DNA of 51,817 nucleotides from an uncultured Oscillospiraceae bacterium (lineage in GTDB: Bacteria > Bacillota > Clostridia > Oscillospirales > Oscillospiraceae): NCBI GenBank assembly GCA_947589545.1, contig CANQBA010000023.1, forward strand, positions 1 to 51,817, in the 5' to 3' direction. The position numbers and the translations under genes are program-made. Below the pieces are notes generated by a model. The model was given only the letters and a program-made list of their open reading frames with translations, was not told the origin of the DNA and did no database searches. This document shows positions 1 to 51,817 of this stretch, piece after piece. Within the stretch, counting starts at the first letter, position 1. Each line of letters starts with the position of its first letter.

Positions 1-445
1 TGGGGGTGCAGGGAGCGCAGAAGAGCTTAATGAGGTCTTTACCCTCCCGGAGCTTCTGCCGGTCAAGGCCGAGGACGGCTCCGACGCCTTCCAGCGAGAG
101 GGGCAGGCCCATGTATGCCGACCAAATCATCGTGCAGCGCCAGGAGCCGGGATCGAGGTATTCCCCGGCAGGATAGCCGAGCAGCCGGGAGAGACACACG
201 CGCTCGAACTGCGCGTTGAATGCCCACTTGGTGACAGCTTCATCCTCCAGCGCGGCAATGATTTCTTGGGGCAGAGCCTCGCCGGAGGCCAGATCGACCA
301 CACGCACAGGTTCTCCGTCAGCGGAGTAGCCGAACAGAAGCACCTCGAAGTCCGGGGATTCCGCATAGCGGTAGACTCCGCTTTTGGCAAGATTCACGCT
401 GCTGTAGGTTTCCAAATCGCAACTGAGTGATTTTATTTGAGCCAC
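1..445 (-). CDS. Phage-type family A DNA polymerase, N-terminal part (cut by window edge)
   Basis: The 148 visible codons encode the start of a phage/plasmid-type DNA polymerase I with a DEDD 3'-5' exonuclease domain. The exo I motif reads CDLETYSS (Asp-x-Glu) near residues 9-16, followed by VYRYAESPDFEVLLF, a pattern typical of polymerases in clostridial phages and integrative elements. The likely start is a GTG at 445, because GGGAGG lies 8 nt upstream; no ATG fits this frame. The start overlaps the 3' end of the HNH gene by 13 nt, so the two are translationally coupled. It would copy the element's DNA in the cytoplasm. The polymerase domain lies outside the window. Family assignment is fairly sure; the start is an inference. 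Confidence 0.8.
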   Translation of the reverse strand, partial: MAQIKSLSCDLETYSSVNLAKSGVYRYAESPDFEVLLFGYSADGEPVRVVDLASGEALPQEIIAALEDEAVTKWAFNAQFERVCLSRLLGYPAGEYLDPGSWRCTMIWSAYMGLPLSLEGVGAVLGLDRQKLREGKDLIKLFCAPCTP

Positions 446-954
446 CAGTATATCCTCCCATGCTTGATTGCGCTGATGACAGATTGCGAAATGCGGAACA
501 TTTGTGAGAGTTCAGTTCCCTTGATCCCGCAATATAGCCCAAATCTTATCGACTCAACGTCATCTGTTGTCAGCTTTCTCCATTTGCCGCCTTGACGATA
601 GACATCAAGAATATTTTGCGTGCGAGTTCCATAGCGCAGATTATCTAACCTGTTATCCTGCGGATCTCCGTTTTTATGAAGGACCTCCATCCCAGGGGGA
701 GGAGCCCCAACAAACGTCCTCATAACAAGTTGGTGAACAGGCTGTCCAGATGTCCCTTTTCGCAGGATGACCGACAAATGACCACTTTTGCAATACGATC
801 CAGGCCGTAAAATGCGCTCCGGGACAGTACGCAGAAATTCCTTTCCCGTATATGGGTTTTGTCCGCGTACCTTGCGCGCAAGACTTTTGATGCGCCCCAT
901 TGTGCTTGCTTGGTATTCCCCTTCATAGCCGGGGATGTCCTTCCAGATCTCCAT
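433..954 (-). CDS. NUMOD4/HNH homing-type endonuclease
   Basis: A 173-residue protein starting MEIWKDIPGYEGEYQAS, the NUMOD4 signature, followed by a central HNH segment (VHQLVMRTFVG, VLHKNGDPQDNRLDNLRYGT: His, Asn-rich loop and Asn-Leu-Arg) and a C-terminal helix-turn-helix (GTELSQMFRISQSVISAIKHG) that would contact DNA. This is the usual architecture of free-standing phage homing endonucleases, which cut alleles lacking the insertion. ATG at 954 is chosen because GAAGGAGG sits 6 nt upstream; the frame is open further upstream but without a ribosome site. It sits inside the replication operon, immediately before and overlapping the polymerase gene, a typical homing endonuclease position. Confidence 0.85.
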   Translation of the reverse strand: MEIWKDIPGYEGEYQASTMGRIKSLARKVRGQNPYTGKEFLRTVPERILRPGSYCKSGHLSVILRKGTSGQPVHQLVMRTFVGAPPPGMEVLHKNGDPQDNRLDNLRYGTRTQNILDVYRQGGKWRKLTTDDVESIRFGLYCGIKGTELSQMFRISQSVISAIKHGRIYWWLK

Positions 955-1015
955 AGTGCCTCCTTCAAAACGGATGAGGGTGGCAGAGAGCGATCCCCGC
1001 CACCCTGGCATCCGC

Positions 1016-1180
1016 TTACTCCTTACCGGCCTGCTTTTCGGCTTTGCGGTTCTTGACCTTCCTGCGAATGAACGACACCAGCTCACAAATCCAGTAGGTC
1101 CATCCGCCCGCTCCGGCAATGATGATGAAGATGAAGGCGGTGCAGACCACAACCTCTTTCATGAACTCATAGGTCAACAT
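1016..1180 (-). CDS. Small single-pass membrane protein
   Basis: A 54-residue protein with one strongly hydrophobic segment at about residues 8-32 (VVVCTAFIFIIIAGAGGW then YWICELVSFI) and a very basic C-terminus (RRKVKNRKAEKQAGKE), predicting a membrane anchor with a cytoplasmic positive tail. GGAGG lies 8 nt before the ATG. It is spaced 13 nt after the DUF2815 gene in the same operon. No function is recognised. Small membrane proteins at this position are common in phage-like replication modules. Confidence 0.65.
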   Translation of the reverse strand: MLTYEFMKEVVVCTAFIFIIIAGAGGWTYWICELVSFIRRKVKNRKAEKQAGKE

Positions 1181-1193
1181 AGCTGCACCCTCC

Positions 1194-1742
1194 TCAAGAC
1201 AGGAAGTCATCGTCCAAGTCGGTGGCGAAGTCATCCGCAGCGGAGGTCTTGCCGCCGAGGGGCTCACCGTCACGGACCTTCTGGATGTTGCCCAGGCCGC
1301 AGGCGATACCCTTGTTGCCATTGGTGTTGAAAGCATAGAAGTTGATGCTCACACGGGCGTAGCAGCCGGAGTAGACCTCGGAGCGGTCCAGGATGGGCTG
1401 AACGGCGCGATCCACGATCTGCGGCGCGGTGGTGCTGTTGGCGTTGACGAAGTAGCTGCCCTTGTACGCCTCGTCCTCCCGCTCCAGATCGCCGTCCCGG
1501 AGGGGCAGCTTCAGAGCGGCCTTGTTGGGAACCTTGCCGCCGAACTTGGCGGCGCCGGCTTCGATGGCGTTGGCGATGGCGGCGTTGATGTCCGCGATGG
1601 TCTTGGTGTCGCTCTTGGGGATGATGAGGGACACGCTGTACTTGGGCTTGCTGCCGTTGATGGAGGCAGGCTCCCACACGTTGGCGTAACTGAGCCGGAC
1701 AACGCCGGTGACGACCTTGGTCGAGTTATTCTTCTTAGTCAT
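1194..1742 (-). CDS. DUF2815 family protein, probable single-stranded DNA-binding protein
   Basis: 182 residues beginning MTKKNNSTKVVTGVVRLSYANVWEP. The beta-rich pattern (VRLSYANVWEP, KYSVSLIIPKSD, VYSGCYARVSINFYAFN) and the very acidic tail (AADDFATDLDDDFLS) match DUF2815, which resembles an OB-fold ssDNA-binding protein with an acidic protein-interaction tail. It is encoded between the DUF2800 nuclease-like gene and the polymerase, the standard order in many clostridial phage replication modules. It presumably coats ssDNA during recombination or replication. The role is inferred from fold, tail and context; the family call is firm. Confidence 0.88.
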   Translation of the reverse strand: MTKKNNSTKVVTGVVRLSYANVWEPASINGSKPKYSVSLIIPKSDTKTIADINAAIANAIEAGAAKFGGKVPNKAALKLPLRDGDLEREDEAYKGSYFVNANSTTAPQIVDRAVQPILDRSEVYSGCYARVSINFYAFNTNGNKGIACGLGNIQKVRDGEPLGGKTSAADDFATDLDDDFLS

Positions 1743-1744
1743 GG

Positions 1745-2890
1745 TTACAGTTCTCCTTTGATTTCAGTAAAGTCATGGATGGCGCCGGTGCTGGTGATGG
1801 ACGGTCGCTTGTCCGACGCCGGGACGAGCGTGGGCTTGCCCTTGGGCTTCTCGACCAGACCGCCGAGGACATCGGCAAAGGTCTTCTTGCCCATGAGCTT
1901 CTCCATCTCGGTGATGGGGATGAGGGTCTTCTTGAAGATGTCGCGGTATCCCGCGGCGGTAGCTGCCTGGACAACGGCGTCCTCGTCTGTGTAACGGCGG
2001 TTGGTACGGCTCTCCACCAGCTTGAAACCGCGCCACTCTTTGCCGTGGTTGATGGCCGCGTCCTGTGCGTAGGCGGTGATCTCATTCGCCCATTTGGTGA
2101 GGTCATCCAGTTTGCCGAGGATGTCCTCAATCTCCTCATCGGAGAGGAGGGGCGGCTGGGCAAACTCGAATCGGGCCAGCTCCAGCTTGGCCTCGGCCCT
2201 GGCGCGGCACTTGACCGCCGCCTTACAGAACTGGCACCAGGAGCCGGGGGTGTATTCACCCTCGCCCTTGTAGGCCAAGTCTGCCTTGGGCTTGAGAGTG
2301 TTTTCGGCCCACTCCTTCAAATCGGAAACGGTAATCGTCCAGGTGGACACGTTCTCGCGCCGGGGCTGGTAGATGGTCATCGCCACTTCATCAATGTCGT
2401 AGAGGCAGTCGAAGATGCGGAGGGCGCCGAGGGCATACAGCATCATCTGCGGATTCTGATAGGCATCGACCAGAACGCCCTGTCCGTACTTGAAGTCAAT
2501 GACGTGCAGGAGCTTGTCCGCCACAATGAGGCAGTCGCCGGTTCCAAAGCCGTCCGGGACGTAGCAGGAGAAGTCCAGCCGCTGCTCGATCAGCACTTGC
2601 GGGTCTGCACAGATCTGTCTGGCCTCGGCAAGCTGCTCCATTACGAACTGGACGTAGCCGTCCGTGTACTCGTCCATCTCGTCACAGTCGTACTGGCTGA
2701 TGGGCTTCTTGCTGCGGAGCTTCAGGGCACGGCGCAGCTTATGCTCCGCCAGCGCATGGGCGGCGGTGCCTTCGGCTGCGGCCTCGGAGCCGCTGTCCTC
2801 AAACTCCAGCTCCAACCGGGCAGAAGGGTTACAGTTGAGCCATCTGTGGCTGGAGCTGGCTGAGAGGACCGCATGGGCTTTAGGTGGCAT
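1745..2890 (-). CDS. DUF2800 family protein, Cas4/RecB-like PD-(D/E)XK nuclease
   Basis: 381 residues starting MPPKAHAVLSASSSHRWLNC, the hallmark N-terminus of DUF2800. The central part has GTAAHALAEHKLR, then FGTGDCLIVADKLLHVIDFKYGQG, which carries the Asp-...-(D/E)-x-K core of a PD-(D/E)XK nuclease, and a cysteine pair WCQFCKAAVKC at about 240 as in Cas4/AddB-type iron-sulfur nucleases. It probably processes DNA ends for element recombination together with the DUF2815 protein 2 nt downstream. ATG at 2890 is preferred over the longer frame because GGAGG lies 9 nt upstream. It overlaps the preceding small gene by 11 nt. Confidence 0.88.
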   Translation of the reverse strand: MPPKAHAVLSASSSHRWLNCNPSARLELEFEDSGSEAAAEGTAAHALAEHKLRRALKLRSKKPISQYDCDEMDEYTDGYVQFVMEQLAEARQICADPQVLIEQRLDFSCYVPDGFGTGDCLIVADKLLHVIDFKYGQGVLVDAYQNPQMMLYALGALRIFDCLYDIDEVAMTIYQPRRENVSTWTITVSDLKEWAENTLKPKADLAYKGEGEYTPGSWCQFCKAAVKCRARAEAKLELARFEFAQPPLLSDEEIEDILGKLDDLTKWANEITAYAQDAAINHGKEWRGFKLVESRTNRRYTDEDAVVQAATAAGYRDIFKKTLIPITEMEKLMGKKTFADVLGGLVEKPKGKPTLVPASDKRPSITSTGAIHDFTEIKGEL

Positions 2891-3215
2891 TTCCCAGCAC
2901 CTCCGCATCCTTCATCAGCGCCGGATAGTGCTTGGGATCGATGCCGGAGAGCTTGTCCGCTCCATATTTCCGGAGCAGCTCCCGCACCTCTGCGGTGTAT
3001 CCCTCGCGGGATTTCTGGCCGAGGAAAGCACGGACTGCCTCCAGCGGGATCGGCTTCTCCTCCGGCTCGGCGGAGGTGGGAACCTGGGTAGCGGTGGTCG
3101 GCTCGATGTCCTCCGGCGCATCGCTTTGCATCATGGCGTCCGCCACGGCCTGGACGCTGTCCTCCAGAGAGCGGAGGTCTTGCACCACATCCAAGAGGAG
3201 CTTGACCTTACTCAC
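2880..3215 (-). CDS. Small conserved element protein, function unknown
   Basis: About 111 residues: an N-terminal helical part (SKVKLLLDVVQDLRSLEDSV), an acidic linker rich in Pro/Thr/Glu, and a C-terminal helical domain (LEAVRAFLGQKSREGYTAEV, LRKYGADKLSGIDP). Proteins of this shape often lie just upstream of DUF2800 genes in clostridial elements. The GTG at 3215 has GGAGG 7 nt upstream; the alternative GTG at 3224 is too close to the ribosome site. It overlaps the genes on both sides. I can assign no function. Confidence 0.65.
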   Translation of the reverse strand: MSKVKLLLDVVQDLRSLEDSVQAVADAMMQSDAPEDIEPTTATQVPTSAEPEEKPIPLEAVRAFLGQKSREGYTAEVRELLRKYGADKLSGIDPKHYPALMKDAEVLGNAT

Positions 3216-3408
3216 TGCCGCCACCTCCCTCCGGCACCTCCGTGATGGACACCGTTTCCACCGTGCCGCCGGGGACCAGAACCATCACGCTGCGGAGAGG
3301 ACCGAAGAGCCGGTTCAGCAGCTTCTCCCGGAACTTGAACTTCCGGCAGGCGATGATGCCGTCCGTGGGAGGGCGCTTGGAAACACTGATCTTGAGGTTG
3401 TGCTTCAC
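3208..3408 (-). CDS. Small protein, first gene of the replication operon, unknown function
   Basis: 66 residues, MKHNLKISVSKRPPTDGIIA..., with a GTG start at 3408 and a weak purine site GGATG upstream. It has a basic middle (CRKFKFREKLLNRLFG) and a beta-strand-like end (SVMVLVPGGTVETVSITEV). It overlaps the next gene by a few bases and is the first gene after the terminator at 3533-3566, so the operon promoter should lie in 3409-3530. No homologue is recognised with confidence. Confidence 0.6.
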   Translation of the reverse strand: MKHNLKISVSKRPPTDGIIACRKFKFREKLLNRLFGPLRSVMVLVPGGTVETVSITEVPEGGGGSE

Positions 3409-3424
3409 GCTTTTACATCCTTTC

Positions 3425-3451
3425 CGAAGGGCTGTATCGTGTCACCCTTCG
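3425..3451. repeat. Inverted repeat in the leader of the replication operon
   Basis: Arms CGAAGGG (3425-3431) and CCCTTCG (3445-3451) flank a 13-nt spacer just upstream of the first gene. It could be an operator or a leader hairpin; there is no T-run, so it is not a simple terminator. Confidence 0.5.
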
Positions 3452-3532
3452 AAATACGTCCTTGGGAGAGGGGGTCACTTAACCTTTTTCAGAAACTTTT
3501 TTGAATTTATCGGGTACGTCAATGCCGGAAAG

Positions 3533-3566
3533 CAAAAAAAAGAGCGCCTGCCGAAGCAGACGCTCA
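3533..3566 (-). terminator. Rho-independent terminator after the Panacea antitoxin gene
   Basis: Read on the minus strand, GAGCGTCTGC - TTCG - GCAGGCGCTC is followed by at least seven T. It lies about 30 nt past the antitoxin stop and separates that unit from the replication operon. Confidence 0.85.
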
Positions 3567-3597
3567 ACTTAACCAGCCTATTCAGTTAGTCGCATAA

Positions 3598-4593
3598 TCA
3601 AATTCGGAAAAACATATCCCGTGCATAGTCTTTGATGTCGTTGGGATTTACCATGTTATACTTCTTTTTTATGGTTTCAAAGTATTCTCCGATAATAGAC
3701 TTCTCGATTATCCTGTCCGAAGGAGCCGAAATAGGCAACTCTCCCCGTGTGATAAGCCAAGGAGCCTCGTTGTGAGTGAAGCGTTCCAGAATTTTGCCGC
3801 TATAGCAGCAAATATTGTGGATCACACTATCACAGACCGCCTTCTCGCCGGAAGAGAAATTCTCGGAATCAAATGCTGATGCCTTACCGATAGGGTCAAA
3901 GCGATAATCCCGATATCGAAAATAAATGTCCCGGTACACCGGCCCGTGTACCCATGCCTCGCAATCTTCTGTAAAAAGGAATGTTTTATAGAAAGCATAG
4001 AAGAACCCTTGAATATAGTAAAGGGCTTTCTGAAGTGCAAGAGGCGTAATATCTTCACACTGGTTCAACAGATAACGTATCACAGAATTTATTTTGCGCT
4101 CCTCTGTGCTATCTGCCGAGAGGATAGCATCGACAGCACGGCGGCACTTTTCATAGGAACGGGTTGAGTTTAGACTGCCTTTGTTCTTTTCCAACAGCTC
4201 CGAAAAGAATATAGGCTCATTATAGATGCGAATGAGCATATCGGAAAACTGTCTCGTGGGTAGATCTCCGTCACAATATCTGGAAAAGGTCTGTTCACCC
4301 CAGCCCAAAAGGATGGAGAGGGGGCGTTTGCCGATACTATACTTTTCTGGAATCGCCTGTATTATGTCAAGAGAAACGATCCCATTCTGTGTACGATAGA
4401 CGTCATAAAGCGACCGCAGATTGGCATCAGAGATCTCGCTGACATAGATGAGGGCACCGCACTGTTTACAATGGGCCTCTCTGCCCATATAGCGGTATTC
4501 CTTATTCTTAATCTTTCCGGTCATAGGAAGTGCTTTTACAATATACTCCACATCGCTTCTGCATTCTTCGCAAAAAACTGTGTTCTGGCTCAT
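3598..4593 (-). CDS. YgiT zinc finger-HTH-Panacea (SocA-like) antitoxin
   Basis: 331 residues in three parts. Residues 1-55 carry two Cys-x-x-Cys pairs (FCEEC and HCKQC), as in the YgiT/MqsA zinc finger. Residues about 90-150 form an MqsA-type helix-turn-helix (LSILLGWGEQTFSRYCDGDL). Residues about 160-331 form a Panacea/DUF4065 domain (LALQKALYYIQGFFYAFY, EAWVHGPVYRDIYFRYRDY). Such Panacea proteins neutralise a range of toxins and autoregulate their operon. ATG at 4593 is preceded by GGAAGGAGG. The gene follows the toxin by 26 nt, so the order is toxin first, as in mqsRA. The family assignment is strong; neutralisation of the adjacent toxin is inferred from position. Confidence 0.87.
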   Translation of the reverse strand: MSQNTVFCEECRSDVEYIVKALPMTGKIKNKEYRYMGREAHCKQCGALIYVSEISDANLRSLYDVYRTQNGIVSLDIIQAIPEKYSIGKRPLSILLGWGEQTFSRYCDGDLPTRQFSDMLIRIYNEPIFFSELLEKNKGSLNSTRSYEKCRRAVDAILSADSTEERKINSVIRYLLNQCEDITPLALQKALYYIQGFFYAFYKTFLFTEDCEAWVHGPVYRDIYFRYRDYRFDPIGKASAFDSENFSSGEKAVCDSVIHNICCYSGKILERFTHNEAPWLITRGELPISAPSDRIIEKSIIGEYFETIKKKYNMVNPNDIKDYARDMFFRI

Positions 4594-4619
4594 GAAGATT
4601 CCTCCTTCCTGTTATAATG

Positions 4620-5030
4620 TCAACGAAACAGATAATCGATCGGTTTATTCCTTTTGTGGAATGATATGACTATCGCTCGGCTCCCGGACGGCAAGTCAAT
4701 AACATTGAATTTTGTATAGATATCGACAGTTTCCTCCTCACCGTCTGCGTTAAAAAGCTGTACTTGGGGAACGAATACATAAAGGACCTCATATTCGTAG
4801 CCGATTTTCGTGTTTTGAAGAGAATGGCAAAAGTCATCGGTTTCAATTTGCATCAGGATGGCTTTTTGCTTATCGCTACGCAGGTTATACTCATTTATGA
4901 AGTCTATGTTTTCCTGCCGGTTTTCATTCAGAGAGATAGTGTATCGGTTTTGTTCAACACAAGCCTTTATCTTGGCAAGGATCGCATCGATTTCTTCCCG
5001 CGTGTAATTCTGGTTGTAGTAGGGATTCAA
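4620..5030 (-). CDS. MqsR-like RelE-fold toxin
   Basis: 136 residues. The pattern NRYTISLNENRQENIDFINE, then a turn into DDFCHSLQNTKIGYEYEVLYVF, then FNVIDLPSGSRAIVISFHKR, aligns in order with MqsR (the helix before the DFYKS-like segment, then the strand ending in VSFK). MqsR is a ribosome-independent mRNA interferase of RelE fold. The start is TTG at 5030 behind GGAGG and directly behind a near-consensus promoter; there is no ATG in this frame. It is coupled to a zinc-finger/Panacea antitoxin rather than to plain MqsA. RNase activity is inferred from the family. Confidence 0.72.
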   Translation of the reverse strand: MNPYYNQNYTREEIDAILAKIKACVEQNRYTISLNENRQENIDFINEYNLRSDKQKAILMQIETDDFCHSLQNTKIGYEYEVLYVFVPQVQLFNADGEEETVDIYTKFNVIDLPSGSRAIVISFHKRNKPIDYLFR

Positions 5031-5051
5031 ATGCCGGTCACCTCCAAAAAT

Positions 5052-5080
5052 ATAATACTCTATATTCTGGCGTTTGTCAA
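5052..5080 (-). promoter_or_regulatory. Sigma-A promoter of the toxin-antitoxin operon
   Basis: On the minus strand, TTGACA (5080-5075), a 17-nt spacer and TATTAT (5057-5052) lie about 20 nt before the TTG start, with GGAGGTGA between. It is one of the best promoter matches in the window. Confidence 0.88.
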
Positions 5081-5149
5081 CAGAAATGCACTAATTGATA
5101 CAAAAATAATATTTAAGATGATGCGCATTCGGAAAACCTGTTGGATGAG

Positions 5150-5190
5150 CCGGAGTAGCACTACCGCAATGGGGTAAGGTGTTACTCCGG
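5150..5190. repeat. 12-bp inverted repeat upstream of the toxin-antitoxin promoter
   Basis: CCGGAGTAGCAC (5150-5161) and GTGTTACTCCGG (5179-5190) are complementary except for one G-T, around a 17-nt loop. A second overlapping hairpin is AAGGTG...CACCTT (5176-5196). It lies between the toxin promoter and the sigma-like gene. It may be an RNA structure or operator; the role is unknown. Confidence 0.6.
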
Positions 5191-5234
5191 CACCTTATTG
5201 TCTCTGATAGGTTACTTTCTTGGACGCCTCTTTG

Positions 5235-5639
5235 TTATGCGTTATCAGTTTTAATCAGCCTACATAGCTTCTTGAGAGTCGCAGACTTGCATTTAGAAAC
5301 CGCTGCTTCAGAGATACCTTTTTGGGCAGCGTACTCCTTGGCGCTCATATTTCGATAGAACAGAGCGTCGATCAGTTGCCGCTGAGTCCCGGTCAACTTT
5401 TCCAGTGCCGGAACAATAACAGCTTTCGCAGCTTCGCTCTCTACGAACCGCTCAAAGGCCAGGTCCTCTACGGCGAAGGTGTCACCCTCATACTCGCAAG
5501 CCTCCAGGTGGTAGTGCCGCCGGGTTTCCCTATAATTGTTGTTATACTCCCGGCGGTCCAGGTCCTCCAGAATGGTTACCCACTCCTCGTCAACATCGAT
5601 GGCGATGGTTCCGGTTACGGATTTGTACTCGAATTTCAT
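5235..5639 (-). CDS. Sigma-70 region 4-like HTH regulator
   Basis: 134 residues, MKFEYKSVTGTIAIDVDEEW.... The C-terminal half (LTGTQRQLIDALFYRNMS, AKEYAAQKGISEAAVSKCKS, ATLKKLCRLI) is a sigma region 4-type helix-turn-helix; a complete region 2 is not visible. Such short sigma-like proteins in phages and conjugative elements control late or transfer genes. ATG at 5639 is chosen because the longer frame runs through the terminator at 5685-5718, and a GGAAAGGA site precedes this ATG. Target genes are not evident from the sequence. Confidence 0.78.
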   Translation of the reverse strand: MKFEYKSVTGTIAIDVDEEWVTILEDLDRREYNNNYRETRRHYHLEACEYEGDTFAVEDLAFERFVESEAAKAVIVPALEKLTGTQRQLIDALFYRNMSAKEYAAQKGISEAAVSKCKSATLKKLCRLIKTDNA

Positions 5640-5684
5640 GATTGCGTCCTTTCCGCCTGGATAGCGGATACTGGCGGAAGGACA

Positions 5685-5718
5685 CAAAAAGAGCCGGTGC
5701 ATCTGATGTACACCGGCT
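5685..5718 (-). terminator. Terminator between the small basic protein and the sigma-like gene
   Basis: AGCCGGTG (5692-5699) and CACCGGCT (5711-5718) form an 8-bp stem; on the minus strand it is followed by CTTTTTG. It ends the transcript of the small gene upstream. Confidence 0.85.
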
Positions 5719-5918
5719 GAAAACGCCTAAAATGGCATGACAAAGCGCGGTGGGAACATCAGAGAGTACCGTACGGTCGTGGCCGTAATAGAACTCTTTA
5801 TGTATCCCGCCGCCTTAATGCGCATCTCAGGCTGTGAGATTAATTTGTTGTTGTCTCCCCGAAGGGAGATGGGCAGGCCGATTTCCAGAACCAGTCGCTG
5901 CCCATCTGTCGTTAGAGC
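5719..5918. other. Intergenic stretch, no gene seen
   Basis: Between the terminator and the small basic gene. It holds a local inverted repeat, CCGAAGGGAGATGGGCAG around 5868-5877 opposite CTGCCCATCTG around 5893, and nothing that looks coding on either strand. Confidence 0.4.
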
Positions 5919-6059
5919 TTATTTTCCCTTACGCGGCTTTGTCTGCGACAAAGCACTGCCAGCGGCAGACTTAGATGCCTTGCTGTAGCGTCTGTCACGC
6001 AGAACTTTACTGGCTGTCGATGCCACTTTGCGGCTTGTCTGCTTTCCGTTCTTGGCCAT
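5919..6059 (-). CDS. Small basic conserved protein, unknown function
   Basis: 46 residues starting MAKNGKQTSRKVASTASKVL and ending in SALSQTKPRKGK. It is rich in Lys, Arg, Ser and Ala with no hydrophobic segment, so it is probably a cytoplasmic nucleic acid-associated protein. Short proteins with this Ser/Lys pattern recur in mobile elements of diverse bacteria. ATG at 6059 has GAGGTGA 6 nt upstream; the frame upstream is AT-rich and non-coding. It is transcribed alone and ended by the terminator at 5685-5718. Confidence 0.7.
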   Translation of the reverse strand: MAKNGKQTSRKVASTASKVLRDRRYSKASKSAAGSALSQTKPRKGK

Positions 6060-6090
6060 AGTCGTCACCTCTCTTTCCATCAGAAATTCG

Positions 6091-6120
6091 TAAATAGAAA
6101 CTGATTTTTCACAATCGCAA
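6091..6120 (-). promoter_or_regulatory. Possible promoter of the small basic gene
   Basis: On the minus strand, TTGCGA (6120-6115), an 18-nt spacer and TATTTA (6096-6091). The -10 is imperfect, so this is only a candidate. Confidence 0.4.
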
Positions 6121-6179
6121 TTTTTCTTATGCGAACTCATAAAATTTTTTTGCAAAATGTAGCAATTGCAGTTTGAGTG

Positions 6180-6188
6180 TGATATAAT
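6180..6188 (+). promoter_or_regulatory. Extended -10 promoter for the ABC-3C operon
   Basis: TGATATAAT at 6180-6188 is an extended -10 element (TGn plus TATAAT) about 180 nt before the first ABC-3C gene. The upstream -35 is poor. The 6060-6366 gap is otherwise AT-rich with no coding signs; the ATG at 6367 has GCAGGAGG 10 nt upstream. Confidence 0.5.
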
Positions 6189-6366
6189 ATTTTTGTACAC
6201 TCTGCCCTTGCCCAAATATCGGTGTCAGGATTTGACTGCAATTTTCTATCAGTTCTCCTTACATACATCAGTTTAGCAAAATCGCTTTTTTGAAAAGCGG
6301 ACTGGACGGACGCTCTCGGACACTCTCGGACAGAGGGTAAATTTTCAAGCAGGAGGAAAGCAAGGC

Positions 6367-7299
6367 ATGACATTTTCTGAATATGCTTTAGGTCTTTCGC
6401 CATTCATTTCGTTTGGCAAATCCGAGCATGACTACTTCACAGAACTTGTTGGAAACTTTGTGAAGGATGCCGCTATGGACTCCTGTATATTACTGAAAAG
6501 ACAGCCGGACACGAAATATCGATATATCAAGGGGATTCGTACAATCCAACCGAAAGATGCACAGTATCTCTATGACTATCGTGACAAAGACAAATTTTCG
6601 GCTTGGATATGGGAGCGAATGGACGAGGCCGACTCCTACGATGATGTTGCTGGATGGTTGGACGCACACGGTCTTGCAAACGATGATCCCTCAACTGCTT
6701 GTGCGGAATTATTGGAGAGCATAATTCTGGACATCATCAACAGCACCCCCGTCTCCAAGACAGCTAAAGAATCAGCAATTGATTTGAAGCTGATTGATGA
6801 CATCCAGGAAAAAATAAAATCACTACCCCGTCCGGCTAATGTGCCGGTTCCGAAGGTAGCGACCCAAGATGAGCAAATATATATTGATGAACTGTTTCTG
6901 GCATATGGTGATGCCGAGGGTATGACTGTTTTTACGGTTGATGACCTCTTATCTTTTCCCGATTATTCGGATGATTTGGAGGAACGCCGTATTGATTTTT
7001 ATGCTGCCGAAACCATACGCCGTGGCGTGTTGGAGTTAGGTAACGGCAGTCTTACTGGATAATTTGATGTGCTGAAGAAGGAAACCTTCGATGGCGTGAA
7101 AGACACGGCAAAACGAACACACCCAAATGGATATGACCATATGCTTGCCATAATGGAACAGGCGGTCGTCGTTCCGGTTACAAACTACATACTCAGTGCA
7201 TCACCATACTGGATAAGTGCGACGATCAAAAAAGGCGTGTGCCACCATCTCGTAAATGATGGCAAATTGGTATGGGTAAGGAGAAGGAAGAAGCAATGA
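6367..7299 (+). pseudogene. ABC-three-component system CTD-type protein, split by an in-frame stop
   Basis: A 231-codon reading frame stops at TAA 7060-7062. The same frame continues at once (FDVLKKETFDGVKDTAKRTH..., GVCHHLVNDGKLVWV) for 79 more codons to 7299. The joined 310-residue product resembles the first gene of ABC-3C systems: a variable N-terminal sensor or effector part and a C-terminal ABC-3C domain with a conserved GVCHHLVND-xx-LWV-like end. The second piece has only a GTG (7069) with no ribosome site, which argues it is not a separate gene. The last codons overlap the next start as ATGA. Either a nonsense mutation has silenced the system, or the stop is read through. Confidence 0.7.
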
Positions 7300-7757
7300 A
7301 TGGATCAGCCATTGGCTCTACCTTTGAAATATCTCTCCGCATTTTGCTGATGCTGAATGAGCTGCCAAACTCAACATTAGATGAGCAGCAGATTGGAGCG
7401 ATAGATTTCATTTCCGTCTATGCAGCCGATTTTGGTCTTCTGGACGAAAATCTTCATGGGTACAGTAATTACAGATTTAGCGAATATCCCGCAAGAAAGC
7501 GCATGGTGGCTTCTGCCTTAAAAGACCTCGTATTGGATGGATATGTCCGCCTGCTTCCCACTTCGACGGGATACAGATATTCCATCGCGGAAGCTGGTAA
7601 AACTATCTGTGGCAAGTTGACCAGCAACTATGCCGAGGAATACATAATTGCAGTTCAAACTGTAATTAACAGGTTCGACAATGCAAATGCCGAAGCCATG
7701 CTGAGGGAAATCGACAGTGTCACCATCCAGTCGCTGAAGGAGGTCGGACATGAATAG
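7296..7757 (+). CDS. ABC-three-component system middle component
   Basis: 153 residues from ATG 7296 (AAGGAAGAAG upstream, ATGA overlap with the preceding frame). The pattern FEISLRILLMLNELPNSTLDE, then IDFISVYAADFGL and a winged-helix-like tail (LKDLVLDGYVRLLPTSTGYR, AEAGKTICGKL) matches the small middle component of ABC-3C systems, which lies between the CTD protein and the SMC-like ATPase. It overlaps the ATPase gene by 8 nt, indicating a tightly coupled operon. Known of the family: comparative genomics predicts ABC-3C systems to be conflict/defence complexes. The activity of this subunit is not established. Confidence 0.78.
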   Translation: MNGSAIGSTFEISLRILLMLNELPNSTLDEQQIGAIDFISVYAADFGLLDENLHGYSNYRFSEYPARKRMVASALKDLVLDGYVRLLPTSTGYRYSIAEAGKTICGKLTSNYAEEYIIAVQTVINRFDNANAEAMLREIDSVTIQSLKEVGHE

Positions 7758-9591
7758 GATTTATATTGAAAAACTCGTTGTGTCCGGCGGAGGCCACAAG
7801 GCAACCGTCATCAACTTTAAACCGGGATTGAATTTCATCTTGGGGCCGTCCAATACAGGAAAAAGCCTCGTGATGGACTGTCTGGACTATATGTTTGGGT
7901 TTTCCCCAAAGAAAAACCGTCCTTCCAAAATTGTGGACAACAGCTACGGCTATGAGCGGATTACGCTTTACCTGGTAACGGACAAAGGAACAGTCATCCT
8001 TGAACGCAAAATAGGGGATACAAAAATTGCCGTCAGTGGCACTGACCCCACTGTCGATTCCGGCTCGTATAGCATAGGGCATAACACAAAAAAGAACATT
8101 AATTCCGTGTATCTCCATTTACTTGGAATTGATGAGCCGCATTCTGTTCGTTCCGCAGAAAAGGGGGCTAAAACGCAGGAATTAACTTGGAGAAGTATGC
8201 TCCACTTGTTTTTCATCCGGCAAGGTGATGTCGCAAGAGAAAGTTCTGCGTTGTTGGCTCCTGGTGCTGTTGGACATACAGCCTCTGCCGCTGTGCTGCT
8301 GTACCTCCTAACCGGGCAGGATGCAAACGATCTCGCTGCTGATGAAGACCCGAAAATCAGCGAGGCAAAGAAAAAAGCCCTTATCGGGTACATTCAGGAA
8401 AAAGTCGAAGAATTTACAACCAGACGTGAAAAGCTGGAAGAAACACTTGCTTCCTTTAATATCACGGACACCCGCTCAAGCGTTGAACAAGTACGGCAAG
8501 AAATTGCAGAGCTGCAAGCCCAATTGGATACTGCCACCAAAGAAAGCCAGCAGATAATGTCTCAAATCTATGAGTGGAATGGCAAACTTTCCGAATCCAG
8601 AACTGTTGGACACAACTTCTCCCTCCTGCGCCAGCAGTACCAATCCGATATAAGGCGAATTGGATTCATTGTTGACGGTGCGGCGAGTATCTCCCCCGTG
8701 CGCAAAAAAATAAGGTGCCCCATTTGCGGTGAAGAAACGGAGCGAGTTCAAGACAATTCTTTCATTGATGCATCGGCGGCAGAACTTGAAAAAATCAAAA
8801 GGCATCTTTCCGAACTTAGTGATGCGCAACACAGCGTTGAGCGCCAACAGGAAACCATAATCGCAACAATCCGCACATTGGAAGAAAAGAAGGATGCAAT
8901 CGACAGCCTGATTACCGATCAGTTGCAGCCGCAATTATCCTCTTTCGAGGAGAAACTTGAACAGCAGCTTAAGCTGGTACGGTTGTCAAGTGAGTTAGAG
9001 GTTGTCCGTCAGAACGAAACCCAGTACAGAAGCGATCTGTTCAGCAAGGAAACAGAAGAAATACCTGAAGCCTCAAAGCATAATATCTTTGAGGACTATG
9101 AATATGATATCATTCACGGCTTTGAAGAAAAGCTAAGAGAAATTTTAAGTGCTTCAAAAATCGGCGGTGCAGCCACAGCCAGACTCAACATGGAGAACTT
9201 CGATATTGAGATTGGCGGGTTCAAGAAAGCGGTTTCAATGGGTGGCGGATTCTGCGGAATACTGAACACGATCACCACGCTGGCGATGAGCGCATATCTT
9301 ATCGATCTCGATAGGAACGCCCCTGGTTTCTATGCTGTGGATTCTTCACTGACACAGCTATCCGAGGCAGAGCATAAGGAGCAGAGTGACACCATAAAGC
9401 AGAATTTTATCGAATACCTTATCGCCCATGCACACGAGCGTCAGGTCATCATTGTGGAGCAGACCAAACGTATGCCTTTTGTTCCCAGCGAGGATGAAGA
9501 AAAAGGCGTCCATGTCATTCGTTTCTCCAGAAATAGAAAAGAAGGTCGCTACGGCTTTTTGAACGAAGTTTATAACCCGGAGGATCAGTAA
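7750..9591 (+). CDS. ABC-three-component system SMC/RecN-like ATPase
   Basis: 613 residues. Walker A is GPSNTGKS (32-39). A long coiled coil (about 205-290) leads to a zinc-hook-like RCPICGEE at about 322-329, and a second coiled coil returns (about 340-440). The C-terminal head has a signature-like SMGGGFCGILNTITTLAM followed by the D-loop region FYAVDSSLTQLSE and a final strand with VIIVEQTKRMPF. This is a Rad50/SMC-style ATPase of the ABC-3C group. It would sense or clamp DNA or a nucleoprotein and signal through the other two subunits. It is the third gene of the operon, and its partner gene is interrupted. Apparently intact. Confidence 0.86.
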   Translation: MNRIYIEKLVVSGGGHKATVINFKPGLNFILGPSNTGKSLVMDCLDYMFGFSPKKNRPSKIVDNSYGYERITLYLVTDKGTVILERKIGDTKIAVSGTDPTVDSGSYSIGHNTKKNINSVYLHLLGIDEPHSVRSAEKGAKTQELTWRSMLHLFFIRQGDVARESSALLAPGAVGHTASAAVLLYLLTGQDANDLAADEDPKISEAKKKALIGYIQEKVEEFTTRREKLEETLASFNITDTRSSVEQVRQEIAELQAQLDTATKESQQIMSQIYEWNGKLSESRTVGHNFSLLRQQYQSDIRRIGFIVDGAASISPVRKKIRCPICGEETERVQDNSFIDASAAELEKIKRHLSELSDAQHSVERQQETIIATIRTLEEKKDAIDSLITDQLQPQLSSFEEKLEQQLKLVRLSSELEVVRQNETQYRSDLFSKETEEIPEASKHNIFEDYEYDIIHGFEEKLREILSASKIGGAATARLNMENFDIEIGGFKKAVSMGGGFCGILNTITTLAMSAYLIDLDRNAPGFYAVDSSLTQLSEAEHKEQSDTIKQNFIEYLIAHAHERQVIIVEQTKRMPFVPSEDEEKGVHVIRFSRNRKEGRYGFLNEVYNPEDQ

Positions 9592-9628
9592 TCCTAAATT
9601 ATCTACACGCAAAAGCAGGAGGCAAAAT

Positions 9629-9832
9629 ATGCGTATAAGTTACAATAAGTTATGGAAAATGCTGATAGATAAGAATATGAACAAACATGATCTTGCTGAG
9701 AAAAGCGGTGTCAGTTCGGCCTCCATTGCCAAACTAAGCAAAGGTGCGAATATCACCACAGATGTCCTTCTAAAAATCTGTGAGGCAATGGACTGCACAT
9801 TAGAGGATATCATGGAAACGGTAAAGGATTGA
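9629..9832 (+). CDS. Cro/C1-type (Xre) transcriptional regulator
   Basis: 67 residues, a single helix-turn-helix domain (MNKHDLAEKSGVSSASIAKL, then LKICEAMDCTLEDIMETV). This compact form is common as the controller of restriction-modification and toxin operons. AGGAGG lies 6 nt before the ATG. It opens the glycosylase-restriction block, 37 nt after the ATPase gene, so it may be co-transcribed with ABC-3C. It is likely to delay endonuclease expression, inferred from position. Confidence 0.88.
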   Translation: MRISYNKLWKMLIDKNMNKHDLAEKSGVSSASIAKLSKGANITTDVLLKICEAMDCTLEDIMETVKD

Positions 9833-9849
9833 CAAAAGGAGGTGGTATC

Positions 9850-10500
9850 TTGCCAAATGTCGTAACTCTCAATATGGATCACCCCGCCGTTCAATACCTA
9901 TGCAAAAAAGATAAACGACTTGCAAAAGTCATCAGCATGGTCGGACCTATAACCTATGTTCCGCATGATGAAGGTATCTATTCCTTCTTAGTACATGAAA
10001 TCATCGAACAAATGCTATCTGTAAAAGCAGGGCAGAAAATATATCAAAGACTTGAAGATTTGTGCGATGGCAGTGTGACTCCCGAACGAGTTGACGCTCT
10101 TTCAGATGACGAGATACGTGGGACAGGAACATCATCTTCAAAGGTTAAATGTATTCGTGGCATCACCGAAGCTGTATTATGTGGAGATTTGGATTTCGAC
10201 AAAATGCATATGATGCCTGATGAAGAAGTCATGCAATACCTTACTAAGTTTCATGGCATAGGCAAATGGACTGCAAAAATGTTTTTAATTTTTGTCCTCG
10301 AACGTCCAGATGTTCTTCCTGTTGAGGATGGTGCCTTTTTACAAACATATCGCTGGGTATATAAAACGAACGATTGTAGCGAGAATTCTGTCTATAAAAA
10401 ATGTAAAAAATGGAAACCTTACTCATCTATTGCATCACGGTTTTTCTATAGGGCGTTAGATAAGGGTATGACAAAGAGCGAATTTCACCTATTCAAATAA
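9850..10500 (+). CDS. HhH-GPD DNA glycosylase (AlkA-like)
   Basis: 216 residues. The helix-hairpin-helix reads FHGIGKWTAKMFLIF (about 134-148), followed by the catalytic aspartate in LPVEDGAF (about 157-164). Together these are the signature of the AlkA/OGG-type glycosylases, which flip out and excise damaged or modified bases. The start is TTG at 9850 with GGAGG 7 nt upstream, better than the in-frame TTG at 9829. It is encoded between the regulator and the type IIS endonuclease, 10 nt before the latter. Its position suggests a role connected to base modification or restriction, but plain alkylation repair cannot be excluded. No Fe-S cluster cysteines are seen. Confidence 0.83.
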   Translation: MPNVVTLNMDHPAVQYLCKKDKRLAKVISMVGPITYVPHDEGIYSFLVHEIIEQMLSVKAGQKIYQRLEDLCDGSVTPERVDALSDDEIRGTGTSSSKVKCIRGITEAVLCGDLDFDKMHMMPDEEVMQYLTKFHGIGKWTAKMFLIFVLERPDVLPVEDGAFLQTYRWVYKTNDCSENSVYKKCKKWKPYSSIASRFFYRALDKGMTKSEFHLFK

Positions 10501-10510
10501 GGAGGATAAA

Positions 10511-12169
10511 ATGGCTACAAAAGGAAATAAGCGCACAAATTTAGAGGCTAACGAAGCCTTTCTTCAGTACGAGGAGGAAATTGTTAATCACCCCGCATAT
10601 GCCGGAATGCCAGACTTACGTCATGATGATGGGACTATCCAATGGGAAGCTCCATCAAACAGAGGTGCCGGAGTTTTTCAGTTTTCGCATGATAAACGCT
10701 ATCAATGGTGGGTAGAAAAGGCAGCTGAAATTGGAATAAGTACAGATGAAGATAAATGGATCAGCAAGGTTGCCAAAACTATACATCCTACCAAACTGCA
10801 TCCGTGTAAAGTTTGCGGTCGAGTTATGGATATTCGTTACTGCTACCTGTCATCAAACTTTATTAAAAGAGTCCAAAAACTCCCTTTTTATGATGGCGCA
10901 GTTGAGATGGACGAAATCACACATATTTTGGACTTCGTTGCAGCGTTCGTTGATACATACGCAGATGACGCTTTTAATGCTTTGCCGGGTTTACTAAAAT
11001 GCACTCAGGTAAAAGAAATCCCGAATATGCCTCACGAACTTTCCGCTTGGACCTCTTGGATTGAACAAAGCTACATTCCACAAGAGCCGAGTATGCTTGG
11101 CCCCGGAGCAATGTCAAATGCTCCTGATCGCCTTGACGGGTTTCATACATTTAATCGTTGTTGTCGTTCTAAGGCAGATAAGGGCCGTTCAAAGGAAAAT
11201 CTTGCATCTTATTCAACTGACAGGAGAGCCTTTGAAAACTGGAGTGATGGCAACTGGATTACGGCTAATAAATTGATGGGTTTTATCAATTCCAGCCCTG
11301 ACATGAAAAAAGAGCGCTGTGCAAACGAAGGAAGCGATGGACATCATCCGCGTCCGTGTAGTGCAGATCATATAGGGCCGATTTCTCTTGGCTTCTGTCA
11401 TAGACCTGAGTTTCAATTTCTATGTAAGCCCTGCAATAGCGCAAAAAATAACAGGATGTATTTTTCGGACGTTAGACATTTAATTGAAGTTGAAGAATCT
11501 GGAGAAACTGTTGCCACTTGGTATGCGAACCCCATATGGCAGAAATGTAAAGGAAGAGTTACCGACAAAGAATCTGCCTTAAGACTTAGTCGCGTGATGC
11601 GAGATAACCGCAATATCGCAATGATGCTCTTAGCCGACTTCATTAACAGGGATGAATACCTGTTTCTTTTCACGCTACTCAATTTGGAATATGCAGACTA
11701 CGATTATGAAATCATCCCTGGTTCAACAAGGATAAACAATCACATCGTGACTGTGGATTTTTCACAGAGGGAAAGCACATTGAGGTATGTAAATATCCAA
11801 AAAACAAGGAAGATTCGTGTTGCATTTTCTTCACTTTCCGAATACGCTAAGAAGGAAAATCGCAATGGATATACCTATACCAATTCACGGATAGAAACAC
11901 TTAAAAAGGAAGCATTCCGTATCCTTTCCAACATTTGCAGTATAGCTAAGAAGCAAAACGAAGCTCTTATAGCCGCTCTTTCCGATGAAGATCGAGTGGA
12001 TTCAGAACTTGAAACATTCTTATCCACGGTAGACTATACTGCACTAAAGCATATGAGAGAATTTATCGCTGTAAAGGAACTGCTCATACAGATTATGGAA
12101 TTAGTCGCTCAAGAACTATCCTCAAATTGGGACGCCCCTCGTTATTCAAGAGAAACTGCTGACGAATAA
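10511..12169 (+). CDS. Type IIS restriction endonuclease, Alw26I/Eco31I/Esp3I family (HNH)
   Basis: 552 residues. A zinc-binding part with HPCKVCGR (about 98-105), then an HNH-type nuclease core: PCSADHIGPISLGFCHRPEF (His in the ADH motif) followed by LCKPCNSAKNNRM (Asn and the second Cys pair). Family members recognise asymmetric GTCTC-like sites and cut a few bases away. AAGGAGG precedes the ATG. It is the last gene of the plus-strand operon, converging on the methylase gene across a bidirectional terminator. Its specificity is inferred from the family, with extra flanking bases unknown. Confidence 0.85.
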   Translation: MATKGNKRTNLEANEAFLQYEEEIVNHPAYAGMPDLRHDDGTIQWEAPSNRGAGVFQFSHDKRYQWWVEKAAEIGISTDEDKWISKVAKTIHPTKLHPCKVCGRVMDIRYCYLSSNFIKRVQKLPFYDGAVEMDEITHILDFVAAFVDTYADDAFNALPGLLKCTQVKEIPNMPHELSAWTSWIEQSYIPQEPSMLGPGAMSNAPDRLDGFHTFNRCCRSKADKGRSKENLASYSTDRRAFENWSDGNWITANKLMGFINSSPDMKKERCANEGSDGHHPRPCSADHIGPISLGFCHRPEFQFLCKPCNSAKNNRMYFSDVRHLIEVEESGETVATWYANPIWQKCKGRVTDKESALRLSRVMRDNRNIAMMLLADFINRDEYLFLFTLLNLEYADYDYEIIPGSTRINNHIVTVDFSQRESTLRYVNIQKTRKIRVAFSSLSEYAKKENRNGYTYTNSRIETLKKEAFRILSNICSIAKKQNEALIAALSDEDRVDSELETFLSTVDYTALKHMREFIAVKELLIQIMELVAQELSSNWDAPRYSRETADE

Positions 12170-12173
12170 AAAA

Positions 12174-12211
12174 CAGCCGACCATCTGTCAATTGCAGGTG
12201 GTCGGCTTATT
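12174..12211. terminator. Bidirectional terminator between endonuclease and methylase genes
   Basis: GCCGACCATCTG (12176-12187) pairs with CAGGTGGTCGGC (12195-12206) with one mismatch. It is flanked by AAAAAA on the left and TTATTTT on the right, so it can stop both converging transcripts. Confidence 0.85.
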
Positions 12212-15034
12212 TTAGTAGATGTAGCTGTCAAGATATTCGTCCGCAGTTATTTCTCCTCGCATAAATTTTTGATAAAGATTTGATGCAGGAAAACGATAAT
12301 TATATCCGCTTCCATCTTCTCCCGGATCGAGCGGTGGCAAATCGCCAATTGCGTCCTCGACACCAATGACAGGCGGGAGGAACGATAATTGACCGTCTTT
12401 GGGAACGCATGATATTTCATTCATACTAAAACCTTGCACAAAATCAGCGTTCCCACCAATGATTATTACACGATCTCTCCGTTGCGGAACGCCAAAGTTG
12501 GCTGCGCTAACCTGGTTTACTTTGATTTCTGCAACACATTCCTTCAACTCAGCTTTTATCATCTCAAAAAAATGTCCCTTATCTAAATTGAGAATTCCAC
12601 GAACATTCTCAAATACAAAGCCATCCGGTCTGATTGCCTTTACTATGCTGGCATAAGATTTAAATAGCCAGTTGCGCATATCTTCAGCACCTCGCCGTGT
12701 ATTTGCGGTAGAGAATCCTTGACAAGGTGGTCCTCCAAGAACAAATAGAGGAAGGTTTGGATTTGCGTTCTTTGCAGTTACTGCCGCATCTACGATTGCA
12801 TCATGTACCTCTTGGCTATTAATATCACCAACAATTGCTTCTCCGCCAAGATTTCGCTTGTGTGTTTCTACTGCGTAGTTATCGATATCATTCCCAATTA
12901 TCGGAATCCAACCAGCCCAAACGAAGCCTAAAGCAAGTCCTCCTGCGCCACAGAAAAGGTCAATAAACTGTCCCTTGAAAGGAATGCTTTTTGCAATCTG
13001 ATAGGCAAGTAGCGGTGGCACGGCGTTTCCAATCTGATTGTTTATCGCCCCAAGCGATCCAATAAACTCAAATGAATCTGGAAAGCTCTGAAAACGTGCT
13101 GCTTCTCTTTGTGATATAGTCCTGTCCTGGTCATAATGGATATTGCATCCATTCCCTGGACGGTTAAAATATGTGTTGATAGTATATGCAGGCATTTCCG
13201 GACGAAGTCTGCCATAATATGTAGACCGGCTGCCTTTCCCGGCTTTATAGCTTTCTCGGATTTGTGCAAGCCTTTGCGATGGCACACTCTCTGGGATGTT
13301 CTTCCAGTTTCCCCCTGGCGGAACACACCTTATTACTTGCATATCCAATTCACTCAATGAAGATGCATAGTGATTGAAAATCATGGTTTTCTTTTCCCCA
13401 TCCTGACTTTTTGCACGATACTGGCGAACAATATTTGCTCGTTTTTCATTATCCAACTTGAACGAATCTACAATAATCTCATATTCTTCAGGTGAGAGAT
13501 TGTATAGATGGGCGACCGCTAATTCAATTGCATCTTCAACATCTTGACCTGCCAATTGCTTGTCCACTAATTCTACGATGTCCATATCAACACACGGTCG
13601 AGGAACACGAATCTGCTTCACTATCCCTGCTGACACATGATTAGATACCAACATACTCCTTGCTTGATATTCAAATATCATTGAATTCATGATTGCAAGC
13701 AACATTTTGAGACTGGAAAGTGTGGCTTCTTCTCCATACACCACACCGAGAGAATTTCCACAAATGAATCCAGGCGGCAACAATGTAGCTTTGATCCGCC
13801 TTACTTGAGAATCGCGTGATACATCTCGCCACACGACCTTACTCGTGAATGAACTTGGCGGGGGAATTACCATCTCCTCATTCAAAAATAATTGATCATT
13901 TGTAAAGGAATACCTGTCTACCATATAACCTTTTGCAAATTCAATTTTACCAGTGTGTAACAGTTTTTCTTTTACTCTTGTTTCGTCTAATTCACGTGTG
14001 AAACTCAATCCTGTTTCTTTGCAAAAATCATCAGTCGAAGGAAGCCGTTCAAGATACATCATTATGGGGATAGCCTCAATTCCAGTTTTCAGCGGAACGC
14101 AAAAGCCCGTCCGCTTGATATATTCAAAAACAGCTTTTTCTATCTTTTTTTCTTTATATGTATCCTTATCGCTATAAATCCTAACGCTAAGGCTCTGATC
14201 AGTTTCTCCTCCCTTAACTACTAAGGTTATACTTGAAATATCTGCGCTACCATAGAGCTTTAATTCGGCAGGATAATAAGAAACATTTATGACCTTATAG
14301 TTTTCAAAAATCCAACTTCTCAATCTGCTTGAAACTTGATCATTAAGCAAAGAAGCTGGAGAAACAATGCCGCAGAAACCGCTTGATTTTATTAATCTAA
14401 GTGCGACCTCGGTTCCGCAACGTGCAAGATTTGTTCCCCATTTTCCAAATTTTGAAGAAGGCTGTGAAATCACAAATGCTTCCTTCATGTAAGAATCATA
14501 TTGTTCTATTGCGTTACGATATCCAGCCATAGCTTCTTCGCCATTACTCTTGCTAAAGATTTTCTGCGGTTTCAAAAGACTCCACGGAGGATTCGTAACA
14601 CAAATATCGTATTTGCCGCAAACAGAATCATATCCTACAAATGCATCTACCCGACGAGCATCAAGTTCATATTTTAATCCCGCAGATTCACAAAACTGTT
14701 CTATCTCACTTTTTGCTATATTCACAGCGTTCGCGTCAATGTCCCAGATTGAAATATACAACCGCTTAGGGGATAGTTTCCCCGACTTTTGTAATTCTGC
14801 AAGCAAAGAAACAATCAGCCTTCCATCGCCACAAAAAGGATCAATAATGCGTAATTCCGAAGCAAAGGTGTCGTACACATAACGCTGACTTAACATCCGC
14901 ATCATGCTTTCTGCTATATCATAATCGGTGTAAAATTTGCCGAGAAGTTTTTCATCTTCAAAATCAGACTGCGTAAATTCATCAACGAACTGATAATAGT
15001 CTGTACTTATTTCAAGTGGGGTTTTAATTGACAT
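12212..15034 (-). CDS. Fused m6A / circularly permuted m5C DNA methyltransferase of the type IIS system
   Basis: 940 residues. Residues 1-540 form an N6-adenine methylase of the Alw26I/Eco31I/Esp3I group: motif I IIDPFCGDGRL (63-73) and motif IV NPPW (148-151). Residues 552-940 form a cytosine-C5 methylase in permuted order: TRD end and motifs IX-X first (QREAARFQSFPDSF about 642-655, QIGNAVPP about 667-674), then motif I FIDLFCGAGGL (about 690-700), GGPPCQGFS with the catalytic Cys (about 771), ENVRG (about 809) and QRRDR (about 851), ending inside the TRD. One protein could thus protect both strands of an asymmetric site: adenine on the GAGAC strand, cytosine on the GTCTC strand. GGAGG precedes the ATG. 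Confidence 0.87.
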   Translation of the reverse strand: MSIKTPLEISTDYYQFVDEFTQSDFEDEKLLGKFYTDYDIAESMMRMLSQRYVYDTFASELRIIDPFCGDGRLIVSLLAELQKSGKLSPKRLYISIWDIDANAVNIAKSEIEQFCESAGLKYELDARRVDAFVGYDSVCGKYDICVTNPPWSLLKPQKIFSKSNGEEAMAGYRNAIEQYDSYMKEAFVISQPSSKFGKWGTNLARCGTEVALRLIKSSGFCGIVSPASLLNDQVSSRLRSWIFENYKVINVSYYPAELKLYGSADISSITLVVKGGETDQSLSVRIYSDKDTYKEKKIEKAVFEYIKRTGFCVPLKTGIEAIPIMMYLERLPSTDDFCKETGLSFTRELDETRVKEKLLHTGKIEFAKGYMVDRYSFTNDQLFLNEEMVIPPPSSFTSKVVWRDVSRDSQVRRIKATLLPPGFICGNSLGVVYGEEATLSSLKMLLAIMNSMIFEYQARSMLVSNHVSAGIVKQIRVPRPCVDMDIVELVDKQLAGQDVEDAIELAVAHLYNLSPEEYEIIVDSFKLDNEKRANIVRQYRAKSQDGEKKTMIFNHYASSLSELDMQVIRCVPPGGNWKNIPESVPSQRLAQIRESYKAGKGSRSTYYGRLRPEMPAYTINTYFNRPGNGCNIHYDQDRTISQREAARFQSFPDSFEFIGSLGAINNQIGNAVPPLLAYQIAKSIPFKGQFIDLFCGAGGLALGFVWAGWIPIIGNDIDNYAVETHKRNLGGEAIVGDINSQEVHDAIVDAAVTAKNANPNLPLFVLGGPPCQGFSTANTRRGAEDMRNWLFKSYASIVKAIRPDGFVFENVRGILNLDKGHFFEMIKAELKECVAEIKVNQVSAANFGVPQRRDRVIIIGGNADFVQGFSMNEISCVPKDGQLSFLPPVIGVEDAIGDLPPLDPGEDGSGYNYRFPASNLYQKFMRGEITADEYLDSYIY

Positions 15035-15065
15035 TTCTCAATTCCTCCCAGACATAGTGATTCAA

Positions 15066-15260
15066 TCAGTTCATAGCACTTTTTCCGCTGGATACCCAAT
15101 TATCTAATTCTGAACATTTGAATTTCCACTGCTTACCTATTTTGTGTGCTGGGATATCCTTGCCCTTCCTTATCCAGTCGCGGATGGTTCCTGGCTTGAC
15201 TCCCAGGTATTCCGCTGCTCTATCTATGCTTATCCATTTATCGTTTCCGATGTTTTCCAT
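15066..15260 (-). CDS. Excisionase-type HTH DNA-binding protein upstream of the methylase
   Basis: 64 residues from ATG 15260 (GGAGGTACTAAT upstream). A MerR/excisionase-like winged helix: WISIDRAAEYLGVKPGTIRD then WKFKCSELDNWV. It lies 31 nt before the methylase gene and shares its promoter. Small proteins of this kind commonly act as controller proteins in restriction systems, so it may regulate methylase or endonuclease timing; it could also be an excisionase of the element. Family sure, role inferred. Confidence 0.8.
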   Translation of the reverse strand: MENIGNDKWISIDRAAEYLGVKPGTIRDWIRKGKDIPAHKIGKQWKFKCSELDNWVSSGKSAMN

Positions 15261-15301
15261 ATTAGTACCTCCGAGCAAACACAGTACATCAACTCTATTT
15301 T

Positions 15302-15330
15302 ATTATAGCAGATTTCATCGCGGTTTGCAA
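15302..15330 (-). promoter_or_regulatory. Promoter of the HTH-methylase operon
   Basis: On the minus strand, TTGCAA (15330-15325), 17 nt, TATAAT (15307-15302). It is about 40 nt before the HTH start codon. Confidence 0.85.
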
Positions 15331-15657
15331 TAGGTTTTCTATTATTTCCTGTTATTTCTTATGATTTTCGATTTGCCGACATATTGCTTTAAACTGCAGG
15401 AAATGCTTATTCTCTTCATTGATATAGGCTTACATTTTATATTTCTAACTTTCCTTTACACCTTTCAATTAAAGCTCGCACCTTTTAATTTTTCAAAAAC
15501 AGTTACACCGCAAAGTTTTAGCCACTATTCACCGCCGCCAGGTGGCGTATATAAAGCTACAGCAAAACAAAGGCTTCTGTCCTCGGAACCCCTTGCTCTT
15601 TACCCTAAAACTACGTCAGTAAAACCGTTGACACAATCTTAATTTCAAAAAACAAGG
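15331..15657. other. AT-rich intergenic region without a convincing gene
   Basis: A 93-codon plus-strand frame exists at 15361-15642, but it has no ribosome site, low-complexity hydrophobic content and no recognisable family. I treat the stretch as non-coding. Confidence 0.5.
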
Positions 15658-15694
15658 GGAGCCTTAGAAAGCGGCGATTAACCTCTAAGGCTCC
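15651..15694 (-). terminator. Terminator after the Xre regulator gene
   Basis: GGAGCCTTAGA (15658-15668) pairs perfectly with TCTAAGGCTCC (15684-15694). On the minus strand it is followed by CCTTGTTTTTTG. Confidence 0.82.
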
Positions 15695-15709
15695 ATTTCA
15701 AAACCCTGT

Positions 15710-16021
15710 TTACTTGTCGTGGCTCATTGTCTTAAGCAACTGCAACGCCACCGTTTTCTGCTCTGGTGTAAGGTTTACCCAACTATCAAACAACTGCTTA
15801 AGATCTGGTGTCAATTCCACCATATCTCCGTTGGAGAAGAATTGGGAGAGCGTTATTCCCATTCCTCGACAGATGGCCTCCAAGGTTGGAATTGAAGGCA
15901 TTGTGTTCCTTTTGAAAATATTTGCAATTGTTGATTCGGAGAGACCACAGTTTTTAGCCAGTCGGTATTCTGTCCAACCTCTTTCCCTCATCAAACAACG
16001 GAGCCGTTCGAGAACTTCCAC
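15710..16021 (-). CDS. Xre family transcriptional regulator
   Basis: 103 residues: an N-terminal Cro/C1 helix-turn-helix (LRCLMRERGWTEYRLAKNCG, LSESTIANIFKRNTMPSI, LEAICRGMGITLSQFF) and a C-terminal helical tail (LFDSWVNLTPEQKTVALQLL), a form typical of element repressors. GTG start at 16021 behind GGAAGGTGG. It stands alone between the restriction block and the tRNA, with its own terminator. It may repress the element to its left. The TTTAACGATT repeats 175 nt upstream are possible operators. Confidence 0.83.
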   Translation of the reverse strand: MEVLERLRCLMRERGWTEYRLAKNCGLSESTIANIFKRNTMPSIPTLEAICRGMGITLSQFFSNGDMVELTPDLKQLFDSWVNLTPEQKTVALQLLKTMSHDK

Positions 16022-16195
16022 AAAACCACCTTCCTACTGTCATTATTTTACCGTTCAAGTGAAAAGTTTTATACTGCCCACTTGTCGTGTAAATATGACT
16101 ATGTTAAACGGTATTTTGTGACTCGAACAACCTTGACGGGAGAGTGATCCTACAACTTGCGGACGTCTTTATTCGAAACCAGTTGTGGGTGCTAT

Positions 16196-16243
16196 TATAA
16201 CGATTTGCCCTTAATTTAACGATTACCCTCTGATTTAACGATT
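16196..16243. repeat. Three direct repeats T[A/T]TAACGATT at exact 19-bp spacing
   Basis: Copies begin at 16196 (TATAACGATT), 16215 and 16234 (both TTTAACGATT). Spacers differ, so only the 10-bp word is conserved. Exact 19-bp phasing suggests a binding-site array for a protein on one or nearly one face of the DNA. It lies upstream of the Xre gene and downstream of tRNA-Tyr. Confidence 0.65.
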
Positions 16244-16282
16244 TGTCCGGTGGCGAAGCCAGAAAAGGCCTGAAAACGCAAA

Positions 16283-16316
16283 AACGCCGCTGCGGAAAAG
16301 ACTCCACAGCGGCGTT
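16283..16316 (-). terminator. Second terminator after the tRNA genes
   Basis: AACGCCGCTG (16283-16292) and CAGCGGCGTT (16307-16316) form a 10-bp stem. On the minus strand it is followed by a short T-run (TTTTTGCG). Confidence 0.75.
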
Positions 16317-16374
16317 CCTCGTGGGCCGAATAGCCGAAAAGCCTTGAAAACCAACGGTTTTCAGTCAAAAAGGG

Positions 16375-16409
16375 AAAAGCACTCTTTCTATCAAAGAAAG
16401 AGTGCTTTT
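16375..16409 (-). terminator. Terminator directly after tRNA-Tyr
   Basis: AAAAGCACTCTTTC (16375-16388) pairs with GAAAGAGTGCTTTT (16396-16409). It is 1 nt past the tRNA 3' end on the minus strand and works as an A-stem-T terminator in either direction. Confidence 0.88.
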
Positions 16410-16410
16410 A

Positions 16411-16495
16411 TGGTGGAGGAGGGTGGATTCGAACCGCCGAAGGCATCGCCAGCAGATTTACAGTCTGTCCCCTTTGGCCACTCGGGAACTCCTCC
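16411..16495 (-). tRNA. tRNA-Tyr (anticodon GTA)
   Basis: An 85-nt class II tRNA with encoded CCA. The acceptor arm starts GGAGGAGTTCCCGAGTGG and ends in CTCCTCCACCA; the anticodon loop is CTGTAAATC (GTA); a long variable arm follows, and the T loop is GGTTCGAATCC. It appears intact and lies 11 nt downstream of the tRNA-Thr fragment on the same strand, so an original tRNA-Thr/tRNA-Tyr cluster is implied. Confidence 0.96.
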
Positions 16496-16506
16496 GTATG
16501 CAATTT

Positions 16507-16551
16507 TGGAGCTGGTGGACGGATTCGAACCCCCGGCCTGCTGATTACAAA
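16507..16551 (-). other. 3' fragment of tRNA-Thr(TGT): probable attachment-site (att) core
   Basis: 45 nt matching the tRNA-Thr sequence from the anticodon loop (TTTGTAATCAGCAGG) through the T arm (GGGGGTTCGAATCC) to the CCA end (CACCAGCTCCA). The bases 5' of it (GGGGCTAG...) do not form a D arm or the 5' acceptor strand, so the gene is incomplete. Tyrosine-integrase elements usually recombine into tRNA 3' halves and leave exactly such a duplicate. The intact tRNA-Thr is not in this window and should lie at the other end of the element. Confidence 0.82.
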
Positions 16552-16666
16552 CTAGCCCCAGCATATAATTCTGAGCATTTCTAAGGCTTTTCAGCCCTTT
16601 TTGCTCCGAAATCAGCAGCTCGTTCATGCTGTCCCTTCCACTGTTTCCACCCGCGAATTTCGTCCA

Positions 16667-16686
16667 GTGGGTCAACTTGTGGGTCA
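16667..16686. repeat. Paired GTGGGTCA motifs 12 bp apart beside the att site
   Basis: GTGGGTCA at 16667-16674 and 16679-16686. Similar pairs occur at 31386-31404 and 45334-45352. They may be integrase arm-type sites. On the minus strand they could also be the tail of a deleted integrase gene (a short open frame reads DPQVDPLDEIRG). Confidence 0.45.
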
Positions 16687-16736
16687 GGCCGCTTTCCGCC
16701 CGGAAGGCGGCCTGAACGATTCGAATAATCGAAGAA

Positions 16737-17482
16737 TCAAGCAAGAAGGGTCTTCCAATCTACCGGGAAACCCATAGAAGTGATTTTCACGGAGGGGTAC
16801 TTTTCGATATACGATTCAAGCTCGTTCACGAAGCGCGTCCAGCGCCTGTCATGGAGGACTAGCTTGGAAACGCACAGGAGTACGCCATAGATCCTGTTAT
16901 TCCCGATGCCCATTTGTGTGTACTGCTTGTACAGCTTTGGGGTCTTGGCAAGTTTGGCATTGTAAAGCCGTCCATAAGGAGCGCAGAGATTTCGTACGTA
17001 AGCGATGCTTTCGATCCAACTCTCAAAATATGTATAGCCAACTCCGTATGTGCCGGCCACCGCCTTCTTGGCCTCGTTTTTCATGTTCTTGAAAAATTTT
17101 GACAGCGTACCAAAGCTGAAGAGCTCCATCAGCGCGTACATAGGAATTTTTCCATCCGCGTAATTTGTCTGAAAATTCCTGACGAACAGGGACTTGGCGT
17201 TGCGTTCAATTTCGTGGTTTATGTCCTCGATAAACTCTTTATGATAGCCGGCATCGGCAAAATTAGCGGGGGTTTCATATCCCAAACCGCCGTACTTGCA
17301 GGAGAAGTAATTTGCCAGCCTGCAACGCAGATTGACCTCAACGCGCTCGATGACCGTAAACAAAATATGTCATTCAAAATATTCTCTGCCATGCTCTCGT
17401 CGCTAATCGTAAGGCCAATGCTTTTGAGATTTTCCACCTGCTCCGCTACGGTCTTAGGCGGCTGATGCTCCTTGAGCTCCAT
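16737..17482 (-). pseudogene. Abi family (AbiD/F-type, Abi_2) abortive infection gene, decayed
   Basis: The N-terminus (MELKEHQPPKTVAEQVENLK..., from 17482) and the rest (FTVIERVEVNLRCRLANYF..., ELFSFGTLSKFFKNMKNEAK, to 16737) lie in different frames meeting near 17365. About 50 residues of the usual YYRLSGY-type segment are missing between them. The family's HEPN motif RNxxAHHGR reads RNLCAPYGR here, so both histidines are lost. Abi_2 proteins are HEPN RNases of phage-triggered abortive infection. Internal deletion, frameshift and lost catalytic residues together indicate a dead gene. The longest remaining frame is 208 codons from a TTG at 17363. Confidence 0.82.
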
Positions 17483-17506
17483 GAAAGTCGCCTCAGAAAA
17501 TTAAAT

Positions 17507-17546
17507 GACCCGACGTGGTACGCATCGTTGAGAGGCGTGTCGGGTT
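17507..17546. repeat. Inverted repeat in the leader of the Abi pseudogene
   Basis: GACCCGAC (17507-17514) and GTCGGGTT (17539-17546) flank a 24-nt loop, between the promoter and the Abi start codon. It could be a leader RNA structure. Confidence 0.5.
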
Positions 17547-17557
17547 CTATTACTGTT

Positions 17558-17586
17558 ATTATACGCGAATACAAGCAAAAATGCAA
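17558..17586 (-). promoter_or_regulatory. Promoter of the Abi pseudogene
   Basis: On the minus strand, TTGCAT (17586-17581), 17 nt, TATAAT (17563-17558). Good spacing; transcript would start just before the inverted repeat. Confidence 0.8.
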
Positions 17587-17629
17587 CAATAATATTTGCT
17601 AAACAAATAACAGATTTCGTAACAATGAC

Positions 17630-17658
17630 TTGTGCGAAGGGAAACCAGGACTTATAAT
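17630..17658 (+). promoter_or_regulatory. Promoter of the TOTE primase-helicase gene
   Basis: TTGTGC (17630-17635), 17 nt, TATAAT (17653-17658), about 34 nt before the ATG. It is divergent from the Abi promoter 44 nt away. Confidence 0.75.
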
Positions 17659-17691
17659 TATAAAAGCAATATGTGGATATTAGGTGATATT

Positions 17692-20589
17692 ATGGTGAAT
17701 ACGGAAATAATTGGCGGACGGGTTTACAGATTCGTGGAGTGTCTTGACGCGATCGACGGAAGCGGACAGTATGTGGTTTGTGCCGATTCCGCCGGTGTGC
17801 GGTATGTCTGTCCGGCGCAGGTGTGGCAGGCGAACGTCATTGCGGACACATCGACGGTCAACCGTAGCAGTTCATCCAAAGAGAAGATCAATCTCTTTCT
17901 CGACCTTTTTCGCGGGCGTGAGGACGTGTACGCAAGGCGTTGGTACAGTCCGAAGACAGGCAAGAGCGGCTATGCTCCCGTATGCCGGAACGAGTGGCAG
18001 GAGGGAATCTGCGATAAGAGAAAAAACAAATGTCCCGAATGTCCGAACCGGGAATTCGCGCCGCTGAGCGCCGAGGTCGTCCGTGCGCACCTTGTGGGGC
18101 GGGATGAACTCTGCCGGGATGTTGCGGCGATATATCCCATGCTGCCGGACGACACCACGCGACTCCTGGCCATGGATTTTGACGGGGAGAGCTGGAAGGC
18201 CGACGTCTCCGCCGTGAGAAAGGTCTGTGAGGGAATTGGCCTTACCCCCGCCATTGAGCGCTCCCGCTCCGGCGACGGGGCGCATATCTGGTTTTTCTTC
18301 TCGGAGCCCGTCAAGGCCGCGGACGCCCGGAGGCTGGGCACGTCCCTTTTGACAAGAGCCATGCAAGAGCGTCACGAGCTGTCCTTCGCCTCCTATGACA
18401 GGCTCTTTCCGGCCCAGGACTTTCTTCCCAAGGGCGGATTTGGAAACCTCATTGCCCTGCCGTTTCAGGGGCGGGCGCAACGGGATAGCAACGCGCTCTT
18501 TGTGGACGAGCGCTTTGAGCCGTATCCTGACCAGTGGGCGTTCCTCTCGTCCCTGCCAAGGCTGTCCTCCGAGAATCTGGAACAGCTTTTATCCGAATTG
18601 AAGGGCGAATCCGATGTGGGACCGCTCCTGGATGCCGAATCCGCCAGGCCCTGGCCCGAAAAGCGGACGCGACGGAAGCTGACAAGGGAGGACTTTCCCC
18701 TCTCTGCAAGGCTCATGCTGTCGAATTCTCTCTATATCGACAAAGCGGGCTTTACAAGCCCCGCCCTCAACGCCGTCAAGCGTCTGGCGGCCTTTCCAAA
18801 CCCGGAATTTCGGCAAAAGCAGGACATGCGCCTGCCCGTGAGGGGCGTGCCAAGAATCATCTCCTGCGCTGACGAGGATATGGACTTTCTCACGCTTCCA
18901 CGCGGTTGCGCCGAGGCTGTGGCCAAATTGCTTAACGAATACAATGTGCCCTACGCATTGGAGGATCGTCGCATTGAAGGCCGTCCCATCGACGCAACAT
19001 TTACCGGAACCCTTCGCCCCGAGCAGGAGCCGGCGGCTGAGGCCCTTTTGCGGGAGGACACCGGCGTGCTGTCCGCCGTCACCGCCTTTGGAAAAACTGT
19101 CATCGGCGCGTATCTTATCGGACAGCGCAAGGTCAACACCCTGATTCTAGTCAACTCCACCGCACTGCTCAGCCAGTGGCGGGAGGCGCTGGAGAAATTT
19201 CTGACGATAAACGAATCGCTCCCGGAGGAACCGAAAAAGCGCGGCAGAAAGAAAGTCCGCCGCCTGATCGGTCAGCTCGGCGGCGGGAAGGACACGCGGG
19301 GCGGCATCATCGACGTTGCCCTGATGCAGTCGCTGTTCGAAGGCGACGAGCGGGAGGTCAAGCCCTTCGTTAAGGACTACGGCATGGTCATCGCGGACGA
19401 ATGCCACCACATTGCCGCTTTTACCTTCGAAAAAGTCATGAAGGCGGTGCGGGCCAGATATGTCTACGGTCTTTCCGCCACGCCGGTCAGGAAGGACGGG
19501 CACCAGCCCATCATCTTCATGCAGTGCGGCCCGGTGCGGTACATCGTGGACGCCAAGAGTCAGGCGGAAAAACGCACGTTTTCCCATTTTGTTATTCCGC
19601 GCTTTACAAGGACGCGGCTGCCGACGATAAGCGGCATTCAGGACGCCTACGCGGGGATCGTGGAGAACGATGCCCGCAACGATTTCATCATCTCCGACGC
19701 GCTGTTGACGATTTCGGAGGGGCGCACTCCCATTTTGCTGACTGAGCGCAAGGAGCACGCCGCCGTTCTCGCCTCCCGGCTTCAGGGAAAGGTTCAGAAT
19801 GTCATCCTGCTCATCGGCAGCGCGGGGCAGAAGGAGAAGCGGGAAAAGCTGGCGGCGCTGCAAAATGTCCCGCAAAACGAGACGCTGGCCGTGGTCGCCA
19901 CAGGGCGGTACATCGGCGAGGGCTTTGACGCGCCGAGGCTTGACACCCTCCTCCTGACCATGCCGGTCTCCTGGAAGGGCACGCTGGCGCAATATGCCGG
20001 ACGCCTCCACCGGAGCTACGAGGGTAAACGGGAGGTGCGGATCTACGACTACGTGGACGCCTGCGTCCCCATGCTGGAGCGAATGTACCACCGGCGTCTG
20101 CGGGGCTACGCGGAGCTGGGGTATGAGGTGAAGCTGGGCGGGCACAATGACGCGCCCTGCGTCATTTATACAGGAACCGAATTTGCGGAACCCTTCATGG
20201 CCGATTTGTCAATCGCGGCCCGGGAAATCGTCATCTCCAGCCCCTACCTCCAGAAAAACCGCGTAAAATCCCTGCTGCCGCTCCTGACGGGCGTCCCCGC
20301 CACGGTCTACACCGCCCCGCCGGAGCGCTATAAGCCGGAGCAGCAAAGCTCTGTCGCCGCGGCGATCGATTTGCTGGAGGCTTCCGGCGTCACTGTCGTC
20401 CGCCGCCCGAATCTCACTCTGCGTCTCGCAATTGTAGATAAGTCCCTCGTTTGGTACGGCGACATAAACCCCCTGGCCTTCCCAGCCCGCGACGCCGGCG
20501 CCATCCGCTTCGACAGCGCCGACATTGCCGGAGAACTGCTGGACACTCTGGCTGGCACTGGGAAACAGCTTGGCATTGAAGAAGTATAG
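17692..20589 (+). CDS. TOTE-type archaeo-eukaryotic primase / SF2 helicase / PLD-like fusion
   Basis: 965 residues. Residues about 62-230 form the TOTE AEP domain: ARRWYSPKTGKSGYAP, a zinc-binding Cys set (VCRNEWQEGIC, KCPEC), the metal-binding DFD (about 162-164) and ERSRSGDGAHIW (about 189-200). A SF2 helicase follows, with AVTAFGKT (about 462-469), DECHH (about 569) and GLSATPVRKDG. The end (ISSPYLQKNRVKSLLPLL, VDKSLVWYGDINPL) resembles a phospholipase D-like domain whose HKD histidine is missing. TOTE proteins are predicted RNA/DNA conflict enzymes of mobile elements. ATG at 17692 has AGGTGA upstream, favoured over the GTG at 17632, which falls inside the promoter. It is monocistronic. 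Confidence 0.85.
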   Translation: MVNTEIIGGRVYRFVECLDAIDGSGQYVVCADSAGVRYVCPAQVWQANVIADTSTVNRSSSSKEKINLFLDLFRGREDVYARRWYSPKTGKSGYAPVCRNEWQEGICDKRKNKCPECPNREFAPLSAEVVRAHLVGRDELCRDVAAIYPMLPDDTTRLLAMDFDGESWKADVSAVRKVCEGIGLTPAIERSRSGDGAHIWFFFSEPVKAADARRLGTSLLTRAMQERHELSFASYDRLFPAQDFLPKGGFGNLIALPFQGRAQRDSNALFVDERFEPYPDQWAFLSSLPRLSSENLEQLLSELKGESDVGPLLDAESARPWPEKRTRRKLTREDFPLSARLMLSNSLYIDKAGFTSPALNAVKRLAAFPNPEFRQKQDMRLPVRGVPRIISCADEDMDFLTLPRGCAEAVAKLLNEYNVPYALEDRRIEGRPIDATFTGTLRPEQEPAAEALLREDTGVLSAVTAFGKTVIGAYLIGQRKVNTLILVNSTALLSQWREALEKFLTINESLPEEPKKRGRKKVRRLIGQLGGGKDTRGGIIDVALMQSLFEGDEREVKPFVKDYGMVIADECHHIAAFTFEKVMKAVRARYVYGLSATPVRKDGHQPIIFMQCGPVRYIVDAKSQAEKRTFSHFVIPRFTRTRLPTISGIQDAYAGIVENDARNDFIISDALLTISEGRTPILLTERKEHAAVLASRLQGKVQNVILLIGSAGQKEKREKLAALQNVPQNETLAVVATGRYIGEGFDAPRLDTLLLTMPVSWKGTLAQYAGRLHRSYEGKREVRIYDYVDACVPMLERMYHRRLRGYAELGYEVKLGGHNDAPCVIYTGTEFAEPFMADLSIAAREIVISSPYLQKNRVKSLLPLLTGVPATVYTAPPERYKPEQQSSVAAAIDLLEASGVTVVRRPNLTLRLAIVDKSLVWYGDINPLAFPARDAGAIRFDSADIAGELLDTLAGTGKQLGIEEV

Positions 20590-20592
20590 TGC

Positions 20593-20622
20593 AATAGCCG
20601 CCGGCAGAAGCCGGCGGCTATT
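20593..20622 (+). terminator. Hairpin after the TOTE gene
   Basis: AATAGCCGCCGGC (20593-20605), loop AGAA, GCCGGCGGCTATT (20610-20622). Very stable, but followed by GGCAAC rather than a T-run, so termination efficiency is uncertain. Confidence 0.65.
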
Positions 20623-20711
20623 GGCAACTGAGATGCCTTTGGTGGGGATAAGCATCTGTTTTGTCCATTAGGGTACGGAAAACAATACTCACAACAGATC
20701 ATACGGATCTT

Positions 20712-22250
20712 TCAGCTGTCATGCCCCATTAAGTTGAATAACCCCCTTACTGTGTCCGGATCCACTTTTTCCATTTTACTGATTTCATCCAAAGATTTTT
20801 CTCCATATGATAAGAGCTCTACAATCTTCAGGATTTTTCTAAATGTTATCTTTGTATAATGCGGGTTGTCTATCAGCTGCCGAGCAGTGGTAGCGTCAAG
20901 TTGTAAATATTTTGTGGGTGGCTTTGTTCTGCCGACGGCCTTCTCAGAATCGGTCAGATCCATGCGTGTTTGATCTTTCCTCTCGTATTTTCGCAAGTAT
21001 AACGTTTGTCCATGCAGAGTCCTTGATTTTGTAATGGTAACGACACCGGTCTTTCCGGTCAGGATCGTTTTGACATCGAGAATATCTATCTTGCCAATCG
21101 GCGAAGAAACCAGATTTCCCTCGATACTACGGCCGGTTTCAGTCAAGCGCATAGATGCCTCGCGCATATTGCCCGAGCAAAGTATCTCAACGATATTAAG
21201 GAGGCATGTATAATCCTGAACGTTTCTCCAGTATTCAGGTATCCAACTGATACCATTTATCATTCCAAGGAGGCCGCCTGTCATTGCCGCAATCGTATCT
21301 GTGTCCGTTCCTGTTGAGAATGCGGCAGTTTTAATTCCGAGAGCCGGATTGTTGGCATATTTGGACGCAAAATAGATTGCGCTAAGAGCTGCCACATCTC
21401 CCGCCCCACGCACGTTTGAATAACTTCCCAATTCTTCAAGCAACGCGGCATCATGACTTAGTAGTCCCTTTGAGAGGGACTGCGTTATCTTTGAAAGTCC
21501 CATATTGATGCTTTTTGCAGTGGAGGACCAAATCTCAGGGAACGAGTAAGCTTTGTTCGCGAGCGTCATCCAATCTTCCGGGAAAAAGCTTTCACGAAAA
21601 GCGCTCCAATCGTCTGTCCCGTCAGCCACCAACTGGACCAATTCCCCGTAAGCGAGCGTGTTTTTCTTGTTCAAGGCAAGCCAAAGTGCATATGCATAAC
21701 ATGATGCGCCAACGATCGCCCGCGGATGTCCGTGGGTAAGAATGCTGTCGGCGATCACATCTGCAATGAGACCGTATGAATTTTTATCATCCTTGTGCGC
21801 AATCACATGCGGCAACACTCGCATGGCGGCTCCATTGCCGCCGGCGTTAAAATATTCCTTTGAGATTTGGGACCGCCAGGGATATTTTTTCTCTTTATAA
21901 GCCTTGGCGGCGTTTTTTATTGCTTTTCCGCCTCCTCGCTCATATTGGAGCCAAAACGGTAGTTCCTTTTGGGAGAAAAAAGCCTGCCAATCGCCCGAAA
22001 TAATACTGCGCGCAACGGCCAGCATCAACTGAGTGTCGTCGCTATACTCACCGGCGTATATTTTTTCGGGATGGTTCCAGTATCTCCCACCTTCCCACCG
22101 GGTCCAATCCATAAATCCGTTTTTCTTCACGGATTGATTTGGCGCACTATTCCCAAATCCACCTTCGTTTGGCCAACCCAAGGCATCTCCGACGGCAAAA
22201 GCCACAATCGCCCCAGCACACTTTTCTGCAATTGACAATATGCCAGTCAT
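20712..22250 (-). CDS. ADP-ribosylglycohydrolase (ARH/DraG family) with extra C-terminal domain
   Basis: 512 residues. The ARH fold is marked by AFAVGDALGWPNE near residue 20, YSDDTQLMLAVAR near 70, GNGAAMRVLP, and the metal-binding GTDTDTIAAMTGGLLG near 310: the GDAxG / SDDT / TDTD set that holds two Mg ions and removes ADP-ribose. A C-terminal part of about 130 residues (from about 380) is not recognised. ATG at 22250 follows AAGGAG and begins 1 nt after the DarT stop. Known: DarT toxins are normally reversed by the DarG macrodomain; here an ARH enzyme holds the antitoxin position. Removal of ADP-ribose from DNA is therefore inferred. Confidence 0.85.
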   Translation of the reverse strand: MTGILSIAEKCAGAIVAFAVGDALGWPNEGGFGNSAPNQSVKKNGFMDWTRWEGGRYWNHPEKIYAGEYSDDTQLMLAVARSIISGDWQAFFSQKELPFWLQYERGGGKAIKNAAKAYKEKKYPWRSQISKEYFNAGGNGAAMRVLPHVIAHKDDKNSYGLIADVIADSILTHGHPRAIVGASCYAYALWLALNKKNTLAYGELVQLVADGTDDWSAFRESFFPEDWMTLANKAYSFPEIWSSTAKSINMGLSKITQSLSKGLLSHDAALLEELGSYSNVRGAGDVAALSAIYFASKYANNPALGIKTAAFSTGTDTDTIAAMTGGLLGMINGISWIPEYWRNVQDYTCLLNIVEILCSGNMREASMRLTETGRSIEGNLVSSPIGKIDILDVKTILTGKTGVVTITKSRTLHGQTLYLRKYERKDQTRMDLTDSEKAVGRTKPPTKYLQLDATTARQLIDNPHYTKITFRKILKIVELLSYGEKSLDEISKMEKVDPDTVRGLFNLMGHDS

Positions 22251-22251
22251 G

Positions 22252-22929
22252 TTATTGCTCCTTCCTGACCTCATACAACGTTTCAGAGGGGAGCTTCCCT
22301 CGGTGAACGAGAGGGCTCCAATTGGTACTAAAAAGATCCGGTGCTATAACTATTGGCACGTTTTCCATAGAATTCACACTTAATAATGCGTACAGATGAT
22401 CAGCTCTTTCCTTGTCATTTACTGCAAATCCGGTAAAAAAGCTGCGTGGAATACTGCCGCTGATAAGTATTTCAGCTTGATCATCCGTGGGGCAGCACGA
22501 AAGCAACTGGCTGTCGCGTCTCCGCCCCGCCGTGGTCACATCGGCATATAATTGATTAAGCATATTTATATCATCGAAGATGTATTGGCCGCAACCTTTC
22601 GCGGCATTACAGGGAGAAAAAGCAATCGTTCTCTTTTCCAGTATATCCAAATCGATGAAAATTACGACCCAATCTGAAAAGATGCGGTCTTGGTCTCTTT
22701 CCCGTACTTTTTTAAGGTACCATGTGTTTGGATATTGAACCGAACAACAGACGGAATCTATCCGTCCATCTAATCTGACAGGGTCGGTTTGCTCCAGAAT
22801 GTCACTGTTTATATTTTGACTGGCCAAAATACCGTCAGGAGAAGATAAGATATGCGTAAGGTGTACAAACTTTGTAAAATGACAAAGCCGTGTTACCCCG
22901 CGCGATATTAAAAAAGATTTCGCTTTCAT
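22252..22929 (-). CDS. DarT-like ADP-ribosyltransferase (DUF4433 relative)
   Basis: 225 residues matching the DarT ssDNA thymidine ADP-ribosyltransferase group in order: TRLCHFTKFVHLTHIL at about 13, DGRIDSVCCSVQYPNTWYL at about 54, FSDWVVIFIDLDIL, FSPCNAAKGCGQYI, and CCPTDDQAEILISGSIP, whose Glu is the likely catalytic acid. DarT attaches ADP-ribose from NAD to DNA bases and blocks replication, acting as a toxin or phage defence. The ATG overlaps the helicase stop as ATGA, and the ADP-ribosylglycohydrolase follows at once, so the three proteins are made together. The DNA target and base are not proven. Confidence 0.8.
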   Translation of the reverse strand: MKAKSFLISRGVTRLCHFTKFVHLTHILSSPDGILASQNINSDILEQTDPVRLDGRIDSVCCSVQYPNTWYLKKVRERDQDRIFSDWVVIFIDLDILEKRTIAFSPCNAAKGCGQYIFDDINMLNQLYADVTTAGRRRDSQLLSCCPTDDQAEILISGSIPRSFFTGFAVNDKERADHLYALLSVNSMENVPIVIAPDLFSTNWSPLVHRGKLPSETLYEVRKEQ

Positions 22930-24341
22930 GCAAACTCATCTCCATTAAAGTAGTCGCAAGAGGCCAATCCAGTCGGGAAGAGCGGCGACAGGCTTCCATG
23001 ATATGACATATATAAACCATATTTGGAACGCGTAGAAGCAACATACAAAAGCTTCATCTCACTCGCATATGCTTCATCTTCAGAGCGCGCATTAACAACC
23101 GCTTCGGGATCCGGAAAAATGCCCTCCGAAAGAAACGGGATAAAAACATTGTCATATTCAAGTCCCTTTGCGGAATGAAAGGTACTTAAAAAAATACCTT
23201 TCACGTTTTCCGTAAATTGACTGTCTTTGTCAATGGTAGAGCAGATGAGCCCTTTACTGCTGAGGAAGGAACGAATTGTCCCAACTGAGCCCCTGTTCCG
23301 GCAGATAACAATATTAGAAGCTTCCGAAGCGCTCTCCAATTGTGATGCCAGCCATGTTAGCTCTGACTTTTGATCAGGAAAACCAATCAACACAGGTTTG
23401 GGCCCTATGGCTGTATAAAACGAAGGTGTGATAATATCATCGTCACTTTCCCAATATCGGGTACTCATAAGGTCTTTAGCAAATGCAGTAACAGTCGAGG
23501 GATTACGATAATTTCTGTCAAACTTCCATATGCCGACAGCCTTAATTCCGGCATCCCTCCAAGACAACCGACTGCCATAAATTTGCTGTGCCACATCGCC
23601 AAAGAACGTAAACGAGCCGTTGTCGTCAACTGCGGCAGTCAACGCTTTCAACATCATCGGAGAAAAATCCTGACCCTCATCAACAATAATATGCTTGTAT
23701 CTCCTATCACGTTCGTCGGTTTGAAGGGTCTGATAGACATAGCACGCCAAATCATCCCAATCATAACAATACCCTTCATTTTGGCGAAGCTCAAGATAAT
23801 CCTTGTAGATTTTGAAGAACCAACGCCTGTTCTCTCGCTTTATGTTTGCCCCCTTGCGGCCAATGCGTTCAATGGAGCAATATTCATCCTCCCGTGTTAT
23901 TCCAAACTTTTCTAAAAAAGATATCTCGTCAACAAACACCGCCAGTGGGCGCTTAAATGTTGATTCATCGGGATATTCGGCTTTTGCCTTGTCCAAGGCC
24001 CGCTGGATCAGGCAACTTTTTATACCAGGATCCACAATTCCGTTACGTTGCGGCATTTTCCCGATGCTGTTTAAATACCCGCGGGCAAACTTGTGAAAAT
24101 GCTCAATCGTTATGTTCCGTGGATAATCGCCGGCGAGCATCTCCATGTAGTTTACGAGCGCAACATTAAAAGTAACCACAAGAACGCTGGGCTTGTCCGA
24201 AAGGCTGGCCAAGAGCTCCGCTCTTAATAGAGCCATTGTAGTTTTTCCACTTCCGGCGGTTCCCAACACCACATAATGACCGGTTGGAGGCAGCGCCAGT
24301 ACCTCTCGTTGTTTTCCTTTGGGCGTGATATTATCTAACAT
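22926..24341 (-). CDS. UvrD/Rep-like SF1 helicase, first gene of the DarT operon
   Basis: 471 residues. Motifs: VLGTAGSGKTT (Walker A, about 27-37), HIIVDEGQDFSP (motif II), FFGDVAQQIYGS (motif III), STFHSAKGLEYDNVFIPF (motif V) and LLYVASTRSK (motif VI). It is a compact UvrD-family helicase without a 2A/2B-linked nuclease domain. ATG at 24341 has AAGGAG upstream; the in-frame TTG at 24347 is less likely. It is coupled by ATGA to the DarT-like gene. Helicases in such operons may expose ssDNA to the transferase or sense replication intermediates; this is inference. Confidence 0.87.
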   Translation of the reverse strand: MLDNITPKGKQREVLALPPTGHYVVLGTAGSGKTTMALLRAELLASLSDKPSVLVVTFNVALVNYMEMLAGDYPRNITIEHFHKFARGYLNSIGKMPQRNGIVDPGIKSCLIQRALDKAKAEYPDESTFKRPLAVFVDEISFLEKFGITREDEYCSIERIGRKGANIKRENRRWFFKIYKDYLELRQNEGYCYDWDDLACYVYQTLQTDERDRRYKHIIVDEGQDFSPMMLKALTAAVDDNGSFTFFGDVAQQIYGSRLSWRDAGIKAVGIWKFDRNYRNPSTVTAFAKDLMSTRYWESDDDIITPSFYTAIGPKPVLIGFPDQKSELTWLASQLESASEASNIVICRNRGSVGTIRSFLSSKGLICSTIDKDSQFTENVKGIFLSTFHSAKGLEYDNVFIPFLSEGIFPDPEAVVNARSEDEAYASEMKLLYVASTRSKYGLYMSYHGSLSPLFPTGLASCDYFNGDEFA

Positions 24342-24418
24342 TCTCAACTCTCCTTAATAGCAACTTTACAGACGTTCATTTATTCACTACCGGAGCAGCT
24401 GACAAAACACTTTATATT

Positions 24419-24448
24419 ATTATAGCACAATGTTGTAATCGATTGCAA
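24419..24448 (-). promoter_or_regulatory. Promoter of the helicase-DarT-ARH operon
   Basis: On the minus strand, TTGCAA (24448-24443), 18 nt, TATAAT (24424-24419), about 80 nt before the helicase start. Confidence 0.8.
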
Positions 24449-24576
24449 CAAGGGAACAGTAATGAAAAAAGTGTTTTTGGATATGAACACCTGCATTATA
24501 AAAGTGTTCTCAGCATCGTATTTCGTTACAAATAAATCGTACAACCGTAAAAGAAGTGGAAAATGTCGGGCGCACA

Positions 24577-24585
24577 TGGTATAAT
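24577..24585 (+). promoter_or_regulatory. Extended -10 promoter of the LytTR-GHKL operon
   Basis: TGGTATAAT (TGn plus TATAAT) at 24577-24585, about 70 nt before the response regulator ATG. Upstream, TCGTTACAA and TCGTACAAC near 24525-24548 form a loose direct repeat that could be a LytTR site. The 24342-24654 gap holds only the two divergent promoters. Confidence 0.6.
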
Positions 24586-24654
24586 CGGTTTGGCTCGGAG
24601 TATTTCCGTAAACAACGGAAGCGAAACGATGTGGGCCTATTGGAAGTGACATAA

Positions 24655-25356
24655 ATGGATTACAACATAGCGATTTGCGACGACTCGGACGTTGACCGGC
24701 GGAGCATCGCCGGGATGGTCCGCCGGTGGGCGGAGGCGGCGGGGAACCGCGTGCAGTTATGCGAGTTCCCCTCCGCCGAGAGCTTTCTTTTTGAATACGA
24801 CCGGAACAAGGATTATGACATTCTGCTTCTGGACGTGGAGATGCGGGACATATCCGGCATCGAGCTTGCAAAGCGCGTAAGGGGGCAGCGCGGGCGGGCG
24901 GAGATCGTGTTCATCACCTCCCACTTTGAGTTTATCGCCGAGGGGTACGAGGTGGACGCGCTGCACTACCTTGTAAAGCCGGTGTCGCAGGAAAAACTGT
25001 CGGAGGTGCTGGATCGCGCGGCGGCGAGACTGTCCGTGGAGCCGCCCTCGGTGGTCATAAGCCCGGATGGCGGGACGGTGAAGCTTCTTGAGGCGGACAT
25101 TCTCTATGTGGAATCCTTCGCCCACTACATTGAAATTCACACCCGCACGGACGTATACAGGCTCAAGGAGAGCATCACCGCCTTTGGGGAGCGGCTTTCC
25201 GGCGACTTTTTCCGCGCCCACCGCTCTTACATTGTCAATCTCAAGGCCGTGGAGCGCATTTCACGGACAGGCGTTACGCTGACAGGCGGGGCTGAAATCC
25301 CCCTGGCCCGTGGAAAGTACGACGACGTGAACCGGGCGTTCATAGAGAGGAATTGA
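24655..25356 (+). CDS. LytTR-family response regulator (AgrA-like)
   Basis: 233 residues. An N-terminal receiver domain with acidic pocket ICDDSDVDR, phospho-acceptor DILLLDVEM (Asp about 60) and the LVKPVS lysine; a C-terminal LytTR DNA-binding domain (ILYVESFAHYIEIHTRTDV, FFRAHRSYIVNL, IPLARGKYDDVN). AgrA/VirR-type regulators bind direct repeats and often control peptide export or bacteriocin genes. GGAAGTGA precedes the ATG. The kinase gene follows after 1 nt, and two ABC genes lie downstream, so these are the likely targets. Confidence 0.92.
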   Translation: MDYNIAICDDSDVDRRSIAGMVRRWAEAAGNRVQLCEFPSAESFLFEYDRNKDYDILLLDVEMRDISGIELAKRVRGQRGRAEIVFITSHFEFIAEGYEVDALHYLVKPVSQEKLSEVLDRAAARLSVEPPSVVISPDGGTVKLLEADILYVESFAHYIEIHTRTDVYRLKESITAFGERLSGDFFRAHRSYIVNLKAVERISRTGVTLTGGAEIPLARGKYDDVNRAFIERN

Positions 25357-25357
25357 G

Positions 25358-26008
25358 ATGTTAAAGCGCACATACTTAAAACTGGTAGAGTATCAGACCG
25401 AGCAGTCCCGACGGCACCTTGAGGAGGTGCGGAGCATCCACCGGGAGATGCGGGGCTACAAGCACGACTTCCACAACCACTTGCAGACGCTGAAAAGCTT
25501 TCTGGACGCCGGGGACGCCGCGCGGGCGAAGGAATACCTTCTCGAGATGGACGAAAAGCTCATGAACGTGGACACCCTCCTCAAGACCGGCAACGTCTCC
25601 CTGGACGCCATACTCTCCGCCAAGCTGGCCCAAGCGAAAAACGAGGGCATCGCCGTCACGGTGAAGGCCAACGTGCCGGACGGCCTGACGGTCAGCGACC
25701 TGGAGCTGTCCATCATCGTGGGGAACCTGCTGGACAACGCCATCGAGGCCTGCCGAAGCGCAAAAGGTGAGCGGTTCATCCGCTTATATCTCGGCATGAA
25801 GGGGAAGATGCTCTACTTCTCCATGCTTAACGCCGCCGGAGCCAAGCGGGAGAAAGTGGACGGCCTCTTTAAGACCGGCAAATCCGGGGCCCACGGTTTC
25901 GGGCTCAAGAGGGCCGAGGCTATCATCAAGGACCATGGCGGTTGGGTGAAGTACAACAGCGAGGACGGGGCCTTTACCTCCGAGTTTCTCGTCCCGGCCC
26001 TCCCCTAA
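25358..26008 (+). CDS. GHKL sensor kinase without a membrane sensor domain
   Basis: 216 residues. A dimerisation helix with YKHDFHNHLQTL (phospho-His, about 36), the N box NLLDNAIEAC at about 127, and the G box GAHGFGLKRAE. The usual multi-TM sensor of AgrC-type kinases is absent: the protein begins with MLKRTYLKLVEYQTEQSRRH, a soluble coiled coil. Length is about half of an AgrC. It presumably phosphorylates the regulator 1 nt upstream, but the input must come through a partner, possibly the exporter, as in Bce-type modules. This last point is inference. Confidence 0.88.
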   Translation: MLKRTYLKLVEYQTEQSRRHLEEVRSIHREMRGYKHDFHNHLQTLKSFLDAGDAARAKEYLLEMDEKLMNVDTLLKTGNVSLDAILSAKLAQAKNEGIAVTVKANVPDGLTVSDLELSIIVGNLLDNAIEACRSAKGERFIRLYLGMKGKMLYFSMLNAAGAKREKVDGLFKTGKSGAHGFGLKRAEAIIKDHGGWVKYNSEDGAFTSEFLVPALP

Positions 26009-26013
26009 AACGC

Positions 26014-26050
26014 AATTCGTGCACCGCTGTCGACAGTTGGTGCACGAATT
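26014..26050. terminator. Perfect 12-bp inverted repeat between the regulators and the ABC genes
   Basis: AATTCGTGCACC (26014-26025) and GGTGCACGAATT (26039-26050), with the palindrome CTGTCGACAG nested in the loop, followed by TACTTTTTTC. It can act as a terminator or attenuator, or as an operator; the nested symmetry leaves both open. Confidence 0.65.
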
Positions 26051-26070
26051 TACTTTTTTCATCCGGTCCA

Positions 26071-26079
26071 TGCTATTAT
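26071..26079 (+). promoter_or_regulatory. Candidate extended -10 promoter of the ABC exporter genes
   Basis: TGCTATTAT 24 nt before the first ABC start, just after the inverted repeat; no good -35, as expected for an activator-dependent promoter. Confidence 0.5.
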
Positions 26080-26102
26080 GGGCGCGAAAGGGGTGAACAA
26101 TC

Positions 26103-27947
26103 TTGGAATACGAAAAGGATCCAAATAAAAAGCCGTACAAATCGGTTCTCAGCAACGCCTGGTGGAGCCTCCGGGGGATGATCTCCGGAACGCCGGTGTC
26201 ACTGCTGGTGATGGTGCTGGAGGGACCGTTGGCGGTGTTCCTGGCATGGAGCGAAGTTCGCCTGCCGGCCTTAGTAGTGGGGGAGGTGACGCAGGGGGCG
26301 ACGCTGGAACGCGCGGCGCTGACGGTGGGGCTCTTCCTGCTGGCTGTGCTTGCCGCCACGGTCTTACGGGACACGTGCGAGACGGCGCTGAGGGTCCTCC
26401 TGCAATTTTACCGCTCGGCCAGGGGCAAAGAGCTCAGTAGGAAAAGCATGACGTGCCACTATCAAACCTTTGAGAAAAAAGAGACGCGTGACCTGGGAAC
26501 CCGGGCCCAGCGGGCCGTTTGGATGATGAACGGCGTCCAGCCCTTAAGCGACGTGCCAAGACGTGCCCTGAAGCTTGTGGAGTACATCCTGTGCTACCTG
26601 ACTCTGGGGACGGTCCTTTCAAATGTCAGTCCGTGGCTGGTGGTTCTGCTGACCCTGACGCCTCTGGTGAATATCCTCTGCGCCCGAGCCTTGCGGAAAT
26701 GGCAGTACGCCGTGCGCCCGGCCGTGACTGACATTGAGCGCAGACTGGTCTATGTCTGCACAAAGCCCGCCGATTTTGCCGCCTGGAAGGATATCCGGGT
26801 CTACGGCATGGCCGGGTGGTTCAAGGCGCTCTACCGGGACATTCTCCATCGTGACCTCGTTTGGGCAGGGCGCAAGAGCCTCCGGGAATTTCTTGTGCGT
26901 CTGGCGGACCTCCTGGTGATCCTTATCCGGGACGGGGCGGCCTACGCGGTGCTGATCATGGAGGCTGTCCGGGGAGAGGTGACGGCGGATCAGTTCGTCC
27001 TCTATTTTGCCGCCGTGTCCTCCTTCGCGGGCTTTGTGGGGAACATCGTTTCCGAGTGGAACGGTATTGGCAACGCCAGCCTCTTTGTCAGCGACTTCCG
27101 GGAGTTTCTGGATCTGCCCGACGACATCCCGGACGGCAGGTTGAGCGTGGAGGGGCATCTCGACCACCCGCCGGAGATTGTCTTTGACCATGTGTCCTTC
27201 CGCTATCCCGGGGCGGAGCGAGACACCATCCACGATTTGAGCCTCACCCTCCGCGCCGGTGAGAAGATGGCGCTGGTGGGCCTCAACGGGGCGGGCAAGA
27301 CCACCCTGGTGAAGCTCCTTTGCGGACTCTATACTCCAACCTCCGGCCAGATACGTCTGGACGGCGCGCCCGTCGGGGATTTCAAACGGGAGGAATACTA
27401 TAAGCTCTTCTCCCCCGTATTTCAGGATGTCCAGACGGGACCATTCACCCTTTGCGAGACCGTCGCCTGCCGGTTGGGCGGCGGCGGTGACGGGGCCCGC
27501 GCGGAGGCGTGCCTTCGGCGGGCGGGCCTTGGGGAGAAGCTGGACGCACTGCCAAAGGGCATGGACACGGTCCTCGACAAGCAACTGAGCCCCGACGGTA
27601 CGGACCTGTCCGGCGGGGAGAAGCAGAAGCTCATGCTGGCCCGGGCCATCTACAAAAACGCGCCGGTGCTGGTGCTGGACGAGCCCACGGCGGCCCTGGA
27701 CCCCATCGCGGAAAATGAAATTTATCTACAATACAACGCCATGACGGCGGGCAAGACCTCCCTCTTCATCTCCCACCGTCTGGCCTCCACCCGCTTTTGC
27801 GACAGGATCGCTTATTTAAAGGACGGCGAGATCGCGGAGCTGGGGACCCACGAGGAGCTTATGGCCCTGGGCGGCGCGTACAGCAGGCTCTATGAGCTTC
27901 AGAGCTGCTGGTACAGAGAGGATTACAAAGGAGGCAGGGAGGAATGA
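26103..27947 (+). CDS. ABC exporter half-transporter 1 (permease-ATPase)
   Basis: 614 residues: about six membrane helices in the first 330 residues (LLVMVLEGPLAVFLAW, LTVGLFLLAVLAATVL, LVVLLTLTPLVNILCA) and an ATPase with GLNGAGKTTLVKLL (Walker A), DLSGGEKQKLMLARAI (signature) and VLVLDEPTAALDP (Walker B). TTG start with AAAGGGGTG upstream. Its stop overlaps the next ATG by 4 nt, so a heterodimer with the second half-transporter is expected. Type IV exporters of this sort move peptides or drugs outward. No cleavable peptidase C39 domain is present, so it is not a leader-cleaving bacteriocin exporter. Confidence 0.9.
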   Translation: MEYEKDPNKKPYKSVLSNAWWSLRGMISGTPVSLLVMVLEGPLAVFLAWSEVRLPALVVGEVTQGATLERAALTVGLFLLAVLAATVLRDTCETALRVLLQFYRSARGKELSRKSMTCHYQTFEKKETRDLGTRAQRAVWMMNGVQPLSDVPRRALKLVEYILCYLTLGTVLSNVSPWLVVLLTLTPLVNILCARALRKWQYAVRPAVTDIERRLVYVCTKPADFAAWKDIRVYGMAGWFKALYRDILHRDLVWAGRKSLREFLVRLADLLVILIRDGAAYAVLIMEAVRGEVTADQFVLYFAAVSSFAGFVGNIVSEWNGIGNASLFVSDFREFLDLPDDIPDGRLSVEGHLDHPPEIVFDHVSFRYPGAERDTIHDLSLTLRAGEKMALVGLNGAGKTTLVKLLCGLYTPTSGQIRLDGAPVGDFKREEYYKLFSPVFQDVQTGPFTLCETVACRLGGGGDGARAEACLRRAGLGEKLDALPKGMDTVLDKQLSPDGTDLSGGEKQKLMLARAIYKNAPVLVLDEPTAALDPIAENEIYLQYNAMTAGKTSLFISHRLASTRFCDRIAYLKDGEIAELGTHEELMALGGAYSRLYELQSCWYREDYKGGREE

Positions 27948-29767
27948 GGCTTTCGGAGCATTTTAAAATCTTCAGGCGGGGAATTGGACTTCTCTATGAG
28001 CTAAACCCCGCGTACATCGTGCTTTCTATGCTGGAGGCGATTATCTCCGCCGTCACGCCCTACGTGCCCATCTGGTTTTCGGCGCGGCTCATCGACGCCA
28101 TCGCCGCAGGGCGGCCCGTGGAGACGCTGGCGCTGTACGCCGCCCTCACCGTGGGGCTCACATCTCTGCTGGGCGCGCTCTCCGCCGCCCTCGCCGGGCG
28201 CGTGAGCGTGAGCAGCGAGGAGCTGGGCTGCAACATCGAGTGGCGCTATGCCGAAAAGACCATGGATATGGCCTACAGCAGCGTGGAGGACCGGGACACG
28301 GCCCTTTTGCGGGAGCGGATACAAAAGGAGTCCATGACCGGCTACAACTACTGGTATCTGGAGACCGCCGCGGCTGAGATCATCCGCTTTATGGCCCAAA
28401 TCGCCGCCAGTATCACTCTCACCGCGTCCTTTTTCGGCGTCAAAAGCATCCCCCTGTGGATGAAGCTGGCCCTGATGGGCGGCGTTCTCCTGACCTTGCT
28501 GGCCGGTATGCTTCTCAAGTCGCGGAGCGAGCGGATCATGAAAGTCTTTTTCGACCGGCTGGTGGACACCAATATCCGCAGTGAAAAGCTGGAATCCTTC
28601 ATAACAGGGTATTCCAACGGCAAGGACATCCGACTCTATGGCATGGCAAAGGACCTGGCGGCGCGGTCTCTCCGGTTCGGAAACGAATTTTGCCGGGAAA
28701 TCGCCCGGACGGACATCCCCGCAAGCCTCCTCAATTCCGTGGGGAAGGTATTCAGCTACGGCCTCCGGTTCGGCGTTTATATGATACTGATCTTCGCCGC
28801 CCTCCGGGGCGGGGTGTCCGTGGGCTCCATCGCACAGTACGTGTCCTGCATCACCCTGCTCATCTCCGCCGTCACCGAGCTTGTGAGCACCGTGCAGATG
28901 ACGCTTCTCAACAACACGTATCTAAAGCGCTACTTCTCCTGGTTCGACATCCCCAACGACATGTACAAGGGCACCCTCACCGTGGAAAAGCGGGACGACA
29001 ACGAGTACTACGTGGAGTTCCGGGATGTGTCCTTCAAATATCCCCACGCGGACGCCTGGGCGCTGCGGCATGTCGATTTGAAATTCAAGGTTGGCGAGAA
29101 GCTGGCGGTGGTGGGCATGAACGGCTCCGGGAAGACCACGTTCATAAAGCTCCTGTGCCGCCTCTACGACCCCACGGAGGGTGAGATTCTCTTAAACGGC
29201 GTGGATATACGAAAATACGACTACGACGAGTATATGTCCCTCTTCTCCGTGGTGTTCCAGGACTTCAAGCTCTTCGCCGTCAGCCTGGGGCAGAACGTGG
29301 CCGCCAGCACGGATTACGACCAGGTGCGAGTGGAGGACTGCCTAAAACGCGCTGGGTTTGATAAGCGGGAGGCAGCCATGCCCCAAGGCCTGGACACGCC
29401 CCTATACAAGGATTTTGACAAGGACGGCGTAGAGATCTCCGGCGGCGAGGCCCAGAAGATTGCCCTGGCCCGCGCCCTCTACAAGGACGCACCTTTCATC
29501 ATCTTAGACGAGCCCACCGCCGCCCTGGACCCGGTGTCGGAGTACGAGGTCTACAGCCGCTTCAACGCCATCGCCGGCGACAAAACCGCCGTCTACATCA
29601 GCCACCGCCTGGCCTCCTGCCGCTTCTGCGACAAGATCGCCGTTTTCCACGAGGGCCAGATTGTCCAATCCGGCCGCCACGAGGATCTGCTCGCCGATAC
29701 CTCCGGCAAATACCACGCCCTCTGGACCGCCCAGGCGCAGTATTATACAAACGAGCCCCCTCAATGA
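27944..29767 (+). CDS. ABC exporter half-transporter 2 (permease-ATPase)
   Basis: 607 residues: N-terminal membrane domain (YVPIWFSARLIDAIAAG, LYAALTVGLTSLLGALSAAL, MKLALMGGVLLTLLAGMLL) and an ATPase with GMNGSGKTTFIKLL, EISGGEAQKIALARAL and FIILDEPTAALDP. Both half-transporters have canonical glutamates after Walker B, so neither site is obviously degenerate. It is coupled to the first by ATGA. Together with the LytTR/GHKL pair this looks like a regulated export or resistance module. The substrate is unknown; no precursor peptide gene is visible next to it. Confidence 0.9.
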   Translation: MRLSEHFKIFRRGIGLLYELNPAYIVLSMLEAIISAVTPYVPIWFSARLIDAIAAGRPVETLALYAALTVGLTSLLGALSAALAGRVSVSSEELGCNIEWRYAEKTMDMAYSSVEDRDTALLRERIQKESMTGYNYWYLETAAAEIIRFMAQIAASITLTASFFGVKSIPLWMKLALMGGVLLTLLAGMLLKSRSERIMKVFFDRLVDTNIRSEKLESFITGYSNGKDIRLYGMAKDLAARSLRFGNEFCREIARTDIPASLLNSVGKVFSYGLRFGVYMILIFAALRGGVSVGSIAQYVSCITLLISAVTELVSTVQMTLLNNTYLKRYFSWFDIPNDMYKGTLTVEKRDDNEYYVEFRDVSFKYPHADAWALRHVDLKFKVGEKLAVVGMNGSGKTTFIKLLCRLYDPTEGEILLNGVDIRKYDYDEYMSLFSVVFQDFKLFAVSLGQNVAASTDYDQVRVEDCLKRAGFDKREAAMPQGLDTPLYKDFDKDGVEISGGEAQKIALARALYKDAPFIILDEPTAALDPVSEYEVYSRFNAIAGDKTAVYISHRLASCRFCDKIAVFHEGQIVQSGRHEDLLADTSGKYHALWTAQAQYYTNEPPQ

Positions 29768-29950
29768 TTCCGCCCCTGTCACCCCGTTGTTGCCCTCGTG
29801 TGCGGCTTTAGGGCAAGGGGTAGGACTGTATACACCTCCGGGGCAGTAAAAAGCCGTGTTGCGCGTTTGTGAGGAGCGGGAAAAATACGCCGAAGTACGA
29901 CGCGGAGCATTCCGTGTTTGCAAGGTGGTCGTGAGCACAGAGAAGAAAAC

Positions 29951-30038
29951 TCTCCCGATTGGGAGAGGCAAGCATCGCATTTGTCTGTACACCGGGCAAG
30001 CCCGGTGCCCGTCAAATGCTTTCCGGGCGGGAGCCCGG
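29951..30038. repeat. Cluster of three GC-rich hairpins before the integrase gene
   Basis: CTCTCCC-gatt-GGGAGAG (29951-29968), CACCGGGC-aa-GCCCGGTG (29990-30007) and CCGGGC-ggga-GCCCGG (30023-30038). The 29768-30144 gap has no gene with a ribosome site; these hairpins are its main content. They could be regulatory RNA, excision-related sites or a small repeat element. Confidence 0.6.
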
Positions 30039-30144
30039 ACCCACCGGGGGCGAAAAGTTATCCGTTTGTACACAATTTTGCTCTGGCTATTTGGCGCGGA
30101 AGATGGTATGTTGTGTGTTTGCCGAAGGGCAGGAGATGCATGGC

Positions 30145-31293
30145 ATGAGTAAACGCAGAGCCAACGGTGAGGGGAATATACGAAAGCGGCCAGACGGTCG
30201 TTGGGAAGGCCGGTATATCGCAGGGCACGATCAGAATGGAAAAGCTATCCGAAAGAACGTACTTGGCAGAACACAGGCGGAGGTCAAGGAGAAGTTGAAG
30301 AAGGCAATCCGGGAGTGCGCTGAGATCGACATAGAGAAAGCTGAGGAATACACCGTCGGCGGTTGGGTGAGGACGTGGTATGAGACGTACTCCAAGCCAC
30401 ACGTCAGAGAAAGCACGCAGGAATTTTACGAGGACTACATCGAACACCACGTCGTGCCCCGCATCGGCAACATAAAACTTGCGAAGCTCACCGGCAGAGA
30501 CATACAGAAGTTGTACAACGATGTCAAGGCCAACGGACGAATCAGGGTATCTAAGGACGGCAACACCGGCATGAGCGCCAGCTATGTGCGGGGTCTCCAC
30601 ATGATGCTTCACAACTGCCTTGGTCGGGCGGTAAAGGAGCGACTAATCATCCGCAACCCCACCGAGGACTGCATCGTGCCAAAGCTGGGGAAAAAGGAAA
30701 TGCACATCCTGCACCCGGAGGGCATCAGCGCCTACCTCAAGGAAGCGGACCGCCGGGGCGTACTGGCGATGTTCTTCCTCGAACTGACCACAGGACTACG
30801 CAAAGGAGAACTTGTCGCCCTTCTCTGGTCTGACCTCGACGAGCAGTCGATGACGCTGAATGTCTGCAAGCAGGCCGTAAGGGTCAAAGGCGGAGGGGTG
30901 AAGGTCACCAAGCCGAAAACGGAAACCTCCATCCGCAGAATCTCCCTGTCCCAGGAGACAGTGGAAATTCTCAAAAAGGAACACGCCAAGCACCCGGATA
31001 TCGAGTGCATGTTCCCCTCCCCGGTCACCCTCGGCATGTACTACCCGGATTCAGCCACCGCGATCCACAACAAAATTCTCAAATCCGCCGGCCTCCCGCA
31101 CATACGCCTGCACGATCTCCGTCACACCTTCGCGACCTTGGCTCTTCAAAATGGCGTGGATGTCAAAACCGTCTCCAGCATCCTGGGCCACTACGACGCC
31201 GGATTCACCCTCCGCACCTACACCCACGTCACAACCAAAATGCAGGAAGAAGCCGCCGCCGCCATGGGCAAGCTGATTGGGGCAAACGTATGA
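30145..31293 (+). CDS. int: Tyrosine integrase of an integrative element
   Basis: 382 residues. An N-terminal AP2-like arm-binding domain (GNIRKRPDGRWEGRYIAG, KNVLGRTQAEVKEKLKKA), a SAM-like core-binding domain (TVGGWVRTWYETYSKPHV), and a catalytic domain with ELTTGLRKGELVAL (Arg I), HDLRHTFATLAL (His-x-x-Arg), LGHYDAGFTLRTYTHV (His and the Tyr nucleophile). It is complete and should integrate and excise an element, likely at a tRNA 3' end. ATG at 30145 is chosen because GGAG lies 9 nt upstream; the ATG at 30136 is too near. Terminator and paired GTGGGTCA-like motifs follow. Confidence 0.92.
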   Translation: MSKRRANGEGNIRKRPDGRWEGRYIAGHDQNGKAIRKNVLGRTQAEVKEKLKKAIRECAEIDIEKAEEYTVGGWVRTWYETYSKPHVRESTQEFYEDYIEHHVVPRIGNIKLAKLTGRDIQKLYNDVKANGRIRVSKDGNTGMSASYVRGLHMMLHNCLGRAVKERLIIRNPTEDCIVPKLGKKEMHILHPEGISAYLKEADRRGVLAMFFLELTTGLRKGELVALLWSDLDEQSMTLNVCKQAVRVKGGGVKVTKPKTETSIRRISLSQETVEILKKEHAKHPDIECMFPSPVTLGMYYPDSATAIHNKILKSAGLPHIRLHDLRHTFATLALQNGVDVKTVSSILGHYDAGFTLRTYTHVTTKMQEEAAAAMGKLIGANV

Positions 31294-31320
31294 GCAAAAT
31301 TTACGCAACCATATCTAAAA

Positions 31321-31351
31321 AAGGCCGTGGAACGGCGCGTTCCACGGCCTT
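31321..31351 (+). terminator. Integrase terminator
   Basis: AAGGCCGTGGAAC (31321-31333), loop GGCGC, GTTCCACGGCCTT (31339-31351), preceded by TAAAA. Perfect 13-bp stem. Confidence 0.82.
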
Positions 31352-31385
31352 ATGCTCTCCCGTCCTTTCCGCTCCGAAATCCCGT

Positions 31386-31404
31386 TGGGGTCAGAAGTGG
31401 GTCA
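31386..31404. repeat. TGGGGTCA/GTGGGTCA pair after the integrase
   Basis: TGGGGTCA (31386-31393) and GTGGGTCA (31397-31404), 11-12 bp apart, as at 16667-16686. Candidate arm-type integrase sites near an element end. Confidence 0.4.
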
Positions 31405-31480
31405 AGGGCGGGAGACGGCGAAAATGCGATATAGACGATTCGGATAGCTGATTTCTCCATCCGCCTATTTCCAGAAATAA

Positions 31481-31518
31481 CAAAAGCCTCGATTTTGTTC
31501 TCAAAATCGAGGCTTTTG
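31481..31518. terminator. Strong bidirectional terminator
   Basis: CAAAAGCCTCGATTTTG (31481-31497) pairs perfectly over 17 bp with CAAAATCGAGGCTTTTG (31502-31518). It marks the edge between the GC-rich integrase region and the AT-rich cargo. Confidence 0.88.
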
Positions 31519-31884
31519 TGGAATAAGTGGTTAAAAATCCTATAAAATTTTTGCTACGCAAGAACGGGTCTATCAAAAGCCGTATCATTTTGAATAATCT
31601 TGTAACAGTTTGCCGTGCTCGTTACATATATAAATAGGATCATTTAATTACTTTTCGATATTATAGCAAACCGCAACGTGAGTCAATTGCGATGTCTTGA
31701 GAAAAGAAATGTAAAAAAACTAAACGAAAGGGGACTTTGATAAAAAACATTCCGATATATCAAACTCAATGGAATTTGTAAAAAGGGGGGATTACTTGCC
31801 GATGTTTGGCTTTTGCTAAAGCTCGTTACATTATAATAAATATGTTTTTATAGCCGACACGATTTACAAAAGGGGAGGATAATG
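31519..31884. other. AT-rich leader of the SEFIR-STAND operon
   Basis: No long gene. TATAAT at 31832-31837 with a weak -35 may be the promoter. A five-codon frame (MFGFC then stop) at about 31803, behind AAAGGGGGG, could be a leader peptide or chance. Confidence 0.4.
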
Positions 31885-34800
31885 ATGAAAGAAAAAAGAA
31901 ATTTACTTGTTTTATATTCGTGGGAGAAAAACAAAAAAAGTGCAACGGAATGGGTAATGGCACTTTGCACAGAATTTGAAAAATATGAATCAGTTACTGC
32001 GTCGTGCGATATGCTTTGGCGCCCTCAAAGCAATTTAGAAGAGGGCATTTCAAAAAAGATAGCCGAAGCTGATAATATATTGGTTGTTGTAACAAACGAC
32101 TATAATAAGAAAATCAACTCAAGAAGTGGTTTTGTTTCATTTGAAGAGTCAATTTATTCAAAGCTAATCAGAGAAACATCGGCTACCAATAAAATACTGT
32201 TTTTGTTAAAAGAAAATGTAGCGCTCCCCAAGGGATGGGAAGGCTACATGAAGATTGACGTTTCTCCGTTTTCTGTAGAAAAATATTATGAATATTCAGT
32301 TGAGCAACGACAGGGGATTATTGATGACATAATAGGATTCTGCTTTGATATTCCGCCATATGAAATTGTAATCTCTGGTAATAGAAGAGAATTGCCAAAA
32401 TCCCAAAAAGTAAAGTCTTTTCAGGAGCTGTTCAGCGAAGATATTCAGAATAATGATTGGAAGCAAGATATAGAGATTCCATTTGAGGAACAAGAAAAAA
32501 GATTGGTTGATTATATTAAGCTAAATGCTACACAGTCGAGTTTTGCGGACTTATATATACGTTCTGGGTTATCGGCTGATTTAAATCTGAACGGCAGAAT
32601 AACTCCTCAGCTATTTGATCAATATTTTCTTGTGAAAAGATCTGATAGAGAAGAGAACCACTACAACGCAACCATAGACGAACTTTTTAATTCCACCAGT
32701 TATAATTGCCTCTGCCTTCAATCCGATGGGGGAAGCGGCAAGAGTACATTTATTCAAACAATGTGTTTGCGTAGGAGACAGAGTGAACAGGAATATTATA
32801 CAAACATCCTTCTGGATCTTTCAAACCTTTCGGAATACCCGGAGGCAATGAGCAAAAAAGAAGATTTGCTATTTCAACGATTAAAAAAGGAATATAGTCG
32901 GATGTCTAAAAGGACTGGATCATATTACGATGTATGGAGGAAAAGATTTACAGAACGAGTTGAGAAACTAAATGAGATATCATTTGTTGATCAGAGATTA
33001 CCATCAACAAATGAAATTCAGGAAAAATTGAAGGAAGCACTTCTCAGCACTGTGCCTGAGGAGATTGATAATTGGTATTTTGGATATACCAATAGAATAA
33101 CTCAAGCGGTAAATCCCAATAGCAGAGACATGTTTTTTATTTTGATGATCGTCTATTTAATGATTCTTGACTGTAAACCCGCTCTAAATAAACCCGAAAG
33201 GTTTATTTTTGTGTTTGACAACATTGAGACGTACGACAACGAAAGAAATGCAAAAAGAATCAGTAGTTATGTAGAAACAGGCCATAGATATTTGCGAAAC
33301 ATTTTTACCGAGCTTGGTGTACGCGATAATTTCTTTACAAAATTTACTTTCGTAATCGTTTTGCGGACATCAACACTTATTCCGTTCGGAAACCTTCAGG
33401 CAGACCTGTGGTCAGGAGTGAGATTTGTCATGCACCTGAAATATTTTGATTTTACGGAAGAAGCGCTTCTTAAAAAACTCTATTTTCTTAAGAAAATAGA
33501 AAATTATACTGACATTTTACTCTATCAAAGGTTATACGCAATTATTTCATTTATGCTTCCCACTCAAATTATAGAAGAGTATTTACAAACGGGAATATAT
33601 AACAACTCTAAACGCAAGTATTATACTTCTCAAAGGTTGCTCCCATTGTTTAACAATAACTATAGAAAGACTATGCAAAACCTATACGATTCAATAATGA
33701 ATAATAGTAACAAGGGCATTTATCACATGATAATAGAATTGCGTAATTTGAATGGAGCGGAATATGATTATTACGTAAACGGAATCCGCATGGCCATTAT
33801 AAGAGAACTGTTTAACCGCCTAAATATACATAATTATTTTGATAAAATAGGCTTCCACAATCTAACAGGTAATGAAAAGAATAGTCTGACACGGTTAATA
33901 CTTGGATATATGTATTGGGACGAGGTTAAACATTACGCTCAAGGTTATAATAATCCTTACGTCGGTGTGGAACTAAGTAAAATATCAAAAGTGTTTAATT
34001 ACTTTTGTAATTCAGATGAATTTGTTAGAACTCTTTATGATTTAAGTATCTATTCAAACAGAAACAGTAATAAGGGCGCAGCGTTAAACGAATGGGGGCA
34101 TTTAATAGTCTTTGATAACATTAATATTGATTTAACAGAGCAACAGTTTGAAACAGTGGTAAGGAAATATTTGGAGTACAAAGAGGTAAATATCATAATT
34201 GAAGGAGTACAGATTAACTTAAACAGGATTTATGTCCGCCTTTCGGACGCGGGGATGTGTTTTACACAGTTTTACATAAGAAGTTACGAATTTTTAATGT
34301 CGCGTAGTGATGTTCCGGCTTTATCTCCAGGACTATTCCTGAGTAAGAGTCAAACTGCAACCGAAAACGATATAGACAAAGTTTATTTTATTATTACTAA
34401 CTGTATTCATAAGCTTATCGACGGATGTGAAGGGGTATGCGTATTTTATCACAAAGAAAAAAGTGAATGTTCGTACTATAAAAAAGCAAGCAAAAAGGCA
34501 AATCTTAATCTTTTGTCCTGTGCGTTGTTTATTCGCTGTCAAGAATGCTTCGATATGATCCGAGAGGCAATTGACTATATTGATCGGTTCAGAATTATTT
34601 ACTTCAAAAGGCACAATGATTATAACTTTAACAAAACGCTACTCGGCATAATAAATAAATATTATAAACTATATGGAGATGTTATGCAAACTCTTGAGTC
34701 GCATGATCATACTGAGGGACTTGACGAATTTATGCAAAAGTGGACTTTCCCTGCGAATATGCCAATTATTAATGAAATAAAGAAAGGAATACAACCATCT

Positions 34801-34956
34801 GACCGAGTTAAATTGACTCGCCCAATTCAGTCTTATTATGTTAGATCTGACGAAAACTTCGAGGCAGCGATACAATATGCGAATACCCATCCAATGCAAA
34901 GAATATATGACATTATTGACACAAACTTTTTTACAAAAGAGGAGAACGTAGAATGA
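31885..34956 (+). CDS. SEFIR (TIR-like) domain-STAND NTPase, predicted phage sensor
   Basis: 1023 residues, very AT-rich. Residues about 5-155 are a SEFIR domain: NLLVLYSWEKNKKSATEW, then VTASCDMLWRPQSNLEEGI, ADNILVVVTNDYNKKINS and GFVSFEESIYSKLI with the conserved acidic residue. A P-loop STAND-type ATPase follows: CLQSDGGSGKSTFIQT (about 279-294), Walker B FIFVFDNIETYDN, sensor-like FVIVLRTSTLIPFG. The remaining 450 residues are helical and unrecognised, probably the ligand sensor. TIR/SEFIR-STAND proteins are known antiphage sensors that act by NAD depletion or signalling. ATG 31885 (6 nt from GGGGAGG) is preferred to 31882. Coupled by ATGA to the next gene. Confidence 0.8.
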   Translation: MKEKRNLLVLYSWEKNKKSATEWVMALCTEFEKYESVTASCDMLWRPQSNLEEGISKKIAEADNILVVVTNDYNKKINSRSGFVSFEESIYSKLIRETSATNKILFLLKENVALPKGWEGYMKIDVSPFSVEKYYEYSVEQRQGIIDDIIGFCFDIPPYEIVISGNRRELPKSQKVKSFQELFSEDIQNNDWKQDIEIPFEEQEKRLVDYIKLNATQSSFADLYIRSGLSADLNLNGRITPQLFDQYFLVKRSDREENHYNATIDELFNSTSYNCLCLQSDGGSGKSTFIQTMCLRRRQSEQEYYTNILLDLSNLSEYPEAMSKKEDLLFQRLKKEYSRMSKRTGSYYDVWRKRFTERVEKLNEISFVDQRLPSTNEIQEKLKEALLSTVPEEIDNWYFGYTNRITQAVNPNSRDMFFILMIVYLMILDCKPALNKPERFIFVFDNIETYDNERNAKRISSYVETGHRYLRNIFTELGVRDNFFTKFTFVIVLRTSTLIPFGNLQADLWSGVRFVMHLKYFDFTEEALLKKLYFLKKIENYTDILLYQRLYAIISFMLPTQIIEEYLQTGIYNNSKRKYYTSQRLLPLFNNNYRKTMQNLYDSIMNNSNKGIYHMIIELRNLNGAEYDYYVNGIRMAIIRELFNRLNIHNYFDKIGFHNLTGNEKNSLTRLILGYMYWDEVKHYAQGYNNPYVGVELSKISKVFNYFCNSDEFVRTLYDLSIYSNRNSNKGAALNEWGHLIVFDNINIDLTEQQFETVVRKYLEYKEVNIIIEGVQINLNRIYVRLSDAGMCFTQFYIRSYEFLMSRSDVPALSPGLFLSKSQTATENDIDKVYFIITNCIHKLIDGCEGVCVFYHKEKSECSYYKKASKKANLNLLSCALFIRCQECFDMIREAIDYIDRFRIIYFKRHNDYNFNKTLLGIINKYYKLYGDVMQTLESHDHTEGLDEFMQKWTFPANMPIINEIKKGIQPSDRVKLTRPIQSYYVRSDENFEAAIQYANTHPMQRIYDIIDTNFFTKEENVE

Positions 34957-35390
34957 AAATATGCGATGAAGCGACTATACAATTTCTGACAATCATACAG
35001 AATACAATCGACAGAATGGGCAGTAACTCTTCTGTACATAAAGGGTTTGCATCAGCTATAGCTGCTGCAATTCTTACCATTTCTCTATCGAGCTCAACTA
35101 CCTCTGTGCTGATTTTAGGTTGTGCAATCATATGCTGCATTGCTGTAATGGACACCTATTATCTGCAAATTGAAAGAAAGTATAGGTATTTGTATGATCA
35201 GGTAAGAACAAAAAAACGAGAAGCAGATTTCTCCATGAAAACAGATATGACTAAAGGTGAACGCTTGGAAGCAAAATGTCGGTTTGTTGATTGCATAATA
35301 TCACCGAGTATATTATGTTTTTATGTTCCAATTATTATTGTTGCAATCATTCTTGCAATACTGGACTGCAGTGTTCTATGGAGTTGCTGA
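34953..35390 (+). CDS. Small multi-pass membrane protein coupled to SEFIR-STAND, possible pore effector
   Basis: 145 residues, overlapping the STAND gene as ATGA. Two hydrophobic helices at about 28-65 (GFASAIAAAILTISLSSS, SVLILGCAIICCIAVM), then DTYYLQIERKYRYLYDQVR and a charged cytoplasmic loop, then one or two helices at about 112-143 (PSILCFYVPIIIVAIILAIL). The YYLQxERKYRxLYDxVR stretch after paired TM helices resembles SLATT/S-4TM-type predicted pore-forming effectors found beside TIR and nucleotide-signal genes. That resemblance is from memory of the pattern, not a search. Membrane permeabilisation on activation is inferred. Confidence 0.65.
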   Translation: MKICDEATIQFLTIIQNTIDRMGSNSSVHKGFASAIAAAILTISLSSSTTSVLILGCAIICCIAVMDTYYLQIERKYRYLYDQVRTKKREADFSMKTDMTKGERLEAKCRFVDCIISPSILCFYVPIIIVAIILAILDCSVLWSC

Positions 35391-35484
35391 ATTAGTAATT
35401 ATATGATGTTATCGTTTAAGATAGGATGAGTTTTATTTAGCTTTTTCAAATCGAACACATATCAAGCACTTATTATTTATCCAA

Positions 35485-35517
35485 GGAGATTATCCCCGCT
35501 TGTCAGGGATAATCTCC
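35485..35517 (+). terminator. Terminator of the SEFIR-STAND operon
   Basis: GGAGATTATCCC (35485-35496) and GGGATAATCTCC (35506-35517), a 12-bp perfect stem, followed by CGCATTTTATAA. Confidence 0.8.
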
Positions 35518-35520
35518 CGC

Positions 35521-36095
35521 ATTTTATAATGTGTGTTGTTTGACCTTCAGTCTGTAATTGAACAAAGCTTAAGAACTTGCTTACTTAATGTCTTAGATGC
35601 GGTGAGTTGGTGGGTACGAATGCCATTGCGGACGGTGATAAAGAAGGAAATTCGGTCAATATCGGAACATCTATTCCATGCGACAATCAAGCTTGATGAC
35701 AGCCGGTTGTTCCTACTCCAGCTTAGCTTGGAGGCACTAGATGTTCTCCGTTTTCTCGTTGGTGTCGTATGACTTATCCTTGGATTTGGCCGACTTGGGT
35801 CAGAACGTGCATGTAGAGCGAGTTCAGCGCAGTGCTTTTGTCCTTGGCGGCAAAGAGAGATATTTTCGGTTTCATGACGGGTAAGATCGTGGCATGCTTT
35901 CCCACAGAATATCTCGACCTACCTGTCGGAAGTGCGCGGTGTTTTGACCGCAATACCTTGATACATGGAGTTTTCCCTGAAGATAGGGATTTTTATAGAT
36001 GCGCTTATTCTTTTCAAGCTGGTTGAGGTCAGGCCATAAAAACGCATTTATTCATTGGAACATCGGGATAGTAGTGAGCGAAATACACTTATCTA
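35521..36095. other. Decayed sequence, probably old mobile-element remnant
   Basis: Minus-strand frames such as QLEKNKRIYKNPYLQGKL and KPKISLFAAKDKSTALNSLY look protein-like but are cut by stops and frame changes. The plus strand has two short open frames (80 and 65 codons) without ribosome sites. I cannot name the parent gene. Confidence 0.45.
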
Positions 36096-37318
36096 CAACA
36101 CATTGGCGCATTAATCATTAACTGATATAATCGCCTCATCACCCTGAAAGGAGAGACGATTATGAAAAGCATATACAGCGTCCAGCAAAAGCAAGCAGTT
36201 TTGAAACGTTATCATTCCGAAATGAGCGTCATGGAACTTGTCACAGAGATGGGAATCCCTCGCAGCACAATCTATGCTTGGTTGAAAAAGGGTAAAGAAA
36301 CAGGTGAAGAACATTCCATAAGCAGGAAAGCCTACAACCAACTGATGGAGCACGCCCGACGTCTGGAGGAAATGTTGAGCATCCTGAAAACCTGTGGATG
36401 TGCGCCACATGATCCGCTATCCGAAAAGTTGAAGGTATTGGAGCGGCTATACATGACAGGCGGTCACAGCGTAAGGGTGATTTGCGAGGCGCTTGATGTC
36501 CCCAGGGGGACCTTTTATAACCACATCTTTCGCAACAAGAGAGAGGAGAGCAGTTACGAAAAGCGGCGGGAGGAGATGCGCGGGCATATTCGGAAAGTCT
36601 TTGAAGACAGCAATCAAATTTTCGGCGCCGCTAAGATCGTTGCAGTTTTGCGGGGGCAGGGGATAAATACCACAATAGAGACGGTGCGCCAACTCATGCG
36701 GGAAATGGGGCTGGTGAGTGTCCGAAAGGGGGCAAAAAAGCAATATGAGGACGAATCCAGAAAAACGAGAAACATTGTAAAGCGCAATTTTCAGGTGGAC
36801 AGGCCAAATGCGGTCTGGGTGAGCGATGTTACCTTCTTCCGATTCAACGACCTTTACTATTGCGTTTGCGTCATTTTGGATCTGTACGCACGTAAGATCA
36901 TATCCCACCACGTTGGCACAAACAACAGCACACAGTTGGTCAAAAGCACCTTCCGCGAAGCGTATGAGTCCAGGAAGCCCGAAAAAGGTCTGATTTTTCA
37001 CTCTGACCAGGGGAGCAATTACCGTTCTCGTGCTTTCCGCGCCTTTCTGACAGAGCGCGGCGTTACCCAATCGTTTTCCAATCCCGGTTCGCCGTATGAT
37101 AACTCCGTGGCGGAATCGTTCTTTTCGTCCATGAAAAGCGAAGAACTATACAGATATGTATATTTCGCCTGTACAAGTCCACTTGCACGGGGATTCCGGT
37201 CCACCGTCTCGGAGAAATAAGTCCACCGTCGCGGAGATGAAGTCCACCGATGAAGTGAGTTCCTGTATAATGGCTTTGGCACGCGAAAGCGTGACTAAGT
37301 TAACAGGAGGTCACCAAA

Positions 37319-38878
37319 ATGGTAGACTACCGAGAGATCCTACGGTTGAGCAGCGATCCTCAAAACAGCCAGCGAAGCATCTCGTCCAGGGTCCACAGCT
37401 CCAGGGACACCATCCGAGATGTCCAGCAGGCCGTCCAGAAGGCAGGGGTCACCTGGCCGTTGGATGAGGACATCACGAACGAGATGTTGCGTAGCATCCT
37501 GTTCCCGGGAAAGTATGCTGCTAAGTCGTCCTACGCGGCGCCGGACTATGCGTACATCCACAGGGAGCTGGCGCGGCCCGGTGTGACGCTGACGCTGCTA
37601 TGGACGGAGTACTGCAAGCGCTGCGAGTCGGAACGTACGACCCCGTACATGTACACCCAGTTCTGCGAGAAGTACCGCCAGTGGGCGCGGATCACGAAAG
37701 CGACGATGCGCATCCAGCACAAGCCCGGCGACGCCATGCAGGTGGACTGGGCCGGGAACACACTGGACATCCACGACCCTGTCACAGGGGAGGTGTCCAA
37801 GGCTTATCTGTTCGTAGCTGTGCTGCCCTGCAGCTGTTATGCCTACGCTGAAATATGCGGAGACATGGCTCAGGAGAGCTGGCTGAAATGTCACGTCCAC
37901 GCCTACAGCTGGTTCGGCGGGGTGACGAGGCTGCTGATCCCGGACAACCTGAAAACGGGCGTGAGCAGGAACACGCGTTACGAGACGGTCCTCAACCGCA
38001 GTTACCAGGAGCTGGCCGAGTACTATGACACGGCCATCGTCCCCGCCCGCGTATCTCACCCCCAGGACAAATCTGTTGCCGAGGGAACGGTTCGGTACGC
38101 CTCCACCTGGATCCTCGCCGCACTGCGGGACCGCCGGTTCTTCTCTGTACAGGAGGCCCAGGCAGCGGTAACGGAGAAGCTGGAGGAGCTGAACGGCCGG
38201 CCCTTCAAGAAGCGGGAGGGAACACGCCGGGAGGCCTATCTGGCGGAGGAGCTGGCGTATATGCGGCCGCTGCCATCCACCCCTTATGAACCGGCTGTGT
38301 GGACGCCGGAGCTGCGCGTGGGGCAGGACTATCTTGTCTCTGATGGGATGAACAAGTACTCCGTGCCCTTTGACCTGATCGGTGAAAAGGTGGTGCTGCG
38401 GCTGACGGGACAGGCGGTGGAGGTGTTCTACCGGGGGACCCGTGTGGCCATGCACAGGCGCAGCCATACCATGCAGAGAGACCCCATTGTGAAGCCGGAG
38501 CATATGCCTCCGGAGCACAGGAAGTATCTGAACTACAATACGGAGGACTTCACGCAATGGGGTAAGTCTATTGGGGAACATACCGCCGCTGTGGTCAAGT
38601 ACTTTCTGGCCAGCGGGAAAGCCCCTGAGCAGGGCTACAAGGCCTGTACCAGCATGACCAAATTAGCGGAGCGGTACGGCGAGAAGCGGCTCGAGAGGGC
38701 CTGCGAACGGCTCCTGGCGTTTACGGAAGCGCCGTCCATCCGCACACTGAACACGATCCTGAAGAACGGTCAGGACAAGCTCCCAACCGATGACCTATCT
38801 GGACCGCAGAGGGATTCCGCACAGCACGGCATCACCCGCGGGGCGGCGTACTTCCGCAAGGGAGGTGCGTCCAAATGA
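37319..38878 (+). CDS. istA: IS21-family transposase IstA
   Basis: 519 residues. An N-terminal HTH (SSRVHSSRDTIRDVQQAVQK), an integrase core with GDAMQVDWAGNTLDI (first Asp), RLLIPDNLKTGV (second Asp) and HPQDKSVAEGTVRYAS (Glu), and a beta-barrel C-terminus (YLVSDGMNKYSVPFDLIG). It joins the IS ends to target DNA, guided by the IstB ATPase. AGGAGG lies 8 nt before the ATG. It overlaps the istB start by 4 nt. Intact, so it could act if IstB were supplied in trans. Confidence 0.93.
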   Translation: MVDYREILRLSSDPQNSQRSISSRVHSSRDTIRDVQQAVQKAGVTWPLDEDITNEMLRSILFPGKYAAKSSYAAPDYAYIHRELARPGVTLTLLWTEYCKRCESERTTPYMYTQFCEKYRQWARITKATMRIQHKPGDAMQVDWAGNTLDIHDPVTGEVSKAYLFVAVLPCSCYAYAEICGDMAQESWLKCHVHAYSWFGGVTRLLIPDNLKTGVSRNTRYETVLNRSYQELAEYYDTAIVPARVSHPQDKSVAEGTVRYASTWILAALRDRRFFSVQEAQAAVTEKLEELNGRPFKKREGTRREAYLAEELAYMRPLPSTPYEPAVWTPELRVGQDYLVSDGMNKYSVPFDLIGEKVVLRLTGQAVEVFYRGTRVAMHRRSHTMQRDPIVKPEHMPPEHRKYLNYNTEDFTQWGKSIGEHTAAVVKYFLASGKAPEQGYKACTSMTKLAERYGEKRLERACERLLAFTEAPSIRTLNTILKNGQDKLPTDDLSGPQRDSAQHGITRGAAYFRKGGASK

Positions 38879-39644
38879 TGATCCAGTCCTCCATGGACGC
38901 CCTGAAAGCCATGCGTTTCACCGCTATGGCGGCGGAGCTGGAGCGGCAGCTCGGCGATCCGAGCTCCTACAGTCAGCTTTCCTTTGAAGAACGGCTGAGT
39001 CTGTTGGTGGACGCGGAGTGGAACCGCCGGCAGCAGAATAGGATGCTCCGCTGTCTTCACAATGCCCATTTGGCCGTCCCAAACGCTGTGATCGAGGACA
39101 TCGAGTACATGACGACCGACATCTGGACAAGGCCCAGATCCTTCGCTTTGCCACCTGCCAGTACATTGACGAAGGGCACCACATCATCCTCAAAGGCGCC
39201 TCCGGAAGCGGCAAGACCTTCCTGGCCTGCGCTCTCGGCAACGCCGCGTGCAGGAAGTTCAAGACCGTCCGGTATATACGTCTGCCGGAACTGTTGGAGG
39301 AGCTGAGTCTGGCCAAGGCCGCGGGAGAGCTCAAGAACACAGTGAAGATCTACCGAAGAGTCGACCTACTCATCCTGGACGAGTGGCTCATCCGCCGCCT
39401 CACGCCCCAGGAGTCCTACGATCTGCTGGAGCTGGTGGAGGCCCGCTGTGCCCACGGTGCCACCATCTTCTGTACCCAGTACGACACAGGTGAGTGGTAC
39501 GAGCGCATCACCCCCAGCTCCGAGGAGGCGAGCCCGATCTCCGACGCCATCATGGACCGCATCATCCACAACGCCTACGACATCCTCATCGACGGCAGCA
39601 TCTCCATGCGGGAGCGCCACGGCCTCAAAGGCACGGAGACGTGA
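38875..39644 (+). pseudogene. istB: IstB helper ATPase, frameshifted
   Basis: The start (MMIQSSMDALKAMRFTAMAA) is in one frame up to about 39107; the conserved core then continues in the next frame: [17 protein letters not shown] (Walker A), [12 protein letters not shown] (Walker B) and [17 protein letters not shown] single missing base near GAGTACATGACG explains it; inserting one base there restores [16 protein letters not shown]. Either this IS copy is inactive, or the base is a sequencing error. IstB would form the ATP-dependent oligomer that bends target DNA. Confidence 0.88.
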
Positions 39645-39853
39645 TGGCGATGCATCATGACCGCCGGGAGGTCCTGGATTACCTGGAAAAACACGACGCA
39701 TCCCCCGAGGAACGCCGCCAAACCTGGCGTTGGGTCAGGCAGGACCATGACCTCTCAGACAACCCTTGGTTCCTCTACGACGATTCTGGCTGGCCCATGG
39801 ATTATATCTCAGCATTGCGCATGGTCAATGAACTTGAAAAATTGACGCATTGA
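39644..39853 (+). CDS. Third small gene of the IS21 element
   Basis: 69 residues from ATG 39644, overlapping the istB stop (TGATG). MAMHHDRREVLDYLEKHDAS..., ending SALRMVNELEKLTH. Acidic/basic helical protein with no recognised family. Its tight coupling to istB suggests it is translated with the transposition genes. Whether it aids transposition is unknown. Confidence 0.6.
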   Translation: MAMHHDRREVLDYLEKHDASPEERRQTWRWVRQDHDLSDNPWFLYDDSGWPMDYISALRMVNELEKLTH

Positions 39854-40140
39854 TCCCAGCGTGACCTCGCTCCACCCGGTTCTCAATACTGGGAACTGGG
39901 TGGACCCCTCCTCCGTGACGGCGGACCTGTTTCACCGAGAGCGTGGACTTATTTCCCCGTGCAGGTGGACCTCCTGAAGCGAAATTTACAAGATACAAGT
40001 ACCGCTCAGAAAAAGGGCTCCGCGAGGGTGTGGCACGCTACATACGGTTTTACAACTCTGAACGCCCCCATAAATCCCTCAGCTACATGACTCCAAATCA
40101 GAAGGAGCAGGAATATTGGGCAGCTGTGGAAAATGGTTGA

Positions 40141-40748
40141 ATATAAGAATCAGACACAGTGGTTCGAAAGTGAACGTTTTCGATTTTTTGGATTGGTTTT
40201 TTCGTAAAATCCGCAATGTGTATCTGGACATTTTGCGAATGCGCAAAAGCTAAAACTCATTGAAAATCAAGGCAAAATGAAAGAGAGAACCTTCATGTCC
40301 AAACCTCAGTGGTTCAGATTTGAAGGTTCTCTCACCTTGCGCCGCAAGGGGTTTAAGAAATAATGAGTCAACGTGGTTCTCAGGCTTCCTCACTTTTGAA
40401 CAGCGTGGTACCCATATCGAACGCCCTTTTGCGCTCCTGCGGGAATACCGTTTCGTGCCGGAGCTTTTTGGCTTCAGGGTCGAAGAGAGACCATTCCCAA
40501 TCCGTTTTGTTGTAATCGTGAAGTTGGAGTGTGTCCCGCTGACAAGAACTTCAGTGGGACCAATGAAACGTGTCCCTGCCCGATGCGCCTGCCATGTGCG
40601 GGCGCTTTTTCGCGCCACTGACACTGGGAAAACACTTGAAAAATTTTTGCGTGAAAAGTGCCATGGTATGGCACCACATTATGTGCCCGTTCCGCTCTGG
40701 AAGTTTGACTGCTCAGGTAAAAAGAGTATCAACAAGGCGGATTTGTTT
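40141..40748. other. Region after IS3 with no supported gene
   Basis: It holds the IS3 right end (to about 40230) and two near-identical words, CAGTGGTTCGAAAGTGAACG (40158-40177) and CTCAGTGGTTCAGATTTGAA (40305). Open frames on both strands (up to 155 codons) lack ribosome sites and recognisable motifs, so I do not call them. Confidence 0.45.
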
Positions 40749-40949
40749 TCAAAACGCATAAATATAAGGAAGTTTTTCTTCGGATAGCCTCTTTTCACAG
40801 TGCCATAGTCTGGCCTGTCCTTTCACCGAGCAGGAAGATAGAATAAGCACATAAAGGGCTGCGAGAAGTGCCGGCATCGTCCCTGGTGCTGGAAGTATAA
40901 CCATCGCGACAAGGTTCAAGGCAAATAACCCCAGCTCGTTCCAGGCCAT
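40749..40949 (-). CDS. Small membrane protein of an ICE/plasmid replication region
   Basis: 66 residues from ATG 40949, with AAGGAG upstream. One hydrophobic stretch at about 6-41 (LGLFALNLVAMVILPAPG, MPALLAALYVLILSSC) followed by a basic tail. It is divergent from the replication-initiator relic, with a hairpin cluster between them. No function assigned; a relic of a mobile-element backbone is likely. Confidence 0.5.
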   Translation of the reverse strand: MAWNELGLFALNLVAMVILPAPGTMPALLAALYVLILSSCSVKGQARLWHCEKRLSEEKLPYIYAF

Positions 40950-40971
40950 TTTATTTCTCCTTTTTTCATTT

Positions 40972-41023
40972 CCCTCCCGGGTCGCTCCCGGGAGGGTGCC
41001 CCCCGAGGCTAACAGGGGGGCAC
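40972..41023. repeat. Two adjacent GC-rich hairpins before the Rep relic
   Basis: CCCTCCCGGG-tcgct-CCCGGGAGGG (40972-40996) runs directly into GTGCCCCCC-gaggctaaca-GGGGGGCAC (40996-41023). Such paired hairpins before a rolling-circle initiator gene may be a replication origin or leader attenuator. Confidence 0.6.
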
Positions 41024-41052
41024 TGTCTACATTCAACGCAGGGGGCTTGAAA

Positions 41053-41343
41053 ATGGATTCCAATATCAACGAAAATGTCGTTGTATACGACTGGCTTTCT
41101 TTCACCAGCAAGAAGCACACGCCGCAAGAGCTCATTGAGGCTCTTGGTCTATCTGACTGTCTATGGACTGAGGTTACCGGTGCCCGTGGTTATCGCCAGA
41201 GGTTATACTTTGACCATATCAGCGTCCACTATGACGGCCTTGAGGATATGGGCGCCTGGGTGGAGATGTCCGGTCAGGGCTGCCGTGTGTTCGAATCGCT
41301 GTCAAGCCTTAATAACTTAATAATAAGTGGGAGGAGCTTTTAA
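41053..41343 (+). pseudogene. Replication initiation factor (Rep_trans/RstA-like), truncated
   Basis: From ATG 41053, about 96 codons: MDSNINENVVVYDWLSFTSK, RQRLYFDHISVHYDG and AWVEMSGQGCRVFESLS. These match the N-terminus of rolling-circle initiators of conjugative elements and filamentous phages, which are about 300-400 residues. After SLNN the frame runs into IISGRSF and a stop, and the HUH-equivalent catalytic Tyr region is absent. Deletion has removed the C-terminal two thirds, up to the glycerate regulator. Confidence 0.72.
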
Positions 41344-41500
41344 GCTTGTCGTTAAAAAATAGTTTGCGAAAATTGGGATTTTTGATAGTCTCCTAATTTC
41401 TGCCGCCTTCTAATTCTCGTACTCCCGCAACGGATTTTAAAAAGAGGCGACCCCATCTTTGAGAAAAATATTCGAAAACGGAGTCGTATTCAGCATGAAA

Positions 41501-42598
41501 CTACATATTTTCTTTACCGTTCATCAGCTTCAGAGCCAGATGGAGGACAACAGCATCCTTGAATACTCTGGGATTTCGTCCGGTTTCGCGGGCGATGCGA
41601 TCCAGCTTATACTGGATGGTATTTTTGTGCATGAAAAGTTCCTCGCTCACGGCCTTCAGGGACATGCCACCGGAAAAATAGGACGCAAGAAGCTCCCGAT
41701 CCGCGTCGGTGAGATTTGCGGCTGTCTTTTCAAGAAACCTGCGGCGGGCGGGCTCGGGCACACTGCCAAGGAGGATATCCAGATCAAGCTCGTCAAAGAC
41801 GGCAAGACCATATTCTCCGTGAAGGCTCCGCAGAGCGATGGAGGCCGCCTCGTATGACCTGTCCTGACGGGCGAGGGCGTCCGCGCTTCCAACGCCAATT
41901 CTGAGCACGCCGGGATGATCCGCCGCGAGAGAGCGAAGAAGCTGCACGCAGCTTTTAAAGCGCCGTTCCTCTATGATCGCCACATAGTCTCCCGGATATG
42001 TGAAGGTATGAAGCCCGGCGCCCATTTGCTCGAAGGCCGCCTCCACACCCGCCTCCACCGCTGACACGTTGGCGATGCGTCTCTCCGTGTCACGCCGGAC
42101 GATCAGAGTTCTGCAGAGGGAATCGGGTCTCAGCCCGAATATGTTCAGATTCGATTTCAGAAAATCCATATTCAAGGGTTCTCCCGACGTCAGAGCCCGG
42201 ATGATGTAGTTGAGCCGCGCCCTCTCATTGCCGCTTTGCTCGTCAAGCTCCTGCTCACGCAATATAAGCGCTGTGATGCGCAAAGCCAGGTGGACATACT
42301 TGCGGACCTCGTCCGGTTCGCCGGTGATGCCGATCGCGGCGATCGCCTCGCCCCGATAGACAAACGGCAGGTTGACGCCCCGATGAGTCCCCAAGAAGGC
42401 GTCGTCGGATCCCACCTCGATCGCCTCACCGGTCTTGACAACCCGGAATCCGACCTCGTGGTAGTCCCCCACGCGCTTGGGGTCGGTGCTTGCGAAGATG
42501 ATACCGTCACGGTCTATGAAATTAACGTCACAGCCGGACACATCCTTCACCGTCTCCACGATCTGCTGTGACGTGCTTTTTCTTATCCTCTGTGCCAT
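41501..42598 (-). CDS. cdaR: CdaR-family sugar-diacid/glycerate regulator
   Basis: 365 residues. An N-terminal diacid-recognition domain (QIVETVKDVSGCDVNFIDRD, GVNLPFVYRGEAIAAIGITG), a GGDEF-like middle (LIVRRDTERRIANVSAVE) and a C-terminal PucR/HTH_30 domain (LKAVSEELFMHKNTIQYKLD, RNPRVFKDAVVLHLAL). CdaR proteins activate uptake and kinase genes for glycerate, galactarate and glucarate when bound to the ligand. The gene is divergent from glycerate kinase, with palindromes between them. ATG with a GAGGTGG site upstream. The ligand, probably glycerate, is inferred from the neighbours. Confidence 0.9.
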   Translation of the reverse strand: MAQRIRKSTSQQIVETVKDVSGCDVNFIDRDGIIFASTDPKRVGDYHEVGFRVVKTGEAIEVGSDDAFLGTHRGVNLPFVYRGEAIAAIGITGEPDEVRKYVHLALRITALILREQELDEQSGNERARLNYIIRALTSGEPLNMDFLKSNLNIFGLRPDSLCRTLIVRRDTERRIANVSAVEAGVEAAFEQMGAGLHTFTYPGDYVAIIEERRFKSCVQLLRSLAADHPGVLRIGVGSADALARQDRSYEAASIALRSLHGEYGLAVFDELDLDILLGSVPEPARRRFLEKTAANLTDADRELLASYFSGGMSLKAVSEELFMHKNTIQYKLDRIARETGRNPRVFKDAVVLHLALKLMNGKENM

Positions 42599-42617
42599 AT
42601 TTCCACCTCGCTTTTTG

Positions 42618-42684
42618 AATATATGTTCTGTATAACATATATTCCTTAAAAAATCAATAAAATAAGTTTAACATAACATATATT
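42618..42684. promoter_or_regulatory. Candidate CdaR operator: palindrome plus second half-site
   Basis: AATATATGTT (42618-42627) and AACATATATT (42634-42643) form a 10-bp palindrome with a 6-nt spacer. A second AACATATATT lies at 42675-42684, about 17 nt upstream of the kinase -10. This arrangement suits an activator bound near -35. Confidence 0.65.
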
Positions 42685-42701
42685 TCTCCGTCCCACGGCT
42701 G

Positions 42702-42707
42702 TATAAT
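42702..42707 (+). promoter_or_regulatory. -10 element of the glycerate kinase operon
   Basis: TATAAT at 42702-42707, preceded by GGCTG; there is no consensus -35, in keeping with activation from the AACATATATT site. Confidence 0.6.
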
Positions 42708-42720
42708 GAGATCAGAAAGT

Positions 42721-42790
42721 GGAGCTGATACTGATCCCTATTTAAAAGCATCAGCCTGACGGTTTAAATTAGGGATCAGTATGAGGCTCC
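42721..42790 (+). promoter_or_regulatory. Long leader hairpin in the 5' UTR of the glycerate operon
   Basis: GGAGC...GCTCC (outer), ATACTGATCCCTA (42728-42740) with TAGGGATCAGTAT (42770-42782), and inner TTTAAA/TTTAAA enclose a loop with GCATCAGCCTGACGG. Total stem is about 24 bp with one bulge. It begins about 7 nt after the expected transcript start and ends 22 nt before the start codon; there is no T-run. It is a candidate stability or regulatory RNA element. Confidence 0.65.
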
Positions 42791-42812
42791 CAAAAAGAAA
42801 GGACGGGCTAAC

Positions 42813-43961
42813 ATGAAGGTAACAGTGGCAATCGATTCATTGAAGGGCTCCCTCTCCTCCCTTGAAGCCGGGGAGGCCATACGTCAGGGGGTACTCAGGG
42901 CGTATCCGGCGGCTCATGTGACGGTGCGGCCTCTGGCCGACGGCGGCGAAGGCACGGTTGAGGCGCTGGCTCTGGGCATGGGCGGCAGGACGGAAAAGGT
43001 CACCGTGACTGGACCCGTGGGACGGCCGGTGGAGTGCGTCTACGGCATCATCGACGAGACGAGGACGGCTATCGTGGAGATGTCGGGCGCGGCGGGTATC
43101 ACGCTTGTTTCGGACGCGGAGCGCAACCCCATGAACACCACCACCTACGGCGTGGGCGAGGTCATCCGGGACGCCATAAAAAAGGGGTGCAGGCGCTTCA
43201 TCGTGGGCATCGGCGGCAGCGCCACCAATGACGGCGGGGTGGGTATGCTCCAGGCCCTGGGCTTCGGGATGCTGGACGGTAAGGGAAACCAAGTTTCATT
43301 CGGAGCAAAGGGGCTTGAGGAGCTGGCGAAGATCACCGACGGGAACGTGATCCCAGAGCTTTCGGAGTGCTCCTTCAAAATTGCCTGCGATGTAACGAAT
43401 CCCCTCTGCGGCGAGCACGGAGCCAGCGCGGTCTACGGTCCCCAGAAGGGAGCCACGCCGGCAATGATCCTGAAGATGGACAAGTGGCTCTCCGACTACG
43501 CGGATCTCGCCGTCAAAGCTTTCCCCAAAGCGGACAAGGAGCACCCCGGCACCGGCGCCGCGGGCGGCCTGGGCTTTGCGTTTCTGACCTTCACAAACGC
43601 CGTTTTGGAGTCCGGCATTAAGATCGTGCTAGACGAGACGCGGCTTGAGGACTACATAAAGGACGCCGACATCGTGGTCACCGGCGAGGGACGGCTTGAC
43701 GGGCAGACGGTCATGGGCAAGGCGCCCATCGGGGTCGCCAACATCGCCAAGAAGTACGGAAAGACCGTCATTGCTTTCTCCGGATGTGTCACCGAGGACG
43801 CCCGTGCCTGCAACGGCGGCGGGATCGACGCCTACTTCCCGATTTTGCGCGGCGTGGTGACTTTAGCCGAGGCAATGGATCACGGCAACGCCGAGAGGAA
43901 CATGACCGCCGCGGTGGAGCAGGCCTTCCGGCTTGTCCGCGCCCTTCGGGGCGAAATGTGA
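42813..43961 (+). CDS. garK: Glycerate kinase (GarK/GlxK family)
   Basis: 382 residues. It opens with VTVAIDSLKGSLSSLEAGEA and has ADGGEGTVEAL, IVGIGGSATNDGGVGMLQAL, TGAAGGLGFAF and DIVVTGEGRLDGQT, the full signature series of the glycerate kinase type 1 family (PF02595). It phosphorylates D-glycerate with ATP, to 2-phosphoglycerate in the GarK branch, feeding lower glycolysis. AAAGGA lies upstream of the ATG. It is co-transcribed with the permease 15 nt downstream and probably induced by the divergent CdaR regulator. Confidence 0.95.
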   Translation: MKVTVAIDSLKGSLSSLEAGEAIRQGVLRAYPAAHVTVRPLADGGEGTVEALALGMGGRTEKVTVTGPVGRPVECVYGIIDETRTAIVEMSGAAGITLVSDAERNPMNTTTYGVGEVIRDAIKKGCRRFIVGIGGSATNDGGVGMLQALGFGMLDGKGNQVSFGAKGLEELAKITDGNVIPELSECSFKIACDVTNPLCGEHGASAVYGPQKGATPAMILKMDKWLSDYADLAVKAFPKADKEHPGTGAAGGLGFAFLTFTNAVLESGIKIVLDETRLEDYIKDADIVVTGEGRLDGQTVMGKAPIGVANIAKKYGKTVIAFSGCVTEDARACNGGGIDAYFPILRGVVTLAEAMDHGNAERNMTAAVEQAFRLVRALRGEM

Positions 43962-43976
43962 GAGGAGGCGGCAAAT

Positions 43977-45236
43977 ATGGACTACAGCTTCTCCACATGG
44001 GGCGCCCTCCTGGGACTTGCCATAGCTATCGTTCTGATCATACGAAAGGTACAGCCGGCCTACAGCCTGATCATCGGAGCCCTGATCGGCGGCCTTGTGG
44101 GCGGCGGCGGGCTTATGACCACCGTTGATACCATGGTCTCCGGCGCGGCAAGCATGATGTCTTCCGTCCTTCGCATCATGACCTCCGGCATCCTGGCCGG
44201 TGCGCTCATTAAGACGGGGGCGGCTGAGAAAATCGCCGAGACGATCGTTGACAAGCTGGGCCAGAAACGGGCTGTTGCCGCCATCTCCATCGCCACCATG
44301 ATCATCTGCGCCGTGGGCGTGTTTGTGGACATCTCCGTCATCACCGTGGCGCCCATTGCCCTGGCCATCGGCAAAAAGGCGGGCCTTTCCAAGAGCGGTG
44401 TGCTGCTGGCCATGATTGGGGGCGGCAAGGCGGGAAACATCGTATCTCCCAACCCCAACACCATCGCCGCCTCCGAGGCCTTCGGCGTGGATCTGACGTC
44501 CCTGATGCTGAAAAACGCCATTCCCGCTCTCTTCGCCCTTGTGGTGACTATCGTCATAGCCACCCTCCTTGCCAGAAAGTCCTCCGATACCATCGGGGAA
44601 GCCGATGTTGAGACCTCCGGCGGCAAGTCCCTGCCGAACTTCTTTGCCGCCATCGCAGGACCCGTGGTGGTCATCGTCCTTTTGGCATTGAGACCCTTGG
44701 CGGGAATCTCCATCGACCCCCTGATCGCCCTTCCCGTGGGCGGCGCGGTGAGTATCCTGGCCACCAAAAACTGGCGCAATACCGTGAGCTTTATGGAATT
44801 CGGACTTTCCAAGGTCATCGGCGTCTCCGTTCTGCTTATAGGCACCGGGACTATCGCGGGTATCATCAAGGCATCGGCCCTCCAATATGATGTCATCAAC
44901 CTTCTCGAGGCCATGAAAATGCCGGCGTTTGTCCTGGCTCCCTTGTCCGGTATCCTGATGGCAGCCGCCACTGCCTCCACCACCGCCGGCGCTACCATCG
45001 CCTCTCAGACCTTCGCTCCCACGCTTATAGATGCGGGCGTCCCCGCTCTTGCCGCCGCGGCCATGATTCACGCCGGCGCCACGGTCATAGACTCGCTTCC
45101 CCACGGCTCCTTCTTCCACGCCACCGGCGGCGCTGTCAACATGTCCATCAAGGAGCGCATGAAGCTCATCCCCTTCGAGGCCTGCATCGGCCTCACCTCC
45201 ACCGTAGTGGCTGTCATTGTATATCTCATCGGGTAA
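43977..45236 (+). CDS. GntP-family permease, probable glycerate transporter
   Basis: 419 residues, about 11-12 membrane helices. GntP-type motifs: LIIGALIGGLVGGGGLMTTV, FVDISVITVAPIALAIGKK, GGKAGNIVSPNPNTIAASEA, STTAGATIASQTFAPTLIDA and AGATVIDSLPHGSFFHATGG. The family are proton symporters for gluconate and related hydroxy acids. With glycerate kinase directly upstream, the substrate is most likely glycerate, though gluconate cannot be excluded. GAGGAGGCGG precedes the ATG. It ends the operon before the hairpin at 45251-45280. Confidence 0.92.
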   Translation: MDYSFSTWGALLGLAIAIVLIIRKVQPAYSLIIGALIGGLVGGGGLMTTVDTMVSGAASMMSSVLRIMTSGILAGALIKTGAAEKIAETIVDKLGQKRAVAAISIATMIICAVGVFVDISVITVAPIALAIGKKAGLSKSGVLLAMIGGGKAGNIVSPNPNTIAASEAFGVDLTSLMLKNAIPALFALVVTIVIATLLARKSSDTIGEADVETSGGKSLPNFFAAIAGPVVVIVLLALRPLAGISIDPLIALPVGGAVSILATKNWRNTVSFMEFGLSKVIGVSVLLIGTGTIAGIIKASALQYDVINLLEAMKMPAFVLAPLSGILMAAATASTTAGATIASQTFAPTLIDAGVPALAAAAMIHAGATVIDSLPHGSFFHATGGAVNMSIKERMKLIPFEACIGLTSTVVAVIVYLIG

Positions 45237-45250
45237 TTCCATACACAAGA

Positions 45251-45280
45251 GCTGGCCGAGAGTGTTCCCGGCCGGCCTTT
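45251..45280 (+). terminator. Terminator of the glycerate operon
   Basis: GCTGGCCG (45251-45258) pairs with CGGCCGGC (45269-45276) and is followed by CTTTGG; a stable stem with only a short T-run. Confidence 0.65.
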
Positions 45281-45333
45281 GGAATACGATACTTTTACGC
45301 CTAAACCTCGGTGCTTTCCCGTTCTATCGCGTA

Positions 45334-45352
45334 GTGGGTCACCGTGTGGGTC
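45334..45352. repeat. GTGGGTC pair 12 bp apart
   Basis: GTGGGTC at 45334-45340 and 45346-45352, the third such pair in the window. On the minus strand it lies in a short tail-like frame (NGKTHTVTHYAIERESTEV then stop, ending at about 45305), so it may be a coding remnant. Confidence 0.4.
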
Positions 45353-45394
45353 TTGCCGTTTACCTGCACTTTTTGTGAGAAATCATATCAAAAA

Positions 45395-45440
45395 GGGGCT
45401 GTGAAAAAGAGCAGGTATATGCTCGGTTTTTCACAGCCCC
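45395..45440. terminator. Long hairpin at the downstream end of the IS1182 relic
   Basis: GGGGCTGTGAAAAA (45395-45408) pairs perfectly with TTTTTCACAGCCCC (45427-45440), flanked by A-rich and T-rich runs. It acts as a bidirectional terminator and may be the IS end. Confidence 0.75.
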
Positions 45441-45522
45441 GCTTTTTGTGGGGGAAAATATTCGTTTTGCGTCAAAAATGAGCACACCATCCCCACCCCC
45501 ACGGGATACCGCTTTCCTGAGG

Positions 45523-46691
45523 TCAGGCGGCAGTCTGGAGACGTTTGCGTTTATTGTGGAATTTGTAAAGGTTATGCCCTATCGCCACCAGCAGAAGCTC
45601 AAGCTTTACCTTTTCCAGCCCCCGCCGGCGGATCCGCCTGTACCCTCGATCCTGTTTGATGATACCGAAAGTCCCCCCTGCCTGGATCGAACGGTTCATC
45701 CGCAACAGCGCTCCGTGGGTGTTGTTCAGATTGTGGAGAACTTCCTCGTGCATCGCCGTCAGCTCACGGTTGACCCGTACCGTCCGGTTCTTCTCCGTCT
45801 TCTTGCATTCCGCGCATATGGGCAGCCCGAGCAGTCTTCGCACTCGTAGACCTCTTCCTGCCGGCCGTATTTGTTCCCCTTGATGTCCTGTCGGTAGGAA
45901 AGCTTAAACTTTCTGTTGTTGGGGCAGACGAGGTCTCCATCCCCGTCCGTCTTGAAATTCACCGCCCAAAACGGATCATCCCGGTAGGCCGCATCTTTCG
46001 TTTCTTTCCGGTACATCGTGAACTTCATGTACTTTTCCATACCATTCGTTTGGCAGAAGATGTAATTGTTGAAAGACCCGTACCCCGCGTTGACCACAGG
46101 ATACTTTGGATAAAAGCAGTATTGCTCTTTGAATTTCTCCATCAGCAGCACAAAGCAGTCCATGTCCGACCTGTACTGCTGTACGTCGAGAACGGCGATG
46201 TACTCGTCCGCCACGCCGATCTTCACGCTGTACGCCGGGAGCAGCTGGTCGTTGCCCATGTAGTCCCGATTCATACGCATGAATGTGGCATCGTGGTTCG
46301 TCTTGGAATAACTGTTCCTGTCTGGGCCACAGATTGTCAGCTTCTCCACGTATTCGCTGAGCTTGTCCTTATACAGGCCTAGTTTTTCATACAATTTCTG
46401 TTCCAAGCTCTTGCGGTGCCCTTTTCCTGTGACGAGCTTGCTCTCATCGAGGCCAATTACCTCCAAATAACGCTTTGCGGTCAGCTCCAGCCCCTCGGGG
46501 GCATACTCGCTACTCACCGGGATATGGACGCCGTAATATTTCAGCGTCTCGTTCATCTCTTCAAAAAGGGCGGTGATCTTGCCGAAAAGCTTGTACTGCT
46601 GCTTCTCCGTTCCTTTCTTCCAGGCAAAGCTGTACCTGTTGGCGTTGGCCTCGAACTTCGAGCCGTCTATGTACAGGTGTTGAAAGTCCAC
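45523..46691 (-). pseudogene. IS1182-family transposase, 5'-truncated and frameshifted
   Basis: FQHLYIDGSKFEANANRYSF at the start is the middle of an IS1182-type DDE transposase, and about 150-190 N-terminal residues are missing. PVVNAGYGSFNNYIF carries an altered form of the usual second-Asp motif (DAGYGS), with Asp replaced by Asn. Near 45818 the frame breaks at CEDCSGCPYA; the following CAECKKTEKNRTVRVNRE and GTFGIIKQDRGYRRIRRRGL lie in another frame (to 45523). So it has truncation, frameshift and a lost catalytic Asp: clearly dead. Confidence 0.88.
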
Positions 46692-46715
46692 ATTGTCCTC
46701 TTTGCGGATTCCATT

Positions 46716-47260
46716 CCTATCCTTTCCCCTTACCCCTCACCTTTCGGGGACGCGGCAGAGCCGCAGGAACGGAAAAGAACGGAAGCGAAATCACAGAGCG
46801 CGGTTGACGTGTACCGGGAGATCATCATGGACAACATCAGCTATGACGTTCTGATACAGGACAGGAGCCTTGACCGGGACAGGCTGGACGAGATCGTTGA
46901 CCTCATGCTGGAAACCGTCTGCACGGCGAGAAAGACTATCCGCATTAAGGTGCTGGGGGTATCGGCACACCCCATGACGGGCTATGAGCGCCTGCAAACT
47001 TTACACGGCGTTTTCCACCCGGAGGGCGAGCCGTTTTCCTTTAAAAAGCGATTTTATCCTTTCCCTCTGCGAGCTGGTGATCGGCGGCAAGGAGGGCTTT
47101 TCACCATTAACTTTTTACCCATTCTGAAAGGGGGATTTTATAGAATGAGCAATGATACCACAGAGGATTGGAAACCGCAAGAGGCGATTCTACGAAATCA
47201 ATCGAATAAAGTCTGTCAATAATTGCTCAGTTTTCTTTTTTCAGCTTGATGTTCAAAAAT
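46716..47260 (+). pseudogene. Scar joining a DUF6017 replication-protein tail to a VirB4-like fragment
   Basis: SAVDVYREIIMDNISYDVLI and VDLMLETVCTARKTIRI are the DUF6017 end of a conjugative-element replication initiator. The frame then jumps directly to KVLGVSAHPMTGYERLQTLH and VFHPEGEPFSF, a VirB4/TraE-type conjugation ATPase segment. Another frame continues this match (KDFILSLCELVIGGKEGF). These two genes normally lie many kilobases apart, so a large deletion has fused them. A last piece, DVQKYREVMPREC, is frame-shifted near 47230-47285. No functional product is expected. Confidence 0.72.
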
Positions 47261-47269
47261 ACCGTGAGG

Positions 47270-48124
47270 TCATGCCGCGAGAATGCTTGTCCACTTCGCA
47301 AATGCCGCCATGACCTTTTGGGAGTAACCCGTCTGATAGATCCCCTTGTTCCAGAGCTTCTTGGCTCCTCCCGGACCGTTGTTGTAGGCCATCAGCGCCA
47401 GCTCCGGGTCGCCGTAGGCTTGGAGGTACCGGGCGATGATGTAAACGCCGGCTTCTACATTGCCGGCAGTGGTCATCGGGTCAATGCCCATATCGCGGAG
47501 CCAGTCGAGGTTGATGGCGTTGATCTGCATGAGGCCAAAGTCGTTGGTGGAGCTTTTGGCGTCCGGGTCAAAATGGCTCTCCACCTCGGCGATGGCCAAA
47601 GCCAGAGCGTAGGGTACATTGTATCTTTCACAGCAGTCTTGCATGACTTCCTGAAGGTCAAAACTCAGGAGCCGGCCTTCGCTCATAATATCATCACGGT
47701 GGCGAATCGGCTCCGGCGCGGGGTCGGCTGCTATTGGAGCGGCTTCCTGGGCCGGGCTTTCATCGGGCGTTGCGGAGGCTTGCTGGACAGTCTCAACGTG
47801 CGAGACATCATCGGATGCCGCCAGCGCCGTCGTTGTCGGCCTCGTCAACAGCCCTATTGTAATGCCGAGCAGAAAAGCGGCGAGTAAAGCCAGCAGAAGG
47901 ACGGAGGGCCGCACCGCGATTCTGTGCAGCCGGAGATGCTTCGGCGAGTATCGCTTCTTCTGGCTTGAGACGTGTCCCACAGGTCTGGTTGTTCTTGCAC
48001 CAGTGGCGTTGTTGGGCGTATGCCGGACGGTCATACCCTCATGGTCGAGTGGGATATCGAATTCCCACGGCTTTTTCATTCCCCGTAAGTTGCCGGTGCG
48101 GGAGCGTGTTTTTGTTGCCGTCAT
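47270..48124 (-). CDS. Membrane-anchored lytic transglycosylase (SLT domain)
   Basis: 284 residues. A basic cytoplasmic N-terminus, one membrane helix at about 73-93 (PSVLLLALLAAFLLGITIGL), a low-complexity linker, and an SLT domain from about 155: AIAEVESHFDPDA with the catalytic Glu (about 182), GLMQINAINLDWL, and ALMAYNNGPGGAKKLW. It cuts the peptidoglycan glycan strand; such enzymes in conjugative elements open the wall for the transfer apparatus. AAGGAG precedes the ATG. It follows the recombinase operon, a backbone gene of the same element. Confidence 0.9.
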   Translation of the reverse strand: MTATKTRSRTGNLRGMKKPWEFDIPLDHEGMTVRHTPNNATGARTTRPVGHVSSQKKRYSPKHLRLHRIAVRPSVLLLALLAAFLLGITIGLLTRPTTTALAASDDVSHVETVQQASATPDESPAQEAAPIAADPAPEPIRHRDDIMSEGRLLSFDLQEVMQDCCERYNVPYALALAIAEVESHFDPDAKSSTNDFGLMQINAINLDWLRDMGIDPMTTAGNVEAGVYIIARYLQAYGDPELALMAYNNGPGGAKKLWNKGIYQTGYSQKVMAAFAKWTSILAA

Positions 48125-48144
48125 ACTTTCACTCCTTTCGCAAA

Positions 48145-48167
48145 CGGAGCCGCTTTTTGCGGCTCCG
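48145..48167 (-). terminator. Hairpin between the recombinases and the transglycosylase
   Basis: CGGAGCCGC-ttttt-GCGGCTCCG (48145-48167). A 9-bp perfect stem just past the recombinase stop; only a short T-run follows on the minus strand. Confidence 0.55.
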
Positions 48168-48183
48168 CTGTTATTTGGTTTCC

Positions 48184-49815
48184 TTATTTCTCAATATGTT
48201 GCGTGATCTCCGTCCCGTCCTTGAAGCGGATGAGGAGAGTTTCTTTGTCCACTACCTTGATGGTGCTGACGAGTTGGCGGGTGCGGATGTCATCATAGTC
48301 GGTGATGGTTGCGTCCATCTGCTCAATGGTGGAGGTGATCTGCTCCATGCACCGGTCTATTTCGCTGGAGGAGGGCTGTTCCAGTTCCAGCTTGGTGTGT
48401 AGGAGCTTGAGGTCATTCCACTCCTCACCTATTTTGCTGAACTCGGTTTCAACCGCCTCGAATGTTGCATCCCCACAGGAGACGAGGGTCACAAGCTCAT
48501 CCTGACGTGCTTTCAGCTCTCTCATACGATTCTCTATGGCAGGAAGGGACATTTTCGGTTGCTTGGACGCCAACGCAGTCGCCACGCTCTCCCGAAGGAC
48601 GTCTCTGGCCGCCTGTTGCGAGAACATTTCGTTCATGGCAGCGACAATGGCAGTGTGCAGGACCTCCTCCCTGAAGGTGGGAGAGCTCTTGCAGATGCGC
48701 TTCCCGTTTTCCATACGGTTGAGACAGCGCCACACATATATCTTCTCGCCCTTGGGCATATAGGTCTGGCGGCGGTAGGGGCTTCCGCACTCGCCGCAGA
48801 TTAATATCTCACTGAGGGCGTACTTGCCGCTATATTTGCCAAGCTCCGTTTTGGCTCTGGAGGATGTTTTGCGCTTTCCGGCGCGGCGGGCGATCTCCTC
48901 CTGCACCTTCTGAAAGGTGACCCGGTCGATGATGGCCGGGTGACAGTCGTGGACGTAGTATTTGGGGAGCTCGCCCATATTCTTCTTCGTTTGGTGGTTG
49001 AACAGGTCCGCCACATATGTCTTTTGGAGGATGGCGTCGCCTATGTACTTCTCGTTCCGCAGGATGCCCTGGACGGTGCTGTCGTGCCACTCCAGTGTGC
49101 CGCGCGCTGTCTTGATTCCGTCGCCCTCTAATCCTGTGCATATCTTTCGCACACTGTACCCCATCAGGTATTGGGAGTAAATGCGCCGGACGATCTTGGC
49201 CTGTTCCTCGTCCACTACGGGCTGTCCGTCCTCCCCTTTTCTGTATCCGAGGAAGCTGTCGTAGTGGTAGTAGACCTTGCCATCCTGGAAGTTCTTCCGA
49301 TGGCCCCATTTCACGTTGCCACTGAGGGACTCACTCTCCGCCTGGGCTTGGGAGAAGAAGAACGTCAGTATCATCTCGTTGTCCATGTAGAGGGTGTTGA
49401 CGTTTTCCTTTTCGAAGTAGACGCCGATACCGAGGCCCTTGAGCTGGCGGACGGTCTGGAGCCCCTCCAGCGTGTTCCGGGCGAAGCGGGTGACGGATTT
49501 GGTGATCACCAGATCGACACGGCCTTTTTTGCAGTCGGCAATCAGCCGCAGGAATTCCTTGCGCTTCTTCATGGAGGTGCCGGTAATGCCCTCGTCGGCG
49601 TACATCCGTACCATGGTCCATTCAGGGTTGTCCGCGATCTTGGCCGTGTAGTATTCGATCTGCGCCTCGTAGCTGTTGAGCTGCTCATCGGAGTCGGTGG
49701 AGACGCGACAGTATGGCGCTACCCGGAGGCGCTTTTTGCGGATGTCCCGCTGGACGAGTACCGGGTCGGGCGGCATGATGGTGACGTTCTTTGCGACGCG
49801 CTGTTGGGTGATCAT
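48184..49815 (-). CDS. Large serine recombinase (complete)
   Basis: 543 residues. A resolvase domain with RVAPYCRVSTDSDEQLNSYE (catalytic Ser), DEGITGTSMKKRKEF, and TKSVTRFARNTLE; a recombinase domain (FLGYRKGEDGQPVVDEEQ, WHDSTVQGILRNEKYIGD); a zinc ribbon with ICGECGSPYRRQ and CLN...CKS; and a C-terminal coiled coil. It is the third gene of a three-recombinase operon, with its ATG overlapping the previous stop (ATGA). It should catalyse integration or excision of the element. Confidence 0.94.
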   Translation of the reverse strand: MITQQRVAKNVTIMPPDPVLVQRDIRKKRLRVAPYCRVSTDSDEQLNSYEAQIEYYTAKIADNPEWTMVRMYADEGITGTSMKKRKEFLRLIADCKKGRVDLVITKSVTRFARNTLEGLQTVRQLKGLGIGVYFEKENVNTLYMDNEMILTFFFSQAQAESESLSGNVKWGHRKNFQDGKVYYHYDSFLGYRKGEDGQPVVDEEQAKIVRRIYSQYLMGYSVRKICTGLEGDGIKTARGTLEWHDSTVQGILRNEKYIGDAILQKTYVADLFNHQTKKNMGELPKYYVHDCHPAIIDRVTFQKVQEEIARRAGKRKTSSRAKTELGKYSGKYALSEILICGECGSPYRRQTYMPKGEKIYVWRCLNRMENGKRICKSSPTFREEVLHTAIVAAMNEMFSQQAARDVLRESVATALASKQPKMSLPAIENRMRELKARQDELVTLVSCGDATFEAVETEFSKIGEEWNDLKLLHTKLELEQPSSSEIDRCMEQITSTIEQMDATITDYDDIRTRQLVSTIKVVDKETLLIRFKDGTEITQHIEK

Positions 49816-50681
49816 TGCTCTGCCTCCTCCTTACTGGATATAATTTTTCCGTTTATGAGCTCTATGGAAACGCCGGACTCTCTGCCAAGGAGAATCCGGC
49901 GAACTGCTTTTTGCTCTATCTCTCTGCGATTATCTTCCGTAATGCCCTCGATAACTATCCTGTCCTGAAGCTCCTTCAGGGTGTGGATGAGGCTCATATC
50001 CGGCAGGGCGTTGTACTGCTCGGCGGCAAGGGCGAAGATGAGGGAGCGCATATATTCGGGGCTCTCCGAGCCTCGGTTAAAGGCGGCCGTGAGCTCGTTC
50101 TTGAGCCGGAGGACGTCCGGGCTTACCTGCTGTTCATCGGGGGCACACGGGTCCAGCAAAGCGGGTGACAGGGCGAGATGTGCGAGAGCGCGGTCTATGG
50201 ATTCTCTATATCCGTCATCTGTGATAATCAGCGTTTCCTTGCACTGTTCATTCTGGCATATCCAACGCGGACGTGCATTTTTTCGTGTATTACGGTACAT
50301 CCTTGCTCCACATATGGCACATACAGACAACTTCTCCACGGCTTGTATTCCCGTATGGCATGGCTTGAGATTTTGCTTCTTCTCGGCGTTACGCATTCTT
50401 GCCGCGATAAAATCCTGCGGATCAATGATTTCGGGGTAGTTTTCACTGCCAATATATCTGCTGTTTTCAAGGATTCGCTTGATCATGTTCTTGTTCCACT
50501 CGCAGGTTCCGGCGTGGTAACAAGTCCCGGATGCTTCCATCTGTTCGGATATGCGCTTGAGAGAGTTGCCGGCCAGATACATGGAGAATATCTGCCTGAC
50601 AATATCGGCCTCGGTTTTATCCGGGACTATTCTTGACATTTCCATTTTATATCCGAAGGGGATATCTCGTTTCCAGCTCAT
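49812..50681 (-). CDS. Recombinase-domain protein lacking the catalytic serine domain
   Basis: 289 residues. It begins MSWKRDIPFGYKMEMSRIVP, i.e. directly in the recombinase domain (TEADIVRQIFSMYLAGNSLK, MIKRILENSRYIGSENYPEI), then a zinc ribbon (VCAICGARMYRN, CQNEQC) and a helical tail. The resolvase N-terminus with the nucleophilic Ser is missing, and upstream sequence belongs to the previous gene (ATGA overlap). It binds DNA presumably but cannot cut, so it may be a directionality or accessory factor for its two partners. Such middle members occur in other three-recombinase cassettes of Clostridia. Confidence 0.88.
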   Translation of the reverse strand: MSWKRDIPFGYKMEMSRIVPDKTEADIVRQIFSMYLAGNSLKRISEQMEASGTCYHAGTCEWNKNMIKRILENSRYIGSENYPEIIDPQDFIAARMRNAEKKQNLKPCHTGIQAVEKLSVCAICGARMYRNTRKNARPRWICQNEQCKETLIITDDGYRESIDRALAHLALSPALLDPCAPDEQQVSPDVLRLKNELTAAFNRGSESPEYMRSLIFALAAEQYNALPDMSLIHTLKELQDRIVIEGITEDNRREIEQKAVRRILLGRESGVSIELINGKIISSKEEAEQ

Positions 50682-51817
50682 TTTGTCACCGCCTTTCCCG
50701 TGTTTTCAGTGAATACCATACCGTTAATGGCTTTTATCTGGATCTCGCCGTTGGGGGCGAGAAGTATCCTGTCAATGAGCATAGTGAAGATGGCGGAATC
50801 AGAACCGATGCCAGTGTCAGGCATGGTTTCCAAATATTCCAGCATCATTTCCGTCTGGTGAATCAGCCTGTCATCATGGGTGTTATCCATAATTTTGCGT
50901 CGCAGCCGACGCAGATCCCGCATCCTTTTGTTCACTTCGGCCTGCTCAGATAAATACAGAGCGGGGTCCATATACCCTTTCACTTTCAGCGTGGCGAGTA
51001 CATGGTTCCGCTCTGTGAGCTGGGACAGCTCGGCATCTATTTCCGATATTTTGCTATTGGTTCTCAATTCCCTCTCCTGAAGCTCCCGGAGCATTTTGAG
51101 CGAAGGGGCAAGGATCGTACCTCTTGCATGACGCAACTTCAGGCAAAATCTCTCGATGGCTTTTGCTATATCTTCATCTGAGACCTGGGGTACCGGGCAT
51201 AGCTCCTTGCCGATATTTCGTCCACGGCACATCCAGTATCGTTTGCCCCTTATGTTTTTTGCTCGACAGGAGTATCCGCATTCGGAGCAGAATATATGAC
51301 CTTTGAATGGCGAGTCCACGTCTGTGCGTGGGCTTTTTGATTCCAGCCGCTTCTGAGTCAGGGCTTGAGCGAGGTCAAATTCCTCTTGGCTGATAATAGC
51401 TGGGCAACAATCCTCCACATAGTACTTTGGCTTTTCCCCTCTGTTAGGAACTTTCTTGAAGGGAATAACATCTGCGCTGAAGGACTTCTGCCATATCTGA
51501 TTGCCCGTATAGGTGATGTTTGACAGGATATAGTCGATTCCGCTCATACACCATTGTCCGTTTTCAACGCCCTTTGTGATGCCGCGCGCGTTCAAAGCCT
51601 TTGCTATATCCTGCTTTCCTTGCCCACTCAGATATGCCTTGTAGATTTCTCTAACCACCTCGGCTTCCTCCGGGACTATGACAAGTTCCGTGCCTTGCAA
51701 CCGGTAGCCGTAGGGTGGATGGGAGATAGTGAACAGCCCTTTCTCCATCCGTATCCGATTGGACACCCGCATATTCTGCGAATGTCCCGTGGTTTCCATT
51801 TGAGCGAAGGCTCCGTA
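50678..51817 (-). CDS. Large serine recombinase, N-terminus beyond window end
   Basis: The frame stays open to the window edge (YGAFAQMETTGHSQNM...), and this is the end of a resolvase domain, so the catalytic Ser lies outside. Visible are the recombinase domain (HPPYGYRLQGTELVIVPEEA, WCMSGIDYILSNITYTGNQI), a zinc ribbon (IFCSECGYSCRAKN, CRG...CPV), and a coiled coil (LRELQERELRTNSKISEID). It is the first gene of the recombinase operon. The in-frame ATG at 51799 is unlikely to be the true start. Confidence 0.92.
   Translation of the reverse strand, partial: YGAFAQMETTGHSQNMRVSNRIRMEKGLFTISHPPYGYRLQGTELVIVPEEAEVVREIYKAYLSGQGKQDIAKALNARGITKGVENGQWCMSGIDYILSNITYTGNQIWQKSFSADVIPFKKVPNRGEKPKYYVEDCCPAIISQEEFDLAQALTQKRLESKSPRTDVDSPFKGHIFCSECGYSCRAKNIRGKRYWMCRGRNIGKELCPVPQVSDEDIAKAIERFCLKLRHARGTILAPSLKMLRELQERELRTNSKISEIDAELSQLTERNHVLATLKVKGYMDPALYLSEQAEVNKRMRDLRRLRRKIMDNTHDDRLIHQTEMMLEYLETMPDTGIGSDSAIFTMLIDRILLAPNGEIQIKAINGMVFTENTGKAVTK

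What the first reader, a model, noticed from the sequence alone, without database searches (positions are those of the whole stretch)
20712..24341. Operon of UvrD-like helicase, DarT-like DNA ADP-ribosyltransferase and ADP-ribosylglycohydrolase
Three minus-strand genes share one promoter and are coupled (ATGA overlap, then 1-nt gap). The usual DarT partner, the DarG macrodomain, is replaced by an ARH/DraG-type enzyme with an unknown 130-residue C-terminal domain, and a helicase leads the operon. Motifs for all three families are seen directly (GSGKTT/DEGQD; PTDDQAEIL; SDDT/TDTDT). It suggests a reversible DNA ADP-ribosylation system in which the helicase supplies ssDNA or triggers release. DarT families and ARH enzymes are known separately; this combination may be undescribed.
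Basis: partly seen in the sequence, partly recalled or inferred. Interest (0 to 1): 0.78.

Follow-up and report, generated by a model that had tools for sequence, protein, structure and literature searches.

The report
Helicase-linked DNA ADP-ribosylation defence module
Three genes that recur together in very different bacteria, including some E. coli, look like a virus-defence kit that tags DNA with a bulky chemical group, removes the tag again with an unexpected kind of enzyme, and carries its own DNA-opening motor.

Summary
Window 20712-24338 (minus strand) holds three coupled genes: a UvrD-like helicase (470 aa), a DarT-family ADP-ribosyltransferase (225 aa) and an ARH/DraG-fold hydrolase (512 aa). 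The trio recurs in the same order in 16 distinct operons (Bacillota, Alphaproteobacteria, Actinomycetota, a Salmonella plasmid, two IMG/VR contigs); a Nostoc variant has another helicase type. The Salmonella-plasmid version is also in 21 of 5426 complete E. coli genomes. The three proteins diverge in step (r 0.92-0.94), catalytic residues are kept, and the neighbourhoods opened are often mobile or defence regions. The DarT sits with DarT1 (guanine, NADAR-linked), not DarT2 (thymine, macrodomain-linked). One relative pairs a helicase and DarT with a NADAR, so ARH looks like a substitute for NADAR. Most likely this is a DarTG-like defence toxin-antitoxin system in which ARH reverses the modification and the helicase presents single-stranded DNA or triggers the toxin. 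Enzymology and helicase role are inferred, not shown. Seven searches of open-access papers found no description of the trio. New variant of a known kind.

The parts
22926..24338 (-). UvrD/GajB-like SF1 helicase, 470 aa, first gene
   Evidence: Pfam UvrD-helicase 1.5e-21, UvrD_C 6e-21; best PADLOC hit GajB 8.8e-32; checked motif residues kept in 16 of 16 operons, with only Ser/Thr swaps inside Walker A in L016 and L017
22252..22929 (-). DarT1-like ADP-ribosyltransferase, 225 aa, second gene (ATGA overlap with the helicase stop)
   Evidence: PF14487 5.8e-22; E. coli C7 DarT1 (8baq) 5.1e-16 by phmmer, 7.8e-37 by profile; H17, F18, D49, R52, D54, S63, N108, Q151, E153 match DarT1 active-site positions, M71 and K74/Y75 region do not fully
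20712..22250 (-). ARH/DraG-type ADP-ribosylhydrolase with C-terminal extension, 512 aa, third gene (1-nt gap)
   Evidence: PF03747 5.4e-42; predicted structure mean pLDDT 82.3; Foldseek top rows ARH3, further down 6dre, 8za7, DraG 3o5t
21234..22214 (-). ARH catalytic domain (residues about 13-339): E29, S70 D71 D72 T73, D316 D318 T319
   Evidence: Pfam match 13-339; these residues identical in 16 of 16 operons, except T319 is Ser in L036
20979..21122 (-). beta module of the ARH C-terminal extension (residues about 377-424, GQTLYLRK)
   Evidence: strands 380-424 in the model; GQT invariant in the 8 rows but altered (EQT, GQQ, GQS) in some of the 16 proteins
20712..20903 (-). variable helical tail of ARH (residues about 450-512)
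   Evidence: four helices in the models (the tail-only model is weak); glyoxalase/VOC domain instead in L006, L034, L015, L017
24419..24448 (-). candidate sigma-70-like promoter of the operon (TTGCAA-18-TATAAT, TG before -10)
   Evidence: site numbers in the region are at the chance level, so a candidate only

Best explanation
A mobile three-gene toxin-antitoxin-type defence system. Step 1 (inferred from lineage and residues): the DarT1-like toxin transfers ADP-ribose from NAD+ to a base in single-stranded DNA, most likely the N2 of guanine, and stalls replication. Step 2 (inferred): the ARH protein is the antitoxin. Its ARH domain cleaves the ADP-ribose-guanine bond in host DNA, doing the job that NADAR does for DarT1 and DarG does for DarT2. 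Its C-terminal extension may also hold the toxin, as the DarG C-terminal domain does. Step 3 (inferred, weakest): the UvrD-like helicase engages invading or replicating phage DNA. It either opens single-stranded substrate for DarT or, on binding DNA, frees DarT from ARH, so that modification falls on phage DNA. Shown here: the operon, its conservation, intact catalytic residues, co-divergence, the DarT1 lineage, and several defence or mobile contexts.
For: 17 of 17 distinct ARH-linked DarTs studied have a helicase gene directly upstream, 16 of UvrD type and one (Nostoc) of AAA_11/AAA_12 type; 14 were found by DarT searches, 3 (L035-L037) by an ARH search. Distances of the three proteins correlate at 0.934, 0.938 and 0.924, 0 of 5000 permutations as high; 0.89-0.95 within the main clade. 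Catalytic positions kept. DarT tree: macrodomain-linked DarTs split off (98/92), ARH- and NADAR-linked together; Ser or Thr in place of the DarT2 tyrosine in 17 of 17 ARH-linked rows, Tyr in 9 of 9 macrodomain-linked rows. L041 carries a helicase and DarT with a DarT1-type NADAR (PF22397 1.6e-89). Settings: the window island (Lamassu, Alw26I-type R-M, AbiD, TOTE, bSEFIR), BREX pglZ in Nostoc, an integrase at ychF and RADAR rdrB in the 2 of 21 E. coli copies opened, TnsA-like and DDE-transposase genes in S. tsukubensis. ARH-fold immunity proteins occur in solved ART toxin-immunity pairs 6dre and 8za7. DarG sequesters DarT through its C-terminal domain (PMC7003065, passages).
Against: No activity, toxicity or phage data exist. 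I found no ARH-family enzyme described as acting on an ADP-ribosylated DNA base (searches; passages); the ARH activity on DNA that I saw is ARH3 on phosphate-linked ADP-ribose (PMC8883491, passages). ARH immunity proteins of the known ART-ARH pairs counter protein-modifying toxins (recalled). Of the DarT1 residues, M71 is Tyr/Phe in clade 1, and the guanine-contacting K74/Y75 are not kept, so base specificity is uncertain; in clade 2 (Salmonella/E. coli, Cereibacter, S. tsukubensis) D49, R52 and D54 vary too. On the DarT tree ARH-linked rows are not one clade (3 label changes; one origin not excluded). The clade-2 helicases score no better against the window helicase profile than other plasmid UvrD helicases do (143-174 against 135-192 bits), and the helicase tree does not join the clades, so a single origin of the trio is not shown.
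Confidence: 0.6

Rival explanations
1. The helicase belongs to the reversal arm: it unwinds or clears ADP-ribosylated DNA so that ARH and host excision repair can remove the lesion, making it a second antitoxin rather than a trigger.
For: DarT2 lesions in E. coli are removed by RecF recombination and nucleotide excision repair (PMC7003065, passages), and UvrD-type helicases serve excision repair (recalled). A helicase stands upstream in 17 of 17 ARH-linked DarTs.
Against: Most DarTG1 and DarTG2 loci examined do without it: 0 of 9 macrodomain-linked and 1 of 10 NADAR-linked DarTs have such a helicase beside them (flanks often only 1.5 kb). Closest PADLOC model is GajB, part of a nuclease defence system.
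Confidence: 0.2
2. The ART-ARH pair modifies a protein or RNA rather than a DNA base, like Tre1/Tri1 or DraT/DraG, and the helicase is the protein target or an independent effector.
For: ARH enzymes are known mainly on protein (arginine, serine) ADP-ribose (PMC8883491, passages), and ART-ARH toxin-immunity pairs exist (6dre, 8za7). Guanine-contact residues K74/Y75 of DarT1 are not kept.
Against: The ART is a DarT by Pfam and by best solved match, groups with NADAR-linked DarT1, and a helicase plus DarT occurs with a DarT1-type NADAR.
Confidence: 0.15
3. An ordinary DarT-type addiction module with an exchanged antitoxin; the helicase is a hitch-hiking neighbour without a shared function.
For: Toxin-antitoxin modules collect in islands next to unrelated defence genes; the window is such an island.
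Against: Helicase upstream in 17 of 17 ARH-linked DarTs over several phyla, with overlapping or abutting genes and correlated divergence; a different helicase type takes the same place in Nostoc.
Confidence: 0.05

Closest known systems
DarTG1 (DarT1 + NADAR antitoxin)
   Same: Transferase is on the DarT1 side of the tree with most of the DarT1 active-site pattern; toxin gene precedes a hydrolase gene; such pairs also occur by defence genes (BREX).
   Different: The hydrolase is ARH (PF03747), an unrelated fold, with a C-terminal extension, and a helicase leads the operon.
DarTG2 (DarT2 + DarG macrodomain)
   Same: Enzyme toxin plus two-part antitoxin (hydrolase plus extra C-terminal region).
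   Different: Transferase on the other side of a supported branch (98/92); no macrodomain; helicase present.
ART-ARH pairs: Tre1/Tri1 (6dre), Listeria Lmo0067 pair (8za7), DraT/DraG, predicted phage ART-ARG pairs (PMC9503650, passage)
   Same: An ARH-fold enzyme encoded beside an ART; fold match of the model.
   Different: Here the ART is a DarT-family enzyme and a helicase is part of the operon; that those pairs lack a helicase is recalled.
Gabija (GajA nuclease + GajB UvrD-like helicase)
   Same: A short UvrD-like helicase coupled to a DNA-attacking effector; GajB is the best PADLOC model for the helicase.
   Different: Effector is an ADP-ribosyltransferase with its own hydrolase; no GajA-like gene in the operon.

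Membership tests
DarT toxin family (PF14487) | Match above the curated Pfam cut-off | tested here: met
   78.8 bits against 22.5
DarT toxin family (PF14487) | ART glutamate and NAD-binding His/Arg | tested here: met
   E153, H17, R52
DarTG1 | Transferase in the DarT1 lineage with Ser at the Y71(DarT2) position | tested here: met
DarTG1 | All catalytic and guanine-contact residues of DarT1 | tested here: inconclusive
   R52, D54, N104, E152 equivalents kept; M71, F72, Y75 equivalents changed
DarTG1 | NADAR antitoxin adjacent | tested here: not met
   adjacent gene is PF03747, no NADAR match
DarTG1 | Guanine ADP-ribosylation of ssDNA, reversed by the partner | not testable with these tools
   needs enzymology
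DarTG2 | Macrodomain antitoxin DarG | tested here: not met
   no macrodomain match in the three proteins
DarTG2 | DarT in the macrodomain-linked clade, [H-Y-E] tyrosine | tested here: not met
   separate clade, Ser at that site
ADP-ribosylhydrolase (ARH/DraG) family | ARH fold with the two metal-binding motifs | tested here: met
   144.9 bits against 26.2; SDDT and DTDT kept; model matches ARH3
Gabija | GajA ATPase-nuclease beside GajB | tested here: not met
   operon partners are DarT and ARH
Anti-phage defence system | Protection against phage | not testable with these tools
   context only

The most novel reading that the evidence does not exclude
A third kind of DarTG: the first ARH-family enzyme that strips ADP-ribose from a DNA base, serving as antitoxin to a DarT1-like toxin that a dedicated helicase directs to phage DNA. 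It would be a Gabija-like design in which the effector chemistry is reversible base ADP-ribosylation instead of cutting. Pairing with unrelated helicase types would mean that opening of DNA is a required step.
Probability: 0.45. Interest if true: 0.78.

Novelty: new variant of a known kind. Interest (0 to 1): 0.66.

Why it matters
If true, three unrelated hydrolase folds (macrodomain, NADAR, ARH) have each been recruited to undo DarT-type DNA ADP-ribosylation, and the ARH family gains a DNA-base substrate. The dedicated helicase offers a handle on an open question, how DarT toxins are released or aimed at phage DNA; the way phage infection upsets the DarT-DarG balance is called unknown in PMC11481870 (passage). 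Natural copies in E. coli (21 of 5426 complete genomes) make it directly testable in laboratory strains with laboratory phages.

Tried and rejected
Protein-family reading for the ARH tail: no Pfam match for the last 166 residues and no PDB sequence match better than E 0.6. A separate fold prediction of the tail is weak (pTM 0.40); its best Foldseek match (NUDT5, E 0.038, 48 columns) is too weak to use.

A single common helicase family for all trios was considered and not kept as a claim: clade-1 and clade-2 helicases are each supported groups, but the tree does not join them to the exclusion of other UvrD helicases and leaves L041 unplaced; profile scores do not join them either.

'DarTG3' as a literature name was a false match (DarTG followed by reference number 37). 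A segment with a helicase, a macrodomain protein and two DUF4433 proteins in SGI1-related elements (PMC9035990, passages) carries a macrodomain and is not this trio. A PMC12928451 match for DarT was an author name.

Phage records: no match for the window DarT or for the clade-2 ARH. Megablast of the window operon against plasmids: no match.

Rows dropped before counts: L002 (98-99% copy of the window), H80 (second Cereibacter plasmid, annotated with the same trio) and the E. coli copies were not counted as separate operons. Weak DarT matches L029/L045 and L032/L046 were left out of the tree; L046 has a macrodomain-like neighbour by eye. Of the PF14487 loci (21 places in 19 of 299 genomes), 9 macrodomain-linked rows (L054, L056, L057, L058, L060-L064) and one NADAR-linked row (L070) went into the tree; L055, L059, L065, L072, L073 and L074 were left out, and L066-L069 and L071 repeat loci already held. 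The NADAR label rests on Pfam for 8 of 10 rows (L008, L009, L018, L019, L020, L041, L042, L070) and on visible similarity for L043 and L044. The macrodomain label rests on Pfam for 3 of 9 (L054, L063, L064) and on visible similarity for 6. Of 16 plasmid records with a DarT match I opened 7. Of 11 plasmid records with an ARH match, 4 were already open and I opened 3 more; 4 were not opened. Of the 102 plasmid records with a helicase match I opened, beyond those with the trio, 5, none with DarT or ARH among the annotated features.
Full report
What is there. The minus strand of window 20712-24338 holds three tightly coupled genes: a 470-residue UvrD-like helicase (22926-24338), a 225-residue DarT (22252-22929, start overlapping the helicase stop as ATGA) and a 512-residue ARH protein (20712-22250, one base after the darT stop). 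Pfam assigns all three above its cut-offs. A promoter-like site lies upstream at 24448-24419, but such sites are about as frequent in shuffles of the region.

Conservation. A scan of one genome per species (genome contigs) with the DarT gave 5 loci, and all 5 carry the full trio: two Oscillospiraceae (one a near-copy of the window), two Paenibacillus and a Caulobacterales bacterium. IMG/VR gave 2 DarT loci, both with the full trio; helicase and ARH scans found the same two contigs again, plus one with an ARH only. Of 16 plasmid records with a DarT match I opened 7: three full trios (Shinella, Streptomyces, Rhodococcus), one Nostoc variant and three NADAR-linked DarTs. Searching plasmids with the ARH uncovered a second, divergent group in Streptomyces tsukubensis, a Salmonella plasmid and Cereibacter. 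The Salmonella-plasmid trio is present at 99% identity or more in 21 of 5426 complete E. coli genomes, each time on the chromosome (a more sensitive search with its DarT found 21 again). Sampled genomes show that the trio is rare and patchy: DarT matches in 3 of 197 in the Paenibacillus family, all three full trios and one of them the centre genome; in 3 of 295 in the window's own order, of which the window itself and one more have the trio; in 3 of 398 in its phylum, of which only the window has the trio; in 6 of 398 in Pseudomonadota, of which only the centre genome has it. With the Pfam DarT model, 19 of 299 Pseudomonadota genomes have a match. No match in 50,697 phage records.

Not a chance neighbourhood. 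Leaving near-copies out, I compared 16 operons. Lengths are steady (helicase 462-476, DarT 221-242, ARH 512-600 residues). Pairwise distances correlate between helicase and DarT (0.934), helicase and ARH (0.938) and DarT and ARH (0.924), with 0 of 5000 permutations as high in each case. The catalytic positions checked are kept: ARH metal-site residues in 16 of 16 apart from one Thr-to-Ser change, helicase motifs in 16 of 16 apart from Ser/Thr swaps inside Walker A. A helicase of this kind stands beside 0 of 9 macrodomain-linked and 1 of 10 NADAR-linked DarTs examined, with flanks of often only 1.5 kb; a weak helicase match (E 3.7e-5) lies downstream in one further NADAR-linked locus, L009.

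Which DarT. The best solved relative is guanine-specific E. coli C7 DarT1 (5.1e-16 for the single protein, 7.8e-37 for the profile). The clade-2 DarT of the Salmonella plasmid reaches the same chain only at E 0.12. In a tree of 36 DarT domains the macrodomain-linked (DarT2-type) rows split off with support 98/92, and ARH- and NADAR-linked rows stay together; the window's group of 13 ARH-linked rows has 99/100, the E. coli-type group of 3 has 100/100, and the ARH label as a whole needs 3 changes. Using the active-site description of PMC11543638 (passages; section 10), and counting the chain of 8baq as one above the paper's numbers (my count on the alignment), the window protein has the DarT1 residues H17, F18, D49, R52, D54, S63, N104 (as N108), Q150 (as Q151) and E152 (as E153). 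DarT2 has Tyr where DarT1 has S63; 17 of 17 ARH-linked rows have Ser or Thr there, 9 of 9 macrodomain-linked rows Tyr. Against a full match: M71 is Tyr or Phe in clade 1, and the guanine-contacting K74 and Y75 are not conserved, although one NADAR-linked row (L008) also has Tyr at position 71. The E. coli-type group varies at D49, R52 and D54 as well. Guanine is therefore the most likely target base for the window, less sure for the second group.

Why ARH is probably the antitoxin. It occupies the place of NADAR or DarG. In genome G888 (locus L041) a helicase that scores 261 bits on the window-clade profile (E. coli-type helicases 143-174) precedes a DarT, and the hydrolase beside them, convergent, is a DarT1-type NADAR (PF22397, 1.6e-89). 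So NADAR and ARH appear as alternatives next to helicase plus DarT, on the strength of one NADAR example. ARH-fold immunity proteins to ART toxins are known from solved pairs (6dre, 8za7). The predicted ARH structure (pLDDT 82.3, 8 sequences) matches ARH3 best, and 6dre, 8za7 and DraG among the first 50 rows. ARH1 cleaves arginine-linked ADP-ribose (PMC8883491, passages), an N-linked bond like that to guanine N2 (chemistry recalled), so the reaction is conceivable, but I found no report of an ARH acting on a DNA base. The C-terminal extension consists of a beta module and a variable tail. The tail is helical in the window model, has no Pfam match above cut-off in the window, L004 and the E. 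coli-type group, and is a glyoxalase/VOC domain in L006, L034, L015 and L017 (below cut-off in L016). The GQT of the beta module is invariant in 8 aligned rows but altered in some others. DarG counters DarT both by its macrodomain and by binding through its C-terminal domain (PMC7003065, passages), so a holding role for this extension is a reasonable guess.

The helicase. It is a short UvrD-type motor whose best PADLOC match is GajB of Gabija (8.8e-32). Clade-1 helicases form one group (100/100) and clade-2 helicases another (100/100), but the tree does not unite them against other plasmid UvrD helicases. In Nostoc the place is taken by an AAA_11/AAA_12 helicase, with the DarT carrying a 340-residue N-terminal extension, next to a BREX pglZ. 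If the associations arose more than once, a helicase is needed rather than inherited by accident. Whether it opens DNA for the transferase, releases the toxin on sensing DNA, or helps repair cannot be decided from sequence.

Setting. The window is a defence island: Lamassu (LmuB 1.2e-218), an Alw26I-type restriction enzyme with a double methyltransferase, AbiD, a TOTE primase-helicase and bSEFIR. Elsewhere the trio stands beside BREX pglZ (Nostoc), multiubiquitin, ThiF and Abi genes (Rhodococcus), TnsA-like and DDE-transposase genes (S. tsukubensis), transposition genes of Tn7 type by eye (L004), and, in the 2 of 21 E. coli copies opened, an integrase at ychF in a region with RADAR rdrB. Other neighbourhoods (Shinella; Caulobacterales) show no defence gene that I recognised by eye.

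Literature. Seven searches for the combination in the open-access library returned no paper that, from the listings and the passages I opened, describes a DarT-ARH-helicase operon; the search for DarT, ADP-ribosylglycohydrolase and UvrD together returned none at all. [quoted passage not shown] Subscription papers and preprints were not searchable, the LeRoux DarTG paper is not held, and PADLOC 2.0.0 is of 2023, so a description may exist.

Verdict. A real, conserved, mobile three-gene system; most likely a DarTG-like defence module with an ARH antitoxin and a dedicated helicase; a new variant of a known kind. The biochemical steps are inferred.

Noticed in passing
window 6367-9591: Lamassu-type pair (LmuA 2e-58, LmuB 1.2e-218 in PADLOC).
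   Followed up: partly
window 9829-15034: Alw26I-type restriction enzyme (PF09665 2.1e-173) with an HhH-GPD base-excision protein before it and a fused protein with N6- and C5-methyltransferase matches on the other strand.
   Followed up: partly
window 17632-20589: TOTE conflict-system primase joined to a DEAD/DEAH helicase, directly beside the trio on the other strand.
   Followed up: partly
window 16411-17363 and 31882-34956: AbiD-like protein beside a tRNA-Tyr gene, and a bSEFIR-like 1024-residue protein on the other side of the trio.
   Followed up: partly
window 3598-4593: Panacea-domain antitoxin-like protein (PF13274) with a weak MqsA match; no toxin partner looked for.
   Followed up: no
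L006 9737-10459, L034 7739-8440, L015 7761-8414, L017 5699-6421: The tail of the ARH protein is a glyoxalase/VOC domain in these lineages while the helicase, DarT and ARH core are kept.
   Followed up: partly
L021 1-8477: Nostoc plasmid variant: AAA_11/AAA_12 helicase, DarT with a 340-residue N-terminal extension, ARH, then BREX pglZ.
   Followed up: partly
L041 525-3334: Helicase plus DarT with a convergent DarT1-type NADAR gene: a hybrid of DarTG1 and the trio.
   Followed up: yes
L052 11903-12847: A second, short ARH gene (314 aa) on the same IMG/VR contig as the trio of L034.
   Followed up: no
L060/L074 (G728:C49): Two DarT-family matches close together on one strand, before a macrodomain-like gene.
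   Followed up: no
L016 4613-5956, L047 15001-16398: Public annotation calls the trio's helicase '3'-5' exonuclease', which hides the system from name searches.
   Followed up: partly
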